Source: a virus
Length of the DNA stretch: 57,411 bases
Reading direction: 5' to 3' (one strand)
Virus record (IMG/VR): IMGVR_UViG_3300027844_000349
Coordinates: 1-57,411 of that record
The notes beneath the pieces were generated by a model. That model was not told the DNA's origin, ran no database searches, and worked only from the letters and a program-made list of their open reading frames with translations. Numbering within the stretch: position 1 is the stretch's first letter; every line of letters begins with the position of its first letter. Shown one piece after another: positions 1 to 57,411 of the stretch. Made by a program: the position numbers and the translations under genes.

Positions 1-102
1 ATTACGATGTCTTTCTTTCTCTTGCTCAAGATGCTCTATAGTATCTGAAAAGATATTCCTGCTCTTAGTTTCTGTTTCTTCCCCGCCAATAGTAGTGACC
101 AT
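1..102 (-). CDS. Partial small protein, 3' end cut by window edge
   Basis: An open frame starts at ATG (102) behind a GAGAGGAAGAG ribosome site and runs off the left edge without a stop, giving 34 residues (begins MVTTIGGEETE). It is hydrophilic and charged. No function is recognisable from this fragment. Confidence 0.55.
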   Translation of the reverse strand, partial: MVTTIGGEETETKSRNIFSDTIEHLEQEKERHRN

Positions 103-126
103 TACTCTTCCTCTCTTGTTTTTATT

Positions 127-160
127 ATTGTACTGTCCCTATTGCTAGAGACAGTACAAT
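127..160 (-). other. Intergenic hairpin
   Basis: Perfect 11-bp inverted repeat (ATTGTACTGTC / GACAGTACAAT) with a 12-nt loop, between the stop of the 284-residue gene and the next gene. On the minus strand no U-tract follows, so it may be a processing or pausing hairpin rather than a classical terminator. Confidence 0.45.
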
Positions 161-172
161 TCCTAGACTAAC

Positions 173-1027
173 TTAGAATGGGATATCTGTAACAGATAAT
201 GGATGTGCTTCTTTCTTCATCGCTGTGTATGCTTCCAGTGTTAGGTTAGCTGCAATGATACCTTGACCTATATCATACTTTAGATTAGCTGCAAGCTTAC
301 GCTGGGTTAAAGCACCTAGAGAGTTGCACCTATAGCAAGGCATATCTATACCTTCTGCGTTCTTAGTAAATTGATATCCCTCTACTGGGTCAACTATAGC
401 ATACATATATTTCTGAAGCTCAGGATTGTAAGCACATTTCTTATGGATTTCATCCCACCATGCTGCATCACATCCTGTAACTGCCATCGCATTATCTAAG
501 GAAGTACTAGGAGCAACAGTAGGTACGATAGTTGGAACTATTGCTGGAGCTGGAGCTGGTACTAAAATGGGTTTTCCAGTTTCTGGATGCTGTGCTGGAG
601 TTGTAGAAGCTGCTGGAATAGGAGTTGCCGGTGCAACTGCTGCTAGCTCTGCTAATGTTAGGTCAGCATACTCAGGATGTTCTGCTAATAGGTCTTTAAT
701 TATTTTGCTGTTCATGGGATACCACTCCTGTAAAGGTTGTAAATTTAATCCACCGTAAAAAATATTATCGGTGGTCGCTAGACCTCCACCGATAATATTA
801 TTAGAAGAAGAATAAGCTGGAAGAAACCAGTTTTCTAATTCATCTTGAGCCTCTAGTCCTCTTACCTTACTCGCTATTCTTATTCTATTCTGTTTATGGT
901 ATGCTCCACTGCATTTAGTATCACAGAATAGCTTACCTGACCTACTATTCTCATGTCTCCTTTTATTATCTGCTGGAGTCAAGAAGAATTCTTTATAACA
1001 ATAGCCACATTTATTAGCTATCCTCAT
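173..1027 (-). CDS. Zinc-finger protein with Pro/Ala linker and DIPF tail
   Basis: A 284-residue protein. The N-terminus has a CGYC...CDTKC cysteine set (about residues 7-40). A low-complexity Ala/Pro/Thr/Val linker occupies roughly 125-175. The C-terminal part holds CYRC and ends TDIPF, which resembles the tip that bacterial SSB uses to dock partner proteins. It could be a nucleic-acid-binding protein; the function is unknown. The start at ATG 1027 has a modest AGAGGAA ribosome site. Flanked on both sides by hairpins, so it is probably a single-gene unit. Confidence 0.75.
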   Translation of the reverse strand: MRIANKCGYCYKEFFLTPADNKRRHENSRSGKLFCDTKCSGAYHKQNRIRIASKVRGLEAQDELENWFLPAYSSSNNIIGGGLATTDNIFYGGLNLQPLQEWYPMNSKIIKDLLAEHPEYADLTLAELAAVAPATPIPAASTTPAQHPETGKPILVPAPAPAIVPTIVPTVAPSTSLDNAMAVTGCDAAWWDEIHKKCAYNPELQKYMYAIVDPVEGYQFTKNAEGIDMPCYRCNSLGALTQRKLAANLKYDIGQGIIAANLTLEAYTAMKKEAHPLSVTDIPF

Positions 1028-1044
1028 GTGTTCTGTTCCTCTAA

Positions 1045-1077
1045 TTCCTAAGGATAGATATAATCTATCCTTAGGAA
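1045..1077 (-). other. Intergenic perfect hairpin
   Basis: A 15-bp perfect stem (arms TTCCTAAGGATAGAT and its complement) with a 3-nt loop, between two genes. There is no T-run on the minus strand. Likely an mRNA stabilising, processing or weak termination structure. Confidence 0.5.
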
Positions 1078-1085
1078 CTTAATCT

Positions 1086-1664
1086 TTACATTTTGCTAGG
1101 TAGAATACTCTTGAGTACCTTTGCAATCTCTCCATTACTTAGAGTTGCAGAGTTTAAACTGATACTTATTGTACCTATGTTAGAAGTAACTACCATTGTC
1201 TCCATCTTCCAGTCCTTAATTGCAGAAGACATAGGACTCTTAATAGTATTAGTAGTAACATACTCTTGATGTGATACTGGGGCTTCCATATTCTTAGGCG
1301 GAGTAAAAGCTTCTCGTTTCATAGAAGGTCTAACAGCACTAACAGGTTCAAGTTCCTGAATTGCTTCCCCTACTGCACTTGCGTCACTCATCCAATCTAC
1401 TGTATTTACTACAGTCTCTTCAGGTTTCTTCTGCCAAGAAAAAGTACCAGCTGCTCTCTTTTTCATGTATGCCCTTCTAGCAGTAATTAATGAAGACAGA
1501 TGAACAGTTTTTATTTGGTCAGCTAGGTCAGGATATTTTGCTACTACCATTGTAGTAATATCTTTGTTGAGCATCCGTCCAGTACCTTGCTCTTCTCCAA
1601 TAACTCCTTCTATATACATGTACTGTTCTTTAGATAGCCACTTGTTCTGTAATTTTCTAGCCAT
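1086..1664 (-). CDS. Conserved-looking hypothetical protein
   Basis: I place the start at ATG 1664 (MARKLQNKW), which has AAGGAAG about 10 nt upstream; the frame stays open to a TTG at 1745 without a good ribosome site. The product (192 residues) has a helical N-terminal half with a repeated Tyr/Lys/Arg-rich pattern that could be a winged helix (residues 10-75), a Pro-rich middle and a beta-like C-terminus. No family recognised. Confidence 0.7.
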   Translation of the reverse strand: MARKLQNKWLSKEQYMYIEGVIGEEQGTGRMLNKDITTMVVAKYPDLADQIKTVHLSSLITARRAYMKKRAAGTFSWQKKPEETVVNTVDWMSDASAVGEAIQELEPVSAVRPSMKREAFTPPKNMEAPVSHQEYVTTNTIKSPMSSAIKDWKMETMVVTSNIGTISISLNSATLSNGEIAKVLKSILPSKM

Positions 1665-1746
1665 GTGATTATACTTCCTTCTCTCTAGTATAGTTTCTTT
1701 GTTCGTACCCAGGTCAGAATTCTTTTCATTATTCACCACAACCAAG

Positions 1747-1790
1747 ATATAATAGCGGGGGGTTCACAAGAGAACCCCCTGATATTATAT
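1747..1790 (-). repeat. Stem-loop family member 1
   Basis: A long imperfect stem (AT-rich base, G-run top) closes a TTCACAAGAGAA loop on the plus strand. One of six intergenic hairpins that share the loop and have different, self-complementary stems. The minus-strand upstream flank reads GGTTTGACTTACG, similar to the flanks of members 4-6. Confidence 0.75.
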
Positions 1791-1799
1791 AGGCGTAAG

Positions 1800-2123
1800 T
1801 CAAACCATCGTATCACTAAGAGCTTTATTCTTTCTATCAAAGATATTGTTTCTAATTTGTTTCTCTTCTGTAATATATCCTAGCCCATCACAACGATGGC
1901 AGGAACCGTAAGAACCATCTGCTATAATATACTTACCATTAATACACCTAGGACATTGACTATCATAGTCGAGGGGTTTAATAGTAATTCCTCCTTCAGT
2001 ATCTTTACTCCAATCATACTGTGTAAAGCGAACTCCATATAAAAGACCATCACTTCCGTATACTTCATCAATATCATAGTCTATCATCTGTAAGTTATTA
2101 GTTATCCATGCTGCTAGTTTCAT
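1800..2123 (-). CDS. Small zinc-ribbon (DnaJ-like knuckle) protein
   Basis: A 107-residue protein with CPRC and CHRCDGLGY knuckles at about residues 57-82, the spacing and Gly pattern of DnaJ-type zinc-binding repeats. No J domain is present. The ATG at 2123 overlaps the stop of the upstream gene by 4 nt (ATGA), implying translational coupling. Possibly an adaptor or nucleic-acid-binding peptide. Confidence 0.75.
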   Translation of the reverse strand: MKLAAWITNNLQMIDYDIDEVYGSDGLLYGVRFTQYDWSKDTEGGITIKPLDYDSQCPRCINGKYIIADGSYGSCHRCDGLGYITEEKQIRNNIFDRKNKALSDTMV

Positions 2124-2311
2124 GTTGTTATCCTTTCTTTCTTAGCTGAGATTATATTGCTCCAAACTTCCCTCAGTATATTCATAGATATATGATGGCA
2201 GTTTATATGAGTATATAATATAGAAAATACTTCCTCCCTCTCAGAGTTATACTTATGTAGTACATAGAAATCTCTGTCAACTATCTCTTCTAAACATAGG
2301 TCACAATGCAT
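2120..2311 (-). CDS. Small CxxC protein
   Basis: A 63-residue protein starting MHCDLCLEEIVD, with one N-terminal CxxC and a later NCHH that could complete a zinc site. I chose the internal ATG at 2311 because it leaves an 11-nt overlap with the preceding gene; an upstream in-frame start would lengthen it. Function unknown. Confidence 0.6.
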   Translation of the reverse strand: MHCDLCLEEIVDRDFYVLHKYNSEREEVFSILYTHINCHHISMNILREVWSNIISAKKERITT

Positions 2312-2597
2312 TAGTAATCTTTCTCTTTCTATCTTTATTAGTCTTCTGGTTTTTTTGATGGTGAGTATTATGACCACCTAATCCTTTATCCCAACAGGAC
2401 ATACATGTACCATTAGCAAGTATCATTTCTTCAGAAGAATGTTTCCTATAGTATTTACTTTTTCTATTATACCATACGTTACATACTCCAAAGCTTTCTT
2501 CTGGTAATTGAATTGGTTCTATATATACACGTTTATCAAGAACCTTAGTGTATTCTCTCGTTTCCTGTACTATACCTATCCCCATAAAATTATTCAC
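2301..2597 (-). CDS. Small zinc-binding HNH-like hypothetical protein
   Basis: A 98-residue basic protein that begins at GTG 2597 with GGGGAG 7 nt upstream. The pattern FGVCNVWYNRKSKYY ... GTCMSCW ... HNTHHQKN, with paired cysteines and a His-rich C-terminus, recalls degenerate HNH or zinc-finger phage proteins. It overlaps both neighbours by about 8-11 nt. Assignment to HNH is weak. Confidence 0.6.
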   Translation of the reverse strand: MNNFMGIGIVQETREYTKVLDKRVYIEPIQLPEESFGVCNVWYNRKSKYYRKHSSEEMILANGTCMSCWDKGLGGHNTHHQKNQKTNKDRKRKITNAL

Positions 2598-2802
2598 TAC
2601 TCTCTCCCCATATGCTAGGTCTAGGAAAGCCTACTAGAACGCCTGCTTCTGTTCTTTGATCATTCTTTGATACTGTTACTTCATACATAATCTTATCATC
2701 TTTAGCTAAGACTAGGACTGGAAATCCTTGGACTATTTTGTAATCAACAATAGTATAGTCTAGGAACTGCCGATAGTAAACCTGTTTCTCTTCTGTAGTC
2801 AT
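2590..2802 (-). CDS. Hypothetical small protein
   Basis: A 70-residue product with a good ribosome site (GAAGGAGAGAGT before ATG 2802). The sequence alternates short strands (DYKIVQGFPVLVLAKDDKIMYEV) like a small beta sheet. First gene after stem-loop member 2. No family recognised. Confidence 0.65.
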   Translation of the reverse strand: MTTEEKQVYYRQFLDYTIVDYKIVQGFPVLVLAKDDKIMYEVTVSKNDQRTEAGVLVGFPRPSIWGESSE

Positions 2803-2840
2803 ACTCTCTCCTTCTCTTTATTACTATTTCTCCCCCCAGA

Positions 2841-2882
2841 AAAATAATATCTTTGGTCACAAAGAACCAAAGATATTATTTT
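2841..2882 (-). repeat. Stem-loop family member 2
   Basis: A perfect 16-bp stem (AAAATAATATCTTTGG) closes TCACAAAGAA. The stem is AT-rich, unlike the G-run stems of members 4-6, yet the loop is the same. On the minus strand it is followed by TTTTCT, so it may also terminate transcription. Its right arm overlaps the stop codon of the upstream gene. Confidence 0.8.
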
Positions 2883-3063
2883 AACAATCTACAACATGTT
2901 CACTATTAGATAGGTCAAGGTTTAGTTTTAATTTATATTCTACTGGCATCTTCTTTAAAACTAGTCTACACTGTATACATAGTTGTCTAGTAAAGTATTT
3001 CCTAGCCTTAGGATGTACAGCGAAACTTGTCTTACATATAGCACAGAGTTTTCTATTCCACAT
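2881..3063 (-). CDS. Zinc-ribbon protein
   Basis: A 60-residue basic protein with CAIC near residue 8 and CIQC near residue 29, a classic four-cysteine ribbon, followed by a Lys/Leu-rich helix. Likely nucleic-acid binding. The ribosome site is weak, and it lies 2 nt after the preceding gene, suggesting coupling. Confidence 0.65.
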   Translation of the reverse strand: MWNRKLCAICKTSFAVHPKARKYFTRQLCIQCRLVLKKMPVEYKLKLNLDLSNSEHVVDC

Positions 3064-3065
3064 AC

Positions 3066-3374
3066 TTATTTATTACCATAGACTGCTCTCGTTACCATCT
3101 GAGCTAAGTCTAATCCTTCATCAGTATAACCCAGTGTAGTTCCTCTCATTGGAATAGCATTCCTAATGAGTGGCCTAGCACCTAGTATAAATGAATCTTC
3201 TTCTACATTATAATGTAGTTCCAAAGCATGACAGAAGTCAGCAAAAGAATTTGTTAATTCATTAGGTAATTTCCTAGGTCTAGAATCATGTATGTCGCTA
3301 GGCTTAGAGGTAGATTCCAAGTCTATATATATGTCTGCTAATGCTTTATAAACGTGAGCAAATTTATGTTCCAT
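3066..3374 (-). CDS. Hypothetical protein
   Basis: A 102-residue protein with a helical N-terminal half and a Gly/Met-rich C-terminus. It overlaps the start-side neighbour by 11 nt. No motif recognised. Confidence 0.6.
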   Translation of the reverse strand: MEHKFAHVYKALADIYIDLESTSKPSDIHDSRPRKLPNELTNSFADFCHALELHYNVEEDSFILGARPLIRNAIPMRGTTLGYTDEGLDLAQMVTRAVYGNK

Positions 3375-3741
3375 TGAACTCCTTATACATATACTTCAGC
3401 TTCAGGTTAGTATAGATAAGATGTGCTTCTTGTTCCGAAGAACCATTACATAATGGACATGGGTATTCTGCCCCTTTCCAATCCTTTCCTACATACTCTT
3501 CATCATGTTCACCATCTAGATGTTCACATACAGGACAGTCTTCACCTTCATCAAACCCATGTCTGCAACAATAATCCTGTCCATACCCATCTCTTTCATC
3601 ATCGTAGTCACCTCTGTATACTCTTTCCTTTATACAGTCGTTACAGTCTCCTTCATTCTCACAGAAGCCATCTTCTATCGTGCAATTGATACCTGTCTTA
3701 TGACAGGACGGACAAGTATGACCGTTCTCATAATCGTGCAT
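3364..3741 (-). CDS. Cysteine-rich multi-zinc-knuckle protein
   Basis: A 125-residue acidic protein with four CxxC pairs (CPSC, CNDC, CPVC, CPLC) plus further cysteines and histidines, enough for two or three zinc sites. I favour ATG 3741 (MHDYENG), which overlaps the previous gene by 14 nt; a start at 3765 is possible. Probably a protein- or RNA-binding adaptor; function unknown. Confidence 0.65.
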   Translation of the reverse strand: MHDYENGHTCPSCHKTGINCTIEDGFCENEGDCNDCIKERVYRGDYDDERDGYGQDYCCRHGFDEGEDCPVCEHLDGEHDEEYVGKDWKGAEYPCPLCNGSSEQEAHLIYTNLKLKYMYKEFNGT

Positions 3742-3922
3742 TAGTATACATATTGAGGGGGTCATTCTTTGTTGTCATCCTAGAATACAACCTCATTCTC
3801 CTAACTAAGCTTAGTCCCTCATGTTCAGGCTGTCGTTCCACCATTCGTATTAGCATATCTTGTACTGTCCTAGGATTATCTTCTATCCAGTGCAGTATCT
3901 CATCTCTTTTATCTGGTTGCAT
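3728..3922 (-). CDS. Hypothetical small basic protein
   Basis: A 64-residue protein starting MQPDKRDE behind GGTGAG at 8 nt; an in-frame ATG at 3940 is an alternative. It looks like a short helical bundle with Arg-rich C-terminus. No family recognised. Confidence 0.55.
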   Translation of the reverse strand: MQPDKRDEILHWIEDNPRTVQDMLIRMVERQPEHEGLSLVRRMRLYSRMTTKNDPLNMYTNARL

Positions 3923-3923
3923 C

Positions 3924-4229
3924 TTAATACTCACCTTCATCTTCTAGTACGAATATGCAATTGTCTAGGCATCGACCACAAAATCCTGATGGGCCACCGT
4001 ATTTTACGGTGGACATATCCAACTCGATTGCTGGATATGCACCACAGCACTCTGATACATACATGTCTTCTTCCATTTTATTCTCCAATAATCGTATGAC
4101 TTCTTCTAGCCTAGAATCAGGCATATCATTTTGATGTTCTCCACATCTAGTACATGTGGTTTGATACTTCGGATGTATATACTCCTTTCTACATTCACAG
4201 TCCCAGTAGTCCTCTATAGTTACAAGCAT
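3924..4229 (-). CDS. Cys-rich zinc protein (CCGA type)
   Basis: About 101 residues with CEC, CTRC, ECCGA and CGRCLDNC clusters, consistent with two zinc sites. The paired ECCGAYPA ... FCGRC layout recurs in many small phage proteins of unknown role. I start it at ATG 4229 because the longer frame would run into stem-loop member 3. Confidence 0.65.
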   Translation of the reverse strand: MLVTIEDYWDCECRKEYIHPKYQTTCTRCGEHQNDMPDSRLEEVIRLLENKMEEDMYVSECCGAYPAIELDMSTVKYGGPSGFCGRCLDNCIFVLEDEGEY

Positions 4230-4241
4230 AACCCCACACAA

Positions 4242-4285
4242 AAATATAATATCGTGGTTCACAAAGAAGCCACGATATTATATTT
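4242..4285 (-). repeat. Stem-loop family member 3
   Basis: A perfect 16-bp stem (AAATATAATATCGTGG) with loop TTCACAAAGAAG. It sits directly before the ribosome site of the downstream gene, and the minus-strand 3' side runs into TTTTTG. Loop matches the other members while the stem is different and fully complementary. Confidence 0.8.
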
Positions 4286-4356
4286 AGATTCTCAACATTC
4301 CTTTTCAGTAAGTTTTAATTATCCTCTATATCAACACCCCTTGTATGCATCCTCCC

Positions 4357-4563
4357 TTAGTCTAAGTAATCAGTATTAATAGAATCAGATAGCTTTCTAT
4401 CAAGGTCAGTAGTGATACTATTCTTTGTTAGGATTTCTTGTAGTGTAGGATTCCGTTGGTCTATCTGTTCCTGATACTTATTAATTTCTTTATCGTCAGC
4501 AGTTCCAAAAGGATTTAGTAACGGGTCATTGCTTCTTAGGTCTATTGCTTTTTCACTAGGCAT
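4357..4563 (-). CDS. Hypothetical small protein
   Basis: A 68-residue hydrophilic protein starting MPSEKAID with AGGAG 8 nt upstream. Rich in Asp, Asn and Thr, probably a disordered or short helical peptide. Overlaps the previous gene by 8 nt. Function unknown. Confidence 0.6.
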   Translation of the reverse strand: MPSEKAIDLRSNDPLLNPFGTADDKEINKYQEQIDQRNPTLQEILTKNSITTDLDRKLSDSINTDYLD

Positions 4564-4726
4564 TTGATTTCTCCTCATCTATATTAAAAGATTCATAATA
4601 TTCTCGTTCTTCATCGCAACTTATACACCCATCTATTCCAGTAGAGTGATGTACTCTACAATAGATAACTCGTTCCCCATAAGTATCTTCATATTCTTCT
4701 TTAGTCATACTTAAATAGTCTTCCAT
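4556..4726 (-). CDS. Small CxxC protein
   Basis: About 56 residues, acidic, with YCRVHH and CISCDEE that could bind one zinc. ATG 4726 has AGGGGA at 10 nt; an ATG 18 nt downstream is an alternative. It overlaps the preceding zinc-ribbon gene. Confidence 0.5.
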   Translation of the reverse strand: MEDYLSMTKEEYEDTYGERVIYCRVHHSTGIDGCISCDEEREYYESFNIDEEKSNA

Positions 4727-4841
4727 AGCTATCGTATCCCCTGCCTTCCATCTTGTTTTTAATGCACCACCAACACCATCCACTATGTATTCTTTGATTA
4801 GGTATTCCTACATTCTTTCTCCCACATATGATACAATCCAT
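4701..4841 (-). CDS. Small zinc-ribbon protein, 46 residues
   Basis: The frame ATG 4841 to TAA 4701 encodes a protein with CIIC near the start and CWWC about 20 residues later, a compact four-cysteine ribbon. The coding pattern fits its neighbours and it fills an otherwise empty gap. Only weak ribosome signal (GGTAATATAATATA). Confidence 0.5.
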   Translation of the reverse strand: MDCIICGRKNVGIPNQRIHSGWCWWCIKNKMEGRGYDSYGRLFKYD

Positions 4842-4845
4842 TATA

Positions 4846-5058
4846 TTATATTACCTCTACTGAACTAAGATATTGTTCAACAGCTTTAATTAATTTATCT
4901 TTGCGTCTTATCTTAAAGCCATAGCCTTGTAGTATTCTCTTTGGGCTTGGAGGATTCCCTTTACCATTACGGTAATAGCTATAATTAACTTCTTCCTTTA
5001 AGTACTGAAGACACTGTACTAGTGAAGTATAAGTAATTCTAGTAACAACATCATTCAT
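4846..5058 (-). CDS. Small basic hypothetical protein
   Basis: A 70-residue protein, Lys/Arg/Tyr-rich, with a helical C-terminal segment. Starts 8 nt inside the end of the upstream gene. Possibly DNA binding from its charge; no motif recognised. Confidence 0.6.
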   Translation of the reverse strand: MNDVVTRITYTSLVQCLQYLKEEVNYSYYRNGKGNPPSPKRILQGYGFKIRRKDKLIKAVEQYLSSVEVI

Positions 5059-5236
5059 TAACTATCTCACCAGTGTTATTATACTGGTCAATCATTGTAC
5101 CCATCTTAATTATCTCATTCATACTAGTATGCTTAACAGATTCATCTGAACCATACAATAAGTTCTGAGTAAATATTCTAGCAGCAGCTTCCCACGTAGG
5201 AACTAGCCTAACGTATTTCTTTTCTTTGTCTGCCAT
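5051..5236 (-). CDS. Hypothetical small protein of recurrent phage type
   Basis: A 61-residue protein with the pattern PTWEAAARIFTQNLLYGSDESVK, helical. It shares TAATG with the upstream stop, with AAGGAAAC upstream, so translation is coupled. Function unknown. Confidence 0.65.
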   Translation of the reverse strand: MADKEKKYVRLVPTWEAAARIFTQNLLYGSDESVKHTSMNEIIKMGTMIDQYNNTGEIVNE

Positions 5237-5466
5237 TATATAGTTTCCTTTTTAAACATCATCTTCCTTAAGGATTCAATAGCAAGATGTATATGTCCGT
5301 TGTAGATTGACGAAAAGGGAGCTGAATTTTCTAGTTGTTCTTTGATAGTAACTCTTAATTCCCCATTCAACTTTCGCTGTTCCTCTGAAGCAGCTCTTAA
5401 TAATCTATTTTCAATTACTAATCTATGTACCTGTTTGCTAAGTATATCTATATCATCGTTTAGCAT
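5236..5466 (-). CDS. Coiled-coil small protein
   Basis: A 76-residue protein with heptad-like leucines in the first 45 residues (LSKQVHRLVIENRLLRAA), followed by an amphipathic helix. Probably self-associating; role unknown. Overlaps the upstream 41-residue gene by 7 nt. Confidence 0.6.
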   Translation of the reverse strand: MLNDDIDILSKQVHRLVIENRLLRAASEEQRKLNGELRVTIKEQLENSAPFSSIYNGHIHLAIESLRKMMFKKETI

Positions 5467-5585
5467 TGTAACCTCTTGCGTATAGCCTCAAGGACAACCT
5501 CTAAGGCTTTCCTATTATTCTTGTATGCTTTTTGATACCACTTCTTATTTCTTTTTTGTTCCCTCCTCTCTCCCTTAGTTGCCAT
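5460..5585 (-). CDS. Small, highly basic peptide (41 residues)
   Basis: ATG 5585 to TAA 5460 encodes a peptide with about 15 Lys/Arg residues (MATKGERREQKRNKKW...), a single long helix. It overlaps both neighbours by a few bases in the same style as the rest of the cluster. Likely nucleic-acid or ribosome binding by charge alone; unproven. Confidence 0.5.
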   Translation of the reverse strand: MATKGERREQKRNKKWYQKAYKNNRKALEVVLEAIRKRLQC

Positions 5586-5910
5586 CAGTCTCTAGATTCC
5601 ACATCTTATCAAACTTTTCTGTTGTAAGCATTCTATCTCTACTTACTAGTGCTCCTAAAGCAGTAGCAGTTTGAAGAAGTGTCCTAAAATCTCTGAGTTC
5701 ATCGTCTCTAGACGTTGTAGACTTTATACTGTATCCTATATATAATAAATATAAAGCTGCATCTACACCTTCTGAAGATAATGTATTTGTAACATGCTTA
5801 AAGCTGTCTTCATTATTTGGTGTGTTTAGCAACTGAGAAAGTAATGCTTGTCCTGCATTATATCTATCTCGACTCATATCGGGAATCGGGGATTCATTAT
5901 CATCCATCAT
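5575..5910 (-). CDS. Hypothetical helical protein
   Basis: A 111-residue, mostly helical protein starting behind AAGGAG. First gene of a unit preceded by a promoter-like motif (5958-5967) and a leader hairpin (5924-5962). No family recognised. Confidence 0.65.
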   Translation of the reverse strand: MMDDNESPIPDMSRDRYNAGQALLSQLLNTPNNEDSFKHVTNTLSSEGVDAALYLLYIGYSIKSTTSRDDELRDFRTLLQTATALGALVSRDRMLTTEKFDKMWNLETDGN

Positions 5911-5923
5911 AACTAAGCTCCTT

Positions 5924-5962
5924 ATAATTAGGGGAAGGTATTAAATACCTCCCCCCTATTAT
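5924..5962 (-). other. Leader hairpin between promoter and ribosome site
   Basis: A long inverted repeat (ATAATTAGGGG-AAGGTATT against AATACCTCCCCCCTATTAT) that starts within or just after the -10 box and ends next to the AAGGAG of the downstream gene. Its loop is not the TTCACAA loop of the main family. It could regulate start access or stabilise the mRNA. Confidence 0.5.
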
Positions 5963-5967
5963 ACCAT
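5958..5967 (-). promoter_or_regulatory. Extended -10 promoter candidate
   Basis: The minus strand reads ATGGTATAAT, a consensus TATAAT with the extended TGn element, about 50 nt before ATG 5910. I see no convincing -35 box. Confidence 0.5.
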
Positions 5968-5976
5968 AACTAGAAA

Positions 5977-6246
5977 TTATTTCTTAACGTAGGCGGTAAA
6001 GCCTAGGGTAAGAACCTTTCCACTAGGTAGGGTCATGATAGGGATGTTACCCCCTGTAGTAGCAACAACGTCAGTTTTACCTGATGATTTAGAAGGACGG
6101 GACTCAGCTACTTTGTTCCCATCAGTATCAAACAACCCAGTCCTTACTGAAATAGTCATCTGTCCATCAGGACTCACATCAACTACCACGTTGTCAAACT
6201 TTGCTGACCAGATATCAATTCCCTGACTATTAATAGGTTCCACCAT
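5977..6246 (-). CDS. Small beta-rich hypothetical protein
   Basis: An 89-residue protein starting MVEPINSQ behind AAGGAGTTTTATATT. Alternating hydrophobic pattern (NVVVDVSPDGQMTISVRTG; GKVLTLGFTAYVKK) suggests a small beta barrel or sandwich. It is an isolated gene bounded by stem-loop member 4 and the 5924 hairpin, so probably separately transcribed and perhaps abundant. No family recognised. Confidence 0.65.
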   Translation of the reverse strand: MVEPINSQGIDIWSAKFDNVVVDVSPDGQMTISVRTGLFDTDGNKVAESRPSKSSGKTDVVATTGGNIPIMTLPSGKVLTLGFTAYVKK

Positions 6247-6293
6247 AATATAAAACTCCTTACTATATAGTATGTATACATTAAACCCAACCA

Positions 6294-6335
6294 TATATTT
6301 AGGGGGGGTTCACAACGAATCCCCCCCTAAATATA
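6294..6335 (-). repeat. Stem-loop family member 4
   Basis: A perfect 15-bp stem (TATATTTAGGGGGGG) with loop TTCACAACGAAT. The stem is nearly the same as in member 6 but one G longer, and the opposite arm is matched. The left flank CCCAACCATA and right flank AAACCAAGCC also match member 6. Confidence 0.85.
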
Positions 6336-6372
6336 GAGCACGTAAACCAAGCCATTCTAAATTAGAACTACT

Positions 6373-6675
6373 CTATAGAAACCACAAAGGACTTTGGTTA
6401 CTAACGGTATTACTAAAGTTACTACTCGGTATACTCTTCAATTCACCAGGAAAATAGAAAGAACGTTTAGAAGCATAGGTAACTTCATCATCGCATACTA
6501 TCATCTGTGGGGAGAGAGTATTAAACCATCCAAATTCTATTTCAGTATTACATTCTACACAAGTTTCTAAACGAGAATACTTATGGTACTCTAGTTCAAA
6601 CTGCTTCCATAGACTTCCATTAGAATCTACACCAGAAATACTTTTTCTTCCATGAATATCCTTAAGGTTGTACAT
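6373..6675 (-). CDS. Small CxxC protein
   Basis: A 100-residue protein with CVEC near residue 39 and one later cysteine. The start has GGAGG at 7 nt and overlaps the upstream gene by 14 nt. Function unknown. Confidence 0.6.
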   Translation of the reverse strand: MYNLKDIHGRKSISGVDSNGSLWKQFELEYHKYSRLETCVECNTEIEFGWFNTLSPQMIVCDDEVTYASKRSFYFPGELKSIPSSNFSNTVSNQSPLWFL

Positions 6676-6931
6676 CCCATTCCTCCGCTATTGGTTGAGT
6701 ACATGATGAGCATCCCTTTGCTGGTCTACTCACCACCATTTTATTTCCAGGCTTCTTATTTCGCTTAGGAATATAGACTGACTGCATAGATGCTACTCTG
6801 TCTGGTGGTAGTACCTCCCCACATTCAGGACAGCACATACATTCTATACAATAGTTTCCTTTGTTATGCCCATTGTTTATATACTCTACAACAAACTTAG
6901 TTTCTGCACATCCTGTACACATCCCTTCCAT
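6662..6931 (-). CDS. Double zinc-ribbon protein
   Basis: An 89-residue protein with CTGC, CIEC-MCCPEC and CSSC clusters: enough cysteines for two zinc ribbons. Starts on TAATG with the upstream stop. Probably a small nucleic-acid- or protein-binding factor; function unknown. Confidence 0.65.
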   Translation of the reverse strand: MEGMCTGCAETKFVVEYINNGHNKGNYCIECMCCPECGEVLPPDRVASMQSVYIPKRNKKPGNKMVVSRPAKGCSSCTQPIAEEWDVQP

Positions 6932-7146
6932 TAAGGTGTTACCTCCAGCAGTTCTTCTACCTGTTCTACCCAGTCAAACTGTTCATCCTCTAACTCAAAG
7001 TAATCTTCACTGGTTTCTATGACTACATCAGTACCCCTAAATTCCCCAGTCTCCCATTTATTAATTGCTTCTTTCTCTGTCTCAGCATCAACAACATACA
7101 TCCCTTGTTGATAGTAATATTTATTGGTATATATGTTCCACTTCAT
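6931..7146 (-). CDS. Small acidic protein downstream of mom
   Basis: About 71 residues, starting MKWNIYTNKYYY at the ATGA overlap with the stop of the Mom-like gene; the C-terminal half is very acidic (EDYFELEDEQFDWVEQVEEL). Acidity recalls DNA-mimic or regulatory phage peptides, but that is only a resemblance. Co-translated with the Mom-like gene. Confidence 0.6.
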   Translation of the reverse strand: MKWNIYTNKYYYQQGMYVVDAETEKEAINKWETGEFRGTDVVIETSEDYFELEDEQFDWVEQVEELLEVTP

Positions 7147-7934
7147 ATGCACACTGCTTCCTTATGAGAATTAACATTCGCTTTATTAACATTGACTACA
7201 CTTAAATCAAACCAAGGCATTGATTCAAGAGGTTCATATTTTTTATAACCTGTTTTAATTTTCCATTTTAAATCTTCTTCCTTAGGATAATTCTTAGTCC
7301 ACTTAACTGTGGAAGTAGCCATAAGTTTCTTAGCCTCATTACTAAGAGGATGTATATATCTAAACTGCTTACCCTTTATTCTTTTAATATTTTTATGTGC
7401 CATGAAGTCATCTGTTAACCAGAAGATTTTCTCTTTACCTGAGAAGATAGCATTCTCTTCTAGCAACTTCCTAGTAGACCTAGGATGTATCTTCTCTCCA
7501 TCTGGCCCAATGTATATATCAGTCCAGATGAACCCACCATACCAGAAATTGAATGCTTGATATACATACCCTGCCTTCCCTACAATCCCATCAGCCCAGG
7601 TATATAGAAACTTCTTTTCAGGACAGTTAAGTTTGAACCACTTAAAAACCTTGGATAGCATCTGAGTCTCTGAGTTTCTAGGATAGCTGTCGTCCATACA
7701 CATCTTACCAATTTCATAATAGTCTTTACTCCCCAACGATGGAAATAATTTATGGATAGTATTGTAAGGCTGGGTTCCCCAGCCTAGTGTTAATACTCCA
7801 GCTAATATATCCCCATCATAAATACCAAGGTAATGTTTAGTCAACCTAGGCATTACTTTAGAGTAATGCCTAGCTTGAATGAAGTCTACTGCTGTACGAG
7901 CATCAAGCTCTTGTATATAAAAATCATACTTCAT
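7143..7934 (-). CDS. mom: Mom-like DNA adenine modification protein
   Basis: A 263-residue GNAT-fold protein of the phage Mu Mom type. Mom converts adenine in phage DNA to a carbamoylmethyl derivative, which blocks many restriction enzymes. Visible signatures: ARHYSKVMPRL (residues 21-31), HYLGIYDGDILAGVLTLG (34-51), MCMDDSYPRNSETQMLS (78-94) and YTWADGIVGKAGYVYQAFNF (111-130). The start ATG 7934 lies inside the end of a 37-residue zinc-ribbon gene and lacks a good ribosome site, so translation probably depends on that upstream gene. Family assignment is from pattern memory; the exact modification made here is inference. Confidence 0.8.
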   Translation of the reverse strand: MKYDFYIQELDARTAVDFIQARHYSKVMPRLTKHYLGIYDGDILAGVLTLGWGTQPYNTIHKLFPSLGSKDYYEIGKMCMDDSYPRNSETQMLSKVFKWFKLNCPEKKFLYTWADGIVGKAGYVYQAFNFWYGGFIWTDIYIGPDGEKIHPRSTRKLLEENAIFSGKEKIFWLTDDFMAHKNIKRIKGKQFRYIHPLSNEAKKLMATSTVKWTKNYPKEEDLKWKIKTGYKKYEPLESMPWFDLSVVNVNKANVNSHKEAVCI

Positions 7935-8037
7935 TGTTATCTGGATGATTCTTACAATCATTACAGGTATTTTTAATGGTAACTGGAATCCCTGTTGTAT
8001 AGGACAACATCCGACAACGCCAACAAATATATTTCAT
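7924..8037 (-). CDS. Com-like zinc-ribbon peptide overlapping mom start
   Basis: ATG 8037 to TGA 7924 encodes 37 residues with CWRC near the N-terminus and CNDC near the C-terminus. In phage Mu the zinc-finger protein Com is encoded directly upstream of mom, overlaps it, and opens an inhibitory stem-loop so mom can be translated. The same layout is seen here: an 11-nt overlap, no good ribosome site for mom, and a short inverted repeat (ATGATT / AATCAT) about 10-25 nt before the mom ATG. It is shorter than Mu Com and the homology is not proven. Confidence 0.65.
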   Translation of the reverse strand: MKYICWRCRMLSYTTGIPVTIKNTCNDCKNHPDNNEV

Positions 8038-8291
8038 GGTATCTCCTCTATTCGTAGTTCATCCTTCTTGTCTACATCCCAATAGAATACTGTATCAGGG
8101 TCAGTACATTCTTTCTTATACTGTAGCATATCCTGAAAACCTTCTGGATTATTGTGGTAGTATTCTATCTTTGCCTCAATGTAGTATTCTTGTAGGGATG
8201 TATAATCCATACTAGTTAACTCCCATTCTGCTAAGTCTAGTATTGCTTCTTCTAGTCTTTCCTCATTATAGTCATCATCTATTCTATCCAC
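8034..8291 (-). CDS. Acidic hypothetical protein
   Basis: An 85-residue acidic, helical protein with an apparent GTG start at 8291 that overlaps the upstream stop. Its own stop overlaps the Com-like start (ATGA). Function unknown. Confidence 0.6.
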   Translation of the reverse strand: MDRIDDDYNEERLEEAILDLAEWELTSMDYTSLQEYYIEAKIEYYHNNPEGFQDMLQYKKECTDPDTVFYWDVDKKDELRIEEIP

Positions 8292-8577
8292 AAGGTTTTC
8301 TTACACTCCTATAAGCCATCCAAGCATCGTTAAACTCTACAGCATTACGCTTATCCTCGTAGTGTTTCTGCATATGGTATCTATAGAAATCTTCCAACTC
8401 CATGTCTGCTATCTTATCTAGTTGGTATTCTATCACATCATCAATCATCTTGTATATAGAATCGGCGTAAGGTATATCTCCCTCCCTATCCCACTGTTGG
8501 TTATGTTTCAACCTAACATACTCTAAAGAATTATCCTTACCTTCTTCAGGACTAATGTGTGAATATGCTACTCCCAT
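8284..8577 (-). CDS. Hypothetical helical protein
   Basis: A 97-residue charged protein with Tyr/His-rich helix (DFYRYHMQKHYEDKR). Starts at ATG 8577 after AGAGGGGG. Heads the small unit that includes the Com/Mom-like pair. No family recognised. Confidence 0.65.
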   Translation of the reverse strand: MGVAYSHISPEEGKDNSLEYVRLKHNQQWDREGDIPYADSIYKMIDDVIEYQLDKIADMELEDFYRYHMQKHYEDKRNAVEFNDAWMAYRSVRKPCG

Positions 8578-8604
8578 TATAACCCCCTCTATTTAGTAAG
8601 CTAC

Positions 8605-8691
8605 TTACAGCAACCACGATAGCCATACTCCTGTAGCAATTAATCCATTAGTTGTTATCATCCATACCTGTATTATAACTGTCTTACTCAT
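8605..8691 (-). CDS. Single-TM micropeptide (28 residues)
   Basis: ATG 8691 to TAA 8605 encodes a hydrophobic peptide (MSKTVIIQVWMITTN...), a single predicted membrane span. The start overlaps the preceding gene's stop. It fills a gap that has no other frame. Plausible but unproven. Confidence 0.35.
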   Translation of the reverse strand: MSKTVIIQVWMITTNGLIATGVWLSWLL

Positions 8692-8866
8692 TATTTATTG
8701 TCTCCCTATGTAATTTATCTGCACAAGGGGCACAAAGCATTACTACTGTACCCCCAAGATTCTGCCATGAGAAATATGTTTTATGCATATCATCTTTAGC
8801 TGCAACCCCACATGGACATATGTATATACTTTCTTCTTTATACTGTACGTTCTTCTTTCTTGCCAC
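8684..8866 (-). CDS. Small zinc-binding protein
   Basis: A 60-residue protein with CPCG and CAPC, a probable single zinc site, plus a basic N-terminus. Follows the Api92-like gene directly. Function unknown. Confidence 0.65.
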   Translation of the reverse strand: MARKKNVQYKEESIYICPCGVAAKDDMHKTYFSWQNLGGTVVMLCAPCADKLHRETINNE

Positions 8867-9388
8867 TTACGTAGTCTCTCCTAAGTATCCTGCAAACTGC
8901 ATACCTGGCTCATCATAGAACCATGAGATATGTACATCAGGATGTTGTAGCTTGAGGGTTTCATAGATACTTTCTGGTGGCCCCCAAGCAGTATCAAATG
9001 TATAGACTATATAATCTGCTTCGTAATCTTCCAGTCTAACTTCACAAGCATCCCACTTGCAAGTCCAGTTATCACTACACCAATCATACCAATTATTATG
9101 ACCGTACTTTTCTATGAGTTCGTGACTTCTTTGTTTAGTAATAGGTAAGTTACCCAATGCAAACTCTGACTCAGAACGATCTTTCTTATACTTTTCTATA
9201 TCTTCTTCAGCATCTACTATAGTAACAGGAGAACCTATCCCATGCAACTCATCAGGGAATGGGATAATAGCATCAAAGCTAAACAGATTATTAAAATTAC
9301 TACTGTATCCTTTAACTGCCTCTTTAAATGCTTTCACATCTGCTGCATCACCAGATATTGTTACTCGATTGCTACACCAATTAGGCAT
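8867..9388 (-). CDS. Api92-like / DUF1281-type phage protein
   Basis: A 173-residue protein beginning MPNWCSNRVTISG, the hallmark start of the Api92-like family of phage and plasmid proteins. Later parts fit too: an aromatic middle (NNWYDWCSDNWTCKWDA) and a C-terminal ferredoxin-like strand set (YTFDTAWGPPESIYETL). The family has no firmly established role. The ATG at 9388 overlaps the upstream stop; GGAG lies about 9 nt upstream. Confidence 0.8.
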   Translation of the reverse strand: MPNWCSNRVTISGDAADVKAFKEAVKGYSSNFNNLFSFDAIIPFPDELHGIGSPVTIVDAEEDIEKYKKDRSESEFALGNLPITKQRSHELIEKYGHNNWYDWCSDNWTCKWDACEVRLEDYEADYIVYTFDTAWGPPESIYETLKLQHPDVHISWFYDEPGMQFAGYLGETT

Positions 9389-9584
9389 CGTCATCTGCTC
9401 CGCTAAAAATTTGGTCTTGACACGACTGACAGTATCCACTAATCATGTATTCTTTTCTACTGACTTCATCAATAAAAATGAACGCTTCATCTCCACACTT
9501 AACACAATGCTGCATCTCAATAGATACTCTCATCGACCTACCGTATAAACTTAAAGCTATCTTCTCTGCAAAATCCTCAACCAT
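9381..9584 (-). CDS. Zinc-ribbon protein
   Basis: A 67-residue protein with CVKC and CQSC about 25 residues apart, beta hairpin between, and acidic end. Starts on a TAATG overlap. Typical small phage zinc ribbon. Confidence 0.65.
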   Translation of the reverse strand: MVEDFAEKIALSLYGRSMRVSIEMQHCVKCGDEAFIFIDEVSRKEYMISGYCQSCQDQIFSGADDDA

Positions 9585-9775
9585 TATTCTTTATCCTCTT
9601 CTATACTTCTATAGGTATCCAATGCTTGTTGAGCTGCCTCTAACTGAGTTCTAAGGGAACTGTTAACTGAGTGAAGAATACGTACTGACTCAGCTAAAGA
9701 TAAATAATCCTCAAACAATACTAACGAGACATCCTTCGGTTCCATATCTGGTATCTCATTTATCATTAGTGACAT
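9584..9775 (-). CDS. Coiled-coil hypothetical protein
   Basis: A 63-residue protein beginning MSLMINEIPD on the TAATG overlap with the upstream stop. The C-terminal half is a Leu/Gln/Ala coiled-coil-like helix. Function unknown. Confidence 0.6.
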   Translation of the reverse strand: MSLMINEIPDMEPKDVSLVLFEDYLSLAESVRILHSVNSSLRTQLEAAQQALDTYRSIEEDKE

Positions 9776-9993
9776 TAAATTTGTTGCTCCTTCTCTTCTA
9801 GTACTTGAAATACTCTCCACATAGAAGGGAAACTTTCCTGAAGGATTGATAACATATCTGCCATGTCACTATCCTGTCTCTCAGTTATAGAAGTTACTTT
9901 GCCTAATTCTTTATGAGCTATGTATAAAGCTTTAGCAATAATAAACTTCCCCCTCAGTGTATTACTCAATAGTTCTTGTGTGTGTACTGGCAT
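9775..9993 (-). CDS. Helical hypothetical protein
   Basis: A 72-residue helical protein resembling the small accessory proteins seen in many phage early regions; no motif. Coupled by overlap on both sides. Confidence 0.6.
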   Translation of the reverse strand: MPVHTQELLSNTLRGKFIIAKALYIAHKELGKVTSITERQDSDMADMLSILQESFPSMWRVFQVLEEKEQQI

Positions 9994-10178
9994 TAGTCAT
10001 CACCCTTTATTTCTTTCATTTCAGTGTAGTTATTTTCAAAGTCTTCCAAACCTTCTTCACTAGAATAATATTCTTCTAGTTGTTGTTTAGCATATGTTTC
10101 TAATTCAGGTATATCCATATGCTCAACAATCCATTCTGTTAGTTCTTCTATCTGCTCTTCTTTATTACCAGAGGTCAT
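9993..10178 (-). CDS. Small acidic protein
   Basis: A 61-residue very acidic helical protein (many Glu, ends KGDD) with TAGGAGAAGG before ATG 10178. Acidic small early proteins often inhibit host DNA-binding proteins, but nothing here shows a target. Confidence 0.65.
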   Translation of the reverse strand: MTSGNKEEQIEELTEWIVEHMDIPELETYAKQQLEEYYSSEEGLEDFENNYTEMKEIKGDD

Positions 10179-10332
10179 AACCTTCTCCTAACTTATTTCT
10201 ACAAACCTGACAGAACTTACCGTTCTTCTCTAGCAATTTCTTACCACAACTGTAGCAACCATAAAAGGGAATTGTGTTTCTCCACGGTCTGTAACTATCC
10301 TTATCTTTTTTATGTGTAGCATTCTTAGCCAA
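10165..10332 (-). CDS. Zinc-ribbon protein with TTG start (55 residues)
   Basis: The frame from TTG 10332 to TAA 10165 has AGGAGAGG 8 nt upstream and encodes a basic N-terminus followed by CYSC and CQVC, a four-cysteine ribbon. The TTG start is decided by the ribosome site. It overlaps neighbours by 8 and 14 nt. Confidence 0.6.
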   Translation of the reverse strand: MAKNATHKKDKDSYRPWRNTIPFYGCYSCGKKLLEKNGKFCQVCRNKLGEGYDLW

Positions 10333-10768
10333 GTCTTGTACCTCTCCTTACTGTACGTCTAGTATAACTACGCTTCTGTTCTCCAATAGGATATGGCCCC
10401 CCAAGAAATGGTAGTAAATTTCTAACGTGGCTTATAAGTATATCATACTTCCCATCTATTTGTGCGAAGGCCCAACCACCACTATCTATAAAGTACATAT
10501 CATATTCAATGAGGACATCTGTATTTAAATGGAAATTCTTATGCTTGGATACTAAGGATAAGATACGTTTCTCAACTCCCTTAGTTCTACTAGACTCACT
10601 GTTATATTTAAGTATAGGAATGTCTCTTGTTCGTACTGTTTCACTTAAGTCAAGTATAGAAACACCGACATTATCATCAGCCCTGATATTACTAAGAGAA
10701 ATCTCTCGTACTGAGATAGCATTGTTTACCTCCTTTGGTTTATTTTTAGAACCTTTTCTTCTGCCCAT
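10325..10768 (-). CDS. Hypothetical basic protein
   Basis: A 147-residue protein with a basic start (MGRRKGSKNKPKE, an AT-hook-like GRRKG) and a basic end (YTRRTVRRGTR) around a beta-rich core. Possibly DNA binding. Function unknown. Confidence 0.65.
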   Translation of the reverse strand: MGRRKGSKNKPKEVNNAISVREISLSNIRADDNVGVSILDLSETVRTRDIPILKYNSESSRTKGVEKRILSLVSKHKNFHLNTDVLIEYDMYFIDSGGWAFAQIDGKYDILISHVRNLLPFLGGPYPIGEQKRSYTRRTVRRGTRLG

Positions 10769-10769
10769 G

Positions 10770-10997
10770 TTATTCTGCCTCCACTATCTGTGCAAAGATA
10801 GTAACATATCCATACTGTTGTTCAAACCAAGCATACATGCTGAACAAGAATGGAAATATTCTTACCCTATTATTTAAAGTATCTGTAAGATAGAGCGTTA
10901 AGTTAGTTCTAGTTAGATGGAACCTACCTCGTTCAGTAGTCTTAGTCTCTCTAGAAAACCAGCTAGGTATATCATCAATTGGTATGAAGATTATCAT
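10770..10997 (-). CDS. Hypothetical protein
   Basis: A 75-residue aromatic, beta-like protein. The ATG at 10997 overlaps the previous stop as ATGA. No family recognised. Confidence 0.6.
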   Translation of the reverse strand: MIIFIPIDDIPSWFSRETKTTERGRFHLTRTNLTLYLTDTLNNRVRIFPFLFSMYAWFEQQYGYVTIFAQIVEAE

Positions 10998-11254
10998 CTC
11001 CAATCTTGATTCTCTATCCTATTAATATATCTATTTAACCATAGACCTAACCCAATCCTAAACCTAGCTTCCTCCTTAAGAGTTGGGAACTCATTCTTAT
11101 TAGTGAAAGCTAGGGCTAGGTTAAAGCCATTAATAAAATCTATTGGGTCATCAAGCATGATATCACGGGAGAAGATACGAGGGTCTAGAAACTCCTCCAA
11201 TGCTTCTGGACTAACAAAGTTTTTAAAGTAATCCAAATCATAATTATCCATCAT
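10994..11254 (-). CDS. Hypothetical protein
   Basis: An 86-residue protein with Phe/Leu/Asp-rich helices, AGGAGAAG before ATG 11254. Follows the DUF932-type gene. Function unknown. Confidence 0.65.
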   Translation of the reverse strand: MMDNYDLDYFKNFVSPEALEEFLDPRIFSRDIMLDDPIDFINGFNLALAFTNKNEFPTLKEEARFRIGLGLWLNRYINRIENQDWR

Positions 11255-11273
11255 ATACTTCTCCTTAATATCT

Positions 11274-12317
11274 TTAGTTACATAGAGACAAGGCAGTTTT
11301 AAATGCCCTACTCTTAGCTTCAGCTCTCATGCCAAAGATAGAAGTAGCAGAATTAGCACGGCCTTTACGGAAATCCTCTGTCTCTACTACAGCTTGCCAT
11401 GCTCCCCAAGGAGTATTAGCTAGCTTGCTATTCTTATCATTAAAGAATTGATACCTATCCCATGCTCCAGTACGAATAGCATCTAAACGATTAAGCCGCC
11501 TTTCATACTCATCTTGATGATGGGTCTTGTCATTTAGAATAGACAACCAAACTTCTTTACTCACATCATCAGGAGTAATGTCCTGAGATAGAGTAAGTCT
11601 ACGAGGTTTAGATGCTTCAGGATATGCAGAATTAATAATAGTCATGGCTTCTGTATTATCAATCCTATACTCTGCTAGTCTATTCATGACAGGGATAACC
11701 TTTTCTTTAGCCTGGAGCATGTTATTAAATAGGTAGACATACCACTCAGCATCTTGCTGAATGTTACGGTTATGCTTTAGGTTTACAGATACCTTAGCAG
11801 AAGCTAATCCAGTAGTCAAGGTGTTCTGACACACTACCCGTACTGGAGTGAAGGCAATAGATAAAGCACCCATGCCATCACGATGGTCTGTAACTAGGTA
11901 ATACATATGATGGTCTTCACCAGCGATGGCTCCCTCACCTGCATCTAGTGTCATGAATATCTTTTCACCATGACCTAGGGCACCCATAGTTTCTACGGGA
12001 TATGTCTCAGAGATAGGGTCTAGCATCTTAGCTAAGTCCCAAGCCTGGATAGGAGTCCATTCTTTACCTACCATTGATAGAACCCTATCTTGAGGGTCAT
12101 CATCAGTAGGTTCACGAACTACACCATAATGTCCAGACTCCATGAACTGCCCATTCTCAAGCTGAATAAAAGCAGGGAGTTTCCTAACAGGGAAACCAAT
12201 CTTAGATATCTTCATCGCTTCAGTAGCTGTCATATCAGCATCCATAACTGTACCGACTCGATGCCATGCTGGAGTCCGACGACCAAAGAACCTGTCACCA
12301 AATATGTTAGCTGCCAT
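11274..12317 (-). CDS. DUF932 / TIGR03299 phage-plasmid protein
   Basis: A 347-residue member of the family found on phages and plasmids (phage/plasmid-like protein TIGR03299, DUF932). The opening FGRRTPAWHRVGTV, the middle YYLVTDHRDGMGALSIAFTPVRVVCQNTL and the later KVSVNLKHNRNI are typical, and the length is normal. The family's function is not settled; it often sits with recombination or anti-restriction genes. AAGGAGACAG precedes the ATG. Confidence 0.88.
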   Translation of the reverse strand: MAANIFGDRFFGRRTPAWHRVGTVMDADMTATEAMKISKIGFPVRKLPAFIQLENGQFMESGHYGVVREPTDDDPQDRVLSMVGKEWTPIQAWDLAKMLDPISETYPVETMGALGHGEKIFMTLDAGEGAIAGEDHHMYYLVTDHRDGMGALSIAFTPVRVVCQNTLTTGLASAKVSVNLKHNRNIQQDAEWYVYLFNNMLQAKEKVIPVMNRLAEYRIDNTEAMTIINSAYPEASKPRRLTLSQDITPDDVSKEVWLSILNDKTHHQDEYERRLNRLDAIRTGAWDRYQFFNDKNSKLANTPWGAWQAVVETEDFRKGRANSATSIFGMRAEAKSRAFKTALSLCN

Positions 12318-12333
12318 AATTTATTCTGTCTCC

Positions 12334-12564
12334 TTATCTTCGTGTGTTAGCATTTTCTTGAGCAAGGATTCTTCTGCGTTCTTCAGAAGACATGCGGGAA
12401 GGCTTTACTTTACTAGGGTCTAACTGTTTAATAGAATTAAACTCTAGGTTGTGGTCAGAAGGTCTTTGCATTAGACCTCCCTTACTGGGTATCTGAACAC
12501 AACCTGATTCATTAGCTCTATTCATCGTGGGCTTACCACTAAGTATATACTTTTTACGGCTCAT
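12334..12564 (-). CDS. Basic hypothetical protein
   Basis: A 76-residue, basic, probably disordered protein (Ser/Arg/Lys-rich). TAATG overlap with the preceding gene; TAGGAG upstream. Function unknown. Confidence 0.65.
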   Translation of the reverse strand: MSRKKYILSGKPTMNRANESGCVQIPSKGGLMQRPSDHNLEFNSIKQLDPSKVKPSRMSSEERRRILAQENANTRR

Positions 12565-13190
12565 TAAGTTCGTACTCCTACTTGTCTACTTATACCCTTG
12601 TCCATTCTCCACTGCAACCATGTCTGCGCTTGAAGTACATTGGGATGGACACCCCTCAACTTAGCTGCTTTGACATAGGCTCCTGATATTCTCTTATAAA
12701 TGACAGGAGATTGCAATTGATTCAACTCTCGTTCTGCAAGTGACCGACCCATATACACTGCGGAAGCATGTCGGTCTACTACAGGATGGTTATCCCCAGT
12801 AGGGTCAACTATGGCTTTATAGAAAGGAACAACCTTACGTCCTTTCAATACTTCTAATGGATGTTCTCCATCTAGGATACGGAGAGCTTTCATATTGTTA
12901 ATAGTAGTCTGTCCTGTAGCATGACCTGTACCTATTAACATGTGTGCCATATGAATGTTGTCTCCCCACTCAGTTTGTGGAGATAGAGCTGCTAGTATAC
13001 CAGCCCCTACTTGTACTCGTCCAGCATCACCTTTATATCCAGCCAACTTACCTAAGCTAATAGCAACCTCATGTGCTTCAGGATACCACCGTTCTCCAAT
13101 TACTTCACACTCATCACTGAGTTCTAGATTAAGAATATTTCGGAAGCTGCCCTTGACATCATTAGTTCGCTCTTTCTTATAGTTACGCAC
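12564..13190 (-). CDS. Conserved phage protein (DUF7178-like)
   Basis: A 208-residue protein from GTG 13190, chosen because AAGGAG lies 9 nt upstream. It has the pattern WYPEAHEVAISLG ... GAGILAALSPQTEWGDN ... VVDRHASAVYMGR ... AYVKAA, which I associate with a family common in actinophages (DUF7178, from memory). The helical layout with a late conserved Asp-Arg-His-Ala recalls helix-hairpin-helix DNA glycosylases, but that link is a guess. Confidence 0.7.
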   Translation of the reverse strand: MRNYKKERTNDVKGSFRNILNLELSDECEVIGERWYPEAHEVAISLGKLAGYKGDAGRVQVGAGILAALSPQTEWGDNIHMAHMLIGTGHATGQTTINNMKALRILDGEHPLEVLKGRKVVPFYKAIVDPTGDNHPVVDRHASAVYMGRSLAERELNQLQSPVIYKRISGAYVKAAKLRGVHPNVLQAQTWLQWRMDKGISRQVGVRT

Positions 13191-13244
13191 TGTTCTTTTC
13201 TCCTTCAAGAAAAATATAATATATACCCCATACACACCAAGTAA

Positions 13245-13284
13245 AAATAGTGGGGGGGTTCACAAAGTAACCCCCCCACTATTT
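13245..13284 (-). repeat. Stem-loop family member 5
   Basis: A perfect 14-bp stem (AAATAGTGGGGGGG) with loop TTCACAAAGTAA, identical to the loop of member 6. On the minus strand the stem is followed by TTTTTAC, so this copy could act as an intrinsic terminator before the downstream gene's promoter. Confidence 0.85.
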
Positions 13285-13309
13285 AGGTAAAGCCAAGTCA
13301 AGCCCGTAG

Positions 13310-13525
13310 TTATACTAAACGTATATCAACATTAGCTATACAAGTAGTATTGTAACCATCCCCTAAAAATATTGTCCCGTATGATTCTCTATACTCCACA
13401 CGACAACGTAAGCAGAAGCACGTCTTGTTCTCTGTAATCCACTTCAATTGAGCTATAGCACTTTGAGCACTGACAGCATCAACTGTTGCTACGGCATCAT
13501 TATATTTAATGTCACTGTATATCAT
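13310..13525 (-). CDS. Small zinc-ribbon-like protein
   Basis: A 71-residue protein with CFCLRC in the middle and one later cysteine. GAGGAGG before ATG 13525. Function unknown. Confidence 0.65.
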   Translation of the reverse strand: MIYSDIKYNDAVATVDAVSAQSAIAQLKWITENKTCFCLRCRVEYRESYGTIFLGDGYNTTCIANVDIRLV

Positions 13526-13526
13526 C

Positions 13527-13712
13527 TTAGTCTACCTCCTCATATGTATCAATAGTTTCTTGGTGTTCTTTGTAGCTATCCTCACAACCCACACAGACTA
13601 GTTCTTTATTATAATCTACAGTCATAGTAGTAAAATAAGAATAGTCTTCATCTATATAAGCACACAGATAGCATTGATATGTTGAGTATACTTCTTTAGA
13701 ACTCACTTTCAT
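13527..13712 (-). CDS. Small zinc-ribbon protein
   Basis: About 61 residues with CYLC and CVGC separated by a beta hairpin. Start assigned to ATG 13712; an upstream GTG is possible. Overlaps the coiled-coil gene by 17 nt. Function unknown. Confidence 0.6.
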   Translation of the reverse strand: MKVSSKEVYSTYQCYLCAYIDEDYSYFTTMTVDYNKELVCVGCEDSYKEHQETIDTYEEVD

Positions 13713-13929
13713 AATCTCCAACGGCACTCTCCAACTCTACGATAACTTCATCCAGTTCCTCAAGTTGACTGTAAAGCTCATCGGCCTTACCCAGGTTCTC
13801 CTCTAGAACAGTATCTAACTCTTCTAGACGCTGAGTCTTTTCTGCAATACTATCCTTAGTAGACTGTGCATCTCCCCTTGCTATTTCTATTGCACCCATC
13901 AACTCTTGGATTACGGAAGCTGTAGTCAT
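13696..13929 (-). CDS. Coiled-coil acidic protein
   Basis: A 77-residue protein predicted to be one long coiled coil (regular Leu/Val/Glu heptads through the whole length). CAGGAG before ATG 13929 and a promoter-like box 36-46 nt upstream. Role unknown. Confidence 0.65.
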   Translation of the reverse strand: MTTASVIQELMGAIEIARGDAQSTKDSIAEKTQRLEELDTVLEENLGKADELYSQLEELDEVIVELESAVGDYESEF

Positions 13930-13964
13930 TATTGTTTTCTCCTGTATTATTTATTTATTCTAAT

Positions 13965-13975
13965 ATTGTACCACA
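13965..13975 (-). promoter_or_regulatory. Extended -10 promoter candidate TGTGGTACAAT
   Basis: Lies between stem-loop member 6 and the coiled-coil gene. It carries the TG extension and one mismatch in the -10 hexamer; no clear -35. Confidence 0.5.
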
Positions 13976-13988
13976 AACCCACCAACCA

Positions 13989-14028
13989 TATATTTAGGGG
14001 GGTTCACAAAGTAACCCCCCTAAATATA
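13989..14028 (-). repeat. Stem-loop family member 6
   Basis: A perfect 14-bp stem (TATATTTAGGGGGG) with loop TTCACAAAGTAA. Flanks: CCACCAACCATA on the left and CAGCCAAGCCAACC on the right, shared in part with members 4 and 5. Placed directly upstream of a promoter-like box. Confidence 0.85.
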
Positions 14029-14061
14029 TATACCAGCCAAGCCAACCAACATACTTAATTA

Positions 14062-14407
14062 CTATTCAAATTCATATCTATAATCAGTCCCTTGTTCTAC
14101 TCTTACTATATATGCTTTCAGCATTTTAAAGATTCCTAAAGAGATACCCAGTGAATTAGAGATTTGAGACTGGCATTCCACACAAGATACTCTAGCATCT
14201 TCACACTCACTATGTATATCAAAACTATTTATTGTACATAGCCCCCTTAAAAATTCCCTATCAGGATGCAGTAGTAAACGGAAACATACAATCTGAATGG
14301 GCTACCCAACCATGAGCACTTTCTATAATACCTAGTATAGGTATGAGAGTATCAGGGAATAGCTCTTGTGTAGCTGTGAGTCTATTACATACTAGACAAG
14401 TATTCAT
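14062..14407 (-). pseudogene. Frameshifted zinc-ribbon gene (or two frames)
   Basis: ATG 14407, behind GGGAGGTGA, opens a 48-residue frame with CLVC and HSDC that stops at 14261. The frame shifted by +1 then stays open from before that stop to TAG 14062 and contains HSEC and CVEC but has no usable start of its own. Joined, the two would give a plausible protein of roughly 115 residues with two cysteine pairs. Either a real +1 shift, a decayed gene or a sequencing indel near 14280-14300. Confidence 0.5.
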
Positions 14408-14477
14408 ACGATTGTCACCTCCCGTTTATGCGAATGTTTATCCGCTGCTTTGTACAACAAGTATAGCATAAGCATCC

Positions 14478-14960
14478 TTAAAATTCATCTTCCCCACGGA
14501 GTATTGATGTAGGAATAGTAGTATCTTTAAAGGAAGGAGTAAAGGAATCTAGGACATCCTCTAGCTGTCTTCCCATAAAATACTCAGCTCCATATAGAGC
14601 AAGAAAGATTTTCTTCTTAAGATTAAATCCAACAGGCTCACCACCTACTTGAACATAGCTTTGAGCTACTTCCCGTAAGCAATATAGGTCACCATCATTG
14701 ACTTCAATACGGGCTTCTTTTCCAGCATTCTCTATATCTAATGTATAGAGCACAGCATTAGCAATCTTTTCAATTAGGTCTACAGGAGCAGGTACACATA
14801 GACTAGGAGCCATTGGCCTCATAGTAGCAAAAGGTATTGCACCTTCAGGAGATTCTAACATCATAGTCAAACTGTCGTCTAGATACAGTGCTTCATTACG
14901 GGTTAGGTATACTGGCTTAGTTGGGGTGTCAAATGTTTCATCGTCTGGTTGTTGTGTCAT
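14478..14960 (-). CDS. Hypothetical phage protein
   Basis: A 160-residue protein starting MTQQPDDE, with TAGGAGG 8 nt before ATG 14960. The sequence has a helical core with Leu-rich segments (LTRNEALYLDDSLTMML; VDLIEKIANAVLYTL). No family recognised; similar proteins of unknown role occur in phage accessory regions. Confidence 0.7.
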   Translation of the reverse strand: MTQQPDDETFDTPTKPVYLTRNEALYLDDSLTMMLESPEGAIPFATMRPMAPSLCVPAPVDLIEKIANAVLYTLDIENAGKEARIEVNDGDLYCLREVAQSYVQVGGEPVGFNLKKKIFLALYGAEYFMGRQLEDVLDSFTPSFKDTTIPTSILRGEDEF

Positions 14961-15084
14961 ATTGTATTTTCCTCCTAGTATTGCAACGGGTACATTCAAT
15001 GCCTACCTCTCCTCTAAGGATATACAGGACAGAGAACTTATGCTCCCTGCATAGCAAACAAAAAACTCGTTTTAGTATCTTCAT
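14938..15084 (-). CDS. Com-like zinc-ribbon peptide (48 residues)
   Basis: ATG 15084 to TGA 14938 encodes a basic peptide with CLLC and, about 25 residues later, CTRC in the context IECTRCNTRRKI. This ordering, a late Ile-x-Cys-x-x-Cys followed by basic residues, resembles the phage Mu Com zinc finger. It overlaps the next gene by 23 nt. It might be a translational regulator. Confidence 0.55.
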   Translation of the reverse strand: MKILKRVFCLLCREHKFSVLYILRGEVGIECTRCNTRRKIQYDTTTRR

Positions 15085-15086
15085 CT

Positions 15087-15266
15087 CTAAGCGTTTAACA
15101 TATCCATTAATTCATCTCCAAATTCAGATAGACTTTTACGGAATTGAGCATCCTTCTTCTTTTGAGAAGAGTCTTTACCCTGCCCTCGTTCTTTATAAGA
15201 AGCATCAATCTTTCGTGCAGTAGACTTCTTAACTCTTTTTCTATCTCTATGAATCCATTTACTCAT
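15087..15266 (-). CDS. Small basic peptide (59 residues)
   Basis: ATG 15266 to TAG 15087; very Lys/Arg/Ser-rich N-terminal half and an acidic amphipathic C-terminus (SEFGDELMDML). TAATG overlap with the upstream stop. Function unknown. Confidence 0.6.
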   Translation of the reverse strand: MSKWIHRDRKRVKKSTARKIDASYKERGQGKDSSQKKKDAQFRKSLSEFGDELMDMLNA

Positions 15267-15526
15267 TATGTTTCTAACTCAGCATTAATATTATTACGAT
15301 ACCAATCAACTAAGCAGTAGCTACATATTGGCCCACTATTATAATCAGGATTGCCATCAACAGCAATCACTAGCGGACTAGATGATTGAAACTTATGTCC
15401 TCTATGGCACCAGTAATGTTCTGCTGTAGTATCCTTACCATCATCTTGAACATGATGGTAAGGAGCCTGAAGAGGTTGCTCAGAATTTTCTAGGCAACAG
15501 GGATGAGAATGATTTGTGTTAGTCAT
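15266..15526 (-). CDS. Small His/Cys-rich protein
   Basis: An 86-residue protein with HSHPCC, HYWCHRGH and CSYC; it likely binds zinc. GGAG is 7 nt before ATG 15526, which overlaps the end of the trypsin-like protease gene by 8 nt, so both are probably co-translated. Function unknown. Confidence 0.65.
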   Translation of the reverse strand: MTNTNHSHPCCLENSEQPLQAPYHHVQDDGKDTTAEHYWCHRGHKFQSSSPLVIAVDGNPDYNSGPICSYCLVDWYRNNINAELET

Positions 15527-16358
15527 TAGTGCTCTCCGTAACACCCTGTGAATCTAGAAGGATACTACGCAATGCATCTTTACGCCGTCCCTCTCTACGT
15601 GCTAGAGCTGAATAGAAATCATCATTCTTATCATACAAGAACTGTAGTTCTTGATGGTCAAAGAATTCATACAGCCTGTCTGGGTGAGTACTGAAACCCA
15701 TCCATGTTTGAACATCAAGTCCAAAGCCTAGCTGTGTAACTGTAACTCTACTAGTGAGTCCTAGCAAGTTGAACTCTTCACCACTACCTTGGAACAAACC
15801 ACCACCTGAGTTACCAAAGATACTAGAGGCATTCTGCATCAAGTATGCTTTCTGGTCAATGACTTCTCTAAGGTAAGTAATAGTACCAGGGTTAGGGAAG
15901 GGGTCATGCAATAGAGAGCAACCACTTACCCACACAGGGTCAAACAATTGCAAGCAATCAATCTGGTCTTTAGGAATAACAGATGCTACGTGGGGCAATT
16001 GCCTAGTATTACTATTAAGTTTAATTGCTGCTAAGTCATGATGCTTATCATATGCTATAATTTGACCAGTAGTGGAGTTAGCAGAAACAACCTTACTACC
16101 ATCATAATCAAACACTTCAATGGTTACTTCATCAAGTACATCTCGTTTAACTTCTCGCTTGAGAATAGCATCCCACTCATCTCTAATTTTAATGGCACCA
16201 TCAATAACGTGTTGACATGTCAATAGGATATTAATGAACTTAGTATCATCTTTAGGGTCAGGCTCACTGTAGATTATTACACCACTACCGCCAGCTTGAC
16301 CTGCCCGTACCCTAACTACGGGATATAGTATTTTCTCATGTAACCTTGCTGAATCCAT
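15519..16358 (-). CDS. Trypsin-like (HtrA-type fold) serine protease
   Basis: A 279-residue protein with the chymotrypsin-fold triad: His50 in LLTCQHVI, Asp108 in HHDLAAIKL and Ser184 in GNSGGGLF. The opening AGGSGVIIYS is the usual glycine-rich first strand. No signal peptide or PDZ domain is seen, so it should act in the cytoplasm. The gene has its own promoter-like box and a leader hairpin (TAAAGCTT/AAGCTTTA). Possible roles are cleaving host or defence proteins, or processing virion proteins; the substrate is unknown. Confidence 0.85.
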   Translation of the reverse strand: MDSARLHEKILYPVVRVRAGQAGGSGVIIYSEPDPKDDTKFINILLTCQHVIDGAIKIRDEWDAILKREVKRDVLDEVTIEVFDYDGSKVVSANSTTGQIIAYDKHHDLAAIKLNSNTRQLPHVASVIPKDQIDCLQLFDPVWVSGCSLLHDPFPNPGTITYLREVIDQKAYLMQNASSIFGNSGGGLFQGSGEEFNLLGLTSRVTVTQLGFGLDVQTWMGFSTHPDRLYEFFDHQELQFLYDKNDDFYSALARREGRRKDALRSILLDSQGVTESTND

Positions 16359-16419
16359 ATCTACTCCTTACCTCATAACGAATATCGTAAAGCTTTAAGC
16401 TTTACCTAGACTACTATAT

Positions 16420-16430
16420 ATTATACCATG
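16420..16430 (-). promoter_or_regulatory. Extended -10 promoter candidate CATGGTATAAT
   Basis: Perfect TATAAT with TG extension about 60 nt before ATG 16358; followed by ATATAGTA, shared with the boxes at 55420 and 57303. Confidence 0.6.
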
Positions 16431-16449
16431 CTTAGAGCAAAATCCTTAT

Positions 16450-16527
16450 TTACGCCCCAAAGCACAACCCTAGAAATCCTATGAATAACAATATCCTGAA
16501 AAACTTAGAACTCTCTTCTACTACCAT
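16450..16527 (-). CDS. Single-TM micropeptide (25 residues)
   Basis: ATG 16527 to TAA 16450, with GAGGTGAGAG just upstream, encodes a short charged start (VVEESSK) and one hydrophobic helix rich in Phe, Leu and Ile. Sits 4 nt after the SprT-like gene. Good ribosome site, but very short. Confidence 0.45.
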   Translation of the reverse strand: MVVEESSKFFRILLFIGFLGLCFGA

Positions 16528-16531
16528 TCTC

Positions 16532-16972
16532 TCACCTCATTCTATTTAATATTGACTTTGACTTTGTGTGTATCTTAAGCCTAGCCTCCTCTATTGCAGG
16601 AGTAGGCCACCAGTACTTATCTGTACGCCACTTTCTTGGGGAGACACCCTTTAGAGATGCTATGAATCCTGCACCATGAGCAGTACCTTGAAGGTTACAA
16701 TGAACCTTTACTGCATGAGCTAACTCATGTCTAAGCACAGCTTCTGTAGCCTCATCATCCACTAATACCCAAGAAGATATTTCTACTAACCTCTTACCGA
16801 ATGTCTGTCCTGCTACTAGTGGGCCACACGATGGGACTACATAAATAACTGGCACATCTAATCCTTTAGAAGAATTGCCATCTATGAAATCTTTCAGACT
16901 ATCTCTTGTCATGAGCTTCTGCATATATGACTTAAGGGTTGCCTCTTTCATACGTTGAACGTACTTATACAT
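16532..16972 (-). CDS. SprT-like zinc metallopeptidase
   Basis: A 146-residue protein with HELAH at residues 82-86 and a third probable ligand in GTAHGAGF (His99), as in SprT/SPRTN-like peptidases. Those act on DNA-associated proteins. The zinc ribbon that often ends SprT proteins is absent; the C-terminus is simply basic. It has its own promoter-like box and follows a terminator. It may clear DNA-protein complexes; this is inference. Confidence 0.8.
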   Translation of the reverse strand: MYKYVQRMKEATLKSYMQKLMTRDSLKDFIDGNSSKGLDVPVIYVVPSCGPLVAGQTFGKRLVEISSWVLVDDEATEAVLRHELAHAVKVHCNLQGTAHGAGFIASLKGVSPRKWRTDKYWWPTPAIEEARLKIHTKSKSILNRMR

Positions 16973-17005
16973 TTTGACCCCCCAACCTTTTTAACTTCGT
17001 AAATT

Positions 17006-17016
17006 ATTATAGCACA
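17006..17016 (-). promoter_or_regulatory. Extended -10 promoter candidate TGTGCTATAAT
   Basis: Located between the 17041 terminator and the SprT-like gene, about 30 nt before its ATG. Matches the TGTGnTATAAT motif seen elsewhere. Confidence 0.6.
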
Positions 17017-17040
17017 AAACGTTCAAATAAAACAACAAAC

Positions 17041-17064
17041 GCTCTGATAGATGTCAATCAGAGC
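17041..17064 (-). terminator. Rho-independent terminator
   Basis: An 8-bp stem GCTCTGAT/ATCAGAGC with an 8-nt loop, followed on the minus strand by GTTTGTTGTTTTATTTG. Ends the lipoprotein, zinc-ribbon and holin-like cassette. Confidence 0.7.
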
Positions 17065-17092
17065 GCAGTTGTAGATAGAGGATCACCCCCTC

Positions 17093-17242
17093 TTACTTAG
17101 AGTCGATGTCAAGCAATTTCATACCTAATGCTATTATACCTCCTGCTGCCATAGATGCAGTTTCAATTGATTCTATGCGTAAACCCCATATGCCCATCAC
17201 CCCTAAGGTTATGATTGCAACAAACATCTGTGGTCTAAACAT
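17093..17242 (-). CDS. Holin-like two-TM protein (49 residues)
   Basis: ATG 17242 to TAA 17093, overlapping the previous stop as TAATG. Two hydrophobic segments (about residues 5-20 and 28-45), the second being Ala/Gly-rich with GGIIALGMKLL, separated by a short acidic turn. Tiny membrane proteins of this form are widespread in phages and often called holins. A lysis role is inferred from topology and from the neighbouring lipoprotein. Confidence 0.65.
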   Translation of the reverse strand: MFRPQMFVAIITLGVMGIWGLRIESIETASMAAGGIIALGMKLLDIDSK

Positions 17243-17364
17243 TACTTACGTCCACCTATTACCTTGCCCTGCTTTAAGCAGGGAGTACACATTGTACCAG
17301 TCTTAGTAGTTTTAGCATGTAGCTTTCTATTACAGCCTGGGCATCTCACCCAACTCTTCCTCAC
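17242..17364 (-). CDS. Small zinc-ribbon protein (40 residues)
   Basis: GTG 17364 (sharing TAGTG with the previous stop) to TAA 17242. Contains CPGC and CTPC about 18 residues apart in a basic context. Translationally coupled to both neighbours. Confidence 0.6.
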   Translation of the reverse strand: MRKSWVRCPGCNRKLHAKTTKTGTMCTPCLKQGKVIGGRK

Positions 17365-17531
17365 TAGATATCCCCACCATCATTAAAATACTTTTCCCAC
17401 TCCGCTTTAGATGTGGGCAAAGCTTTATTATGCATAGCCCATCCAGTCTTTGCCATTGAATTCTTAAAACCACAACAAGCTGAACTCACACATGCTCCAA
17501 TACAAACCGCCGCTGATACAAGAACCCTCAT
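17364..17531 (-). CDS. Putative small lipoprotein (55 residues)
   Basis: ATG 17531 follows TTTAGGAGG at 11 nt. The N-terminus is a hydrophobic segment ending IGAC at Cys14 (preceded by Val-Cys), compatible with a lipobox, then a hydrophilic tail. It may be an outer spanin-like or superinfection-immunity lipoprotein; small size and place beside a holin-like gene suggest lysis or entry exclusion. Not proven. Confidence 0.55.
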   Translation of the reverse strand: MRVLVSAAVCIGACVSSACCGFKNSMAKTGWAMHNKALPTSKAEWEKYFNDGGDI

Positions 17532-17562
17532 AATATTATAATCCTCCTAAAATTAATTCACA

Positions 17563-17829
17563 CTATGGTGTGACTGATAGAAACTCCATGTCTCTATAAA
17601 GACAATCACATTCTTCACATCTACATGAACATGGTGTTTCACATTCACATAAGCCCTTTAAGGAATGAGCATTGTCTTTACAGAAACACTCTGATGGATG
17701 GCACTTATCACAATCACATACCATACAATCACATTCACGCTTGACCCCAACCTGTGACTGGTCACAGCTACATTCTTCACAAGAACAATCAGGGTCTTTA
17801 GGCCATAATTTTAATTGCATAACTCTCAC
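17563..17829 (-). CDS. Metallothionein-like cysteine-rich protein
   Basis: An 88-residue protein with 18 cysteines, mostly as CxC and CxxC (CSC, CDC, CDC, CFC, CEC, CSCRC, CDC). Two halves look duplicated: CSCEECSC near residue 15 and CSCRCEECDC near residue 70. No aromatic-rich fold is visible, so it should be a metal-thiolate cluster protein. It has a very strong AAGGAGGTGA ribosome site and its own promoter-like box after a terminator, suggesting high expression. Metal storage, zinc supply for the many ribbon proteins, or redox protection are possible; no phage function is known to me. Confidence 0.75.
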   Translation of the reverse strand: MRVMQLKLWPKDPDCSCEECSCDQSQVGVKRECDCMVCDCDKCHPSECFCKDNAHSLKGLCECETPCSCRCEECDCLYRDMEFLSVTP

Positions 17830-17840
17830 CTCCTTACTCT

Positions 17841-17846
17841 ATTATA
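17841..17846 (-). promoter_or_regulatory. -10 promoter candidate for the Cys-rich gene
   Basis: A perfect TATAAT on the minus strand, preceded by TTTTGGG, between the 17856 terminator and the strong ribosome site of the metallothionein-like gene. The leader is very short. Confidence 0.5.
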
Positions 17847-17855
17847 CCCAAAAGA

Positions 17856-17882
17856 AAGGGGTAGCCGAAAAAGCTACCCCTT
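17856..17882 (-). terminator. Rho-independent terminator of the head operon
   Basis: A 10-bp stem AAGGGGTAGC/GCTACCCCTT with a 7-nt loop, followed on the minus strand by TCTTTTGGG. Lies just after the maturation protease gene. Confidence 0.7.
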
Positions 17883-17910
17883 AAGTATAACACATTCGGC
17901 CCTAAAAAAT

Positions 17911-19581
17911 TTATGTTTGGTTCTGCATCTCCATCCAGTTGAAGAACTGTTTAACAATAGCCTCTTCTACATGGTGTTCACCTAGATGTTGACCTGCCTC
18001 ATTAACCGTCCACGGGGGCTTAAGGTGGATTGGTATACCGAAGTCATCGGTTTCAGTTTCAATGACGGGTACATACCTAGCGGCTTCGGGGGGCACCTCA
18101 GATGGAAAGCCCTGCTCTCTCAAGAGACTATGGTGTTCAGCCTCCCTCCCCCCCTCATTGTTCAGAGTGGAGATGGAGTGGTCAGGGGAGAAGGGGTCTT
18201 CTTCTTTAATGATTCCAATTCCAAAAGCTTTATAAAGAGCCGCAGTTCCCTTCTGTTTTTTGGGGCGGGTGTGGTCATTGCCTTTATTAAGTGTCATATG
18301 TCGTTCTATTTCCTCTTTATATCTTTCAGGATTTCTACGCCACCCAGGAAATTTTTCATCCATTTCGTTTGGCCCGTTCATAGTAGTATCGCCTAAGTCA
18401 ACTGTGTATGATAGTTTCTCTAGCCAGTTACTGAAAGACTTGGCAAAGTCTACATCACCATCATCATTGAGTACCATAATCTCTCTGACATTATTCTCAT
18501 TCTCTAATACAGGTGAATCATCTATAGGAGCGAATACAGAACACCAGTCACTTGGCATAATCATTCCGTTCACTACATCACAGTCACTCATTCCAGGGTT
18601 AAAATATTTACAAGTACCACACATGATACCAGCATTCTTCTCTGGTTCAGAGGCATCCCTGTATTGCACTTGTTCCTTGCCTAGCTTACCAGTTTGTGAG
18701 CCTGTCTGAAAGTCTAGTGGGTGACCACCGTCTTCTTTAACAAGAACAGTAATATGTGAACCACAGGTTCCATCACATTCCTCTTTCTGTATTAGACAAC
18801 TACCATCAATGCAAGTCTTACGGTTAGGCTGTATAAACATTCCCTTGAGTAAGTCAAAGTTTGCTCCCTGGTTTACACCCTTCTCACAAACAGTTACTTC
18901 AGCTAATTCTAAATCATCAACCTGCATATAGGGTTGTAATCCTTTCTGCATAGTCTGTGTTTTTAGTGCACTTCCTGCAATAGAATAGCTCCTAAGTTTT
19001 CCCTCATTAATTTGGTCTATTACTTTCTTAGCTATACGAGTATCATCCCGTACCTCAGTAATAAAGAATAGTCCTTGTTCTCCCACACCTGACTTAAATA
19101 TCTGACCACCCTTAGATATGTACGCAGGCAAAGCCCAGCCTACCTGAACATCTGAATGAAGTACCATTGCATTCCTAGTACGGAAGTTAGCCATATACTT
19201 ATCAAATGCCTTAGTCAAAGCATTGGTAGTAATTAGGTGGCCCTCCCTGTCAATCACTTCAACAGAAGCTGGCCCTCCTACTACTACAGGCTCGTTCTCT
19301 AGACGAGCAGCTGCTTGACTGAAGTCTTCAACATCAGGAAAAGCTCTAGACAAAGTAAGTATCTCAGCACCGGATGCTATACCTGCTTTAAAGAGCCTTA
19401 CATACTCATCCAAGGCACCAGAAATATCTTGAACAGTGGTTGGGCCTACCTGCTTGTCGAGCAAACACAACTCACCCTCAGATTCGAAAAGAGATTCTAG
19501 CCCTGGCTTCCAAGATTCAGGAGTAGGAATTTTACCGAAAGAGTAGTCTATAAAATTAGTTAGCCCTGATGAATTCCCCAT
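17911..19581 (-). CDS. XkdF-type prohead maturation protease with HiPIP-like Cys motif
   Basis: A 556-residue protein. Residues about 85-250 match the XkdF/phage prohead protease fold: His142 in MVLHSDVQVGW, Ser200 in RSYSIAG and Glu228 in LAEVTVCEKGVN. It should cleave scaffold and capsid during head maturation. After it come C257-x4-C262-x6-C269-x3-C273, then C321-x2-C324-x9-C334-x12-C347 with GMIMPSDWCSVF, which looks like a shortened high-potential iron-sulfur protein motif. The C-terminal 200 residues are polar, with a basic helix (GWRRNPERYKEEIERH). It is unusual that the protease gene follows the capsid gene. Confidence 0.8.
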   Translation of the reverse strand: MGNSSGLTNFIDYSFGKIPTPESWKPGLESLFESEGELCLLDKQVGPTTVQDISGALDEYVRLFKAGIASGAEILTLSRAFPDVEDFSQAAARLENEPVVVGGPASVEVIDREGHLITTNALTKAFDKYMANFRTRNAMVLHSDVQVGWALPAYISKGGQIFKSGVGEQGLFFITEVRDDTRIAKKVIDQINEGKLRSYSIAGSALKTQTMQKGLQPYMQVDDLELAEVTVCEKGVNQGANFDLLKGMFIQPNRKTCIDGSCLIQKEECDGTCGSHITVLVKEDGGHPLDFQTGSQTGKLGKEQVQYRDASEPEKNAGIMCGTCKYFNPGMSDCDVVNGMIMPSDWCSVFAPIDDSPVLENENNVREIMVLNDDGDVDFAKSFSNWLEKLSYTVDLGDTTMNGPNEMDEKFPGWRRNPERYKEEIERHMTLNKGNDHTRPKKQKGTAALYKAFGIGIIKEEDPFSPDHSISTLNNEGGREAEHHSLLREQGFPSEVPPEAARYVPVIETETDDFGIPIHLKPPWTVNEAGQHLGEHHVEEAIVKQFFNWMEMQNQT

Positions 19582-20471
19582 ACTACTCCATGTACTGCGG
19601 GAGTTCCTGATGCCGCTACCGCAGAAATTTTTGTTCTAAAGTCCACAGGCCATGTTGTTTCAAATACTTCACCAGGCCCAATCTTAAATCCCGCAGTAGC
19701 TGAAGCCGTCTGGTCAAGGGCTACATACACATCAATAGAGGCGTGAGTATTCTTTAATCTAAGACCCCGTATAACTGACATTCCCGCTCGACGTTTAGAT
19801 TCTGATGCATGAGCAGTTCCTATCCATTCGTAATTTACTCCTTGTGCTCCATCAACATAGTCAGTAATACTACTATCCTTACGTAGTTCTACATGGATTT
19901 TATCAACATAGAAGTTTATGTTATGTTGAGCAACTGTGACAACAGCAACTCTATAGGTAGCTGGTGGTCTAGTTATGGGATACTGAAGGGATAGCCTTAC
20001 GAAACCTGTAGTCAAACTATGGGGTGCCGAAGCAAGTAATTCCACTCCCGCACTATCCTGAATAGAAAGTTTAACAGTTCCTGAAGCCGATGCCCCCCTA
20101 ACTTCAACACTAGCGGTTAGGACTGAGCCTTCAGGGTGACCAACTAAAGTAGTAGTGGTATAATAAAACCCTTCATCTTTCGCAGCATTCGTAGGGTTAA
20201 CTAACAATGAATAAGTTCCAGTAGCTGCTTGTGCATTACTCTGAGAGATGGCTGACCCTGTAGCAGTAAACTCAGTCAAAGCATTAAGTTCAATTGATGG
20301 ATTCCTTACCATATTAACAGAGGGCATTCCTCTATCGACAGTGAATACATCTGATGCCGTTGTTGATAGGGTTGCCGTAATAGGTGCATACTTTGTGAAA
20401 GCATGAACACTTGTTCTAGTACTTGGGTCAACTTCCCAAGAAGCCCATTCATCCGCTCTATCATTTGCCAT
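19560..20471 (-). CDS. Head fibre / decoration protein with CBM-like domain
   Basis: A 303-residue beta-rich protein. The middle (about 50-200) reads like a carbohydrate-binding jelly roll (NMVRNPSIEL ... GTYSLLVNPT ... YRVAVVTVAQHNINFYVDKIHVEL). The C-terminal 90 residues resemble a compact spike (RGLRLKNTHASIDVYVALD). Position between the capsid-linked membrane protein and the protease suggests a head surface protein. It overlaps the protease gene by 22 nt. Confidence 0.6.
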   Translation of the reverse strand: MANDRADEWASWEVDPSTRTSVHAFTKYAPITATLSTTASDVFTVDRGMPSVNMVRNPSIELNALTEFTATGSAISQSNAQAATGTYSLLVNPTNAAKDEGFYYTTTTLVGHPEGSVLTASVEVRGASASGTVKLSIQDSAGVELLASAPHSLTTGFVRLSLQYPITRPPATYRVAVVTVAQHNINFYVDKIHVELRKDSSITDYVDGAQGVNYEWIGTAHASESKRRAGMSVIRGLRLKNTHASIDVYVALDQTASATAGFKIGPGEVFETTWPVDFRTKISAVAASGTPAVHGVVWGIHQG

Positions 20472-20473
20472 AT

Positions 20474-20746
20474 TTATTTATCTCCTGAAAGAAACCATTT
20501 GAATAGTACTGTTAGCCCTCCCATGACAGCGATGGTATGGACAAATAATAATCCTACCCCAAGGTAAGCTGATTTCATTCCTGTTAATCTACTTTTCCAC
20601 TCATATATCTCATCTATGTTAGTGTCTAGCCTTTCAAGTTTAGCACACATCTGTTCGTTTAACTTTGTCTGGCTTTCAATGTAGCTATCAAGTCTTTCCA
20701 TATATATTGCTAACTTAATATCTAAATCTGTCTGGTTGATAGCCAT
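20474..20746 (-). CDS. XhlA-like membrane protein, possible holin component
   Basis: A 90-residue protein: an N-terminal coiled coil (KLNEQMCAKLERLDTNIDEIYEWKSRL) followed by one C-terminal membrane helix (YLGVGLLFVHTIAVMGGLTVLF). This is the layout of XhlA-type haemolysin/holin accessory proteins. It lies just after the capsid terminator, in the head operon rather than next to an endolysin. Confidence 0.65.
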   Translation of the reverse strand: MAINQTDLDIKLAIYMERLDSYIESQTKLNEQMCAKLERLDTNIDEIYEWKSRLTGMKSAYLGVGLLFVHTIAVMGGLTVLFKWFLSGDK

Positions 20747-20780
20747 GCTATATTAAACCCCCACATGAATATGAAAGAGA

Positions 20781-20808
20781 GGGTGAGGGAATATTACAGC
20801 CCTCACCC
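20781..20808 (-). terminator. Terminator after the major capsid gene
   Basis: A 9-bp GC stem GGGTGAGGG/CCCTCACCC with a 10-nt loop, followed on the minus strand by TCTCTTTC. Probably partial, giving high capsid mRNA and some read-through. Confidence 0.65.
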
Positions 20809-20819
20809 CCTCAGATTAC

Positions 20820-22184
20820 TTAAGCAGTAAGGTCAGCTATCTTAGCCTGAACCCACATGTTTTTGCACCGTAACTCACCCATCGTGTACAACAGACCACG
20901 AACAACTAGTTGGTTCGCAGCGAAGTAATCACGGTTCTCAATATATTGAGTAGGTTGAGCAATAGCCATTTCAAGATAATCGGTATCCAACACGTAAATG
21001 TTAGAACCCAAAACGGCATCGGTAGTCGATACAGACTTCGGCACATCCGCATCAGGTAGGATTGGGATACCCATATAGGTAGCCAGAACCAATCCAGTAC
21101 GAGTACCAGGGAATGTACGCTCAGAGCCTACACCAACCTGATATTCTTCCTGACCCATATACCGTTGAGCGGAGTTTAGCAACCGCTCTAGCTTGAAGTA
21201 CTGATCGTGTCCCATGAGGATGAGCTTTGGCTCACCACCATTTTCCCGAACTTTCTGAATAGCTGTATCAATCAGAGTAAGGGAGAGTTCACGACCTGTG
21301 CCGCCGTTATAAGAAACGTAAGCACCGGCATTCCAATCGCCAGCTACACGACCACCAAAGGTAAGGTCATAAGCTCTAACGCCACCATTGGCAGCGAAGT
21401 TAGCGTGGTCAGCAGACAAGTTACCAAAAGACGCTCCGTCTTCAGCAACAATGTCATCAATGCTAGTAAAACCAGCACGAGCGTGAATTGCAATGCCATC
21501 CCCATCAACAGGAGTAGCATTGAAGGCAACACTGACAGTAACCGTTCCACCTGAAACAGCGGAGACTACACGAGTGTTCGTGTCCCAGTCATCAGCACTG
21601 GCATCATAGTGAACAACTGTATCCCCAATCTTAAAGTGCTTTCCTATAGCAGTAGGTACTACAAATGTAACAGTACTACCACCAGAAAGCAAATAAGCAG
21701 ATCCAGCCAGGATCTCCTCATTGATTTCTTTCACATGGTCGAGTTGAGCATGTTCATTCTCCATTGCGAGAACATCTCCGATACCACCTTCCATCTGCGC
21801 CGTGAAGACGGACTTCACGGAAGCACCGAAGGTCGTAGAGATTATACGAGGCAAGCTCGATATAGTCTCAATGTTGGAGACATCCACTGTTGGCAGACCA
21901 CCCGATTCTGAAACAGGACGGGAGCGGTTTGCACCACGGTCTGAACGAACACGCCAACCAGCTGTGTTGCCCCAGACTACTCTGGGAATTGCATTAAAGA
22001 ACCGTGTCTGGTTGTTCAATGCCTGCCATACTTTACGTCCATACGTAGTATTAAAGATACCAGTATCTGTGTCTACAGTGAAGCCGCCAATGTCGCCTTT
22101 CGACAAATAGTCAGACCCAAAGACTGATTGATACATACCACGTTGCGACTGAGCTAGATATTCTGCAAGTGATGGATTAGCCAT
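20820..22184 (-). CDS. HK97-fold major capsid protein
   Basis: A 454-residue protein placed directly after the scaffold gene. Features: RFFNAIPRVVWG, the long helix MENEHAQLDHVKEINEEIL, and the C-terminal P/A-domain segments (PKLILMGHDQYFKLERLL; GIPILPDADVP; NIYVLDTDYLEMAIAQP; FAANQLVVRGLLYTMGEL). Residues about 165-240 form a beta-rich insertion between these. The coding sequence is noticeably GC-richer than its surroundings, typical of a highly expressed late gene. Strong ribosome site (AAGGAGATAA). Confidence 0.85.
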   Translation of the reverse strand: MANPSLAEYLAQSQRGMYQSVFGSDYLSKGDIGGFTVDTDTGIFNTTYGRKVWQALNNQTRFFNAIPRVVWGNTAGWRVRSDRGANRSRPVSESGGLPTVDVSNIETISSLPRIISTTFGASVKSVFTAQMEGGIGDVLAMENEHAQLDHVKEINEEILAGSAYLLSGGSTVTFVVPTAIGKHFKIGDTVVHYDASADDWDTNTRVVSAVSGGTVTVSVAFNATPVDGDGIAIHARAGFTSIDDIVAEDGASFGNLSADHANFAANGGVRAYDLTFGGRVAGDWNAGAYVSYNGGTGRELSLTLIDTAIQKVRENGGEPKLILMGHDQYFKLERLLNSAQRYMGQEEYQVGVGSERTFPGTRTGLVLATYMGIPILPDADVPKSVSTTDAVLGSNIYVLDTDYLEMAIAQPTQYIENRDYFAANQLVVRGLLYTMGELRCKNMWVQAKIADLTA

Positions 22185-22204
22185 AATTAATTATCTCCTT
22201 ATTT

Positions 22205-22972
22205 TTAGCTTAGAAGCTCACGGGGAATTCCGTCTGTCTGACCAGCCTGAACACGGGTTTGAAGTTCCCGCAATTCTTTATAAGACAGGTTAACCAATTG
22301 GTCAACTGTGTCTCCTTCAGTCTGCTGTTTAACAATCGGAGTCGTTCCGTCAGTTCCCAAGTCATACGAAATTTGTCGAGGGGCTGTCAAGCCAGTCTCT
22401 TCACGGAAACCCATCTTCCGCAAACGTTCTTCAGATTCAGTTTGAACCTGCTTTGAGATGTTGCCCTCAACGTTTGACAACTGCAATTGGAGGTCATTCA
22501 ATTGCTTAGTAAGGTCTTCTACAGACTTAGTTTCATATCTAGGCCCAGCTTCTTCATCATCTTCTGTATCTGCTTCTTCATCCACAGGATGCTTTTCGTC
22601 ATCGCCACCAGCTTCTTTCTGCATAGCTTGAATAGTAGCTTGTACATCTGCAATGCCACGAGTGGCATCTACCTGGGTAGCAGAATCATCTGCATCATTA
22701 CCAGTAGCTACTGATTTACCAGAACGTACTTTCAAACCGTCTACATCCAAACCATTATCAGACTTAATCATGTCAAAAACTTCGGTGGCAATTGACTTAA
22801 CCAGTTCTGACTTTGCAACGTCTTCGTCCTTTCTCTTCTCTTCCTCATCGTCATCTTCGTCTGCTTTCGCCAAACGCTCATCCATTTTACGGAGAACATC
22901 CGCCACCGCAGAGAGGGCCAAATTACTACCCTCCATTTGTTTCTCGATCCGTCCCAAAATCTCATCAGCCAT
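22205..22972 (-). CDS. Capsid scaffold protein
   Basis: A 255-residue protein starting MADEILGRIEKQ behind AAAGGAGG. Helical and highly acidic (EDDDEEEKRKDED; DEEADTEDDEEAG), with a coiled coil near 155-190 and a conserved-looking C-terminal end. Charge, helicity and its place one gene before the capsid indicate an assembly scaffold, probably degraded by the XkdF-type protease. No own protease motif. Confidence 0.75.
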   Translation of the reverse strand: MADEILGRIEKQMEGSNLALSAVADVLRKMDERLAKADEDDDEEEKRKDEDVAKSELVKSIATEVFDMIKSDNGLDVDGLKVRSGKSVATGNDADDSATQVDATRGIADVQATIQAMQKEAGGDDEKHPVDEEADTEDDEEAGPRYETKSVEDLTKQLNDLQLQLSNVEGNISKQVQTESEERLRKMGFREETGLTAPRQISYDLGTDGTTPIVKQQTEGDTVDQLVNLSYKELRELQTRVQAGQTDGIPRELLS

Positions 22973-23102
22973 AATATAGATTCCTCCTTTATAATACACG
23001 CTAATATTAATAAAGGTTGGTCTAAGCCACCGCCGACCTTCATTATATAAATCCCTAAGTTATTATACTACAAATACAGAAAAAACCTACTAAAACTCTG
23101 TT

Positions 23103-23315
23103 TTAATCAGAAACTTCTAAAGGGTTTCCAGCATTAAGTTTTAGTATGTCATTACGAAAATCATACAAAGGTACTTGTACAAGCTTCTTAAACTTCTCAC
23201 ATTGAGTACCTTCAGGCATGGAAGCTTCTATTAAGTCCAAAACTTTCCCTACCATCCGTGAATGCCTAGCTAAGATAAATTCTTGGTCTTCTGTTATGTT
23301 CAACTTTTCAGTCAT
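23103..23315 (-). CDS. Small protein of the head module
   Basis: A 70-residue helical protein with the pattern EGTQCEKFKKLVQVPLYDFRNDILK, which I have seen next to phage capsid genes. AAGGAGG before ATG 23315. Function unknown. Confidence 0.65.
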   Translation of the reverse strand: MTEKLNITEDQEFILARHSRMVGKVLDLIEASMPEGTQCEKFKKLVQVPLYDFRNDILKLNAGNPLEVSD

Positions 23316-23332
23316 GTTAACCTCCTTCTGTT

Positions 23333-23818
23333 CTAGCCTAAACTAGTAATTACTATTGTTTTTGGCAGTGCCCCTGACAGGGCACCACCTGAACTTAAGA
23401 CTTCTACCATAGATTGCTGCATACTCTGTTTAATAAACCCATGACCCATTCTACCGTGCTGGGATACTACACGCCACGGGCCTTTTTCATCTCCTTCCAA
23501 TGCAGGAATCTTTCTTGGTCGTTGGTAATTTGAATAGGTACGGGTTACCCACCTCAATGTACCATGATATCTTTGTCTATGTGAACGTGTCCACTTTTCT
23601 GACGGAACATCAGGCGTACCATACTCAACCTCTAGTGCATAAGAGGGGCCAGTCAAGCTATATGTATCTGGCCCCGTCCTATAAACTTTCAAGGAACTCT
23701 TAAGATTACCTGAAACAGTAGGCGTATTCAGCTGCAAACCCTGTTCAAAAGCAGCTACCAACGCCTCAAGAGCTGGTATAGCTACCTGCGTTCTTAGTTC
23801 CCTAGATAAAGACCCCAT
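23333..23818 (-). CDS. HK97 gp10-like neck / tail completion protein
   Basis: A 161-residue protein with the HK97 gp10-like layout: VAALEALV-type N-terminal helix, TPTVSGNLKSSLKV (residues 33-46), YALEVEYGTP and the C-terminal helix GFIKQSMQQSMVEVL. It should close the head-tail joint. It lies in the head module, more than 30 kb from the rest of the connector genes. Confidence 0.75.
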   Translation of the reverse strand: MGSLSRELRTQVAIPALEALVAAFEQGLQLNTPTVSGNLKSSLKVYRTGPDTYSLTGPSYALEVEYGTPDVPSEKWTRSHRQRYHGTLRWVTRTYSNYQRPRKIPALEGDEKGPWRVVSQHGRMGHGFIKQSMQQSMVEVLSSGGALSGALPKTIVITSLG

Positions 23819-23821
23819 ATT

Positions 23822-25126
23822 TTATACCACCTCTTTCCGATCTACCCACACAGAGGGCAGAGAATCTGTAAATTTACTAGAAGACCCATCATAACGATTT
23901 AAATATATTACTTCTTTACCTATATACCCATACTTAGGGTGCCAATACGTAACCAATTGTTTAGGTTTACTAATAACCGCCAACTGATTTAAAGCGTATT
24001 CATCACCACCCTTCATACATCCACATAGATGTGCTTCTCCTGTACCTATATCAAACTCATCTACTCTATGATAATGACCCATAAAAGCTGAATCAAAATA
24101 AGTACTACCATTAAAGCTCTCTTCATCTATTTGATTACTAGATACTTCTTCCTCTAACCCCATTCTATATTGTAGAACAGTCCTCATATTTGTAAGACTT
24201 CTTAGTACATCTCCAGTACCAGCCTTACCCTTCAAAGAATCTCCATGCATTATTAATATATTTCTATTACATACAGGGAACACATGGAAAAAGGTTTTCG
24301 GAATTTCAAACTCAATATTTTTTTGTTGGCTACAGAAAGCTGCTACCCACTGATACAGCATATAATCCCAGTTAACATACTTATCTTTAGCAGGAGGCTT
24401 GTTAGTCATACGTCCATGATTACCTACAACACACGGTACTCGTACTTTCTCAAAGTGTGGAGCCATGAACATCAAAGCTTGAGCAATCAGATTAGCCCCC
24501 CTCACCATTTGACCCATCGTGGTATCTTGGTTTGTTTCTCGTAATTCCTGATGGATATCTCCGCTAACCATATCCCCCAAAAGAGGAATGACTAGCTCAG
24601 GAACCTCTGCAAATGTCCTTCTATACTCTACTAAGTCTAGTATCTGAGATGCCCATCCATATAGTCTAGAATTAAAGATGTCAATCGTATAAGCATTCAA
24701 ACTACCCATCTGATTGTAATCTACATTGTCACCTATATGTGTATCGGATAACGGAGCTACTACACTCTGAGGTTCTCGACCTCTCCTACCCTGTATTACT
24801 GGAGATTTAACTAATGATTGTTCTTTAAAGGGTTTCGTCACAGTCTTAATAATATCAATGATAGACTGATGTGTACTGATTTCATCAGATGCCTGCCCAT
24901 AAAGTTTCTTGTAGTGTTCAGCTTCATGCTTATAAGTATCTACTTGCTTCTCTAATTTACTATCTCCTCCCTCTTCGTAATCCCCCTCCTTGTCGTACCA
25001 ACGTTGAATAGTACTGCGATGTACGCCTATGCCCGTTTCCTCCTCCATCCATTCGGCTATCGCCGTCCATGTTTCCCCGCTCTGCCTCTTTTTTACTATC
25101 TCTGATTTTGCCTGTTCTGGAATCAT
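23822..25126 (-). CDS. HTH plus calcineurin-like phosphoesterase
   Basis: A 434-residue two-part protein. Residues 1-50 form a helix-turn-helix (KSEIVKKRQSGETWTAIAEWM ending HRSTIQRWY in two segments). From about 120 follow the metallophosphoesterase motifs: SDTHIGD (127-133), GDMVSGD (184-190), VGNHG (234-238), MHGDS (293-297) and GHYHR (350-354). The family hydrolyses phosphodiester bonds, including in DNA, with two metal ions. The HTH suggests a DNA target, in packaging or DNA processing. AAGGAGAGAAT precedes the ATG. Confidence 0.85.
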   Translation of the reverse strand: MIPEQAKSEIVKKRQSGETWTAIAEWMEEETGIGVHRSTIQRWYDKEGDYEEGGDSKLEKQVDTYKHEAEHYKKLYGQASDEISTHQSIIDIIKTVTKPFKEQSLVKSPVIQGRRGREPQSVVAPLSDTHIGDNVDYNQMGSLNAYTIDIFNSRLYGWASQILDLVEYRRTFAEVPELVIPLLGDMVSGDIHQELRETNQDTTMGQMVRGANLIAQALMFMAPHFEKVRVPCVVGNHGRMTNKPPAKDKYVNWDYMLYQWVAAFCSQQKNIEFEIPKTFFHVFPVCNRNILIMHGDSLKGKAGTGDVLRSLTNMRTVLQYRMGLEEEVSSNQIDEESFNGSTYFDSAFMGHYHRVDEFDIGTGEAHLCGCMKGGDEYALNQLAVISKPKQLVTYWHPKYGYIGKEVIYLNRYDGSSSKFTDSLPSVWVDRKEVV

Positions 25127-25229
25127 ATTCTCTCCTTACTGTGAGTACTATAACTTTACCGCACATGCGGCAACTCAAATCTTTATCTTCATTCAGATAC
25201 ATGAGTCCTTTACATTTAGGACACATCAT
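24960..25229 (-). CDS. Small zinc-ribbon protein overlapping the phosphoesterase
   Basis: About 89 residues from ATG 25229. The first 35 residues hold CPKC and CRMC, a clear ribbon; the rest is basic and reads through 167 nt of the next gene in another frame. It also overlaps the upstream stop. The ribbon part has no competing gene, so it is likely real, but the long overlap is unusual. Confidence 0.55.
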   Translation of the reverse strand: MMCPKCKGLMYLNEDKDLSCRMCGKVIVLTVRREYDSRTGKIRDSKKEAERGNMDGDSRMDGGGNGHRRTSQYYSTLVRQGGGLRRGRR

Positions 25230-26085
25230 CAATCTCTGTCTTTACAATAAACTTATTCTCATAGGTTGTAACACACTTCTGAAAAAATCCATCTATAAAT
25301 TGCGTACCACTGTCTTCCTTTTCTACTACCCACCAATTCCGGTCTTCCTCCTCATCATCCTCATTATTAGTATTTACGCCTCTAGGAATTCTATCCTTAT
25401 CATCGGTTCTCCGTAGGGAATCATTCTGTCCAGCTTGTCCATAACCATCTGATTTACTAACATCTTTATCATAGCCACGGATTTTCTCTTCCACATCAGC
25501 TTGATGTGCCAAGGTATAATCTGACCACTTCTCTTTCTCCTTAGAATTTTTAGACCTTTCTACATACTGAGGTGGTGGGTCTGGATCTACTCTTACGCCA
25601 TAGCCTTTATAGAACTGTCCCTCTGGTAAATTGTTATGGGCCACTGAATGCTCAGTCTCATCCTCCTTCTTTTTCCAATCTATTCGTTTTGGGTTGTTCA
25701 AAGGTTCAGAAGTATCGGTTAGAGCATGGTTATTATTATGAGTCTTCTCTATAAACTCATTCAGTTTATTAAGTTCTTTAGAAAATATTTTCGGAGTACC
25801 ACCATTTAAAAAGTTATCAACTTTTTTTGGCCCTTCTGAATGTTTTCTTTTTTTGTTGCTGCCATACGTAGGTGTATAGACATCCGTTGATGTGAAGACT
25901 GTAGCTTCCCCCCCTTCTCCTCCACCATCTTCTTTCTTAAAGGAAGTATCAACAGATTCTATATTACGCAGACGAGCATTACGAGCAATCTCTCCAGCTG
26001 ACTGAGGTTTTTCTCCCTCATCTATAGCACCTGTATCCATTTTAGATTCGTATATTAACTTACGCTTTCTTTTAGACTTCGACAT
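25216..26085 (-). CDS. Disordered charged protein downstream of portal
   Basis: A 289-residue polar protein with very little hydrophobic content apart from the last 45 residues (NWWVVEKEDSGTQFIDGFFQKCV). Rich in Lys, Asp, Glu and Asn. It starts at the stop of the portal gene. It might be an internal head or minor structural protein; I recognise no family. Confidence 0.65.
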   Translation of the reverse strand: MSKSKRKRKLIYESKMDTGAIDEGEKPQSAGEIARNARLRNIESVDTSFKKEDGGGEGGEATVFTSTDVYTPTYGSNKKRKHSEGPKKVDNFLNGGTPKIFSKELNKLNEFIEKTHNNNHALTDTSEPLNNPKRIDWKKKEDETEHSVAHNNLPEGQFYKGYGVRVDPDPPPQYVERSKNSKEKEKWSDYTLAHQADVEEKIRGYDKDVSKSDGYGQAGQNDSLRRTDDKDRIPRGVNTNNEDDEEEDRNWWVVEKEDSGTQFIDGFFQKCVTTYENKFIVKTEIDDVS

Positions 26086-28106
26086 TATAGCTCCTCCTCA
26101 TCCTCTCTAAGAACATCTGGATTCTGTCTATGGTTTCCAGTAGGGTTATATCTAGAGAAGTCTTTATGGCCTGGGTTATGTGGTGAATTTATATGTACAC
26201 CAGGGTCAAGTCTAGCTTTCTCTATGTGTACTACACCTGAACCGTTTAGGTTGGCTACATAATCGACTGAATCTTGTGCAAACCACATCTGTGTCCCATC
26301 AGGAGATACTTGTTTAATGAAGGGCATAGTAAATCCTTTTTGGATTAGGCTCTCTACCCATGTCTGAGAGTCGTTCATCAATGACAGCTCATTTTTAGCA
26401 GCTCTAGCATCAGCATAGTCATCTATATCTCTTTCTTCGTGAGGCAGTTTATCCTGCCAGTCAGGAGTTCTCCCCCCAGTACGACCTTTAAATTTACGTT
26501 TGTGCTTAGGGATAGTTTTTAGGAGCATTGCTTGAATAGCTTCCATACCTTCTTCTCCTTCTTCTCCCTCAGGAAGTTCTTCTTCACCCCCCTCTTCTTC
26601 CCCTTCTTCATCTCCCCCCATGAAATTACCTGGGGCTTGCTCTTGTTGTTCTGTCTGTTCCAACTGTTGTTGCTGTTGCTCTAACTGTAGAGCTTGCTGT
26701 TCTCCCTGCATTCGTGCAGACGGAACCATCTCACCAGAAACTATAAATTCTGCTTCCTCTAGAGAAACATCTTGGTCTTTTAGAACCACCTCAAAACCCA
26801 TGTTAGCATATTGATTTGCAACTGCAATCTTTTGCTGTGCAAATTGAATACGAGTAGCTTCAGCTCGTTCTTCAGGCTGTGGTAATTCTAATGTCCAATC
26901 AGTTATACCAAAAGCTTCTAAGAGCTGTGGGAAAACCTTCTCATGGAAGAGCCTCTGGTCACCTTCAACCACACGGCTCATTACAACTAACTGTTGTGTT
27001 TGAGTAGACAATCCGCCAAAAGCCTCAGGTGCACCTTGCCAAGCAGGAGTCACACCCCACATAGCAGCTACACGTTCTCGTATCTCTGCTCTCACAGGAA
27101 GATAATCCATCTCCTGTAGTGTGTGGAACAGCCGTACCATATCAACCCTACCTCTATTATTCTTAGCTGATACTGCTATCATTGGAACAAAGTTAGGGTC
27201 AATACGAGTTTGAGCAGCAATGTTAGCACGTTCTCTACGTAGACTCTCAGGGTCATCCGTAAAGACCATCATCATAGACCCAGGCATCTTACGCTCAAAG
27301 AAATATCTATACAAGTTCTTATCCATTCCAATCAAGGTTAACACCTTTTCAAAGATGGTAAGAAGAGGACTCCAGCCATATGTTTCAGAAGGAAAGAACT
27401 TAGAAACGTGAATGACTTCATTCTCAAATAAATAGATGTGCTGACTGCGATGATAATACTTATACATTACAGGCCATCGGTCACGGTCACAGCTTGACTC
27501 TTTACAGATGCCTGGAGTATCCGCTACAGTATCTCTATGGAGAGGACACACGAAATGAGAATTCTTAGGTAACCCCGCCATGTCTAGGTCATATTCAACT
27601 AAGGCAGGATTGAGTCTACGAATCTCCTTTACTTTAGACCTCACTGTTTTTCCATCATCATAGAATTCTTTAATTAAATAGAGGAAGCCATCGTCCACGA
27701 TATTAACATCGAAATGGAACTGTCGTAATACTTCTTCTAACGATTGGTCAAAGACGTTACAACTTGCCAGAAGCTTTTCCATTCTTTCTCGCTGTTCTGG
27801 GTCAGGGTTTTCTACTAAAGGTTTCCAATTGATTCCTCTTCGGAATACTTCACCAGTGATATGACTTACGGGTGAACGTACCTCCTCAACAGACATAGAT
27901 ATGGTTTGAATATCCATAACCAGCTGTTGACGATAGGCCATTTGATGGCGTACCCATGTATTAACTACGTGGTCTAAGCCGAATGAGGGGGAGGAGGCTG
28001 TCTCCCCCGCTGCTTTCATAAGCTCTAGTGTATTAATCTGAGAATTAAGCTCAGACATTTGTTGAGCCATCGCAGGAACTTCGGGTAAATATTCAGATAA
28101 TCTCAT
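26085..28106 (-). CDS. Portal protein
   Basis: A 673-residue portal, the dodecameric ring for DNA entry. Typical parts: helical N-terminus, EVRSPVSHITGEVFRRG, the wing segment with YLFENEVIHVSKFFPSETYGWSPLL, and the stem/crown region TPAWQGAPEAFGGLSTQTQQL. An insertion at C187-x2-H190-x10-C201-x4-C206 could bind zinc. Near 460-520 lies a Gln-rich stretch followed by a Glu/Gly-rich stretch, then a 130-residue C-terminal extension. It is long for a siphovirus portal. Preceded by a 144-residue gene. Confidence 0.85.
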   Translation of the reverse strand: MRLSEYLPEVPAMAQQMSELNSQINTLELMKAAGETASSPSFGLDHVVNTWVRHQMAYRQQLVMDIQTISMSVEEVRSPVSHITGEVFRRGINWKPLVENPDPEQRERMEKLLASCNVFDQSLEEVLRQFHFDVNIVDDGFLYLIKEFYDDGKTVRSKVKEIRRLNPALVEYDLDMAGLPKNSHFVCPLHRDTVADTPGICKESSCDRDRWPVMYKYYHRSQHIYLFENEVIHVSKFFPSETYGWSPLLTIFEKVLTLIGMDKNLYRYFFERKMPGSMMMVFTDDPESLRRERANIAAQTRIDPNFVPMIAVSAKNNRGRVDMVRLFHTLQEMDYLPVRAEIRERVAAMWGVTPAWQGAPEAFGGLSTQTQQLVVMSRVVEGDQRLFHEKVFPQLLEAFGITDWTLELPQPEERAEATRIQFAQQKIAVANQYANMGFEVVLKDQDVSLEEAEFIVSGEMVPSARMQGEQQALQLEQQQQQLEQTEQQEQAPGNFMGGDEEGEEEGGEEELPEGEEGEEGMEAIQAMLLKTIPKHKRKFKGRTGGRTPDWQDKLPHEERDIDDYADARAAKNELSLMNDSQTWVESLIQKGFTMPFIKQVSPDGTQMWFAQDSVDYVANLNGSGVVHIEKARLDPGVHINSPHNPGHKDFSRYNPTGNHRQNPDVLREDEEEL

Positions 28107-28110
28107 GTTT

Positions 28111-28545
28111 TTAATCCTTGCTTAAAGTTTGTATATCTGACATAGAAGTAAGTTTAAGTAGTGTATTCATTGCCATTTCTTTAAGTACAAAACCCTCAGT
28201 ACGGTCAGGCCGTTGTTTGAGTATAGACATTTCCTCATCATATTCTACTAATTTTTCCCGTAAATCCAAAATTTCTGACTCTTTCTCTAGCAATTCTTTA
28301 TCCATATCTGTCTGTTCAGTGAACGCTGCATTAGCTAACACACCTAAACGAGCAGCTTCCTTTACTAGTCCCAAGAAAGCACCCTCAGTTATTAAGGTTA
28401 CTGCATCACTGTCATCTGGTATTTCCCCATCAGGGTCTAAAGCCCTTAGGTCGTCATGCCATGTGTCTAGAACTCTCCACGTTCCCGCCGCATCTTTAGT
28501 TGCTACGTATTGATTATTCCTGTCTCTTAATGTATTTCCTATCAT
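28111..28545 (-). CDS. Hypothetical protein upstream of portal
   Basis: A 144-residue protein starting MIGNTLRDRNNQY, with AGAGGAGAGA upstream. C-terminal coiled-coil-like helix (ELLEKESEILDLREKLVEYDEEM). It could be a small structural or assembly factor from its position; no family recognised. Confidence 0.65.
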   Translation of the reverse strand: MIGNTLRDRNNQYVATKDAAGTWRVLDTWHDDLRALDPDGEIPDDSDAVTLITEGAFLGLVKEAARLGVLANAAFTEQTDMDKELLEKESEILDLREKLVEYDEEMSILKQRPDRTEGFVLKEMAMNTLLKLTSMSDIQTLSKD

Positions 28546-28555
28546 ATTCTCTCCT

Positions 28556-28690
28556 CTAATGTAGAGGGCATATCCCTCTAAATATACTATTTTCTGTTGG
28601 GGCATCTAACATAATCATGGTTTCTGCTGCTATAATAGCTATTATAACACAAACCCCCAAAATTATTATCATTCCTTTAGCTGATTTCAC
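28556..28690 (-). CDS. Single-TM membrane peptide overlapping nrdJ end
   Basis: About 44 residues from GTG 28690 (GGAG 5 nt upstream) or 38 from ATG 28672. One strong membrane helix (GMIIILGVCVIIAIIAAE) with a short polar tail. Starts within the last codons of the ribonucleotide reductase. Function unknown; it may be a lysis accessory protein. Confidence 0.5.
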   Translation of the reverse strand: MKSAKGMIIILGVCVIIAIIAAETMIMLDAPTENSIFRGICPLH

Positions 28691-30524
28691 AAGCACTCCA
28701 TCCACAATTCTTACAGGAACTGCACCCAGCTTCCTGAACAATCAAGGGAGTATCGCAGTCACAGGTTTCTATACCTTGTTCTGCAATGCCTGTAGTTAAA
28801 ACCTCCTTAACTCTGCTACCTGAACGATATACGGTTATTCCTTTACATCCCGTTTCCCAGGCTTGTAAGTATGCTGACTGTACGTCTTCTCTAGTTGCTT
28901 CGTTAGAGAAGTTAATGGTTTTTGATATCCCTGCATCTACTGAATCTTGGAATGCTGCCTGCATGGTTACATGTTCTGATGGAGATATGTCTGGTGCCGT
29001 GACATAAACATCTTTTGCCCACTGAGGAACATCTTCACGTTCTTTAATAGAACGACCTTTAGCTAGATGCTCCATCAAATCGTCCGAATAGAAACCGTGT
29101 TCCTGTGCTGTATCCTGAAAAAATTTGTTTACATAGTACAAACTCTTACCTTCCAAGATGTTTGACTTTCTCCATGCTAACGCAAAAGTTGGTTCAATTC
29201 CGCTTGAAGTATCAGCAATCATAGAGATAGTTCCTGTGGGAGCTACACTTAACCTACAGGCATTCCGATAGGGTTGATGTTGACCGTAGTCACTTTCTTT
29301 CCACGATGGGAAGGTTCCTCTAATCTCTCCCAATTCTAATGATGCCTGGTCAGCAATGTCTCTAATAAATGACATCAAGACTCTACCGATGGTCATAGCT
29401 ACTTCACTATTATAAGGAATCTTCATAGCAATTAGCAAATCAGAAAAGCCCATTACACCTAAGCCAATCTTTCTAGTTGCCTTGGTCATAACATCTATAT
29501 CAGATGTAGCATATTGATTTGCATCAATGACATTATCTAGAAAACGTACAGATAGCTTGGTTATATCGGCTAACTTCTGCCAATCAATCCGTGTTTCCCA
29601 ATCACCAGGCATATCATCATTCTCTAACCCTTCATGAAAGAACTTAATCAAATTGATAGACCCTAGATTACAGCTTTCATTACTGAGGAGGGGTTGTTCT
29701 CCGCAAGGATTGGTTGCTATCATATCTCCATGTGCATCCTTAACATGGTTATCCTGATTAATACGATCAATAAATACTACACCAGGCTCACCATTCTTCC
29801 ATGCCCCATCAATAATTAAACTGAAGACATCAAAGGCATTAACCCAAGATGTTATTTTATTAGTCGTAGGGTGAATTAGTGGGTACTCAGCACGATTCAA
29901 TACAGCTTTCATAAAATTAGTATCTACCCCAACACTAATATTAAAATTATGTATATCCCCTTCAATGGTTTTACACTTAATAAACTCAATTATATCAGGA
30001 TGGTAGATGGACATAACCGCCATGTTTGCCCCATCCCGTTTCCCACCCTGTGTAATCATACTCGATACACGGGAAAGTGTCTTCAATATTTCTATCGGGC
30101 CACAGGCTTTTCCTTGAGTAGTATTTATGGGGTCACCCTTAGGACGGATTTTAGACAGGGCAAAACCTGTACCTCCCCCAAACTTCTGTACCATAGCTGC
30201 ATCAGTAGCAGTCTTCATAATATCTTGCATACTATCTTCTAGAGGAAGGACAAAACATCCTGATAATGTTCCTGCTGGAGTACCAGCATTCATCAACGTA
30301 GGTGAATTGGGTAAGAAATATAATTCGGACAGCATACCATAAAACTCATTCTGTATAAGTTCTATCTCCACAGGCAAAGTCATATACTTCTGCTCAACAG
30401 AAGAAATAGCTTTAGCTACCCGTGTAAACATACCCTCCGCATTTTCTCTAGGTTTCCCTTCGTTATCCTTTAAATAATAACGGGCCTCTAAAATTATTTC
30501 CGCTTGTTCAGTCATCGTCACCAT
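28677..30524 (-). CDS. nrdJ: Class II (B12-dependent) ribonucleotide reductase
   Basis: A 615-residue reductase that makes deoxynucleotides using adenosylcobalamin. Seen: LSGCFVLP (Cys90), FGGGTGFALSKIRPKG, the catalytic NPCGEQ (Asn272, Cys274, Glu276) and APTGTISMIADTSSGIEPTFA. The C-terminal tail carries CDC and CSSCKNCG, the redox cysteines. It needs host or environmental cobalamin and no beta subunit or oxygen. Length and motifs are intact. Placed between terminase and portal, apart from the replication genes. AGGAGG before the ATG. Confidence 0.93.
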   Translation of the reverse strand: MVTMTEQAEIILEARYYLKDNEGKPRENAEGMFTRVAKAISSVEQKYMTLPVEIELIQNEFYGMLSELYFLPNSPTLMNAGTPAGTLSGCFVLPLEDSMQDIMKTATDAAMVQKFGGGTGFALSKIRPKGDPINTTQGKACGPIEILKTLSRVSSMITQGGKRDGANMAVMSIYHPDIIEFIKCKTIEGDIHNFNISVGVDTNFMKAVLNRAEYPLIHPTTNKITSWVNAFDVFSLIIDGAWKNGEPGVVFIDRINQDNHVKDAHGDMIATNPCGEQPLLSNESCNLGSINLIKFFHEGLENDDMPGDWETRIDWQKLADITKLSVRFLDNVIDANQYATSDIDVMTKATRKIGLGVMGFSDLLIAMKIPYNSEVAMTIGRVLMSFIRDIADQASLELGEIRGTFPSWKESDYGQHQPYRNACRLSVAPTGTISMIADTSSGIEPTFALAWRKSNILEGKSLYYVNKFFQDTAQEHGFYSDDLMEHLAKGRSIKEREDVPQWAKDVYVTAPDISPSEHVTMQAAFQDSVDAGISKTINFSNEATREDVQSAYLQAWETGCKGITVYRSGSRVKEVLTTGIAEQGIETCDCDTPLIVQEAGCSSCKNCGWSACEIS

Positions 30525-30536
30525 AAATCCATCCTC

Positions 30537-32177
30537 CTATCCTCTATGTCCACAATATATACATAATTTATTTTCTGGAACCCAGAATGTCGAATTGCAC
30601 ATCGCATCTTGGCAGTCAGGGTTAGGGGCTTCTAAAGCCTCACTCGGAACTGCTGGTTGGAAGTTTAAGTCAGGCATTCCTCGTCCAGGCATCTTGTCTG
30701 GATCCTCTTCTTGTCCTTGTTCTATGGTGGTAAACCAATCCTGTACGTTCCCCAACATTTGAATCTTATAGATAGTAGTTTCATATGCAGCCGATAGAGC
30801 CATCGCAATAGAGAAGAAAGCATCTCCATGTCCTAGTGGAGTTTCAGGGGCTTTCAATTCATTGTTTACCGATAGTATCTGCTGCTTCTGCCGTTCATCT
30901 TTAATAAGATGTAGATTTCCTGAGTGTAGATATGTTTCAAATATCTGTGCCATAGTATTTTTACTTCTGGTTGAGAAGATCATAGGCTTCCAAATATTAT
31001 CTAACCCACGTTCTTCAAGCTCACCTCTTGTATTGTCTACGTATCCTTTATTTAAATCGAAATTCTCAGATACTTTATTTAAGTAATCAATTTGGTCAGA
31101 ATAGTTCCACCCATCTAAAAAGGAAGAATGGACTTGTTCTATTGTATCACCTCTGCGTCTAAAAATAACTAGATGAGATGGATGACGTTTCTTACCTACA
31201 TCAAATCCTGCAAAGAACTGGTCATCTTCCTCACAGGGAAACGGGATAGTAGCATCACAATTAATTAATGTACTAGATTCACACTTCTCAAGGTCTTCTG
31301 CTTCAAAATAAGATTCTGTCGAGAAGTGAGGAATCAACATAAACTCTGAAGCAAAGGACTTAGGACGAGCTTTCTGCTGTTCTAATAGCCATTCTTCATT
31401 ATAGAGTTCAGGCATCAATACTCTACGTCCAGGGACAGGATCTAAAGCTGGGAGTACCCTAGATTTAAAACGGCTGTCCTCCTGAAGTTTACTAAGGATA
31501 TCTCCAGGCATCATTGGTGTACCCAACACAATGACTGGTACTCCCTTCAAAGGAATAAACAGTGATTCCGTCATAAAGTGGTCTTCTACTTTAGTTATCT
31601 GTCCCATGTTCAAAGGGTTCTCAGGGTCACGCAGAATATCATCCGCAATCAAGGCACCATTAACATGCATACCCCTCTTAAATGAAAAAAGACCGCCGTG
31701 CATTATATCGGCAGGCTTATCATTAATTGAATATCTAAAGGAGTAATCTGCTTTAGGGGATTTATTATTCATCCATGACATAAGAATAGGATTTCTCTTT
31801 ACAGTTTTATTAATTTCTGCTATATGATACTGAGCCATACCATCACTATAAGATAGATATAATACCGAACAGTCTCGTGGGGCAGTCAACAATCTCCAAA
31901 CACTAAAGGCATGGCCTAGAACTGTACTCTTAAAATGGAAACGTGGGAGTACAGCCACGTAATTTAATCCCGTTTCTAAGCACTCTTCTATATCATCTGC
32001 CACTAGTTGTACATGCCAAGCTTTAAAGTACTCAGGGTTATCGTAACTTTGACTCCATATATTTATTAGGAATTCTTTAAATGTGCCAACCTTATATTTT
32101 TTATCAGACAACAGCCCGTCCGCTAGGCGCGATAAGGCACTATCGTAAGAAACGTCATTACTATCTTTACTAGGCAT
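30537..32177 (-). CDS. terL: Terminase large subunit with C-terminal zinc knuckle
   Basis: A 546-residue packaging motor. The ATPase has an unusual Walker A-like PRFHFKST (78-85) and Walker B ALIADD (175-180). The nuclease aspartates are Asp326 (FAGFDVGKK), Asp381 (YVDNTRG) and Asp452 (GHGDAFFS). The last 26 residues hold C522-x4-C527-x11-C539-x2-C542, a probable zinc knuckle not normally part of TerL. Small terminase precedes it by one nucleotide. Confidence 0.88.
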   Translation of the reverse strand: MPSKDSNDVSYDSALSRLADGLLSDKKYKVGTFKEFLINIWSQSYDNPEYFKAWHVQLVADDIEECLETGLNYVAVLPRFHFKSTVLGHAFSVWRLLTAPRDCSVLYLSYSDGMAQYHIAEINKTVKRNPILMSWMNNKSPKADYSFRYSINDKPADIMHGGLFSFKRGMHVNGALIADDILRDPENPLNMGQITKVEDHFMTESLFIPLKGVPVIVLGTPMMPGDILSKLQEDSRFKSRVLPALDPVPGRRVLMPELYNEEWLLEQQKARPKSFASEFMLIPHFSTESYFEAEDLEKCESSTLINCDATIPFPCEEDDQFFAGFDVGKKRHPSHLVIFRRRGDTIEQVHSSFLDGWNYSDQIDYLNKVSENFDLNKGYVDNTRGELEERGLDNIWKPMIFSTRSKNTMAQIFETYLHSGNLHLIKDERQKQQILSVNNELKAPETPLGHGDAFFSIAMALSAAYETTIYKIQMLGNVQDWFTTIEQGQEEDPDKMPGRGMPDLNFQPAVPSEALEAPNPDCQDAMCNSTFWVPENKLCIYCGHRG

Positions 32178-32178
32178 G

Positions 32179-32670
32179 TTACTCCTGAGCCACCAATGAT
32201 TTTAATTTAGTAGCTATACGTTGGATAACTACTTGGTCAGATACTTCTTCAACTAATATATTTAGTACGGACTGAACAAACTGTAGGTTTATCATTCCTT
32301 CCATAACTTTACGCTCACCTTGAATACTCAGGTCTAAAACTTTAGCTGCATCAAAAGCCCTATCAAATTGAAGTACTCCCAATGCCGCCCCTGCTTTATG
32401 CCTCATACCCTCATATTCAGTAAGATGCTCTGTTTGAACTCTAGCAAATCTCTGGCCCTCAGATTCTTTTATCCTCTCCATAGCCTCAGTTCTAGCTAAG
32501 TTCTTTTGTTCATTCCAATTATACTGCTTTGCCCATACATATAATGTAGGAACTTTCACATCAGAAGAAAATTCCACATTAATCTGGTCAACAATTTTTG
32601 GGCCTGATATGCCCTCTACCCACAGCTCCATAGCCCTGAGTTTAATTTCTTGGTCATATACTTTTGGCAT
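32179..32670 (-). CDS. terS: Terminase small subunit
   Basis: A 163-residue protein with an N-terminal helix-turn-helix (KLRAMELWVEGISGPKIVDQI, about residues 9-30, read with the next helix) and a helical oligomerisation part, directly upstream of terL. It should recognise the packaging start on the phage DNA. Identification rests on position and the HTH. Confidence 0.75.
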   Translation of the reverse strand: MPKVYDQEIKLRAMELWVEGISGPKIVDQINVEFSSDVKVPTLYVWAKQYNWNEQKNLARTEAMERIKESEGQRFARVQTEHLTEYEGMRHKAGAALGVLQFDRAFDAAKVLDLSIQGERKVMEGMINLQFVQSVLNILVEEVSDQVVIQRIATKLKSLVAQE

Positions 32671-33113
32671 TATATATATGACTCAAAGCCTTGGTCAATC
32701 TTTGAATTCTGAGATTCAAGGCTACCTCCAAAGGGAGTACCATCTGATTGAAGCAGCTTAGAAAAATCTACATGACCAGTCTTGCCATTCTTAGCACTAG
32801 TAAAGCAAGTAGGGAACACCCGCTTCTGACTACCAATCTTATAGGTATTGCTCATAATTGCTATCTCTGTCCTTGAACACACATTAGTAAAGCTGGGGTC
32901 ACCCAGAGGTACGTAATTTTTATTGGCTAGGATAGAACCCTTTGTTTTACTTAAACCTTTAATATGGACATTCCAAAAACATTCTTCATAATCACAATAT
33001 ACTATCTTAGCATATTGCTCTCTAAATTCATCTTCAGTTAGTTCCTCAGGAAGTACATCTTCACTAGGTCGCTGGGGTTGTTCCTTACTATTAAAGTAAA
33101 ATGTTAAACTCAT
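32670..33113 (-). CDS. Hypothetical protein between RuvC-like and terminase
   Basis: A 147-residue protein, beta-rich, with scattered cysteines (VYCDYEECFWNV; TNVCSRTE; FPTCFTS). The context AKIVYCDYEECFWN...SILANKNYVPLG suggests a ligand- or zinc-binding domain; no family recognised. Overlaps the RuvC-like gene by 23 nt. Confidence 0.65.
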   Translation of the reverse strand: MSLTFYFNSKEQPQRPSEDVLPEELTEDEFREQYAKIVYCDYEECFWNVHIKGLSKTKGSILANKNYVPLGDPSFTNVCSRTEIAIMSNTYKIGSQKRVFPTCFTSAKNGKTGHVDFSKLLQSDGTPFGGSLESQNSKIDQGFESYI

Positions 33114-33573
33114 CTTTATCCTCCATCTTTCTATATAGAGCTACACATGCTGCATCACAATAATCTTGCTCTTTGCTATTAATGTTTGCCCATTTTTCTA
33201 TTGCAAATTGTTTAATGAAAGCCTTATCAGCTTTACCTGCTTGTAGTACCCAACGTTTCCATACTTTATTATCGACAGGCATACAAGAATATCCATTACG
33301 ATAACAAATATACTTTGCCCCTGCTACTACCGCAGCAAGAGCAACCGTTGTTTTAGGGTTCTGGATATAGATAGCCGCTTCTACAGCAACTAGCAAATCA
33401 CCTATATCTATTTTACTCAATTTCTCCTCAAATCCTTCTAATATTTCATAGAACCTATCTTCATAATTTGAGGCTAGACTAAACCATTTAAATTGCTCAA
33501 TGATATTTTCCTCCTCATCAAGGAGAACACCATGAATAGCTTTAGTTGAACAGTCTAATCCTAGATAGTACAT
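33091..33573 (-). CDS. RuvC-like Holliday junction resolvase
   Basis: A 160-residue RNase H-fold nuclease. Acidic residues fit RuvC: Asp7 (YLGLDCST), Glu65 (VAVEAAIYI), and Asp137 with Asp140 (QDYCDAACVAL). The segment NPKTTVALAAVVAGAKY is also typical. It resolves branched DNA before packaging, matching its place just ahead of the terminase. Confidence 0.85.
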   Translation of the reverse strand: MYYLGLDCSTKAIHGVLLDEEENIIEQFKWFSLASNYEDRFYEILEGFEEKLSKIDIGDLLVAVEAAIYIQNPKTTVALAAVVAGAKYICYRNGYSCMPVDNKVWKRWVLQAGKADKAFIKQFAIEKWANINSKEQDYCDAACVALYRKMEDKDEFNILL

Positions 33574-33577
33574 TATA

Positions 33578-34420
33578 TCACACTTTCCTACTAGAAGTTG
33601 TATACTCTAGATTTTCATCTAAACCTGTAAGTGCAGATTCATAGTCATCAAATAGAGCAGGGTATTTAGTTTTTAAGATGCCTGCGATTTTATTAAATAC
33701 TAAGCGTATTTCCTCTTCAGCATGTTCATCAGTTCTCATTTCAATTATATGTCGTGCAGCTCTGATATTACATGACCACCCAATGTTAGTTGCTAGACCA
33801 ATGGGGGCTACTCGTCTAGCAGCAGATGTATAATATTTCTTTTTGCTGAACGGGAGGTCATCAAAAGGTATGCCCTCAATGACCTCAGCACGTTCTATAA
33901 GCCGTGCGTATTGGAGTTCTAGGTATTCCCACGTTTCTTCAAATATATCCGTAGAATTCTCATCTCCTGCATATGCTTGTGGTATCCAGAGGCCCATATC
34001 TTCCAGCCTTAGAAACCGCAAACTCTCCTGTGATATAGCAGTGCCAGCCCTGTGCCGTACTAGTTCATGGGTAACTACCCGACTAGTATCACAGATCATA
34101 AAAGACACCCACCCATGTTCCAATACTGAACCATGACCTATGTTAATTATATTCTTAAGGTATGAGGAGTTATCTCCACGTACTTTAGTAAGATTAGGAT
34201 TTAACTCTGTCCCGAAAGACTTATAACATCCTCTGCCCATGACTTCAATCACTTCCCTCAAGTCACCTGGGCCTTGCCCATTACGTCCCTCATTACCATC
34301 CCGATTACCCTTCTTAGAAGTCCATCCTTGTGCACCAATATGGTCTAGATAGCTGTGAAGGGCAGCATCATTCACAGTATTCTCAGCTATCATAAATACT
34401 TGCGGTTCTACTCTATGCAT
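33578..34420 (-). CDS. thyX: Flavin-dependent thymidylate synthase
   Basis: A 280-residue ThyX, making dTMP from dUMP with FAD and NADPH. The signature RHRAGTAISQESLRF (residues 122-136) and the preceding GHGSVLEHGWVSFM are clear. Length normal with a slightly long N-terminus. AGGAGAGAGACT before ATG. It complements the class II reductase, so the phage supplies its own dNTP steps. Confidence 0.93.
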   Translation of the reverse strand: MHRVEPQVFMIAENTVNDAALHSYLDHIGAQGWTSKKGNRDGNEGRNGQGPGDLREVIEVMGRGCYKSFGTELNPNLTKVRGDNSSYLKNIINIGHGSVLEHGWVSFMICDTSRVVTHELVRHRAGTAISQESLRFLRLEDMGLWIPQAYAGDENSTDIFEETWEYLELQYARLIERAEVIEGIPFDDLPFSKKKYYTSAARRVAPIGLATNIGWSCNIRAARHIIEMRTDEHAEEEIRLVFNKIAGILKTKYPALFDDYESALTGLDENLEYTTSSRKV

Positions 34421-34913
34421 AGTCTCTCTCCTTATAAGTACGTAAGGCTACAATTCTGGATACCGTTTGAAAGCCTGACGAATAAGCTTTAAGAAGACCC
34501 TCAATTCTAGTATGAATAGTTTCATACTCAATCACAGTCTTTCTCATCTCTCTCAGTTCATCATACGCTCCAAAAGCAGCACCCCTAACTTCTTCTCTCG
34601 TAAGTTTTTTCTTACCAATTATCTCCCGTTCCTCAGCCAGCTTAAAAATTGCTGAGGAATATGCCTCATCAAAAGCCGCTTCATATGCATTCTTCTTAGA
34701 AGAAACATCAGACAGTTCACGCTCTAGGTGGGCTTTATACCCACCATACACTGTAAGGAAAAGCTCAAGTTTCTTAGTATCTGCATTCATTAGAGTAGAG
34801 AAATCAAGTTCTTCCCTCTCCCCCAAGTCAATCCGCATTGCCGGTACATTTACTTCTTCTACATATTGATTAGCTTTTCTAACCGCTGATTGTGGAGTCC
34901 ATCTTTTTTCCAT
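34413..34913 (-). CDS. Helical protein of the recombination module
   Basis: A 166-residue helical, charged protein starting MEKRWTPQS behind GAGGTG. Long helices with Glu/Lys repeats (ELSDVSSKKNAYEAAFDEAY). Lies between the Cas4-like nuclease and ThyX and overlaps both. It might be a partner or loader of the recombination proteins; no motif. Confidence 0.6.
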   Translation of the reverse strand: MEKRWTPQSAVRKANQYVEEVNVPAMRIDLGEREELDFSTLMNADTKKLELFLTVYGGYKAHLERELSDVSSKKNAYEAAFDEAYSSAIFKLAEEREIIGKKKLTREEVRGAAFGAYDELREMRKTVIEYETIHTRIEGLLKAYSSGFQTVSRIVALRTYKERDYA

Positions 34914-35619
34914 TCGGCACCTCTTTACATCTACAATATTTCTCGCCAGTACACACAATAGGAATGGAAGTCATCTTCATAATATTAAGACACTTGTCCA
35001 CTAATTGTTTCCAGACCTCCTCACTTTTTACTACACTAAAACACTTTACTTGCTGGTCATTTTTATTTTCGTATAGAACTATCCCATGTTCTATATTCAT
35101 AATATTTAAATAGATTTGTAGCTGCAAGTAGTGGTCACTCTTGGGGTCAGTAATCAACGCCTTAAATCCTTTATCATTGATAGATTTTAATTCAACAATA
35201 GTTTTACCATAAACTTCATGTTGTATCATATAATCATATCTACCTGAAATAGGGGGGCTATCAAATTTAGTTGGTTTCTCTTCATCTATATAAATTCCCA
35301 ACTCTTGAAAGTATTTAGTGAATCTTAATCCTAAGTAGTCACCACAATCAAATATCCTTCTAACATTTGCAGCTATAGGACTAGAGGGCATAAGCCCATT
35401 AAAAGCTAAATACACATATCGTTCACAAGGACTACTAACAATGGAAGGATAGAATGTACCGCCTCTACTAGGATAGGGTTGTTTTATTAAGCCATCGTTT
35501 ATAAATTTAATTAGCCAAGCATCTTGATTAATTGCTACGGGGTTTGCGGGTTTAGTAGTTCGTCGCTTTCTAGACTTTGGAGTAGGTACTCCTCTTCCAA
35601 TTTGTTTAATGCCTGCCAT
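34879..35619 (-). CDS. Cas4/AddB-like PD-(D/E)XK exonuclease with Fe-S cysteines
   Basis: A 246-residue nuclease. Core: Asp129 (SGRYDYM), Glu143-x-Lys145 (VELKS) and Gln166 (LQLQIYL). One cysteine at 65 (SSPCER) and three near the end (Cys223, Cys229, Cys231) match the iron-sulfur arrangement of Cas4 and AddB nucleases. In phages such enzymes act with RecA-like proteins in recombination; no CRISPR system is nearby. Confidence 0.82.
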   Translation of the reverse strand: MAGIKQIGRGVPTPKSRKRRTTKPANPVAINQDAWLIKFINDGLIKQPYPSRGGTFYPSIVSSPCERYVYLAFNGLMPSSPIAANVRRIFDCGDYLGLRFTKYFQELGIYIDEEKPTKFDSPPISGRYDYMIQHEVYGKTIVELKSINDKGFKALITDPKSDHYLQLQIYLNIMNIEHGIVLYENKNDQQVKCFSVVKSEEVWKQLVDKCLNIMKMTSIPIVCTGEKYCRCKEVPNGKKMDSTISG

Positions 35620-35888
35620 AATGTATCAGTCACCCCTGTCTTAGAATTTTCTTTGATATGCAGAATATTTTTAACTCCATATATACGCATTAAATCTGCA
35701 TCTCTTTTTATATCTCGTTTCTTGAGATGTCCATATACACCATCTGCTTCAATTATCATTCCTAGCTCAGGAACAAAGAAATCCGCAATATAGTTACTTA
35801 TAGGGACTTGGGTATCATAGCGGAGTCCTAAGTCAGATAGGACTTCCGCTATCGTGTTCTCTTGTTTAGTATAATCCCTAGGTAACAT
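35535..35888 (-). CDS. Vsr/DUF559-like small endonuclease
   Basis: A 117-residue protein with the Vsr-type core: NYIADFFVPELGMIIEADG (Asp-x16-Glu-x-Asp range) and RDADLMRIYGV. Such enzymes nick DNA at mismatches or branched sites. It overlaps the Cas4-like gene by 85 nt in another frame and the RecA-like gene by 11 nt. Confidence 0.7.
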   Translation of the reverse strand: MLPRDYTKQENTIAEVLSDLGLRYDTQVPISNYIADFFVPELGMIIEADGVYGHLKKRDIKRDADLMRIYGVKNILHIKENSKTGVTDTLWQALNKLEEEYLLQSLESDELLNPQTP

Positions 35889-36819
35889 TAGCCTTCAACT
35901 CATCAAAACGAGATGGATTTTCTAAGAAAAAGTGTTTCAGGCCATTCATACCTTGCATCTTTTCCTCACCGTACATATACCAAGCTCCCCTTTGTTGTAT
36001 AAGATCTTGGGTAAGAGCTTCACGAATAAAGCTTTCTACTACATCAATCCCACCTTCAATCCTAAAGGGAATCTTAACACTGTTCCAGTGCTCTCCACCA
36101 ATCTTCGTCTTTCTCATTCTAATATCCATATCAAACCCTACCTTAATGCCCTTAGGTTCTTCAATCCATCCATCACGTTTAACCTGTAACAACGAATGAG
36201 CAAAGAATGTTTGGGCTAACCCACCTGGCATTGCATCAATAGATACAGGGCCAAGACTAGACCTAATCTGATTAATTAAGACCAAGGCTGAACCCTTCTT
36301 TAGGTGGGGAAGAATCTTAGGGAACGAGGAATTAACAAATCTGGCTTGCCACGCCATTGGATTATATCCAAAAGTCTCCTCATAGACTGCTGACGGAACT
36401 AGTCCTGCCATACTATCCAGCACAACTAAATCTACACCGTTGTCCATCATTTCCCTAACTGTTTCAAATGCCTCTTCTCCAGTAGTTGGTTGGCTAACCA
36501 GTACATTCTCAGTTTCCAAGCCACACTTTGCCATCCACTTGGAATCCCAAGACTGCTCTGTATCAACCCACCCTACAATGCCCCCGCCACTTTGAGCATT
36601 GACAGCTATTTGAGAAGCTAGAAAGCTTTTACCCACATTAGGAGGGCCATACAGGAGGGTAATACGTTTCTTAGCGATACCTCCGCCTGTAAGCTTATCT
36701 AGTGCAGGTATACCGAAAGGTATCTTATCGTATCCAAGCTCCTCACTATTACCCCGTTTCACATTAAGCTTCTTATTTCCTAGAAGTTCATCAATAACGT
36801 CTTTAGCAGTATCTTTCAT
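35878..36819 (-). CDS. RecA/UvsX-like recombinase
   Basis: A 313-residue strand-exchange ATPase. Walker A GPPNVGKS (58-65), the catalytic glutamate in DTEQS (Glu88), Walker B VVLDS (Asp135) and the DNA-binding L2 region after INQIRSS are all present. Slightly shorter than bacterial RecA, with a short N-terminus. It works with the flanking nucleases and resolvase. Confidence 0.9.
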   Translation of the reverse strand: MKDTAKDVIDELLGNKKLNVKRGNSEELGYDKIPFGIPALDKLTGGGIAKKRITLLYGPPNVGKSFLASQIAVNAQSGGGIVGWVDTEQSWDSKWMAKCGLETENVLVSQPTTGEEAFETVREMMDNGVDLVVLDSMAGLVPSAVYEETFGYNPMAWQARFVNSSFPKILPHLKKGSALVLINQIRSSLGPVSIDAMPGGLAQTFFAHSLLQVKRDGWIEEPKGIKVGFDMDIRMRKTKIGGEHWNSVKIPFRIEGGIDVVESFIREALTQDLIQQRGAWYMYGEEKMQGMNGLKHFFLENPSRFDELKANVT

Positions 36820-37031
36820 TATTTATCTAACACCCCTTCAATTTGTTTATCAACTCTACCTTTAACAACATCCCATATCTGATCAGCCACCATACCAGCT
36901 TCATCAATCTGCTGGCTTATAGGTAGGGTTGTATCTATCTGGTCTATATTGAGGTCTACACGACCATACTGATTCGTTGACAGGTCACCTACTCTAAAGG
37001 TAAACCCTAGATGTACACTTACTTTAGCCAT
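36819..37031 (-). CDS. Hypothetical small protein
   Basis: A 70-residue protein with strands first (VSVHLGFTFRVGD) and a C-terminal helix. Starts behind AGAGGAGG and stops on the RecA-like start. Occurs between polymerase and recombinase; function unknown. Confidence 0.65.
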   Translation of the reverse strand: MAKVSVHLGFTFRVGDLSTNQYGRVDLNIDQIDTTLPISQQIDEAGMVADQIWDVVKGRVDKQIEGVLDK

Positions 37032-37043
37032 TCTGTACCTCCT

Positions 37044-39032
37044 CTAATTCCAATCTATGTATTCTTCTATTATATCACATTTCTTATTTGGTAAATCCCA
37101 CTTAGACCAATCAATTTTAGTAGCCCAGGAACCTTGGCATACTTCCATATCAACTTTAAGTGGTATATCTAAACTGTTTGCTTCTAGTATGAGTTGTATT
37201 TGCGGTGGTAATTCTCGTATTTCCTCATCATGAATTTCACAAATGATTTCGTCATGCACTTGCAACAAGATGTTGCTCTTTTTATCTTTAAGATACTCGT
37301 GTACATATATCATCCTCTCATTTAAAATATCAGCACTAGTACCCTGTACTAGATAGTTAACACCTTTATACCCAAGTGTATTAGCAATTTTATATATGCG
37401 ACCATACCGATTCTTTATCCATCCCCGTTGTTCAACAGTAGCAATAACTCTATTAATAAAAGAGCGGGAACCGTGGATATTCTTAAAATATTGTTGCTTA
37501 TAAACTTTAGCCTGCTCCGTTGTGGTACTAAGTTGTTGAGCTAGCCTTTTATTCCCCAATCCATATAGAATACCAAACGTAATATTCTTTGCCATTTGCC
37601 TATAAAATTTAAACTCGTCATGGTCTTCTGTAATACCAAAGGCTATCTTAGCTGATTCACTATGGAAATCTACATCATCTCTAGTTAACAATTCATCCAT
37701 CTCAGTGTTATGAAGATAGCTCAGAAAGACACGTACTTCCATTTGAGAGTAATCAAAGCTGACTAGGGTATACCCAGGTCTAGGTATAAATAACCTTCGT
37801 ACTGCTACTTGGTCTACATTAGATTCGTCAAAAGATTCATCCCCGACAAAGCCCCATGTATCTAAAACACGATTACTAAGTGTAATATCAGATAGTTCCC
37901 CCTTAGACTTGGACGCTACAATAGCAGTTATCCTACCCCTAACAATTTCCCTCTCTTCATCCGTTAAAGACCTATCACTAAGTTTAAAGTGGGTACGAGG
38001 AATGTTCTGAAGATTGGGTTCTCTAGACGAGAGCCTTCCTGTCAATGTTCCCCAATTGCAGAATGAGGTGTGGAGACTATCAGTCTCTATATATGGATTA
38101 ATATATGTAGACTGGAGTTTCTCAAGAGAACGATGTTGACGGACTAATCCTGCCAACTCATTATCTATTTGAACTAGTGCAACTTCACTCCACGATTCCT
38201 TATCCTTAGGAGTTTTAACGGGTGATGAAATACCCATCTCCGTAAATATTTCTCCCAACTGTTGAGTGCTACTAATATTAAATTCATGCCCAACCAGGCT
38301 ATAGATATTCTGAACCACTTCAGCTTTACGTTTAGCCAGTTTCTGTGAAACATCTTGTGCATAGTCACTATCAACAATTACTCCCCTTCGTTCCATTTCA
38401 AAGAGAACCTTAGTCAACTCACATTGAGTATTAAAAACACCCTCTTGGTCAGTCTGCTTAATCTGTTCTAGCCTGTCTAAGTATAGCTTTTGGGTATACC
38501 ATACATCTTTCTTACAGTATTCACCTAGGATATCAGGATGGGCCATAGAAAAATCTTTATTCCATTTGTGTTCACGTAAATACTTTTTAGTATCTATGTC
38601 ATAACTAGCCGCTTCTTCCCCATAGGTACGCTTAATAGTATCAGTTAGTCCTAAATCTCTAACTTCGGTATGTTCTGTTAAACGCACCATAACTAAGACA
38701 TCAACCAATCGTTGACGGTCTATAATTAACCCCTCATTAGCTAAGAAGTGGAGGTCAAACTTAATATTATATCCAATCAAAGTCGAAGGAATGGAATTAA
38801 GCCATCCTATTACTTCTTGACGAGCCTCTTCTGTTAGATTTTCTCCTTGTTGATGCCGAAAGGGGAAGTAATAATTAAACGATGATTCCCCATCATAGGA
38901 ACATATCCCTAATCCACACACTTGATTAAAGCCATAGGGATTTAACCCGTTTGTTTCAACATCAATGACCCACGTATTAGACGATTCCAACCCTATTTGA
39001 GCTGTCTTATAATTAGCATTAGTAAATATCAT
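37044..39032 (-). CDS. polA: DNA polymerase family A with 3'-5' exonuclease
   Basis: A 662-residue polymerase starting MIFTNANYK at the ATGA overlap with the upstream gene. Exonuclease: Asp24 and Glu26 (IDVETNG), Asp93 (GYNIKFD), Tyr172/Asp176. Polymerase: motif A FDYSQMEVRVF (about 424), motif B RQMAKNITFGILYG (about 480) and motif C VHDEI (about 592). No 5' nuclease domain. The residue matching E. coli Phe762 is Phe, linked in environmental surveys to virulent phages. Confidence 0.94.
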   Translation of the reverse strand: MIFTNANYKTAQIGLESSNTWVIDVETNGLNPYGFNQVCGLGICSYDGESSFNYYFPFRHQQGENLTEEARQEVIGWLNSIPSTLIGYNIKFDLHFLANEGLIIDRQRLVDVLVMVRLTEHTEVRDLGLTDTIKRTYGEEAASYDIDTKKYLREHKWNKDFSMAHPDILGEYCKKDVWYTQKLYLDRLEQIKQTDQEGVFNTQCELTKVLFEMERRGVIVDSDYAQDVSQKLAKRKAEVVQNIYSLVGHEFNISSTQQLGEIFTEMGISSPVKTPKDKESWSEVALVQIDNELAGLVRQHRSLEKLQSTYINPYIETDSLHTSFCNWGTLTGRLSSREPNLQNIPRTHFKLSDRSLTDEEREIVRGRITAIVASKSKGELSDITLSNRVLDTWGFVGDESFDESNVDQVAVRRLFIPRPGYTLVSFDYSQMEVRVFLSYLHNTEMDELLTRDDVDFHSESAKIAFGITEDHDEFKFYRQMAKNITFGILYGLGNKRLAQQLSTTTEQAKVYKQQYFKNIHGSRSFINRVIATVEQRGWIKNRYGRIYKIANTLGYKGVNYLVQGTSADILNERMIYVHEYLKDKKSNILLQVHDEIICEIHDEEIRELPPQIQLILEANSLDIPLKVDMEVCQGSWATKIDWSKWDLPNKKCDIIEEYIDWN

Positions 39033-39277
39033 GCAGCCGCATTCCATTCCGGTGGGTCAAATTGTCCTGTTTCTGACATACGTTTCATTAAACTATTATA
39101 CGCCTCCGTTACAGATGTACCGATACCCGCCAGCCAAAGCTTATTTTTATTCGGTGCATTGATTTGCCACTGCTCTCCTGCTAAATCTCTTGTATCCCTA
39201 CCCAATTTAATGTCGAAATTTGAAAAGTTATAGTACAACGAATGTAAACAATCTAAATCATCTTTACTAAATATCAT
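39029..39277 (-). CDS. Hypothetical small protein
   Basis: An 82-residue protein; the C-terminal segment (GIGTSVTEAYNSLMKRMSETG) is helical. Stops within the polymerase start. No family recognised. Confidence 0.6.
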   Translation of the reverse strand: MIFSKDDLDCLHSLYYNFSNFDIKLGRDTRDLAGEQWQINAPNKNKLWLAGIGTSVTEAYNSLMKRMSETGQFDPPEWNAAA

Positions 39278-39286
39278 TCTCTCCCC

Positions 39287-39499
39287 CTACTTATCTACCA
39301 CAAAATGTCCCATCGGATGGGGCGGCTTTTCTTTCTCTCCTATCTTCCCCCACAATTTAAGGATACGTTCAGTAGCCCTTATTGTCTGTATATGGGATGG
39401 CCCTGTTTTTATAATATACCAATTTAATAACAAATCTATAACTTCTTCTAAAGTGGTGGGGGATTCGCCCCCACCACTTGGTTTATTAGAAGAGGTCAT
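39287..39499 (-). CDS. Hypothetical small protein
   Basis: A 70-residue protein with a helical centre (TLEEVIDLLLNWYIIKTG). Overlaps the end of the ssDNA-binding candidate gene by 14 nt. Function unknown. Confidence 0.6.
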   Translation of the reverse strand: MTSSNKPSGGGESPTTLEEVIDLLLNWYIIKTGPSHIQTIRATERILKLWGKIGEKEKPPHPMGHFVVDK

Positions 39500-40187
39500 C
39501 GAGTTTAACCGCTTCAGAAGAGGCGGTGTGACCGTTTGATGTAGCTGCTGCTACGGTCACAGAACCATACCTATCTTTGAAGTATTCTTTAACTGCTGGT
39601 AGGTCTGCTTGCTCTTCAAACTTATCCTCAGGAATTTCCATATCTCTAGCAGTAGCAGAGATGCTATAAGAAGTATCTAGCATACCAGAACCAGTACGTT
39701 TAACACGTATTACACCCTTATCAAGTTGACCCCAGTCATTATAGACATCGACCAACTGGTTCCAAATATAATCACTACGTCCAAAAGTTAGTGCTATCAA
39801 ACGATAGTCATTAATTACTTCTTTAAAGAGCTTCTTTCCACCTGGGCCAGAAACTTCTTCCCACGAATCTACTCGTTTCTCAGGATGAATAACTTCATGT
39901 ACAAATGCCCAGAAACCAAACTTGTGGCTAGGCCGTGTATCTGAAGGAACATCTGAAGTATCTGTCTCTGGGTCAGATAGAAGGTTTACCCAACGATTGC
40001 CAGACCTGTACGTATAGATATAAAATTCATCTAGCTTAATGTCATCTTCATGACCTGTAGCCAATGAGGTTATAAACGCTTGGTCACCATCTTTAAACCA
40101 AATCTCTTTACCTAGTGCTTGATTACCATTACTGAGGCCAGTTTTCTGTTCTTCCCGTTGTTCTTGAATCCTATTAATTCCACCCAT
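39486..40187 (-). CDS. Candidate single-stranded DNA-binding protein
   Basis: A 233-residue protein with a beta-rich core (EIWFKDGDQAFITSLATG ... FYIYTYRSGNRW) and a C-terminal acidic tip EAVKLDDLF like the tails of phage ssDNA-binding proteins. It lies between primase and polymerase, the usual place for such a gene. No OB-fold signature can be shown by eye, so this is inference. Confidence 0.6.
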   Translation of the reverse strand: MGGINRIQEQREEQKTGLSNGNQALGKEIWFKDGDQAFITSLATGHEDDIKLDEFYIYTYRSGNRWVNLLSDPETDTSDVPSDTRPSHKFGFWAFVHEVIHPEKRVDSWEEVSGPGGKKLFKEVINDYRLIALTFGRSDYIWNQLVDVYNDWGQLDKGVIRVKRTGSGMLDTSYSISATARDMEIPEDKFEEQADLPAVKEYFKDRYGSVTVAAATSNGHTASSEAVKLDDLF

Positions 40188-40201
40188 AATTTATTCTCTC
40201 C

Positions 40202-41065
40202 TTACCAATAATTTCTTTTATCTATTATATCACAAAGTTGGTTTTCATTTCTTACATCTTGAACATCTTTAAATCCTTTAGGTAATGTTATATACGATAC
40301 TATAAAGCTATTAGATAGCTCTTTAAATATTTTATTTAAAGCTCTTTGTCCTGTAGAATCATTATCTAAACAAACAACAAATTCTTTAGTAGATATATTA
40401 TACAACATTTCCCGTTGTTTTTTTGACATGCTTGAACCCAATAAAGCAATCGAACCAAAACCGTGCTGGTCTAACCACATAGTATCTAAGCTCCCTTCGG
40501 TAATACATACAAAAGGTTTCTTGACTAAGTGACAGTCTCCGAATAAGATCTTGGACTTCTTAAGCCCTTTAGAGTACATATACTTAGGGACAGCATTTAA
40601 CCGTCTACTGACCCAGCCTATCATACGTTTGTTAGTATCATCTACTGGGATTATTAAGTCATTATAAGTATTAATTGCACATCCCCATTTAACCAATGTG
40701 TCTTTATTAAAGCCACGTTCTAATATCCATTTAGGAACGGAGGACTTATCGAAAGGAAAATCTACAGTGGGTAGCTCACCATCCTCATCAATCCTATATT
40801 CATCAAACAAGTCTATATTAAACGTGGCTTCTTGTTCCCGCAGTAAATTGTCAATCTGTATTTTAGAGTAGCTTAGATACTTCTGTAAGAACGTCTTTAA
40901 GCTACCTGAGCCACATCCTGCAAAACAGATCCAAACTCCCTTCTCAACATTAATTGAGCAGGAGTCTACTTTATCTATATGAAAGGGACACTTTATGGAG
41001 AACTCGTCCTTGTAAGTATCTGGCGTTATACCCACATCTAACAATACAGTTGTCCAATCGGTCAT
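40202..41065 (-). CDS. DnaG-type primase
   Basis: A 287-residue short primase. Zinc-binding N-terminus C26-x2-H29 and C47-x3-C51 (CPFH ... CFAGC), then Toprim motifs ITEGSLD (188-194, Glu190) and LDNDSTG (Asp234, Asp236). The helicase-interaction domain of bacterial DnaG is missing, common in phages. It overlaps the helicase stop by one nucleotide. Confidence 0.9.
   Translation of the reverse strand: MTDWTTVLLDVGITPDTYKDEFSIKCPFHIDKVDSCSINVEKGVWICFAGCGSGSLKTFLQKYLSYSKIQIDNLLREQEATFNIDLFDEYRIDEDGELPTVDFPFDKSSVPKWILERGFNKDTLVKWGCAINTYNDLIIPVDDTNKRMIGWVSRRLNAVPKYMYSKGLKKSKILFGDCHLVKKPFVCITEGSLDTMWLDQHGFGSIALLGSSMSKKQREMLYNISTKEFVVCLDNDSTGQRALNKIFKELSNSFIVSYITLPKGFKDVQDVRNENQLCDIIDKRNYW
40224..40234 (-). 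promoter_or_regulatory. Extended -10 promoter candidate TGTGATATAAT
   Basis: Located in the last codons of the primase gene, about 37-47 nt before the next ATG. Perfect TATAAT with TG extension; no -35. Confidence 0.45.
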
Positions 41066-42303
41066 TAAAACTCCCCTGAATTATGAGAATCCTCTTTAAT
41101 ATACCCACTGTCTACATTCCACTCTAGCATGGAGCTATCAATAGACAGTTCACCATCTCTATATTTCTGATATTGGATAATACGTTTGAAGTCATTATCT
41201 TCTACCATACACATAGACAGAGCCACATCAGAAGCCCTAAGAAGAGCGTCACCAAAGGCTACATGCTCTGCTCTAGGGGGAGCATATAAATCTGCTGCGT
41301 CCCTATTAGCCTGAGTAGAAACAAATGTAGTAATGTTGTGGCTCATACATAGATTCTTAAGACCATAGAACAGAGAGTGCGACTGTTCCCACATAGCCTT
41401 TTTACCATCACCACTGGATACTAAGTATACCCCATCTAGAACTACAAAATCTGGTTGATGCTTTCTAACTAAGCCTGAGATAGAATCTAAGCTCATACCT
41501 TGTTGTCCTTCTATGTGGTCACATATCAGCATCTTACGACCATTAAGTTTAATCAAGAATTCTTTGTATGCTTCTTCATCAATAGGGTCACCGTTGCGTA
41601 GAGCCTTATGAGAAAAATTATACCCCATCATATTAGCTAACACAATATCTGTCCTAAGGCTAATTGCGTTAGTAGGCATCTCTGTGGAGATGAGTAGAGT
41701 TTTATACCCTGCCATCATCGCTACAGCGGCTGCATGGACACACATCCAAGTCTTTCCCATTGCTGGCCTAGCAAAGAGAGATATCAATTCTCCTGGCATC
41801 CAGCCTACACCCATCTTATTTATAGACTCAAAAGAAGTTGTGATTCCCATCATCCCTTCTTTACGTAGTTCATTCTTATTCTTCCAATCATTATACCTTT
41901 CTAGGTGACCACTATCATAGTTAGTAACATCTTCATCATAGACTAAACCAATGTCCTGTAAAGCTGTAACAATCTGTGCATATGCATCCTTAGGCTTTTC
42001 AAGAAGCATGGCCTTATTCTTTTGAAAAGACCCTACTACCTGTCTAAAGAGTACTTGGTCTTTAAAGGTATCTAGGGCATAGTCAAAAGTAAGGTTCTTA
42101 GCAGTATCATCTAGTGTAGGATAATTTTCACAGATTGTGCTAGTACTTGGCAGTTCCCCGTAGCTATCCAAGTATTTATTTACAAACTTATAAGCATCCC
42201 CATGCTGTGCAAAATCTTGTGAAGTATACTTAAACCGATTAAAATTCTTCTTCTCTGTTAAACCTAATATCAGTCCTGACTCAATGTAATCATAATTTTC
42301 CAT
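41065..42303 (-). CDS. DnaB-type replicative helicase
   Basis: A 412-residue RecA-fold helicase. Walker A ARPAMGKT (178-185), Walker B in FVVLDGVYL and the arginine-finger region GDALLRASDVALSM are visible. The N-terminal domain is short. Works with the adjacent primase at the fork. Confidence 0.9.
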   Translation of the reverse strand: MENYDYIESGLILGLTEKKNFNRFKYTSQDFAQHGDAYKFVNKYLDSYGELPSTSTICENYPTLDDTAKNLTFDYALDTFKDQVLFRQVVGSFQKNKAMLLEKPKDAYAQIVTALQDIGLVYDEDVTNYDSGHLERYNDWKNKNELRKEGMMGITTSFESINKMGVGWMPGELISLFARPAMGKTWMCVHAAAVAMMAGYKTLLISTEMPTNAISLRTDIVLANMMGYNFSHKALRNGDPIDEEAYKEFLIKLNGRKMLICDHIEGQQGMSLDSISGLVRKHQPDFVVLDGVYLVSSGDGKKAMWEQSHSLFYGLKNLCMSHNITTFVSTQANRDAADLYAPPRAEHVAFGDALLRASDVALSMCMVEDNDFKRIIQYQKYRDGELSIDSSMLEWNVDSGYIKEDSHNSGEF

Positions 42304-42306
42304 TCT

Positions 42307-42573
42307 CTACTCCTTCTTAGAATCATAAATAATTCTATTAGAATCGTTGTGTACATAGTATACCACATCTATTTCTTCATAAAAATTATCTACAATCTTC
42401 TTCGCTTTAGCAAACGTATTTACTGTGTCTTCAACCCATACCATATTATTTAGTTGGCTAACCCCAATAATTCTAAACTCCCCATCAGGGGCAGTACGAT
42501 CCTGAAGATGTTCTTTATCTAACTTCCGTTTAGTTTTTACTAGTCCTCTTTGCTGGTGCTTTACTCTTTTCAT
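42307..42573 (-). CDS. Hypothetical small protein
   Basis: An 88-residue protein: basic start, then a beta/alpha segment (GEFRIIGVSQLNNMVWVEDTVNTF) with repeated aromatic strands. Overlaps its upstream neighbour by 44 nt. Similar small proteins are common before phage helicase genes; function unknown. Confidence 0.6.
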   Translation of the reverse strand: MKRVKHQQRGLVKTKRKLDKEHLQDRTAPDGEFRIIGVSQLNNMVWVEDTVNTFAKAKKIVDNFYEEIDVVYYVHNDSNRIIYDSKKE

Positions 42574-43003
42574 CCTTGAATCTCTCCATTAAATCTTTTT
42601 CTAATTGTATCATCTTAGTATGGTCTGTTGATTTAGGTAGCCATTTAGCTCTCAGCAACCTCAGCTCTTGCCATTTATCTATATACTCCTGTTGATTACT
42701 AGACTGAATCTTCCATCGTAATTCAGGGTTATCATCATCAGGTAAATAAAATTTAATCCCTGCAACAAAATAAGGGATAGAAACTGTATTTGAATTTCGT
42801 TTAATACAAGCCACTACCCCACATAAAAGAGCATAAACATTATGGACTTCAAGTAGTCCTTTTAGAAGCTTCATTTCATACCCTATGAAACGGCTAGGAA
42901 CATATTCCTTGTCATGCTTCTTATAATATTCCTCTGAAAAAATTCTATGTAAATCGTTACAATTATAATCCTCTATACTTTTCTCCCTCTTTTCCATGTT
43001 CAT
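42530..43003 (-). CDS. Unknown protein, possible helicase loader
   Basis: A 157-residue helical protein starting MNMEKREKS (GGAGAGGATAGTT upstream). It lies one gene before the DnaB-type helicase and contains a helical core (YEMKLLKGLLEVHNVYALL). Position would suit a replisome organiser or helicase loader, but no sequence motif supports it. Confidence 0.55.
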   Translation of the reverse strand: MNMEKREKSIEDYNCNDLHRIFSEEYYKKHDKEYVPSRFIGYEMKLLKGLLEVHNVYALLCGVVACIKRNSNTVSIPYFVAGIKFYLPDDDNPELRWKIQSSNQQEYIDKWQELRLLRAKWLPKSTDHTKMIQLEKDLMERFKDEKSKAPAKRTSKN

Positions 43004-43535
43004 AACTATCCTCTCCTTCAAATAAGGCATTAACTTTTACTCTAAGTCCTGCTCTAATAGTATACGCTGATTCATGTAAATCTTCAGTGATTTCTTCCAT
43101 CGTTAATCCTTCTAATCTTAACACAACGAACTGTTCTTCTTTCATTGTTAGATTACTATCTTGAATTAGTTCCATCATTTCTACATGCTCAAACGAATCA
43201 TCAATAGTACCTAATGCCTGCTGTATTTTATTAGATGGTATATCATCTATTCCTACCTCTAGTAAGTCTTCAATGCTTTGAGTATCTAAGTGTTTTCTCT
43301 GTGCTCTAACTATAAGAGTTCGTAATGTATTCAACATAGTTGTATGTAAATACGTATGAAACGTTGTACCGACATCAGGATTAAATCCTTTAGCAGCTTT
43401 TAGAATAGCAATTCTTAATTCTTGAGCAATATCATCTCTATCCATATCTACTACAAATGCGGAAGAAGCTATCTTTTGCACTTTAGGTTCCCACTTCACA
43501 ATTAGATCGTCATTGATTTCTATTGCCGTTTCCAT
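42963..43535 (-). CDS. Sigma-70 family factor (regions 2 and 4)
   Basis: A 190-residue protein from ATG 43535 (GGAG 6 nt upstream). Region 2 spans about 34-80 (DDIAQELRIAILKAAKGF, TTFHTYLHTTMLNTLR) and region 4 about 128-172, with the HTH LEGLTMEEITEDLHESAYTI at 141-160. Regions 1 and 3 are missing. It should direct host RNA polymerase to phage promoters, possibly those with the TGTGnTATAAT box. Overlaps its neighbours. Confidence 0.82.
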   Translation of the reverse strand: METAIEINDDLIVKWEPKVQKIASSAFVVDMDRDDIAQELRIAILKAAKGFNPDVGTTFHTYLHTTMLNTLRTLIVRAQRKHLDTQSIEDLLEVGIDDIPSNKIQQALGTIDDSFEHVEMMELIQDSNLTMKEEQFVVLRLEGLTMEEITEDLHESAYTIRAGLRVKVNALFEGEDSYEHGKEGEKYRGL

Positions 43536-43753
43536 AGCTTTCTCCATAAAGATTTGGGAGTATATCCCTTAGCGATAAGATAGGCGTAGTTAGCCATAAC
43601 CCCAGAAAAGAACAGTACAATTATATAAAGTACCCATAAAGGTAACGGTGCAAACTTAAAGAACGTTACCATTATTGTGTCCTCTAACATATGCATAGCT
43701 GTGATGCCGATTAATAGTTTCCAATAGAGTTTATCTATTTTATCAAGATGCAT
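43520..43753 (-). CDS. Small membrane protein with two TM helices
   Basis: A 77-residue protein with hydrophobic spans at about 10-30 and 37-62 and a basic C-terminal tail (KSLWRKLWKRQ). The layout suits a holin or a host-membrane factor. It is between two regulators rather than a lysis cassette. Confidence 0.6.
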   Translation of the reverse strand: MHLDKIDKLYWKLLIGITAMHMLEDTIMVTFFKFAPLPLWVLYIIVLFFSGVMANYAYLIAKGYTPKSLWRKLWKRQ

Positions 43754-44148
43754 TAAATACTCCTCTTCCCTGTTATCCCGTCGCGTTGACCTCTATTATA
43801 ACACGAAGTACTACAAAAAATATGTAGGTATCCTCGCTTATAGCCACCTTTTATTATACGCTTTTTACGTTTAAATTTTAAATGGCAGAACTCGCACTCA
43901 ACGTCTATAAATTTTATATCGTCTTTACATTTACCTGGGCAAACTTGTTGTTTATTGGGGGTAGGACTATGACATACAGGACAATACACAAGTCGTTTCC
44001 GTTGGTATAATCCTTTAGTAGGTACTCCCGCAGTCTTCAAAATGTAAAAAATTCTCTGCTTAGTTACACCAAGCTCTTTAGCTATAGCTGGTAAAGTTAA
44101 GTAGGGTCGTTTTTCTTTTAGGTCTATTGCTTTGCTTCGTGTAGACAT
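43753..44148 (-). CDS. HTH and zinc-ribbon regulatory protein
   Basis: A 131-residue protein. Residues 15-40 form a helix-turn-helix (LPAIAKELGVTKQRIFYIL); then CPVC, CPGKC, CEFC and CSTSC provide two zinc sites. Very basic C-terminus. Likely a DNA-binding transcription regulator. Located just before the membrane protein and sigma gene. Confidence 0.75.
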   Translation of the reverse strand: MSTRSKAIDLKEKRPYLTLPAIAKELGVTKQRIFYILKTAGVPTKGLYQRKRLVYCPVCHSPTPNKQQVCPGKCKDDIKFIDVECEFCHLKFKRKKRIIKGGYKRGYLHIFCSTSCYNRGQRDGITGKRSI

Positions 44149-44157
44149 TATAACACA
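44147..44157 (-). promoter_or_regulatory. Extended -10 promoter candidate TGTGTTATAAT
   Basis: The -10 box overlaps the ATG at 44148, so a transcript started here would serve downstream genes or be leaderless. Similar box at 43795-43805 within the same gene. Confidence 0.4.
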
Positions 44158-44162
44158 TTAGC

Positions 44163-44615
44163 CTAAATAATTATTTCTACTACGCCTGGTGTAAATGCAT
44201 ACATTCCCGCTCCCTTCTTAGGCCAACTATCAGACTGGGGTTCAAAGATTTTTGATGTACCATCGGAGAACACAACAATATTATAGGCATGTCCTCCCGC
44301 ATAATCAATTACTAATCCTACTGTATTCACATGAAACTTTCTATCTACTCTGGCTTTAAACGAGAAAGCAAAGTTATCGCAATCATATTTCTCGGCTACA
44401 TACTTTTTATTGTCTGTCCAATCCCAGTCAATTATCTTCTGAAACTCTTTTTGGGATACAGCAATGTATTTACGATCTAGCCAAGTAATCTTAGCTGCAC
44501 CTATAGCCTTACTGACATGTCCTGAGGACATTTCTTTATGACCAGTAAGTTCTGGGGGAGTTAATATTGACAGGTCATCTTTTAATTTAATAAGGGTTGT
44601 TACTAATTCTCCCAT
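44163..44615 (-). CDS. Papain-like fold protein, possible lysis enzyme
   Basis: A 150-residue protein with Cys79 in KYDCDNFAFSFKA, His109 in GGHAYNIVVF and Glu125 in IFEPQSDSW. This Cys-His-acid arrangement matches papain-like/transglutaminase-like phage proteins related to the agglutinin C-terminal domain. It follows the tail genes, so it may be the endolysin or a virion hydrolase. No cell-wall binding domain is visible. Confidence 0.6.
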   Translation of the reverse strand: MGELVTTLIKLKDDLSILTPPELTGHKEMSSGHVSKAIGAAKITWLDRKYIAVSQKEFQKIIDWDWTDNKKYVAEKYDCDNFAFSFKARVDRKFHVNTVGLVIDYAGGHAYNIVVFSDGTSKIFEPQSDSWPKKGAGMYAFTPGVVEIII

Positions 44616-44794
44616 TTATCTACAACCTCCCTCAACTCTTTAGCAAGAACAATGGCTTCATTTCTCTCATCTTCTAATACTTTAATGCGCCTATTAAGAG
44701 CTTCAACCTTCATTTCAAGTTCTTCATTGCCCGAATTTCCTGACTTTGCTTTAATTAATGTTAACAACTGTTCTAATATTTTATTCAACGTCAT
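44603..44794 (-). CDS. Coiled-coil small protein
   Basis: A 63-residue protein; the latter two thirds form a coiled coil (ELEMKVEALNRRIKVLEDERN). Overlaps neighbours by about 13 nt. Function unknown. Confidence 0.6.
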   Translation of the reverse strand: MTLNKILEQLLTLIKAKSGNSGNEELEMKVEALNRRIKVLEDERNEAIVLAKELREVVDKWEN

Positions 44795-44903
44795 GGTTTC
44801 TTTCCTCCAATAAATCTAAGACCGCCTCACACTGTCTCTCCAACCATAAATCAAACTTACATATCCTACTAGTGAATACTAGTAGTTGTATTACAATTTT
44901 CAT
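44781..44903 (-). CDS. Small helical peptide (40 residues)
   Basis: ATG 44903 to TAA 44781 with an excellent AAAGGAGG site. Hydrophobic start (MKIVIQLLVF) and an amphipathic C-terminal helix. It overlaps the next gene by 14 nt. Function unknown. Confidence 0.55.
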   Translation of the reverse strand: MKIVIQLLVFTSRICKFDLWLERQCEAVLDLLEERNHDVE

Positions 44904-44915
44904 ATTTCCTCCTTT

Positions 44916-45155
44916 CTAGAAAACGTTTTCTGTTGCTTTAACTGCATTCTCAATGGCGGTTGACCGAATACAACCAGTAACAACATCCGCTAGCCGTCGT
45001 TTTAAATCAGTAGCTAAAATTTCAGGGGTAGGTGTTTCTTGATCTGTGCCTATCCATTCTCCTTCTTCATCATATTTAGGAACAGGGCAATGGTGGTGTT
45101 CCTGAATTAAATCCCATTGCTCATCTGTAAAGTCTATTGTAACTGTTACTGTCAT
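44916..45155 (-). CDS. Small tandem-duplicated phage protein, copy B
   Basis: A 79-residue protein starting TVTVTIDFTDEQWDLIQEHH. It is a paralogue of the next gene upstream (shared I-x-F/L-TD-x-QW-x-L-x-x-EH opening and matching C-terminal helices). Adjacent to the tail-fibre gene, so perhaps a tail-tip or fibre-associated factor. Confidence 0.65.
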   Translation of the reverse strand: MTVTVTIDFTDEQWDLIQEHHHCPVPKYDEEGEWIGTDQETPTPEILATDLKRRLADVVTGCIRSTAIENAVKATENVF

Positions 45156-45163
45156 ATTTCCTC

Positions 45164-45394
45164 CTATACCTCAAACGCAGCTTGTTGTGCTTTTGTAGCT
45201 TTATCTTGGATACGCCTAGTAATTCTATTGGTCAAAAAAGTCTTTAACTCTCCTGAAACAATAGCTGCCGTCATTGTAACTGGGGTATACACGTCATCTT
45301 CTAAGGTATCTGGAATCTGGAAAGCCTCCCCACCGTGTTCTACTACCAAAGCCCATTGAGCATCTGTTAGTTCGATTGTGATATTTTGAGCCAT
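45164..45394 (-). CDS. Small tandem-duplicated phage protein, copy A
   Basis: A 76-residue protein starting AQNITIELTDAQWALVVEHG, paralogous to the gene at 44916-45155. The stop of the giant tail gene abuts its ATG. Function unknown. Confidence 0.65.
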   Translation of the reverse strand: MAQNITIELTDAQWALVVEHGGEAFQIPDTLEDDVYTPVTMTAAIVSGELKTFLTNRITRRIQDKATKAQQAAFEV

Positions 45395-48300
45395 TTAATT
45401 CCCCTCCAAAACTTCTATTCTTTCTTTTAATTCTTTAATTGCTGCTACTAATGGGGCAACTAATGATTCATATGCAATGCCCCAATCAACAACCCCTGTG
45501 TCTGCATCAGTAACTTCTGAATACACAGCCATATCTTCGGTATACCCAGAATCCAAAACAGCTTGTTTCATTTCTTGAGCCGTAAACCCAAACTCAATTT
45601 CAGTTCTATCGACTCGATTAAATGTTATGGGGTTTAATCTAGTGATAAAATCTAAGCCCTTCGTAATAGCTACTTTATTTTCTTTTAAGCCTGCGTCCGA
45701 CGAAACGTCAGTAGCTAACGATGAGTACAGTCGTGCCCATCTTTTGGAACCTTTTCCTAAGTAGTAAGTACCACTAGCAGAAGGGTATATATCATTCATG
45801 ACAGTTACGTCAGTAGTTGTAAATCTCATTTGGATACTGCCACCGGCACTAATAGCTACTCCAGAATCATAATACATACCGGAAGTTAAGTGGTCATCAA
45901 ATGTATGTGAAGGGTCACCAGCAGAACCATCACCAGCTCTTACTTCATAACAGTCCGTGATAGTGTAATTATTCATATCTATATGAGAATCTATAGTCAT
46001 CCAATCGTTAGTACCATCACTAGTTGCCCACCACAAGTCTCTACCATTACCTCTACAGACCAGACCCTTATATAAACCAGAGGTATAGAAGTACAATCCA
46101 GTAGTAGTATCAGCCCTTCTACGAATACTTAGTGCACTTGACGTACCATCATCCACACTCATTGTACTTGTCCATGTATGTGCGCCTGTCCAAGTAGGAT
46201 TATCTCCTAATCCTACGCCACTACTGCTACCCGTAGTACTAAACTCTGTACCAGACAATGAAAGCCCAGAACCCGCTGTATAAGTAGTATCACTGTGTGT
46301 TCCATGCACAGAAGGAGCTTGCCAAGTAGCCGCTCCAGTAGTAGACCAGACCAGCAGCTGCCCCGATGAACCCCAAGGAGGAATATGTTCATACTGATTA
46401 CCAGTAGTGTGGCTAATAGTACCAGTAGCTGTAATGGGGCCACCAGTAATGGCTCCTGATGTAGCTACTGATGTTACTGTTCCACTGCCGCCGCTGCCGC
46501 TATTAGTTACCCATTCTAAATCCCAAATATAAGGACTAGTGGTAGTTCCCGACCCAGTAAAAGTTCCGCTTTTTAAAGCCAAGACTTTCCCTGCGCCGCC
46601 ACCGCTATAAGGAATCTGATAAATCATGCTATATGTTGGGTTGGCCTCCTTGACCCTATCCAATCCTACATAATTACCATCACTGGAGTCGTGTAATTTA
46701 GATGAAGATGATCCAGTAGCTTGAGCATAATCACCACTTTCCATAAAGACTAGAGGTCTATTACCAATAGCTACTTTACCCTTTAGGGGGTCAGGATAGA
46801 ATGCAATATCTTGGCTAAAAGATGTAAGAATTAGGTCATTAGGAGAAGTGGTTATGTAAAACTCATCACCTGAACCATACGTTAAGCTACCTGTCCCAGT
46901 AGTATAAATCTGGGCAGACGAAACATTAGACTCACCAGCCTCGTTCCACCAAACCCCAGAATTTACACTGTTTTCTAATTGTAGGCCAGATGTTATAGCT
47001 AACTTTGACCTTTTTACACTTTGGGTGGCATTATTATAGATAGACAAACCATCAACATCAATTACAGCAGCCCCACCTATGAAGTAGGCTTTACCGTCAG
47101 TTGCTTTAAGTTCAAACTGTGTCGTGTCTGTTGTACTAGCTCTGCTAACACCTTTGATAGAAGTATGACTCATATCAATATAGCTTTGACCACTAGCAGG
47201 AGAGAAGGCTGTGGCACCGGTCATAAAGAGGCCATCAATAGCAGCACCGTTCTGCTTTAATATAATTCTGGCGGTATTTACTAACCCGCCATCAATGGTA
47301 GTACTCCCGTTATTAATGGCATCCATATAGTCATGCTTATACCAGCCATTTCCAGAAGTAACTATACCACTAACACCAGCCGCACTAGCTATATATTGTA
47401 CCTGTGTACTAGTTTTTATCCATATATCACCCGCAGCAAAAGATACAGGGGTGGTTGCTGTTCCTTCTATTTGGAAAAGGGTGGCACCCTTTTCCCCTTC
47501 TGGGGCATTAGCATTTCTTATTTCCCATGTAGAGGTTGTCGAATCATAAACTTTAATTACTACAGGTGACGTGTTCAGGTCAAACCAAACATCATTATGA
47601 CGAGGATTGCTTGGAGTACTAGTTGAGGCTGTAGTTATTGTCTTTTCGGAAATCTCGGCACGGGCAGCTACAGTTAATTTACCAGTATCTAGTGTACCTG
47701 CTTGAACATGGGTAGCAATAATTGCATCTGCTGCTATAACTGTGGCATTAATCGTGGGTGCTTTAGAATTAAAGGGAAGAATTGTAGGAGATTTTTGAGT
47801 TGCATCAGCCCCAACTACGACTAGCCCTAATAATACTTTAGAATCTCCTGTAGCAGTCGCATGAGTAGTAGTGAAGGAAACTGGGAGGGTTCCCGTAAGA
47901 CCCGCACTTGTGCCATCTAGGTACATATAGTTAGTACTATTATTTGCTAAGTTGCCCGTATTACCTGCGGAAATTGTAACTACATCATCATTACCAAAGG
48001 TTAACGTAGATGCTCCACCAGAAGAACCATTATCCCACATAACCTGATTATAAAGATTATTCCTTGGCTTAACAGCTAGATTAGAAGTCCACGGTCTTGT
48101 TCCTTTTGCAAGTAAAGCCGTAGTCATAGAGTTAGGTTGTATAATTCTAGAGGCTTCAATAACTTGACTATCCACTCCTAGTACATTTGAAAAAGTGTTC
48201 ATAAAGTGGATATTTACCATACCCATACCATTACCTGAAGACCCATCAAAAGGTATGTTTACAGTGTATAAAGACCCATCCACATTAAAGTTTCCTTTAA

Positions 48301-51139
48301 TCTCTTTAGAGCCAGCATCTTCATTTGTACCAATTGTTAAATAGGCTAGGTTAATAAAACTAGGAGCCTTGGAATACCCATCATCATCATGAGTAAGTTC
48401 AGCCGCTTGAACATCATATGTACCATCAGCTTTTTCTGCATTCCGATCAAAGTATAACACATATTGCTTATTAGCTTGCATAGGGGAAGGATATGCCGCA
48501 GCAGTTAAGGCAGCATCCGTACTCCCAGGATTTAATTGAAACCTACGGCCTGGGTGACTAGATACAGAATGAACTTTAATCAACCCACCTGACCAAGAAA
48601 AGGAGTTATAATCACGGAGAGTCGCAGCAGCTAGGTTAGGGGCAGCACCATAGGCATGGTCATGCCACCATACCATACCTCTAGCTTCATAAGCACCGGA
48701 AGCTAACGCCATTGCATCTTGGGTTGTGGATTCAGCTAGTTCAACTATGGACGGAACTTGCTGAGAAATTAACTTCTTAGCTGTTTTGTACATGACTTTA
48801 TCATTAATACCAACAGTACCAATTTCAGAACTAACGTGACCATTATCCCATTCATAGATAATACTTGTTATTAAATGGTCACCTACAGTTACAGCCGTAG
48901 CATTATCAACTCGTATAGCCATGCCTGACCTTAAAGGAACATATATATTATATATATCATCTACTGCCCAGCCACCTACACCTGTAGATGATTCACTAGT
49001 AGTACCTAATAGAGATGTCTTAAAAAGATTGACTGTAAGTGCATCATTACTAGTATCAATTGCACTTATATACCCTGCAAATACCCCAGAGCTACTCTCT
49101 TTAATCACCGAACAGCCTCGTCGCATTCCATAGTCAAGGGGAGTTTTAGTCGCTGCTATAACAGGTTTTAACGAGGAAGTGCTGGTGCCACTTTGAGCTT
49201 CACCTGTCCATCTCATATGAGGCCAATCTTTAATTCTAAACATGCCACTTCTCATCCGTGCAATTTTATCGTTATTACCACCTGCTAACCTAGTACTAGC
49301 ATTCATTCTTATATAAGCATAGTATTCATCTGGCCCACCACCGAATTCCGCTATATCACTATAAGCAAACTTTTTTATTTGTTGGTCAGTTACTGGCGAA
49401 GACTTAAATTTACAAGCAATATATGTAGGAGTATATGTACCACCAGCATCTTCCTGCCCAGTTGTCCACCCTCTTTCATATAAGATATCGTTTTCAGATA
49501 AAGTTGCTATTATATCGTCTTGAGGTTCTGTTATGATAATATAGGGGTTCCCATTAGCATCTATATCTGAATACTGAATATTTCCTATCCATGTTTTAGT
49601 TGACCCCTCAAAAAACTGTTTAGCGTTAGTATTAGCAGTTGTTTGAGCACCCTCAGATTCACCAGTCTGCGTAAACACACCAGAATCTACCCCATTACTT
49701 TTATGTAAAGATGTTACCTGCTGAATAGAACGAACATCGAAATCGCCCTCTACTAGACTAGAAGAGGCACCATCCGCTCTTATAGGTTGGGCATACCTAA
49801 AAGTACCTATAGTCCCGTTTTCAATTAGGGGCTTTATATATAGTAGGGTAAAGACATCAATTCGTGCGGAGGCTGGTTTATCCCCTTTAACGCCTGGGTA
49901 CTTATCAGAAGTTCCCCCAAGATTTTTACTCCCTTCAGGTGTACCCTGTCTTCTATCATAGTTTCCTGATACATCTATTCTATATTCTGTACGACCTTTA
50001 TGGGTTATAGCTACATGTGTTACAATATCTTCTGAGAATCCTGCAAAATTAAAGTCATTAAACATATTACGAATTATATCATTACTCGTAGTTTGATTAT
50101 CATCAACACTTTCTGTTAGAGCATACTTAGCTGTTAAACCATACGTTTCGGGACTTGAGGTCGAATAGTGACCCTTCCTAAAATAAGTAAAATCTTGTTG
50201 AGGAACAGTACTTAACGCATGGATAGGGGTAGTCCTTGTTGCATCTAAGAAAAATTCAAAACCAATTCCTGCTGTACTAGCGTCTATATACCAACGTTCC
50301 GACTGTGCTAGGATTTGTATACGCCTTAAAATATCTGTATCATTGGCTGCAATAATGACTTTACCATACGAGTCATCAGCATCTTCCTTAGAATTATCTC
50401 TAAGTTCATCTCTCTGAAAAGCTTTAATATAACTAGAACCATTATCAATCTTATGATCTACATATCCTATGGCTTGGGTAGTAGCTGTACCATAAGTAGC
50501 TTTAAGAATGAAATCTTTAATCTGATCTAATCTACGAGAAATATTATAGGGGTAATTACCTGGGCCGTTTGTTATAGTTGTACCTTGCCCATTAGAATCT
50601 CCAACCCCCCTCAACTTTGTTTTTCTTTCCTCAGTACTAAAATTCTTGGTGTTAGCTCCTACTAAATCTTGTAGAACATCAAAACAAGTAAGCTTTAAAG
50701 TTGTACCTAGATTTGCAAGGAAAGGCTCCTCAGATTTATGTATTCTTCCAACAAACAAGGTCATAAAATTTGATGCATCATGTACAATAATACGAGTAAG
50801 TTCAGGAAGTAGGGCATTAAATTGATTTACCTGTCCATTTGCCAGGGGGTTTGAAGCAAAGGCTAGTGGATGTAATGAATCAATTTCATAAGCTTTACGA
50901 ACTGTTTGCCTGTTATTAATAATAAGATTACATTCTAGTGGAAGCCCAATATCATCCGTAATTCTGCACGAAATAACGGGGCTTCCCCCACTATATTGAT
51001 AGGGAAGATTAGCGTTTGTAATTGCTGCTGCATCATTATAAGCAGGATTAGTAACGCGATTCTTTAATTGTACCCATTTATGATTAGACGCAGTTGCGTC
51101 CGTATCATCGAAGTATAAAACCGTTAAATTTCCAGCCAT
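45395..51139 (-). CDS. Tail hub and fibre with S74 intramolecular chaperone
   Basis: A 1914-residue beta-rich protein. The first 170 residues look like a tail hub (FVGRIHKSEEPFLANLGTTL, then LTCFDVLQDL); the long middle has many Ser/Thr/Gly-rich repeats of fibre type. The last roughly 100 residues are a Peptidase S74 domain: SSDAGLKENK ... FITRLNPITFNRVD ... EFGFTAQEMK, ending in a coiled coil. Such domains trimerise the fibre, then cut themselves off before the Ser of the SDAGLKE motif. It should carry receptor binding. Confidence 0.82.
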   Translation of the reverse strand: MAGNLTVLYFDDTDATASNHKWVQLKNRVTNPAYNDAAAITNANLPYQYSGGSPVISCRITDDIGLPLECNLIINNRQTVRKAYEIDSLHPLAFASNPLANGQVNQFNALLPELTRIIVHDASNFMTLFVGRIHKSEEPFLANLGTTLKLTCFDVLQDLVGANTKNFSTEERKTKLRGVGDSNGQGTTITNGPGNYPYNISRRLDQIKDFILKATYGTATTQAIGYVDHKIDNGSSYIKAFQRDELRDNSKEDADDSYGKVIIAANDTDILRRIQILAQSERWYIDASTAGIGFEFFLDATRTTPIHALSTVPQQDFTYFRKGHYSTSSPETYGLTAKYALTESVDDNQTTSNDIIRNMFNDFNFAGFSEDIVTHVAITHKGRTEYRIDVSGNYDRRQGTPEGSKNLGGTSDKYPGVKGDKPASARIDVFTLLYIKPLIENGTIGTFRYAQPIRADGASSSLVEGDFDVRSIQQVTSLHKSNGVDSGVFTQTGESEGAQTTANTNAKQFFEGSTKTWIGNIQYSDIDANGNPYIIITEPQDDIIATLSENDILYERGWTTGQEDAGGTYTPTYIACKFKSSPVTDQQIKKFAYSDIAEFGGGPDEYYAYIRMNASTRLAGGNNDKIARMRSGMFRIKDWPHMRWTGEAQSGTSTSSLKPVIAATKTPLDYGMRRGCSVIKESSSGVFAGYISAIDTSNDALTVNLFKTSLLGTTSESSTGVGGWAVDDIYNIYVPLRSGMAIRVDNATAVTVGDHLITSIIYEWDNGHVSSEIGTVGINDKVMYKTAKKLISQQVPSIVELAESTTQDAMALASGAYEARGMVWWHDHAYGAAPNLAAATLRDYNSFSWSGGLIKVHSVSSHPGRRFQLNPGSTDAALTAAAYPSPMQANKQYVLYFDRNAEKADGTYDVQAAELTHDDDGYSKAPSFINLAYLTIGTNEDAGSKEIKGNFNVDGSLYTVNIPFDGSSGNGMGMVNIHFMNTFSNVLGVDSQVIEASRIIQPNSMTTALLAKGTRPWTSNLAVKPRNNLYNQVMWDNGSSGGASTLTFGNDDVVTISAGNTGNLANNSTNYMYLDGTSAGLTGTLPVSFTTTHATATGDSKVLLGLVVVGADATQKSPTILPFNSKAPTINATVIAADAIIATHVQAGTLDTGKLTVAARAEISEKTITTASTSTPSNPRHNDVWFDLNTSPVVIKVYDSTTSTWEIRNANAPEGEKGATLFQIEGTATTPVSFAAGDIWIKTSTQVQYIASAAGVSGIVTSGNGWYKHDYMDAINNGSTTIDGGLVNTARIILKQNGAAIDGLFMTGATAFSPASGQSYIDMSHTSIKGVSRASTTDTTQFELKATDGKAYFIGGAAVIDVDGLSIYNNATQSVKRSKLAITSGLQLENSVNSGVWWNEAGESNVSSAQIYTTGTGSLTYGSGDEFYITTSPNDLILTSFSQDIAFYPDPLKGKVAIGNRPLVFMESGDYAQATGSSSSKLHDSSDGNYVGLDRVKEANPTYSMIYQIPYSGGGAGKVLALKSGTFTGSGTTTSPYIWDLEWVTNSGSGGSGTVTSVATSGAITGGPITATGTISHTTGNQYEHIPPWGSSGQLLVWSTTGAATWQAPSVHGTHSDTTYTAGSGLSLSGTEFSTTGSSSGVGLGDNPTWTGAHTWTSTMSVDDGTSSALSIRRRADTTTGLYFYTSGLYKGLVCRGNGRDLWWATSDGTNDWMTIDSHIDMNNYTITDCYEVRAGDGSAGDPSHTFDDHLTSGMYYDSGVAISAGGSIQMRFTTTDVTVMNDIYPSASGTYYLGKGSKRWARLYSSLATDVSSDAGLKENKVAITKGLDFITRLNPITFNRVDRTEIEFGFTAQEMKQAVLDSGYTEDMAVYSEVTDADTGVVDWGIAYESLVAPLVAAIKELKERIEVLEGN

Positions 51140-51149
51140 CTATTCTCTC

Positions 51150-51719
51150 CTAACTAAAAATTCTAGTCTTGGTATCAAATCTAGCTTCACATACAAACTG
51201 CATTTGGACAATCCACCTATCCTCTCTACCCGCATCTAATTGAAATCTAGCTTGCTGAAGAGCTACGACATAACTAGCACCCCCTGTAGCCTGTGGGTTA
51301 TTGCCTGCACCCGTTACTGGCGCACCAGTAGAATCTCTATCAAATATGGGATAAGTATCATCTCCTATAATCATAGTCAGTACATTGTTATCATCAGCAA
51401 CCCAAGTATATATTGCATCTTCTAATTTATTCTTATAAGGAATATAGTATTGTAGGCTTTGATGAGTTATAGCTTCCATACCCTCATATCCTAGGACTGT
51501 AGTTGTATTTACTGGAGCATTTTCTACTACAGCAGATAAAGTAATAGACGGACGAAATATACCAAAGTCTACTAATGCTGGACTATTCTGAGGAATGGGG
51601 ATTTGGATAGGTGTCTTAGCAATAGATATTGTAAGGCTGTCTACTTTAAGAGCATACGTAGTTGTAACAGCACTACCCGTTTCAGAGTTTACATGTTTTA
51701 AAAGAACAGCTAAATCCAT
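51150..51719 (-). CDS. Distal tail / baseplate protein
   Basis: A 189-residue beta protein: KVDSLTISIAKTPIQIPIPQ, RPSITLSAVVEN and an end IVQMQFVCEARFDT. Its place between tape measure and hub and its size fit a distal tail (Dit-like) protein. No firm motif. Confidence 0.55.
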   Translation of the reverse strand: MDLAVLLKHVNSETGSAVTTTYALKVDSLTISIAKTPIQIPIPQNSPALVDFGIFRPSITLSAVVENAPVNTTTVLGYEGMEAITHQSLQYYIPYKNKLEDAIYTWVADDNNVLTMIIGDDTYPIFDRDSTGAPVTGAGNNPQATGGASYVVALQQARFQLDAGREDRWIVQMQFVCEARFDTKTRIFS

Positions 51720-51723
51720 CTGC

Positions 51724-52746
51724 TTACGACCTCCATGACATGGGCATTCGCTGATTAGCAGTGTTCACGTTATATAAATCTGGGTTGCGATTCACAGCCG
51801 TTTGTTCATCATTTGATTTATTAGCCATCAAAACCAAGGCTCCACCAATAGCTGCACCAGCAACAGCTCCTATTGCAGTACCTATCCCAGGAATCGCAGA
51901 GCCTATCATAGCACCCGTCAAGGCACCTCCTCCTATTCCCATCGCCAGTCCTGTTCCACCTCCTGTCATCGCACCACCTGCTACCAGACCAGCACCCATT
52001 AGACCAGCACCTCCACGCATACCTACTCCTCTTGCCATTCTCCCCATTCTACTTCCACCACCTCCTGTGACAGGTGGCCCGTATGGGCCGCCCCCGCCGC
52101 CACCTCGTGTTACAAGTGCACTATATATTTTCATTAGCCAAGTAACCGTGACTGTTTCGCCTTTCTTCCGAAGCAGCCCCAGTATCTTAAAACCCCCTAG
52201 TAATTTAGCTAAAAAGACTCCAATTATAAAGTACTGAAATATATCCTTTAGTACAGTGCCAACCTTACCAGGGAGAAAACTCGTAATAAACCTGACACCT
52301 TTAGCAATTGCTTGAATTACTTTAACAATCACCCCAACTATTTGTTCAGCCTTCGCTTGAATCCCAGGAATATTAGCAGCCATACTCTTTAGAGCTGCAA
52401 CTATTAGAGGCATAAATGGTGCTAAGATAACATCAACGAGAGCACCCAAGATTTGGAAAATGGTTCCTAGTGTACCAGTAAAAATTTGGGACTGCTTTAA
52501 GATAGAAGCAATACCTATATTAATACCTAAAGTATTACGTACATAGCCAGAAGTTTTTTTGTTTATACTATCTAAAGACTTGGTATCCTTACTTCGTGCT
52601 TTTTCTACCTCTCTATTATCAGTACGTGTGTCATTAGACTGTTTTACATCCGAAGGGTCAACAGCACCGCCAGGGGCATCAGCACCTCCAGCCATCTCTA
52701 AAATTATTTTACCAATTGTTGTATCGCCACCTTGTTGGGTTGTCAT
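51724..52746 (-). CDS. Short tail tape measure protein
   Basis: A 340-residue protein after the tail chaperones. Helical and hydrophobic centre (PGIQAKAEQIVGVIVKVIQAI) with membrane-like spans, then a Gly-rich tail (about 215-310). At about 1.5 angstrom per residue it would measure a tail of about 50 nm, which is short. The Gly-rich zipper may help membrane insertion during DNA entry. Confidence 0.72.
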   Translation of the reverse strand: MTTQQGGDTTIGKIILEMAGGADAPGGAVDPSDVKQSNDTRTDNREVEKARSKDTKSLDSINKKTSGYVRNTLGINIGIASILKQSQIFTGTLGTIFQILGALVDVILAPFMPLIVAALKSMAANIPGIQAKAEQIVGVIVKVIQAIAKGVRFITSFLPGKVGTVLKDIFQYFIIGVFLAKLLGGFKILGLLRKKGETVTVTWLMKIYSALVTRGGGGGGPYGPPVTGGGGSRMGRMARGVGMRGGAGLMGAGLVAGGAMTGGGTGLAMGIGGGALTGAMIGSAIPGIGTAIGAVAGAAIGGALVLMANKSNDEQTAVNRNPDLYNVNTANQRMPMSWRS

Positions 52747-52762
52747 ATATACAGTCCTATAA

Positions 52763-52972
52763 TTATGTCATTCTGTTTTGTTGCTGGCTATTTGCCCTGT
52801 CTTGAAGTTCTTGTTCATAATCCGTTAGAGCCTGAATAGTGGCTAATATATGCTGCATATCATCATCACTAGCACTTACAATTAATTCCCACGGAATCTT
52901 CATCTTTAACAATGAGATGATAGTAATCCAATATACGTCTGTAAAATTATGTGCTAAGTTCTTTTCTGGCAC
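52763..52972 (-). CDS. Tail assembly chaperone, frameshift (T) part
   Basis: A 69-residue helical frame from GTG 52972. The frame is open further upstream and meets the 132-residue chaperone in the -1 frame at an A AAA AAA slip site, so it is probably expressed mainly as a C-terminal extension (about 208 residues in total). Confidence 0.75.
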   Translation of the reverse strand: MPEKNLAHNFTDVYWITIISLLKMKIPWELIVSASDDDMQHILATIQALTDYEQELQDRANSQQQNRMT

Positions 52973-52989
52973 CCCCCTTATATTTCTAG

Positions 52990-53388
52990 CTATCCTTTTT
53001 TTAGGGCATCCACACTTTGGGCTTGGTCTTCTCCAAAAGCCTTGGGTACAAGACTTTCCAGAGCTGCCCCTAACCGTGAATCAATGGATGATAGAAAACG
53101 CTCATCCGTAACGCCCCACGGAGCTTTTACAATCATCTGAGCTAAACAGGCTTTAACATATCCATCACCATCAAAGTCTACTTGACCACCGTCCTGCCAT
53201 TTTAAACATTCAGATATGATTTTATTCCGCTTACTCCAGGGTATGGGTTTCACCTGAAGCTCAATTTCATCACCCGTTTCAGGAATGGAAAGGATTTTAA
53301 TTTCAACATCAGAAGAAATTAGATACTTAGAAACATCAAATTCTACCCCTTCACTCGCTGCTGTACTCTTTTTTTGTTTAGTGGACAT
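52990..53388 (-). CDS. Tail assembly chaperone (XkdN-like, G part)
   Basis: A 132-residue protein with the tail chaperone pattern EIELQVKPIPWSKRNKII ... LAQMIVKAPWG ... LGAALESLVP. It binds the tape measure during tail assembly. Its last codons form the slip site CTA AAA AAA GGA TAG. It directly follows the tail tube gene, as in most siphoviruses. Confidence 0.8.
   Translation of the reverse strand: MSTKQKKSTAASEGVEFDVSKYLISSDVEIKILSIPETGDEIELQVKPIPWSKRNKIISECLKWQDGGQVDFDGDGYVKACLAQMIVKAPWGVTDERFLSSIDSRLGAALESLVPKAFGEDQAQSVDALKKG
52996..53002 (-). promoter_or_regulatory. -1 ribosomal frameshift slip site
   Basis: Seven A residues (minus strand) in the phase A AAA AAA G, four codons from the zero-frame stop. 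A -1 shift gives the open frame RIARNIRGVPEKN that runs into the downstream chaperone frame. Confidence 0.8.
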
Positions 53389-53397
53389 ACTTACCTC

Positions 53398-55386
53398 CTA
53401 TGGATAATACGCTTCTTGATCTCTTACAACTATTGTCATATTTCTAAATATCATGTCTACGGCTACTTGTAGGGGAGCATCTGTTGTAATCGTGTGTGGA
53501 GCAGACCTAATGAATGCACCACCACTGTTAACAGTTCCTGAAAGAGCTTTGCCTAAACTGCCAGGATCATGATCTCCTGAAGCAAGAGTCCCATGATGAC
53601 CAGAAAATTCGGTGGTAAGGTCGCTTCTATCTAGCCCAGGAATGTCTATCCAAATGGCATCTTCCCAGGTATGTGCACCGTTATCCTGAAATGTGCCCCG
53701 TACAAATTTAAGACTTATAGCAAAACCTGCATGACCCCCGTTAGCAGTATATCTACCTTCTAACAATAACTCTTTAAATAAAGAAGTAGCTTTATCAAGA
53801 TTTGTAGCTGTTCCTACAACAGTATTTGACCCTGTATCTGGAAGAGCTAGAGTACAAGTCATAGAATATTCACGGCGTTGTTCTCTAATTTCTGATGGCC
53901 CTTTATGATCACCATGCCTCTGTCCTATATAATAGCGGGGGTCTTCATTATTATTGATAGCAATATTAAATCCTCTCACCCTCGCAAATTCAGTACCATC
54001 TATTAATTTAACAGACCCACCAGAGAAATAGTAGGGTTCTGTAGTTGGGAGTTTTATATCAGCTACATCATACTTATTCATGATGGCATATCCAGGCATT
54101 CCTTGGGCTGCGAGTATGGTTCCATCTTCTACTGCCATTTCTCCTGCATTTGGATACCTCGATACCCCAGCCGTATGTGAAGCCTGATTATGAATCATGT
54201 CTTTAAATACAAGACTATCCCAGTTGACTGTTAGAAGCCCCCCTTCTTCAGCCAATATGGACATGGCTCCTACTTTTCCGCCAAGCCAGCGTCTATCAAA
54301 ACGTTGTAGGTTATTTTCCACGCTGTCTTTCATGCCCAAATGTAGGCATAAGGAATCTAAATCATTCTGTTCTAAAATATAATGAGTAACTCCAGATTCA
54401 GGAGTTACCAGATGTATATCGGCAAGGTTAGGATGACTATACTTAAAGGGATGCTCATATTCTACCCAAGCATTACTTGGGACAATTCTTTTAACCACAT
54501 TTATTTCAGGTGGATTAGTAGCCGTAGCTAAAGAAGGGTCTATTTCCGTTAGATTATACCCATCAGCTTGATACCCAACGAAATGGGGTGCACCTATTGC
54601 CCAATTAGCACCAGTATGAGCAGTATTGCTAGTTTTAACCCAAACATCCCCAGGTGAAATACCTCCAGTAACATTTAGATTAGTGTCTGTTAGTTGTCTA
54701 GGAATTGGAACTTCTGTACCAATTCCCCATCTAAGAGGCCACCCATTTAGAAGAATGATTCCATTCAAAGCACCTTGATAAGTATGCTGACCTGAATACA
54801 CACTAGTAAAGTTACGCATAGAAGATTGACCTAAGAAATATCTAGGTTCAATAGCCATAACTGGATCAGGAGTATCAATAGTATCATATACCCCAGGAAC
54901 AAACTTAATATGTTTAGACGTTGCTAAAAGCACATCTGCATCAGGAGATAATATACTGAGAACGGGTTGAACTCTTGTAGCTGAACCCCCACTGTAATTG
55001 ACTTGGTTATGATTAAATGCCAATGGTCTGTCTAGAAAAAACCATCCTTTATTACCAGTTCCACTATCTTGTTCTACATGCTCTATACGTCTGATTTCAG
55101 TATGCCCTGAATGAGCAGTTGCATTCGTATTAGGAACTGACCCATTAGCATCTGTAGGTGTGGGGGGGCCAATTGTAATAAAATCTCCTGGCTCTTTTAA
55201 TCGTGTATCACTAACATAAATTTTAGTTGTGCCAGGCGGGTAATTTGCAGGGCCATCGGCATCAAGAACTGTATCAGCTCCTGACCCTGTTCTTACATTT
55301 GTAATGGCTAATCTATCTGGATCTGCACCCGAAGATGTTTCCCTCATTATTGTTAGTTGTGCCTGGTCTGGTCGTAAGACAGCCAT
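53398..55386 (-). CDS. Major tail tube protein, large form
   Basis: A 662-residue beta-rich protein directly upstream of the chaperone pair, starting MAVLRPDQAQLTIMRE. Position indicates the tail tube. It is about twice or more the usual length, probably with an added surface domain (the C-terminal 200 residues start near YSMTCTLALPD). No tail sheath gene exists beside it. Strong ribosome site (GGAGGGGAAAC). Confidence 0.7.
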   Translation of the reverse strand: MAVLRPDQAQLTIMRETSSGADPDRLAITNVRTGSGADTVLDADGPANYPPGTTKIYVSDTRLKEPGDFITIGPPTPTDANGSVPNTNATAHSGHTEIRRIEHVEQDSGTGNKGWFFLDRPLAFNHNQVNYSGGSATRVQPVLSILSPDADVLLATSKHIKFVPGVYDTIDTPDPVMAIEPRYFLGQSSMRNFTSVYSGQHTYQGALNGIILLNGWPLRWGIGTEVPIPRQLTDTNLNVTGGISPGDVWVKTSNTAHTGANWAIGAPHFVGYQADGYNLTEIDPSLATATNPPEINVVKRIVPSNAWVEYEHPFKYSHPNLADIHLVTPESGVTHYILEQNDLDSLCLHLGMKDSVENNLQRFDRRWLGGKVGAMSILAEEGGLLTVNWDSLVFKDMIHNQASHTAGVSRYPNAGEMAVEDGTILAAQGMPGYAIMNKYDVADIKLPTTEPYYFSGGSVKLIDGTEFARVRGFNIAINNNEDPRYYIGQRHGDHKGPSEIREQRREYSMTCTLALPDTGSNTVVGTATNLDKATSLFKELLLEGRYTANGGHAGFAISLKFVRGTFQDNGAHTWEDAIWIDIPGLDRSDLTTEFSGHHGTLASGDHDPGSLGKALSGTVNSGGAFIRSAPHTITTDAPLQVAVDMIFRNMTIVVRDQEAYYP

Positions 55387-55419
55387 AGTTTCCCCTCCGT
55401 AGTCAATACCTACTTATAT

Positions 55420-55425
55420 ATTATA
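55420..55425 (-). promoter_or_regulatory. -10 promoter candidate of the tail operon
   Basis: TATAAT between the tail completion and tail tube genes, in the 16-base context GTATAATATATAAGTA that is repeated exactly at the 57303 box. No TG extension and no clear -35. Confidence 0.5.
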
Positions 55426-55432
55426 CTCTAAA

Positions 55433-55888
55433 TTAAGTGGTTTCCAAAAGGACTGCTTTGTTTTCTAGTTGGATAGTAATCACGCCTGTCCACAAGTTTA
55501 CTTGTTCTTGTGTAAGCTCTGAAAAGCTAAGGAATCTTACTCTTTGGAAGTTAGCTAGGCCATGTACCTTTACGTGGAGTATCCGTCTAACCTCTCTCAT
55601 AACATCATATAATCTCTGCCTATCTGCTAAAGTATATACTTGTAACTCAACCATATAATTTCTATTACCGTATTTATAGTTTCCTATGGGCTGTTCATCT
55701 ACCGCAGGATTACCTGCCTTACCTACTATCTGGTCATTCACGTTTAAATCAATACGTAGTGGGTCACCAGCCCCTGTAACTTCTACAAATCCAGGCTTTT
55801 TAGTACTACCTGAAACATTAGCATAAGTCCAAGTAGCATCTAAGATATCTAGTACATCACTAGCTGGTAATGGTTCAGTATTAGGCAT
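55433..55888 (-). CDS. Tail completion / terminator protein
   Basis: A 151-residue protein between the connector and the tail tube. Segments NYMVELQVYTLADRQRLYDVMREVRRIL and NLWTGVITIQLENKAV fit the tail terminator fold (strand-helix-strand). Identification relies on position and size. Confidence 0.62.
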   Translation of the reverse strand: MPNTEPLPASDVLDILDATWTYANVSGSTKKPGFVEVTGAGDPLRIDLNVNDQIVGKAGNPAVDEQPIGNYKYGNRNYMVELQVYTLADRQRLYDVMREVRRILHVKVHGLANFQRVRFLSFSELTQEQVNLWTGVITIQLENKAVLLETT

Positions 55889-57015
55889 TAGAAAGTCTCA
55901 AAGGCTCTCATAGAATCTAGCAGAAGCTCAACTTCCATTGACCACGAATCAATTTTCTGAGCTATTTGCATCCTATCAGTTCCACTCACTACTAAATTCC
56001 CGAAGTCTGCACTTCTTAAGACTTCAATAGCTACTAGTTTTCTAGTAGAATCAAATACAATTCCTGCTTCTCTAGCATCAGCATGTATATCTCGTCCAGA
56101 TAAGTAATCAACTTTAACAGGCATCATAAATTCTCCACCACCAAATCTCCATACTGGTGCATTGTATGACATAAATCGTGCAGGCAGTAAGAAATACCTA
56201 GAGAACTGTACCATGCCAAGTTCTGGAAGTAGGAAATATTCATTTTTACGTCCAGCAGTTTTAGTCTCCCAATCAGAACCATCCCAAATAGATAGGCGTA
56301 GAATCCTAGTGGGGTCAGGTCTATCTAATTTAAACCCATTGAGATTAAAATCATGGTACTCTTCAGCAACATAGTTTGGCCTCCACGATTTACGGGTAAG
56401 GTAGTCCACTCTAGATTCAGCTGATTGAATATATTGTTCTACTGTATCTTTAGTAGGTGTTGTAGTTGTTGTAAAATCAGCAGTCCCAGTTATATTTCCT
56501 AGCTGTAAGAAGTTGAAAACATCCTGTGTACTACAATATGTAGCATACGGACGCTTCTGCATACGATATACTTGAGGCACAGTGTCTACTGTAGCTGGGG
56601 TAACCCTAATCCAATACTTAGTTTGGCTATTTACAGCTTGTGTACCCCAACTACTAAGCTGATTAGATGGGAACATTTCTACCCCATCCCGACTAAAGGC
56701 ATATCCTACTCCTGCAAGAGGGTCATTCACATCCCGTGAAAGCCTACCTGACGAAGGTGTAAAAGCAGTCCAACCATTACTCCCATCAGAAAATTCCCAG
56801 GTTAAAGCACCTAGACTACCTGAAGTAGCTAAATCAAATACAGCCAAGTCAAATCTATTGGCATCCCCCAAATAGAGATAATGACTAGCTGTATCAAATA
56901 TAGTAGTAGCAGTTCCCAAAGGGGATTGCATCTCTTGAGTTATATTTGTAAAGCCACTATTAGCTGACGTAGCTTTAAATATTGTATCAAATTCCAATCC
57001 TGCTGATGAGGGCAT
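55888..57015 (-). CDS. Head-tail connector with N-terminal Ig-like part
   Basis: A 375-residue protein. Residues about 155-215 (YATYCSTQDVFNFLQL ... VEQYIQSAESRVDYLTRKSW) match the gp6/YqbG-like head-tail connector helices. The first 150 residues are an added beta domain (LTWEFSDGSNGWTAF) often seen on virion surface proteins. It should join portal and tail. Confidence 0.7.
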   Translation of the reverse strand: MPSSAGLEFDTIFKATSANSGFTNITQEMQSPLGTATTIFDTASHYLYLGDANRFDLAVFDLATSGSLGALTWEFSDGSNGWTAFTPSSGRLSRDVNDPLAGVGYAFSRDGVEMFPSNQLSSWGTQAVNSQTKYWIRVTPATVDTVPQVYRMQKRPYATYCSTQDVFNFLQLGNITGTADFTTTTTPTKDTVEQYIQSAESRVDYLTRKSWRPNYVAEEYHDFNLNGFKLDRPDPTRILRLSIWDGSDWETKTAGRKNEYFLLPELGMVQFSRYFLLPARFMSYNAPVWRFGGGEFMMPVKVDYLSGRDIHADAREAGIVFDSTRKLVAIEVLRSADFGNLVVSGTDRMQIAQKIDSWSMEVELLLDSMRAFETF

Positions 57016-57024
57016 TGTTTCTCC

Positions 57025-57270
57025 TTATGAAGCTATTACTTCAGATGGGTATTGTTCGCTTCGCTCAAAACTATCTTCATCTACAACCCCGTTAATACTT
57101 TCTGGTGCTGCTTCTTGCTTGCCCCTCAAGTACATGGCTATGCCATTAAGGTTATGAATCTGTTGTGTAAGTTGTTCTCGTTGGGTATTCAGGGCATTTA
57201 ATTGACCCACCAATTCTTCTAGTTGCTTATTTACTTGTTCCAAATCTTGTTCCACATCTATATTTGACAT
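57025..57270 (-). CDS. Coiled-coil protein upstream of the connector
   Basis: An 81-residue protein, coiled coil for its first 50 residues (LEQVNKQLEELVGQLNAL). Behind a good ribosome site and the 57303 promoter-like box, it heads the connector/tail operon. Might assist tail assembly; unknown. Confidence 0.65.
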   Translation of the reverse strand: MSNIDVEQDLEQVNKQLEELVGQLNALNTQREQLTQQIHNLNGIAMYLRGKQEAAPESINGVVDEDSFERSEQYPSEVIAS

Positions 57271-57302
57271 ATCTTTCCTCCTACCCTTTTGTTTACTTAT
57301 AT

Positions 57303-57313
57303 ATTATACCACA
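57303..57313 (-). promoter_or_regulatory. Extended -10 promoter TGTGGTATAAT
   Basis: Best copy of the motif: TG extension, perfect TATAAT, then ATATAAGTA. It is intergenic and about 35 nt upstream of the coiled-coil gene, so it probably drives the connector/tail operon. Confidence 0.65.
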
Positions 57314-57331
57314 TTTATCCTTTTAATTCAG

Positions 57332-57411
57332 CTATTCTTTAGGTAAACCTTCAGGCCATTTGGCTTTTAATTCATCCGCTGTATCGGTAGTCAAATCAAA
57401 GGTCTGAGGTA
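57332..57411 (-). CDS. Partial protein, 5' end outside window
   Basis: The last 25 codons of a gene (ending KWPEGLPKE, then TAG at 57332). Acidic helical end; no family can be named from this piece. Confidence 0.5.
   Translation of the reverse strand, partial: PQTFDLTTDTADELKAKWPEGLPKE

What the first reader, a model, noticed from the sequence alone, without database searches (positions are those of the whole stretch)
7143..8037. A com-mom-like DNA modification pair
A Mom-like modification enzyme is preceded by a 37-residue zinc-ribbon gene that overlaps its start by 11 nt. The mom start has no good ribosome site, and a 6-bp inverted repeat (ATGATT/AATCAT) lies just before it. In phage Mu, Com is a zinc-finger translational activator encoded in the same position. 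A smaller but equivalent control may exist here. The modification would protect the phage against restriction.
Basis: partly seen in the sequence, partly recalled or inferred. Interest (0 to 1): 0.72.

Follow-up and report, generated by a model that had tools for sequence, protein, structure and literature searches.

The report
Phage Mom gene without real Com
This uncultivated virus carries a genuine Mom-type enzyme that probably modifies its DNA against host restriction, but the tiny zinc-finger gene in front of it is an interchangeable neighbour that relatives keep elsewhere or lack, so it is probably not a Com-like controller.

Summary
The long ORF (7143-7934, minus, 263 aa) is a true Mom family member: Pfam Mom E=3e-51, and its AlphaFold model's best PDB match is the Mu Mom crystal structure 8bv8. 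The 37-aa gene (7924-8037) is a real but unrelated small CxxC protein. It does not match Pfam's Com family, whereas Mu Com does in the same scan. The Com RNA motif is absent from the mom leader. Linkage to mom is not conserved: a relative whose mom is 98% identical over the 129 residues available lacks the gene and has another gene directly upstream; two relatives keep it about 1.4 kb downstream of mom; six others (mostly partial contigs) show none. Small CxxC genes are common here (11 of 42). The 4- or 11-nt overlaps follow from mom's own first codons and occur with unrelated upstream genes. The 6-bp repeat is not conserved. Most likely mom is translated by ordinary stop-start coupling to whichever cistron precedes it; here that is a zinc-finger gene from a two-gene insertion or deletion. 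In passing: 19 of 80 Mom loci carry a second, divergent Mom gene nearby.

The parts
7143..7934 (-). mom: Mom-family DNA modification enzyme, 263 aa, GNAT-like fold; ATG at 7934 (the in-frame ATG at 7961 is not conserved in relatives)
   Evidence: Pfam PF25680 E=3e-51, phrog_1384 1e-38, PDB 8bv8 by sequence 6e-19, by profile 2.4e-23 and by fold 5e-14; start conserved in relatives
   Evidence: ORF; homologs in L003, L005 and L009 contigs with the four Cys conserved and dN well below dS; no PF10122 match
8043..8048 (-). Shine-Dalgarno GAGGAG of the small gene, probably also the entry point for ribosomes that go on to mom
   Evidence: duplex dG -7.2
7945..7961 (-). 6-bp inverted repeat ATGATT-GTAAG-AATCAT inside the small gene's coding sequence (within the codons for NDCKNH)
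   Evidence: not in L003, one-base mismatch in L005/L009 where the small gene is away from mom
7916..7956 (-). predicted 12-bp helix (arms 7945-7956 and 7916-7927) with the mom ATG in its loop; excludes the 6-bp repeat; not conserved
   Evidence: dG -8.0, z -1.44; absent in L003 and in L188 whose mom is 98% identical
8034..8291 (-). 85-aa gene of unknown function, second gene of the two-gene stretch (7924-8291) missing between the 8284-8577 homolog and mom in the nearest relative

Best explanation
A true Mom enzyme gene sits in a dense row of overlapping small minus-strand genes. Ribosomes load at the good Shine-Dalgarno of the preceding gene, read it to its stop (TGA 7924-7926), and restart at the overlapping mom ATG (7934). 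Reading through the small gene would also melt any local hairpin over that ATG. The preceding gene happens to be a 37-aa CxxC protein in this genome. In relatives other genes do the same job, so control by a Com protein is not needed. Mom itself (GNAT fold) would modify adenines in phage DNA and so block restriction. Shown: Mom membership and fold, gene order, overlaps, lack of conserved linkage. Inferred: translational coupling, DNA modification, protection, function of the small gene.
For: Mom: PF25680 3e-51, 8bv8 by profile and by fold; His23, Tyr24, Glu74, Asn87, Ser88, Glu89, Asp115, Tyr125 invariant in 33 aligned sequences; Mu S124 (mutated to A in 8bv8) is Thr90 here, S or T in all 33. 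Small gene is unlinked: contig 3300009786_001116 has mom 98% aa and 94.6% nt identical over the first 129 codons, no small gene in the contig, and the homolog of 8284-8577 ending 3 nt before mom; identity drops to 31% in the 120 nt before the ATG. L005 and L009 hold the small gene about 1.4 kb downstream of mom. L004, L006, L007 (64.7 kb contig), L008, L010 and L011 show none. Of 45 non-redundant mom loci 13 have a 4-nt and 5 an 11-nt overlap with varied upstream genes, and only 4 have an upstream ORF with two or more CxxC.
Against: No expression data; coupling is inferred from gene overlap and the missing Shine-Dalgarno. The small gene resembles Mu Com in its start (MK.I) and in the Cys spacing x2-x16-x2, and in the 86% relative L003 a homolog again precedes mom although the gene before it differs, which could hint at a linked pair. 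Contigs are mostly incomplete, and L188 holds only the first 129 codons of mom at a contig end. Com acts in trans, so a copy located away from mom does not by itself exclude regulation.
Confidence: 0.82

Rival explanations
1. The small zinc protein is a Com analogue: it binds the mom leader RNA in trans, opens a hairpin over the mom start and switches on mom translation, as in phage Mu.
For: Position, 11-nt overlap, no Shine-Dalgarno before mom, mom ATG in the loop of a predicted helix, four conserved Cys with the Mu Com spacing in the window copy; adjacency also in L003.
Against: No Com profile match, no CC(N)2-3GAG motif (Mu control has two), helix and repeat not conserved, mom 98% identical over 129 residues without the gene, gene located away from mom in L005/L009. 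Cys spacing is x15, not x16, in the homologs.
Confidence: 0.08
2. The small protein has its own phage function (host takeover, anti-defence or regulation of another gene) and only shares the transcript with mom. This is compatible with the best explanation and differs only in assigning the small protein a separate role.
For: Conserved protein with low dN/dS at two different places in related phages, with a strong Shine-Dalgarno in the copies examined; one of 11 small CxxC genes of this region.
Against: No function can be named; no homolog found in 50,697 phage records or in bacterial and archaeal genomes by pattern.
Confidence: 0.55
3. The Mom homolog is inactive or has another substrate, so no adenine modification results.
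For: Window has Thr where Mu Mom has Ser124; no experiment on this clade.
Against: Ser and Thr alternate at this place in 33 aligned sequences that keep the other motif residues; long, intact, conserved ORF in many phages.
Confidence: 0.1

Closest known systems
Phage Mu Mom (PF25680; PDB 8bv8; phrog_1384)
   Same: Family profile, fold and key motif residues; about 30% sequence identity
   Different: Not in a Mu-like late operon; a different virus lineage; Thr instead of Ser at the Ser124 position
Phage Mu Com (PF10122, Zn_ribbon_Com; PMC6483171)
   Same: Small, four Cys in two CxxC pairs, lies before mom and overlaps it
   Different: No profile or BLAST similarity; 37 aa without Mu Com's C-terminal tail; 11-nt overlap against 80 nt as annotated in Mu; no Com RNA motif; not linked to mom in relatives
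Mom of Methylophilales phage Melnitz, Psychrobacter phage Y8A, Edwardsiella phage ET-ABTNL-9
   Same: Closest named Mom relatives, 45-50% identical
   Different: No small CxxC gene directly precedes mom there

Membership tests
Mom (PF25680) | Match to the family profile | tested here: met
   E=3e-51 over 202 of 202 positions, cut-off passed
Mom (PF25680) | Mom/GNAT fold | tested here: met
   AlphaFold pLDDT 86; best PDB match 8bv8 E=5e-14, TM 0.61-0.78, then GNAT acetyltransferases
Mom (PF25680) | Residue at Mu Ser124 (S124A is the inactive mutant of 8bv8) | tested here: inconclusive
   Thr90 here; Ser in 24 and Thr in 9 of 33 aligned sequences
Mom (PF25680) | Adenine modification of DNA | not testable with these tools
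   needs DNA or a bench assay
Com (PF10122) | Match to the family profile | tested here: not met
   No match at E<=10 in the genome or for the protein; Mu Com 2.7e-9 in the same scan, 1.2e-10
Com (PF10122) | Four-Cys zinc finger, C-x2-C-x16-C-x2-C | tested here: met
   Met in the window copy, x15 in homologs; a 46-aa gene at 4701-4841 has the same x16 spacing, so not specific
Com (PF10122) | CC(N)2-3GAG target motif in the mom leader (PMC6483171) | tested here: not met
   None from -150 to +30 of mom; two in Mu. A different Com could read a different motif
Com (PF10122) | Hairpin over the mom start (translation inhibition structure) | tested here: inconclusive
   A helix is predicted in the window only, z -1.44, not conserved; the shuffle test does not single out Mu's own region either (z -0.19)
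Com (PF10122) | Linked to and upstream of mom | tested here: not met
   Upstream only in own lineage and L003; elsewhere or absent in other relatives
Com (PF10122) | Activates mom translation | not testable with these tools
   needs a reporter assay

The most novel reading that the evidence does not exclude
A recently recruited small zinc protein, unrelated in sequence to Com, controls translation of mom in this virus lineage (window and L003) by opening the hairpin over the mom start: a convergent Com.
Probability: 0.06. Interest if true: 0.55.

Novelty: new member of a known kind. Interest (0 to 1): 0.22.

Why it matters
It adds a well supported Mom enzyme from an uncultivated virus lineage and shows that a com-like look (small CxxC gene, overlap, weak ribosome site) can arise without a Com. 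Overlaps of 4 or 11 nt come free with the mom start codons, so they should not be used as evidence for a com-mom operon.

Tried and rejected
Homology of the small gene to Com: blastp, Pfam, PF10122 search of the genome, all negative. Search for the small gene in phage records and genome contigs: nothing. Other patterns in IMG/VR gave only the four known relatives plus chance matches. RNA folding z-scores do not discriminate, because Mu's own leader is not significant either; conservation was used instead. AlphaFold of the 37-aa protein is too poor to use (pLDDT 68). The longer mom start at 7961 was rejected because relatives start at the MKY... The terminase-based set of relatives proved mostly mom-less, so it does not inform the pairing.

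Full report
Observation. The reported parts exist. On the minus strand a 263-codon ORF runs from ATG 7934 to 7143, preceded by a 37-codon ORF (8037 to 7924) that overlaps it by 11 nt. The small ORF has a good Shine-Dalgarno, GAGGAG (dG -7.2), while mom has none in the window (0.2). The repeat ATGATT/AATCAT is at 7945-7961. Taken one by one these features are common here. 11 of 42 small genes in the first 16 kb carry two or more CxxC motifs, 61% of neighbouring genes overlap, and about 15% of 60-nt stretches hold such a repeat.

Mom. The long ORF is a Mom family protein: Pfam PF25680 E=3e-51 over the full model, phrog_1384 1e-38, about 30% identical to Mu Mom and 45-50% to Mom of Melnitz, Y8A and ET-ABTNL-9 phages. 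The only PDB relative by profile is 8bv8, methylcarbamoylase Mom. An AlphaFold model from 33 aligned sequences (pLDDT 86) has 8bv8 as its best fold match, followed by many GNAT acetyltransferases. HYS, NSE, AD and YQ motifs are invariant in the relatives. The residue at Mu Ser124, mutated to Ala in the inactive 8bv8 protein, is Thr here and Ser or Thr in all 33.

The small gene is not Com. Mu Com scores 2.7e-9 with PF10122, but the window protein and its homologs from L003 and L005 do not match that family at all, nor does anything in the genome (control). BLAST finds nothing. MAFFT can place the four Cys against Mu Com, with the same x16 spacing, but the homologs have x15, and an unrelated 46-aa gene of the window (4701-4841) also has x16. 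Mu-type Com binds CC(N)2-3GAG in a hairpin near the mom start (PMC6483171). That motif is absent from -150 to +30 here and present twice in Mu.

The pairing is not conserved. Homologs of the small gene were found in only four IMG/VR contigs: the window's own lineage (L002), L003, L005 and L009. In L003 (mom 86% identical) a 28-aa version overlaps mom by 4 nt, with a different gene before it. In L005 and L009 it lies about 1.4 kb downstream of mom; the L005 copy has its own Shine-Dalgarno, dG -7.1. In L004, L006, L007, L008, L010 and L011 it is not found in the contig; L007's contig is 64.7 kb and has the terminase too, the others are partial. The strongest case is contig 3300009786_001116. Its mom is 98% identical in protein and 94.6% in DNA over the first 129 codons. 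The contig has no small gene, and the homolog of window gene 8284-8577 ends 3 nt before the mom ATG. The window therefore differs from it by a two-gene stretch (7924-8291). Similarity stops at the mom start codon (31% in the 120 nt before it).

Overlap and repeat. Mom genes of this group begin ATGAARTATRA or similar. This start carries a stop in both other frames, so an ORF reading into it ends with a 4-nt or 11-nt overlap. In 45 non-redundant loci 13 have 4 nt and 5 have 11 nt, with upstream genes as different as a DNA methyltransferase (L046), a family B DNA polymerase (L068) and a 60-aa acidic protein (L004). Only 4 of the 45 have an upstream ORF with two or more CxxC, and two of those are the window lineage and L003. 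The 6-bp repeat lies within the codons for NDCKNH of the small protein. It is missing in L003 and has a mismatch in L005/L009. A 12-bp helix holding the mom ATG in its loop is predicted for the window (dG -8.0, z -1.44) but not for L003 or for L188, whose mom is 98% identical. The same folding test does not single out Mu's leader either (z -0.19), so folding alone decides nothing.

Mechanism. The simplest account is translational coupling: ribosomes enter at the small gene, melt any local structure as they read it, stop at 7924-7926 and restart at 7934. In relatives other genes take this role. This is inferred; no expression data exist. Mom would then modify adenines and protect the DNA, inferred from the family. 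The small gene shows low dN relative to dS (short alignments, so rough) and is a real protein of unknown function.

Virus. The window is a whole IMG/VR record. Portal and capsid are most like haloarchaeal tailed viruses, yet it encodes a sigma-70 region 2 protein, family A polymerase, RecA and a ribonucleotide reductase. The host is not known.

Verdict. Mom: real, a new member of a known family. Com-mom pair: not supported; a convergent regulator is not excluded but unlikely (about 6-8%).

Noticed in passing
L026:2275-3000 with L026:3001-3780; also L012, L013, L015-L017, L019, L020, L023, L030, L033-L039, L041, L050: 19 of the 80 Mom loci carry a second, divergent Mom-family gene (Pfam Mom 7e-23 in L026, 28-29% identical to its neighbour), directly upstream of mom in most and up to about 0.3 kb downstream in a few. 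Its C-terminus carries a CC...CPKC zinc-ribbon-like tail. Some lie on contigs of 95-380 kb. A tandem pair of unlike Mom enzymes may deserve its own look.
   Followed up: partly
window 26085-28106, 20820-22184, 42963-43547: Portal and major capsid protein are closest to haloarchaeal tailed viruses (HVTV-1, HCTV group), but the virus encodes a sigma-70 region 2 protein, family A DNA polymerase, RecA and a ribonucleotide reductase, which speaks for a bacterial host.
   Followed up: partly
window 1800-16358: The small-gene region holds 11 genes with two or more CxxC pairs out of 42 small genes, and the order of homologs is shuffled between close relatives.
   Followed up: partly
L046:2162-3004, L068:470-3004: In other viruses mom directly follows and overlaps by 4 nt an N6/N4 DNA methyltransferase gene or a family B DNA polymerase gene.
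   Followed up: no
L022:1898-2068: An unrelated 56-aa CxxC gene overlaps mom by 4 nt in another virus, the only other small zinc-type gene directly upstream of mom among 80 loci.
   Followed up: no
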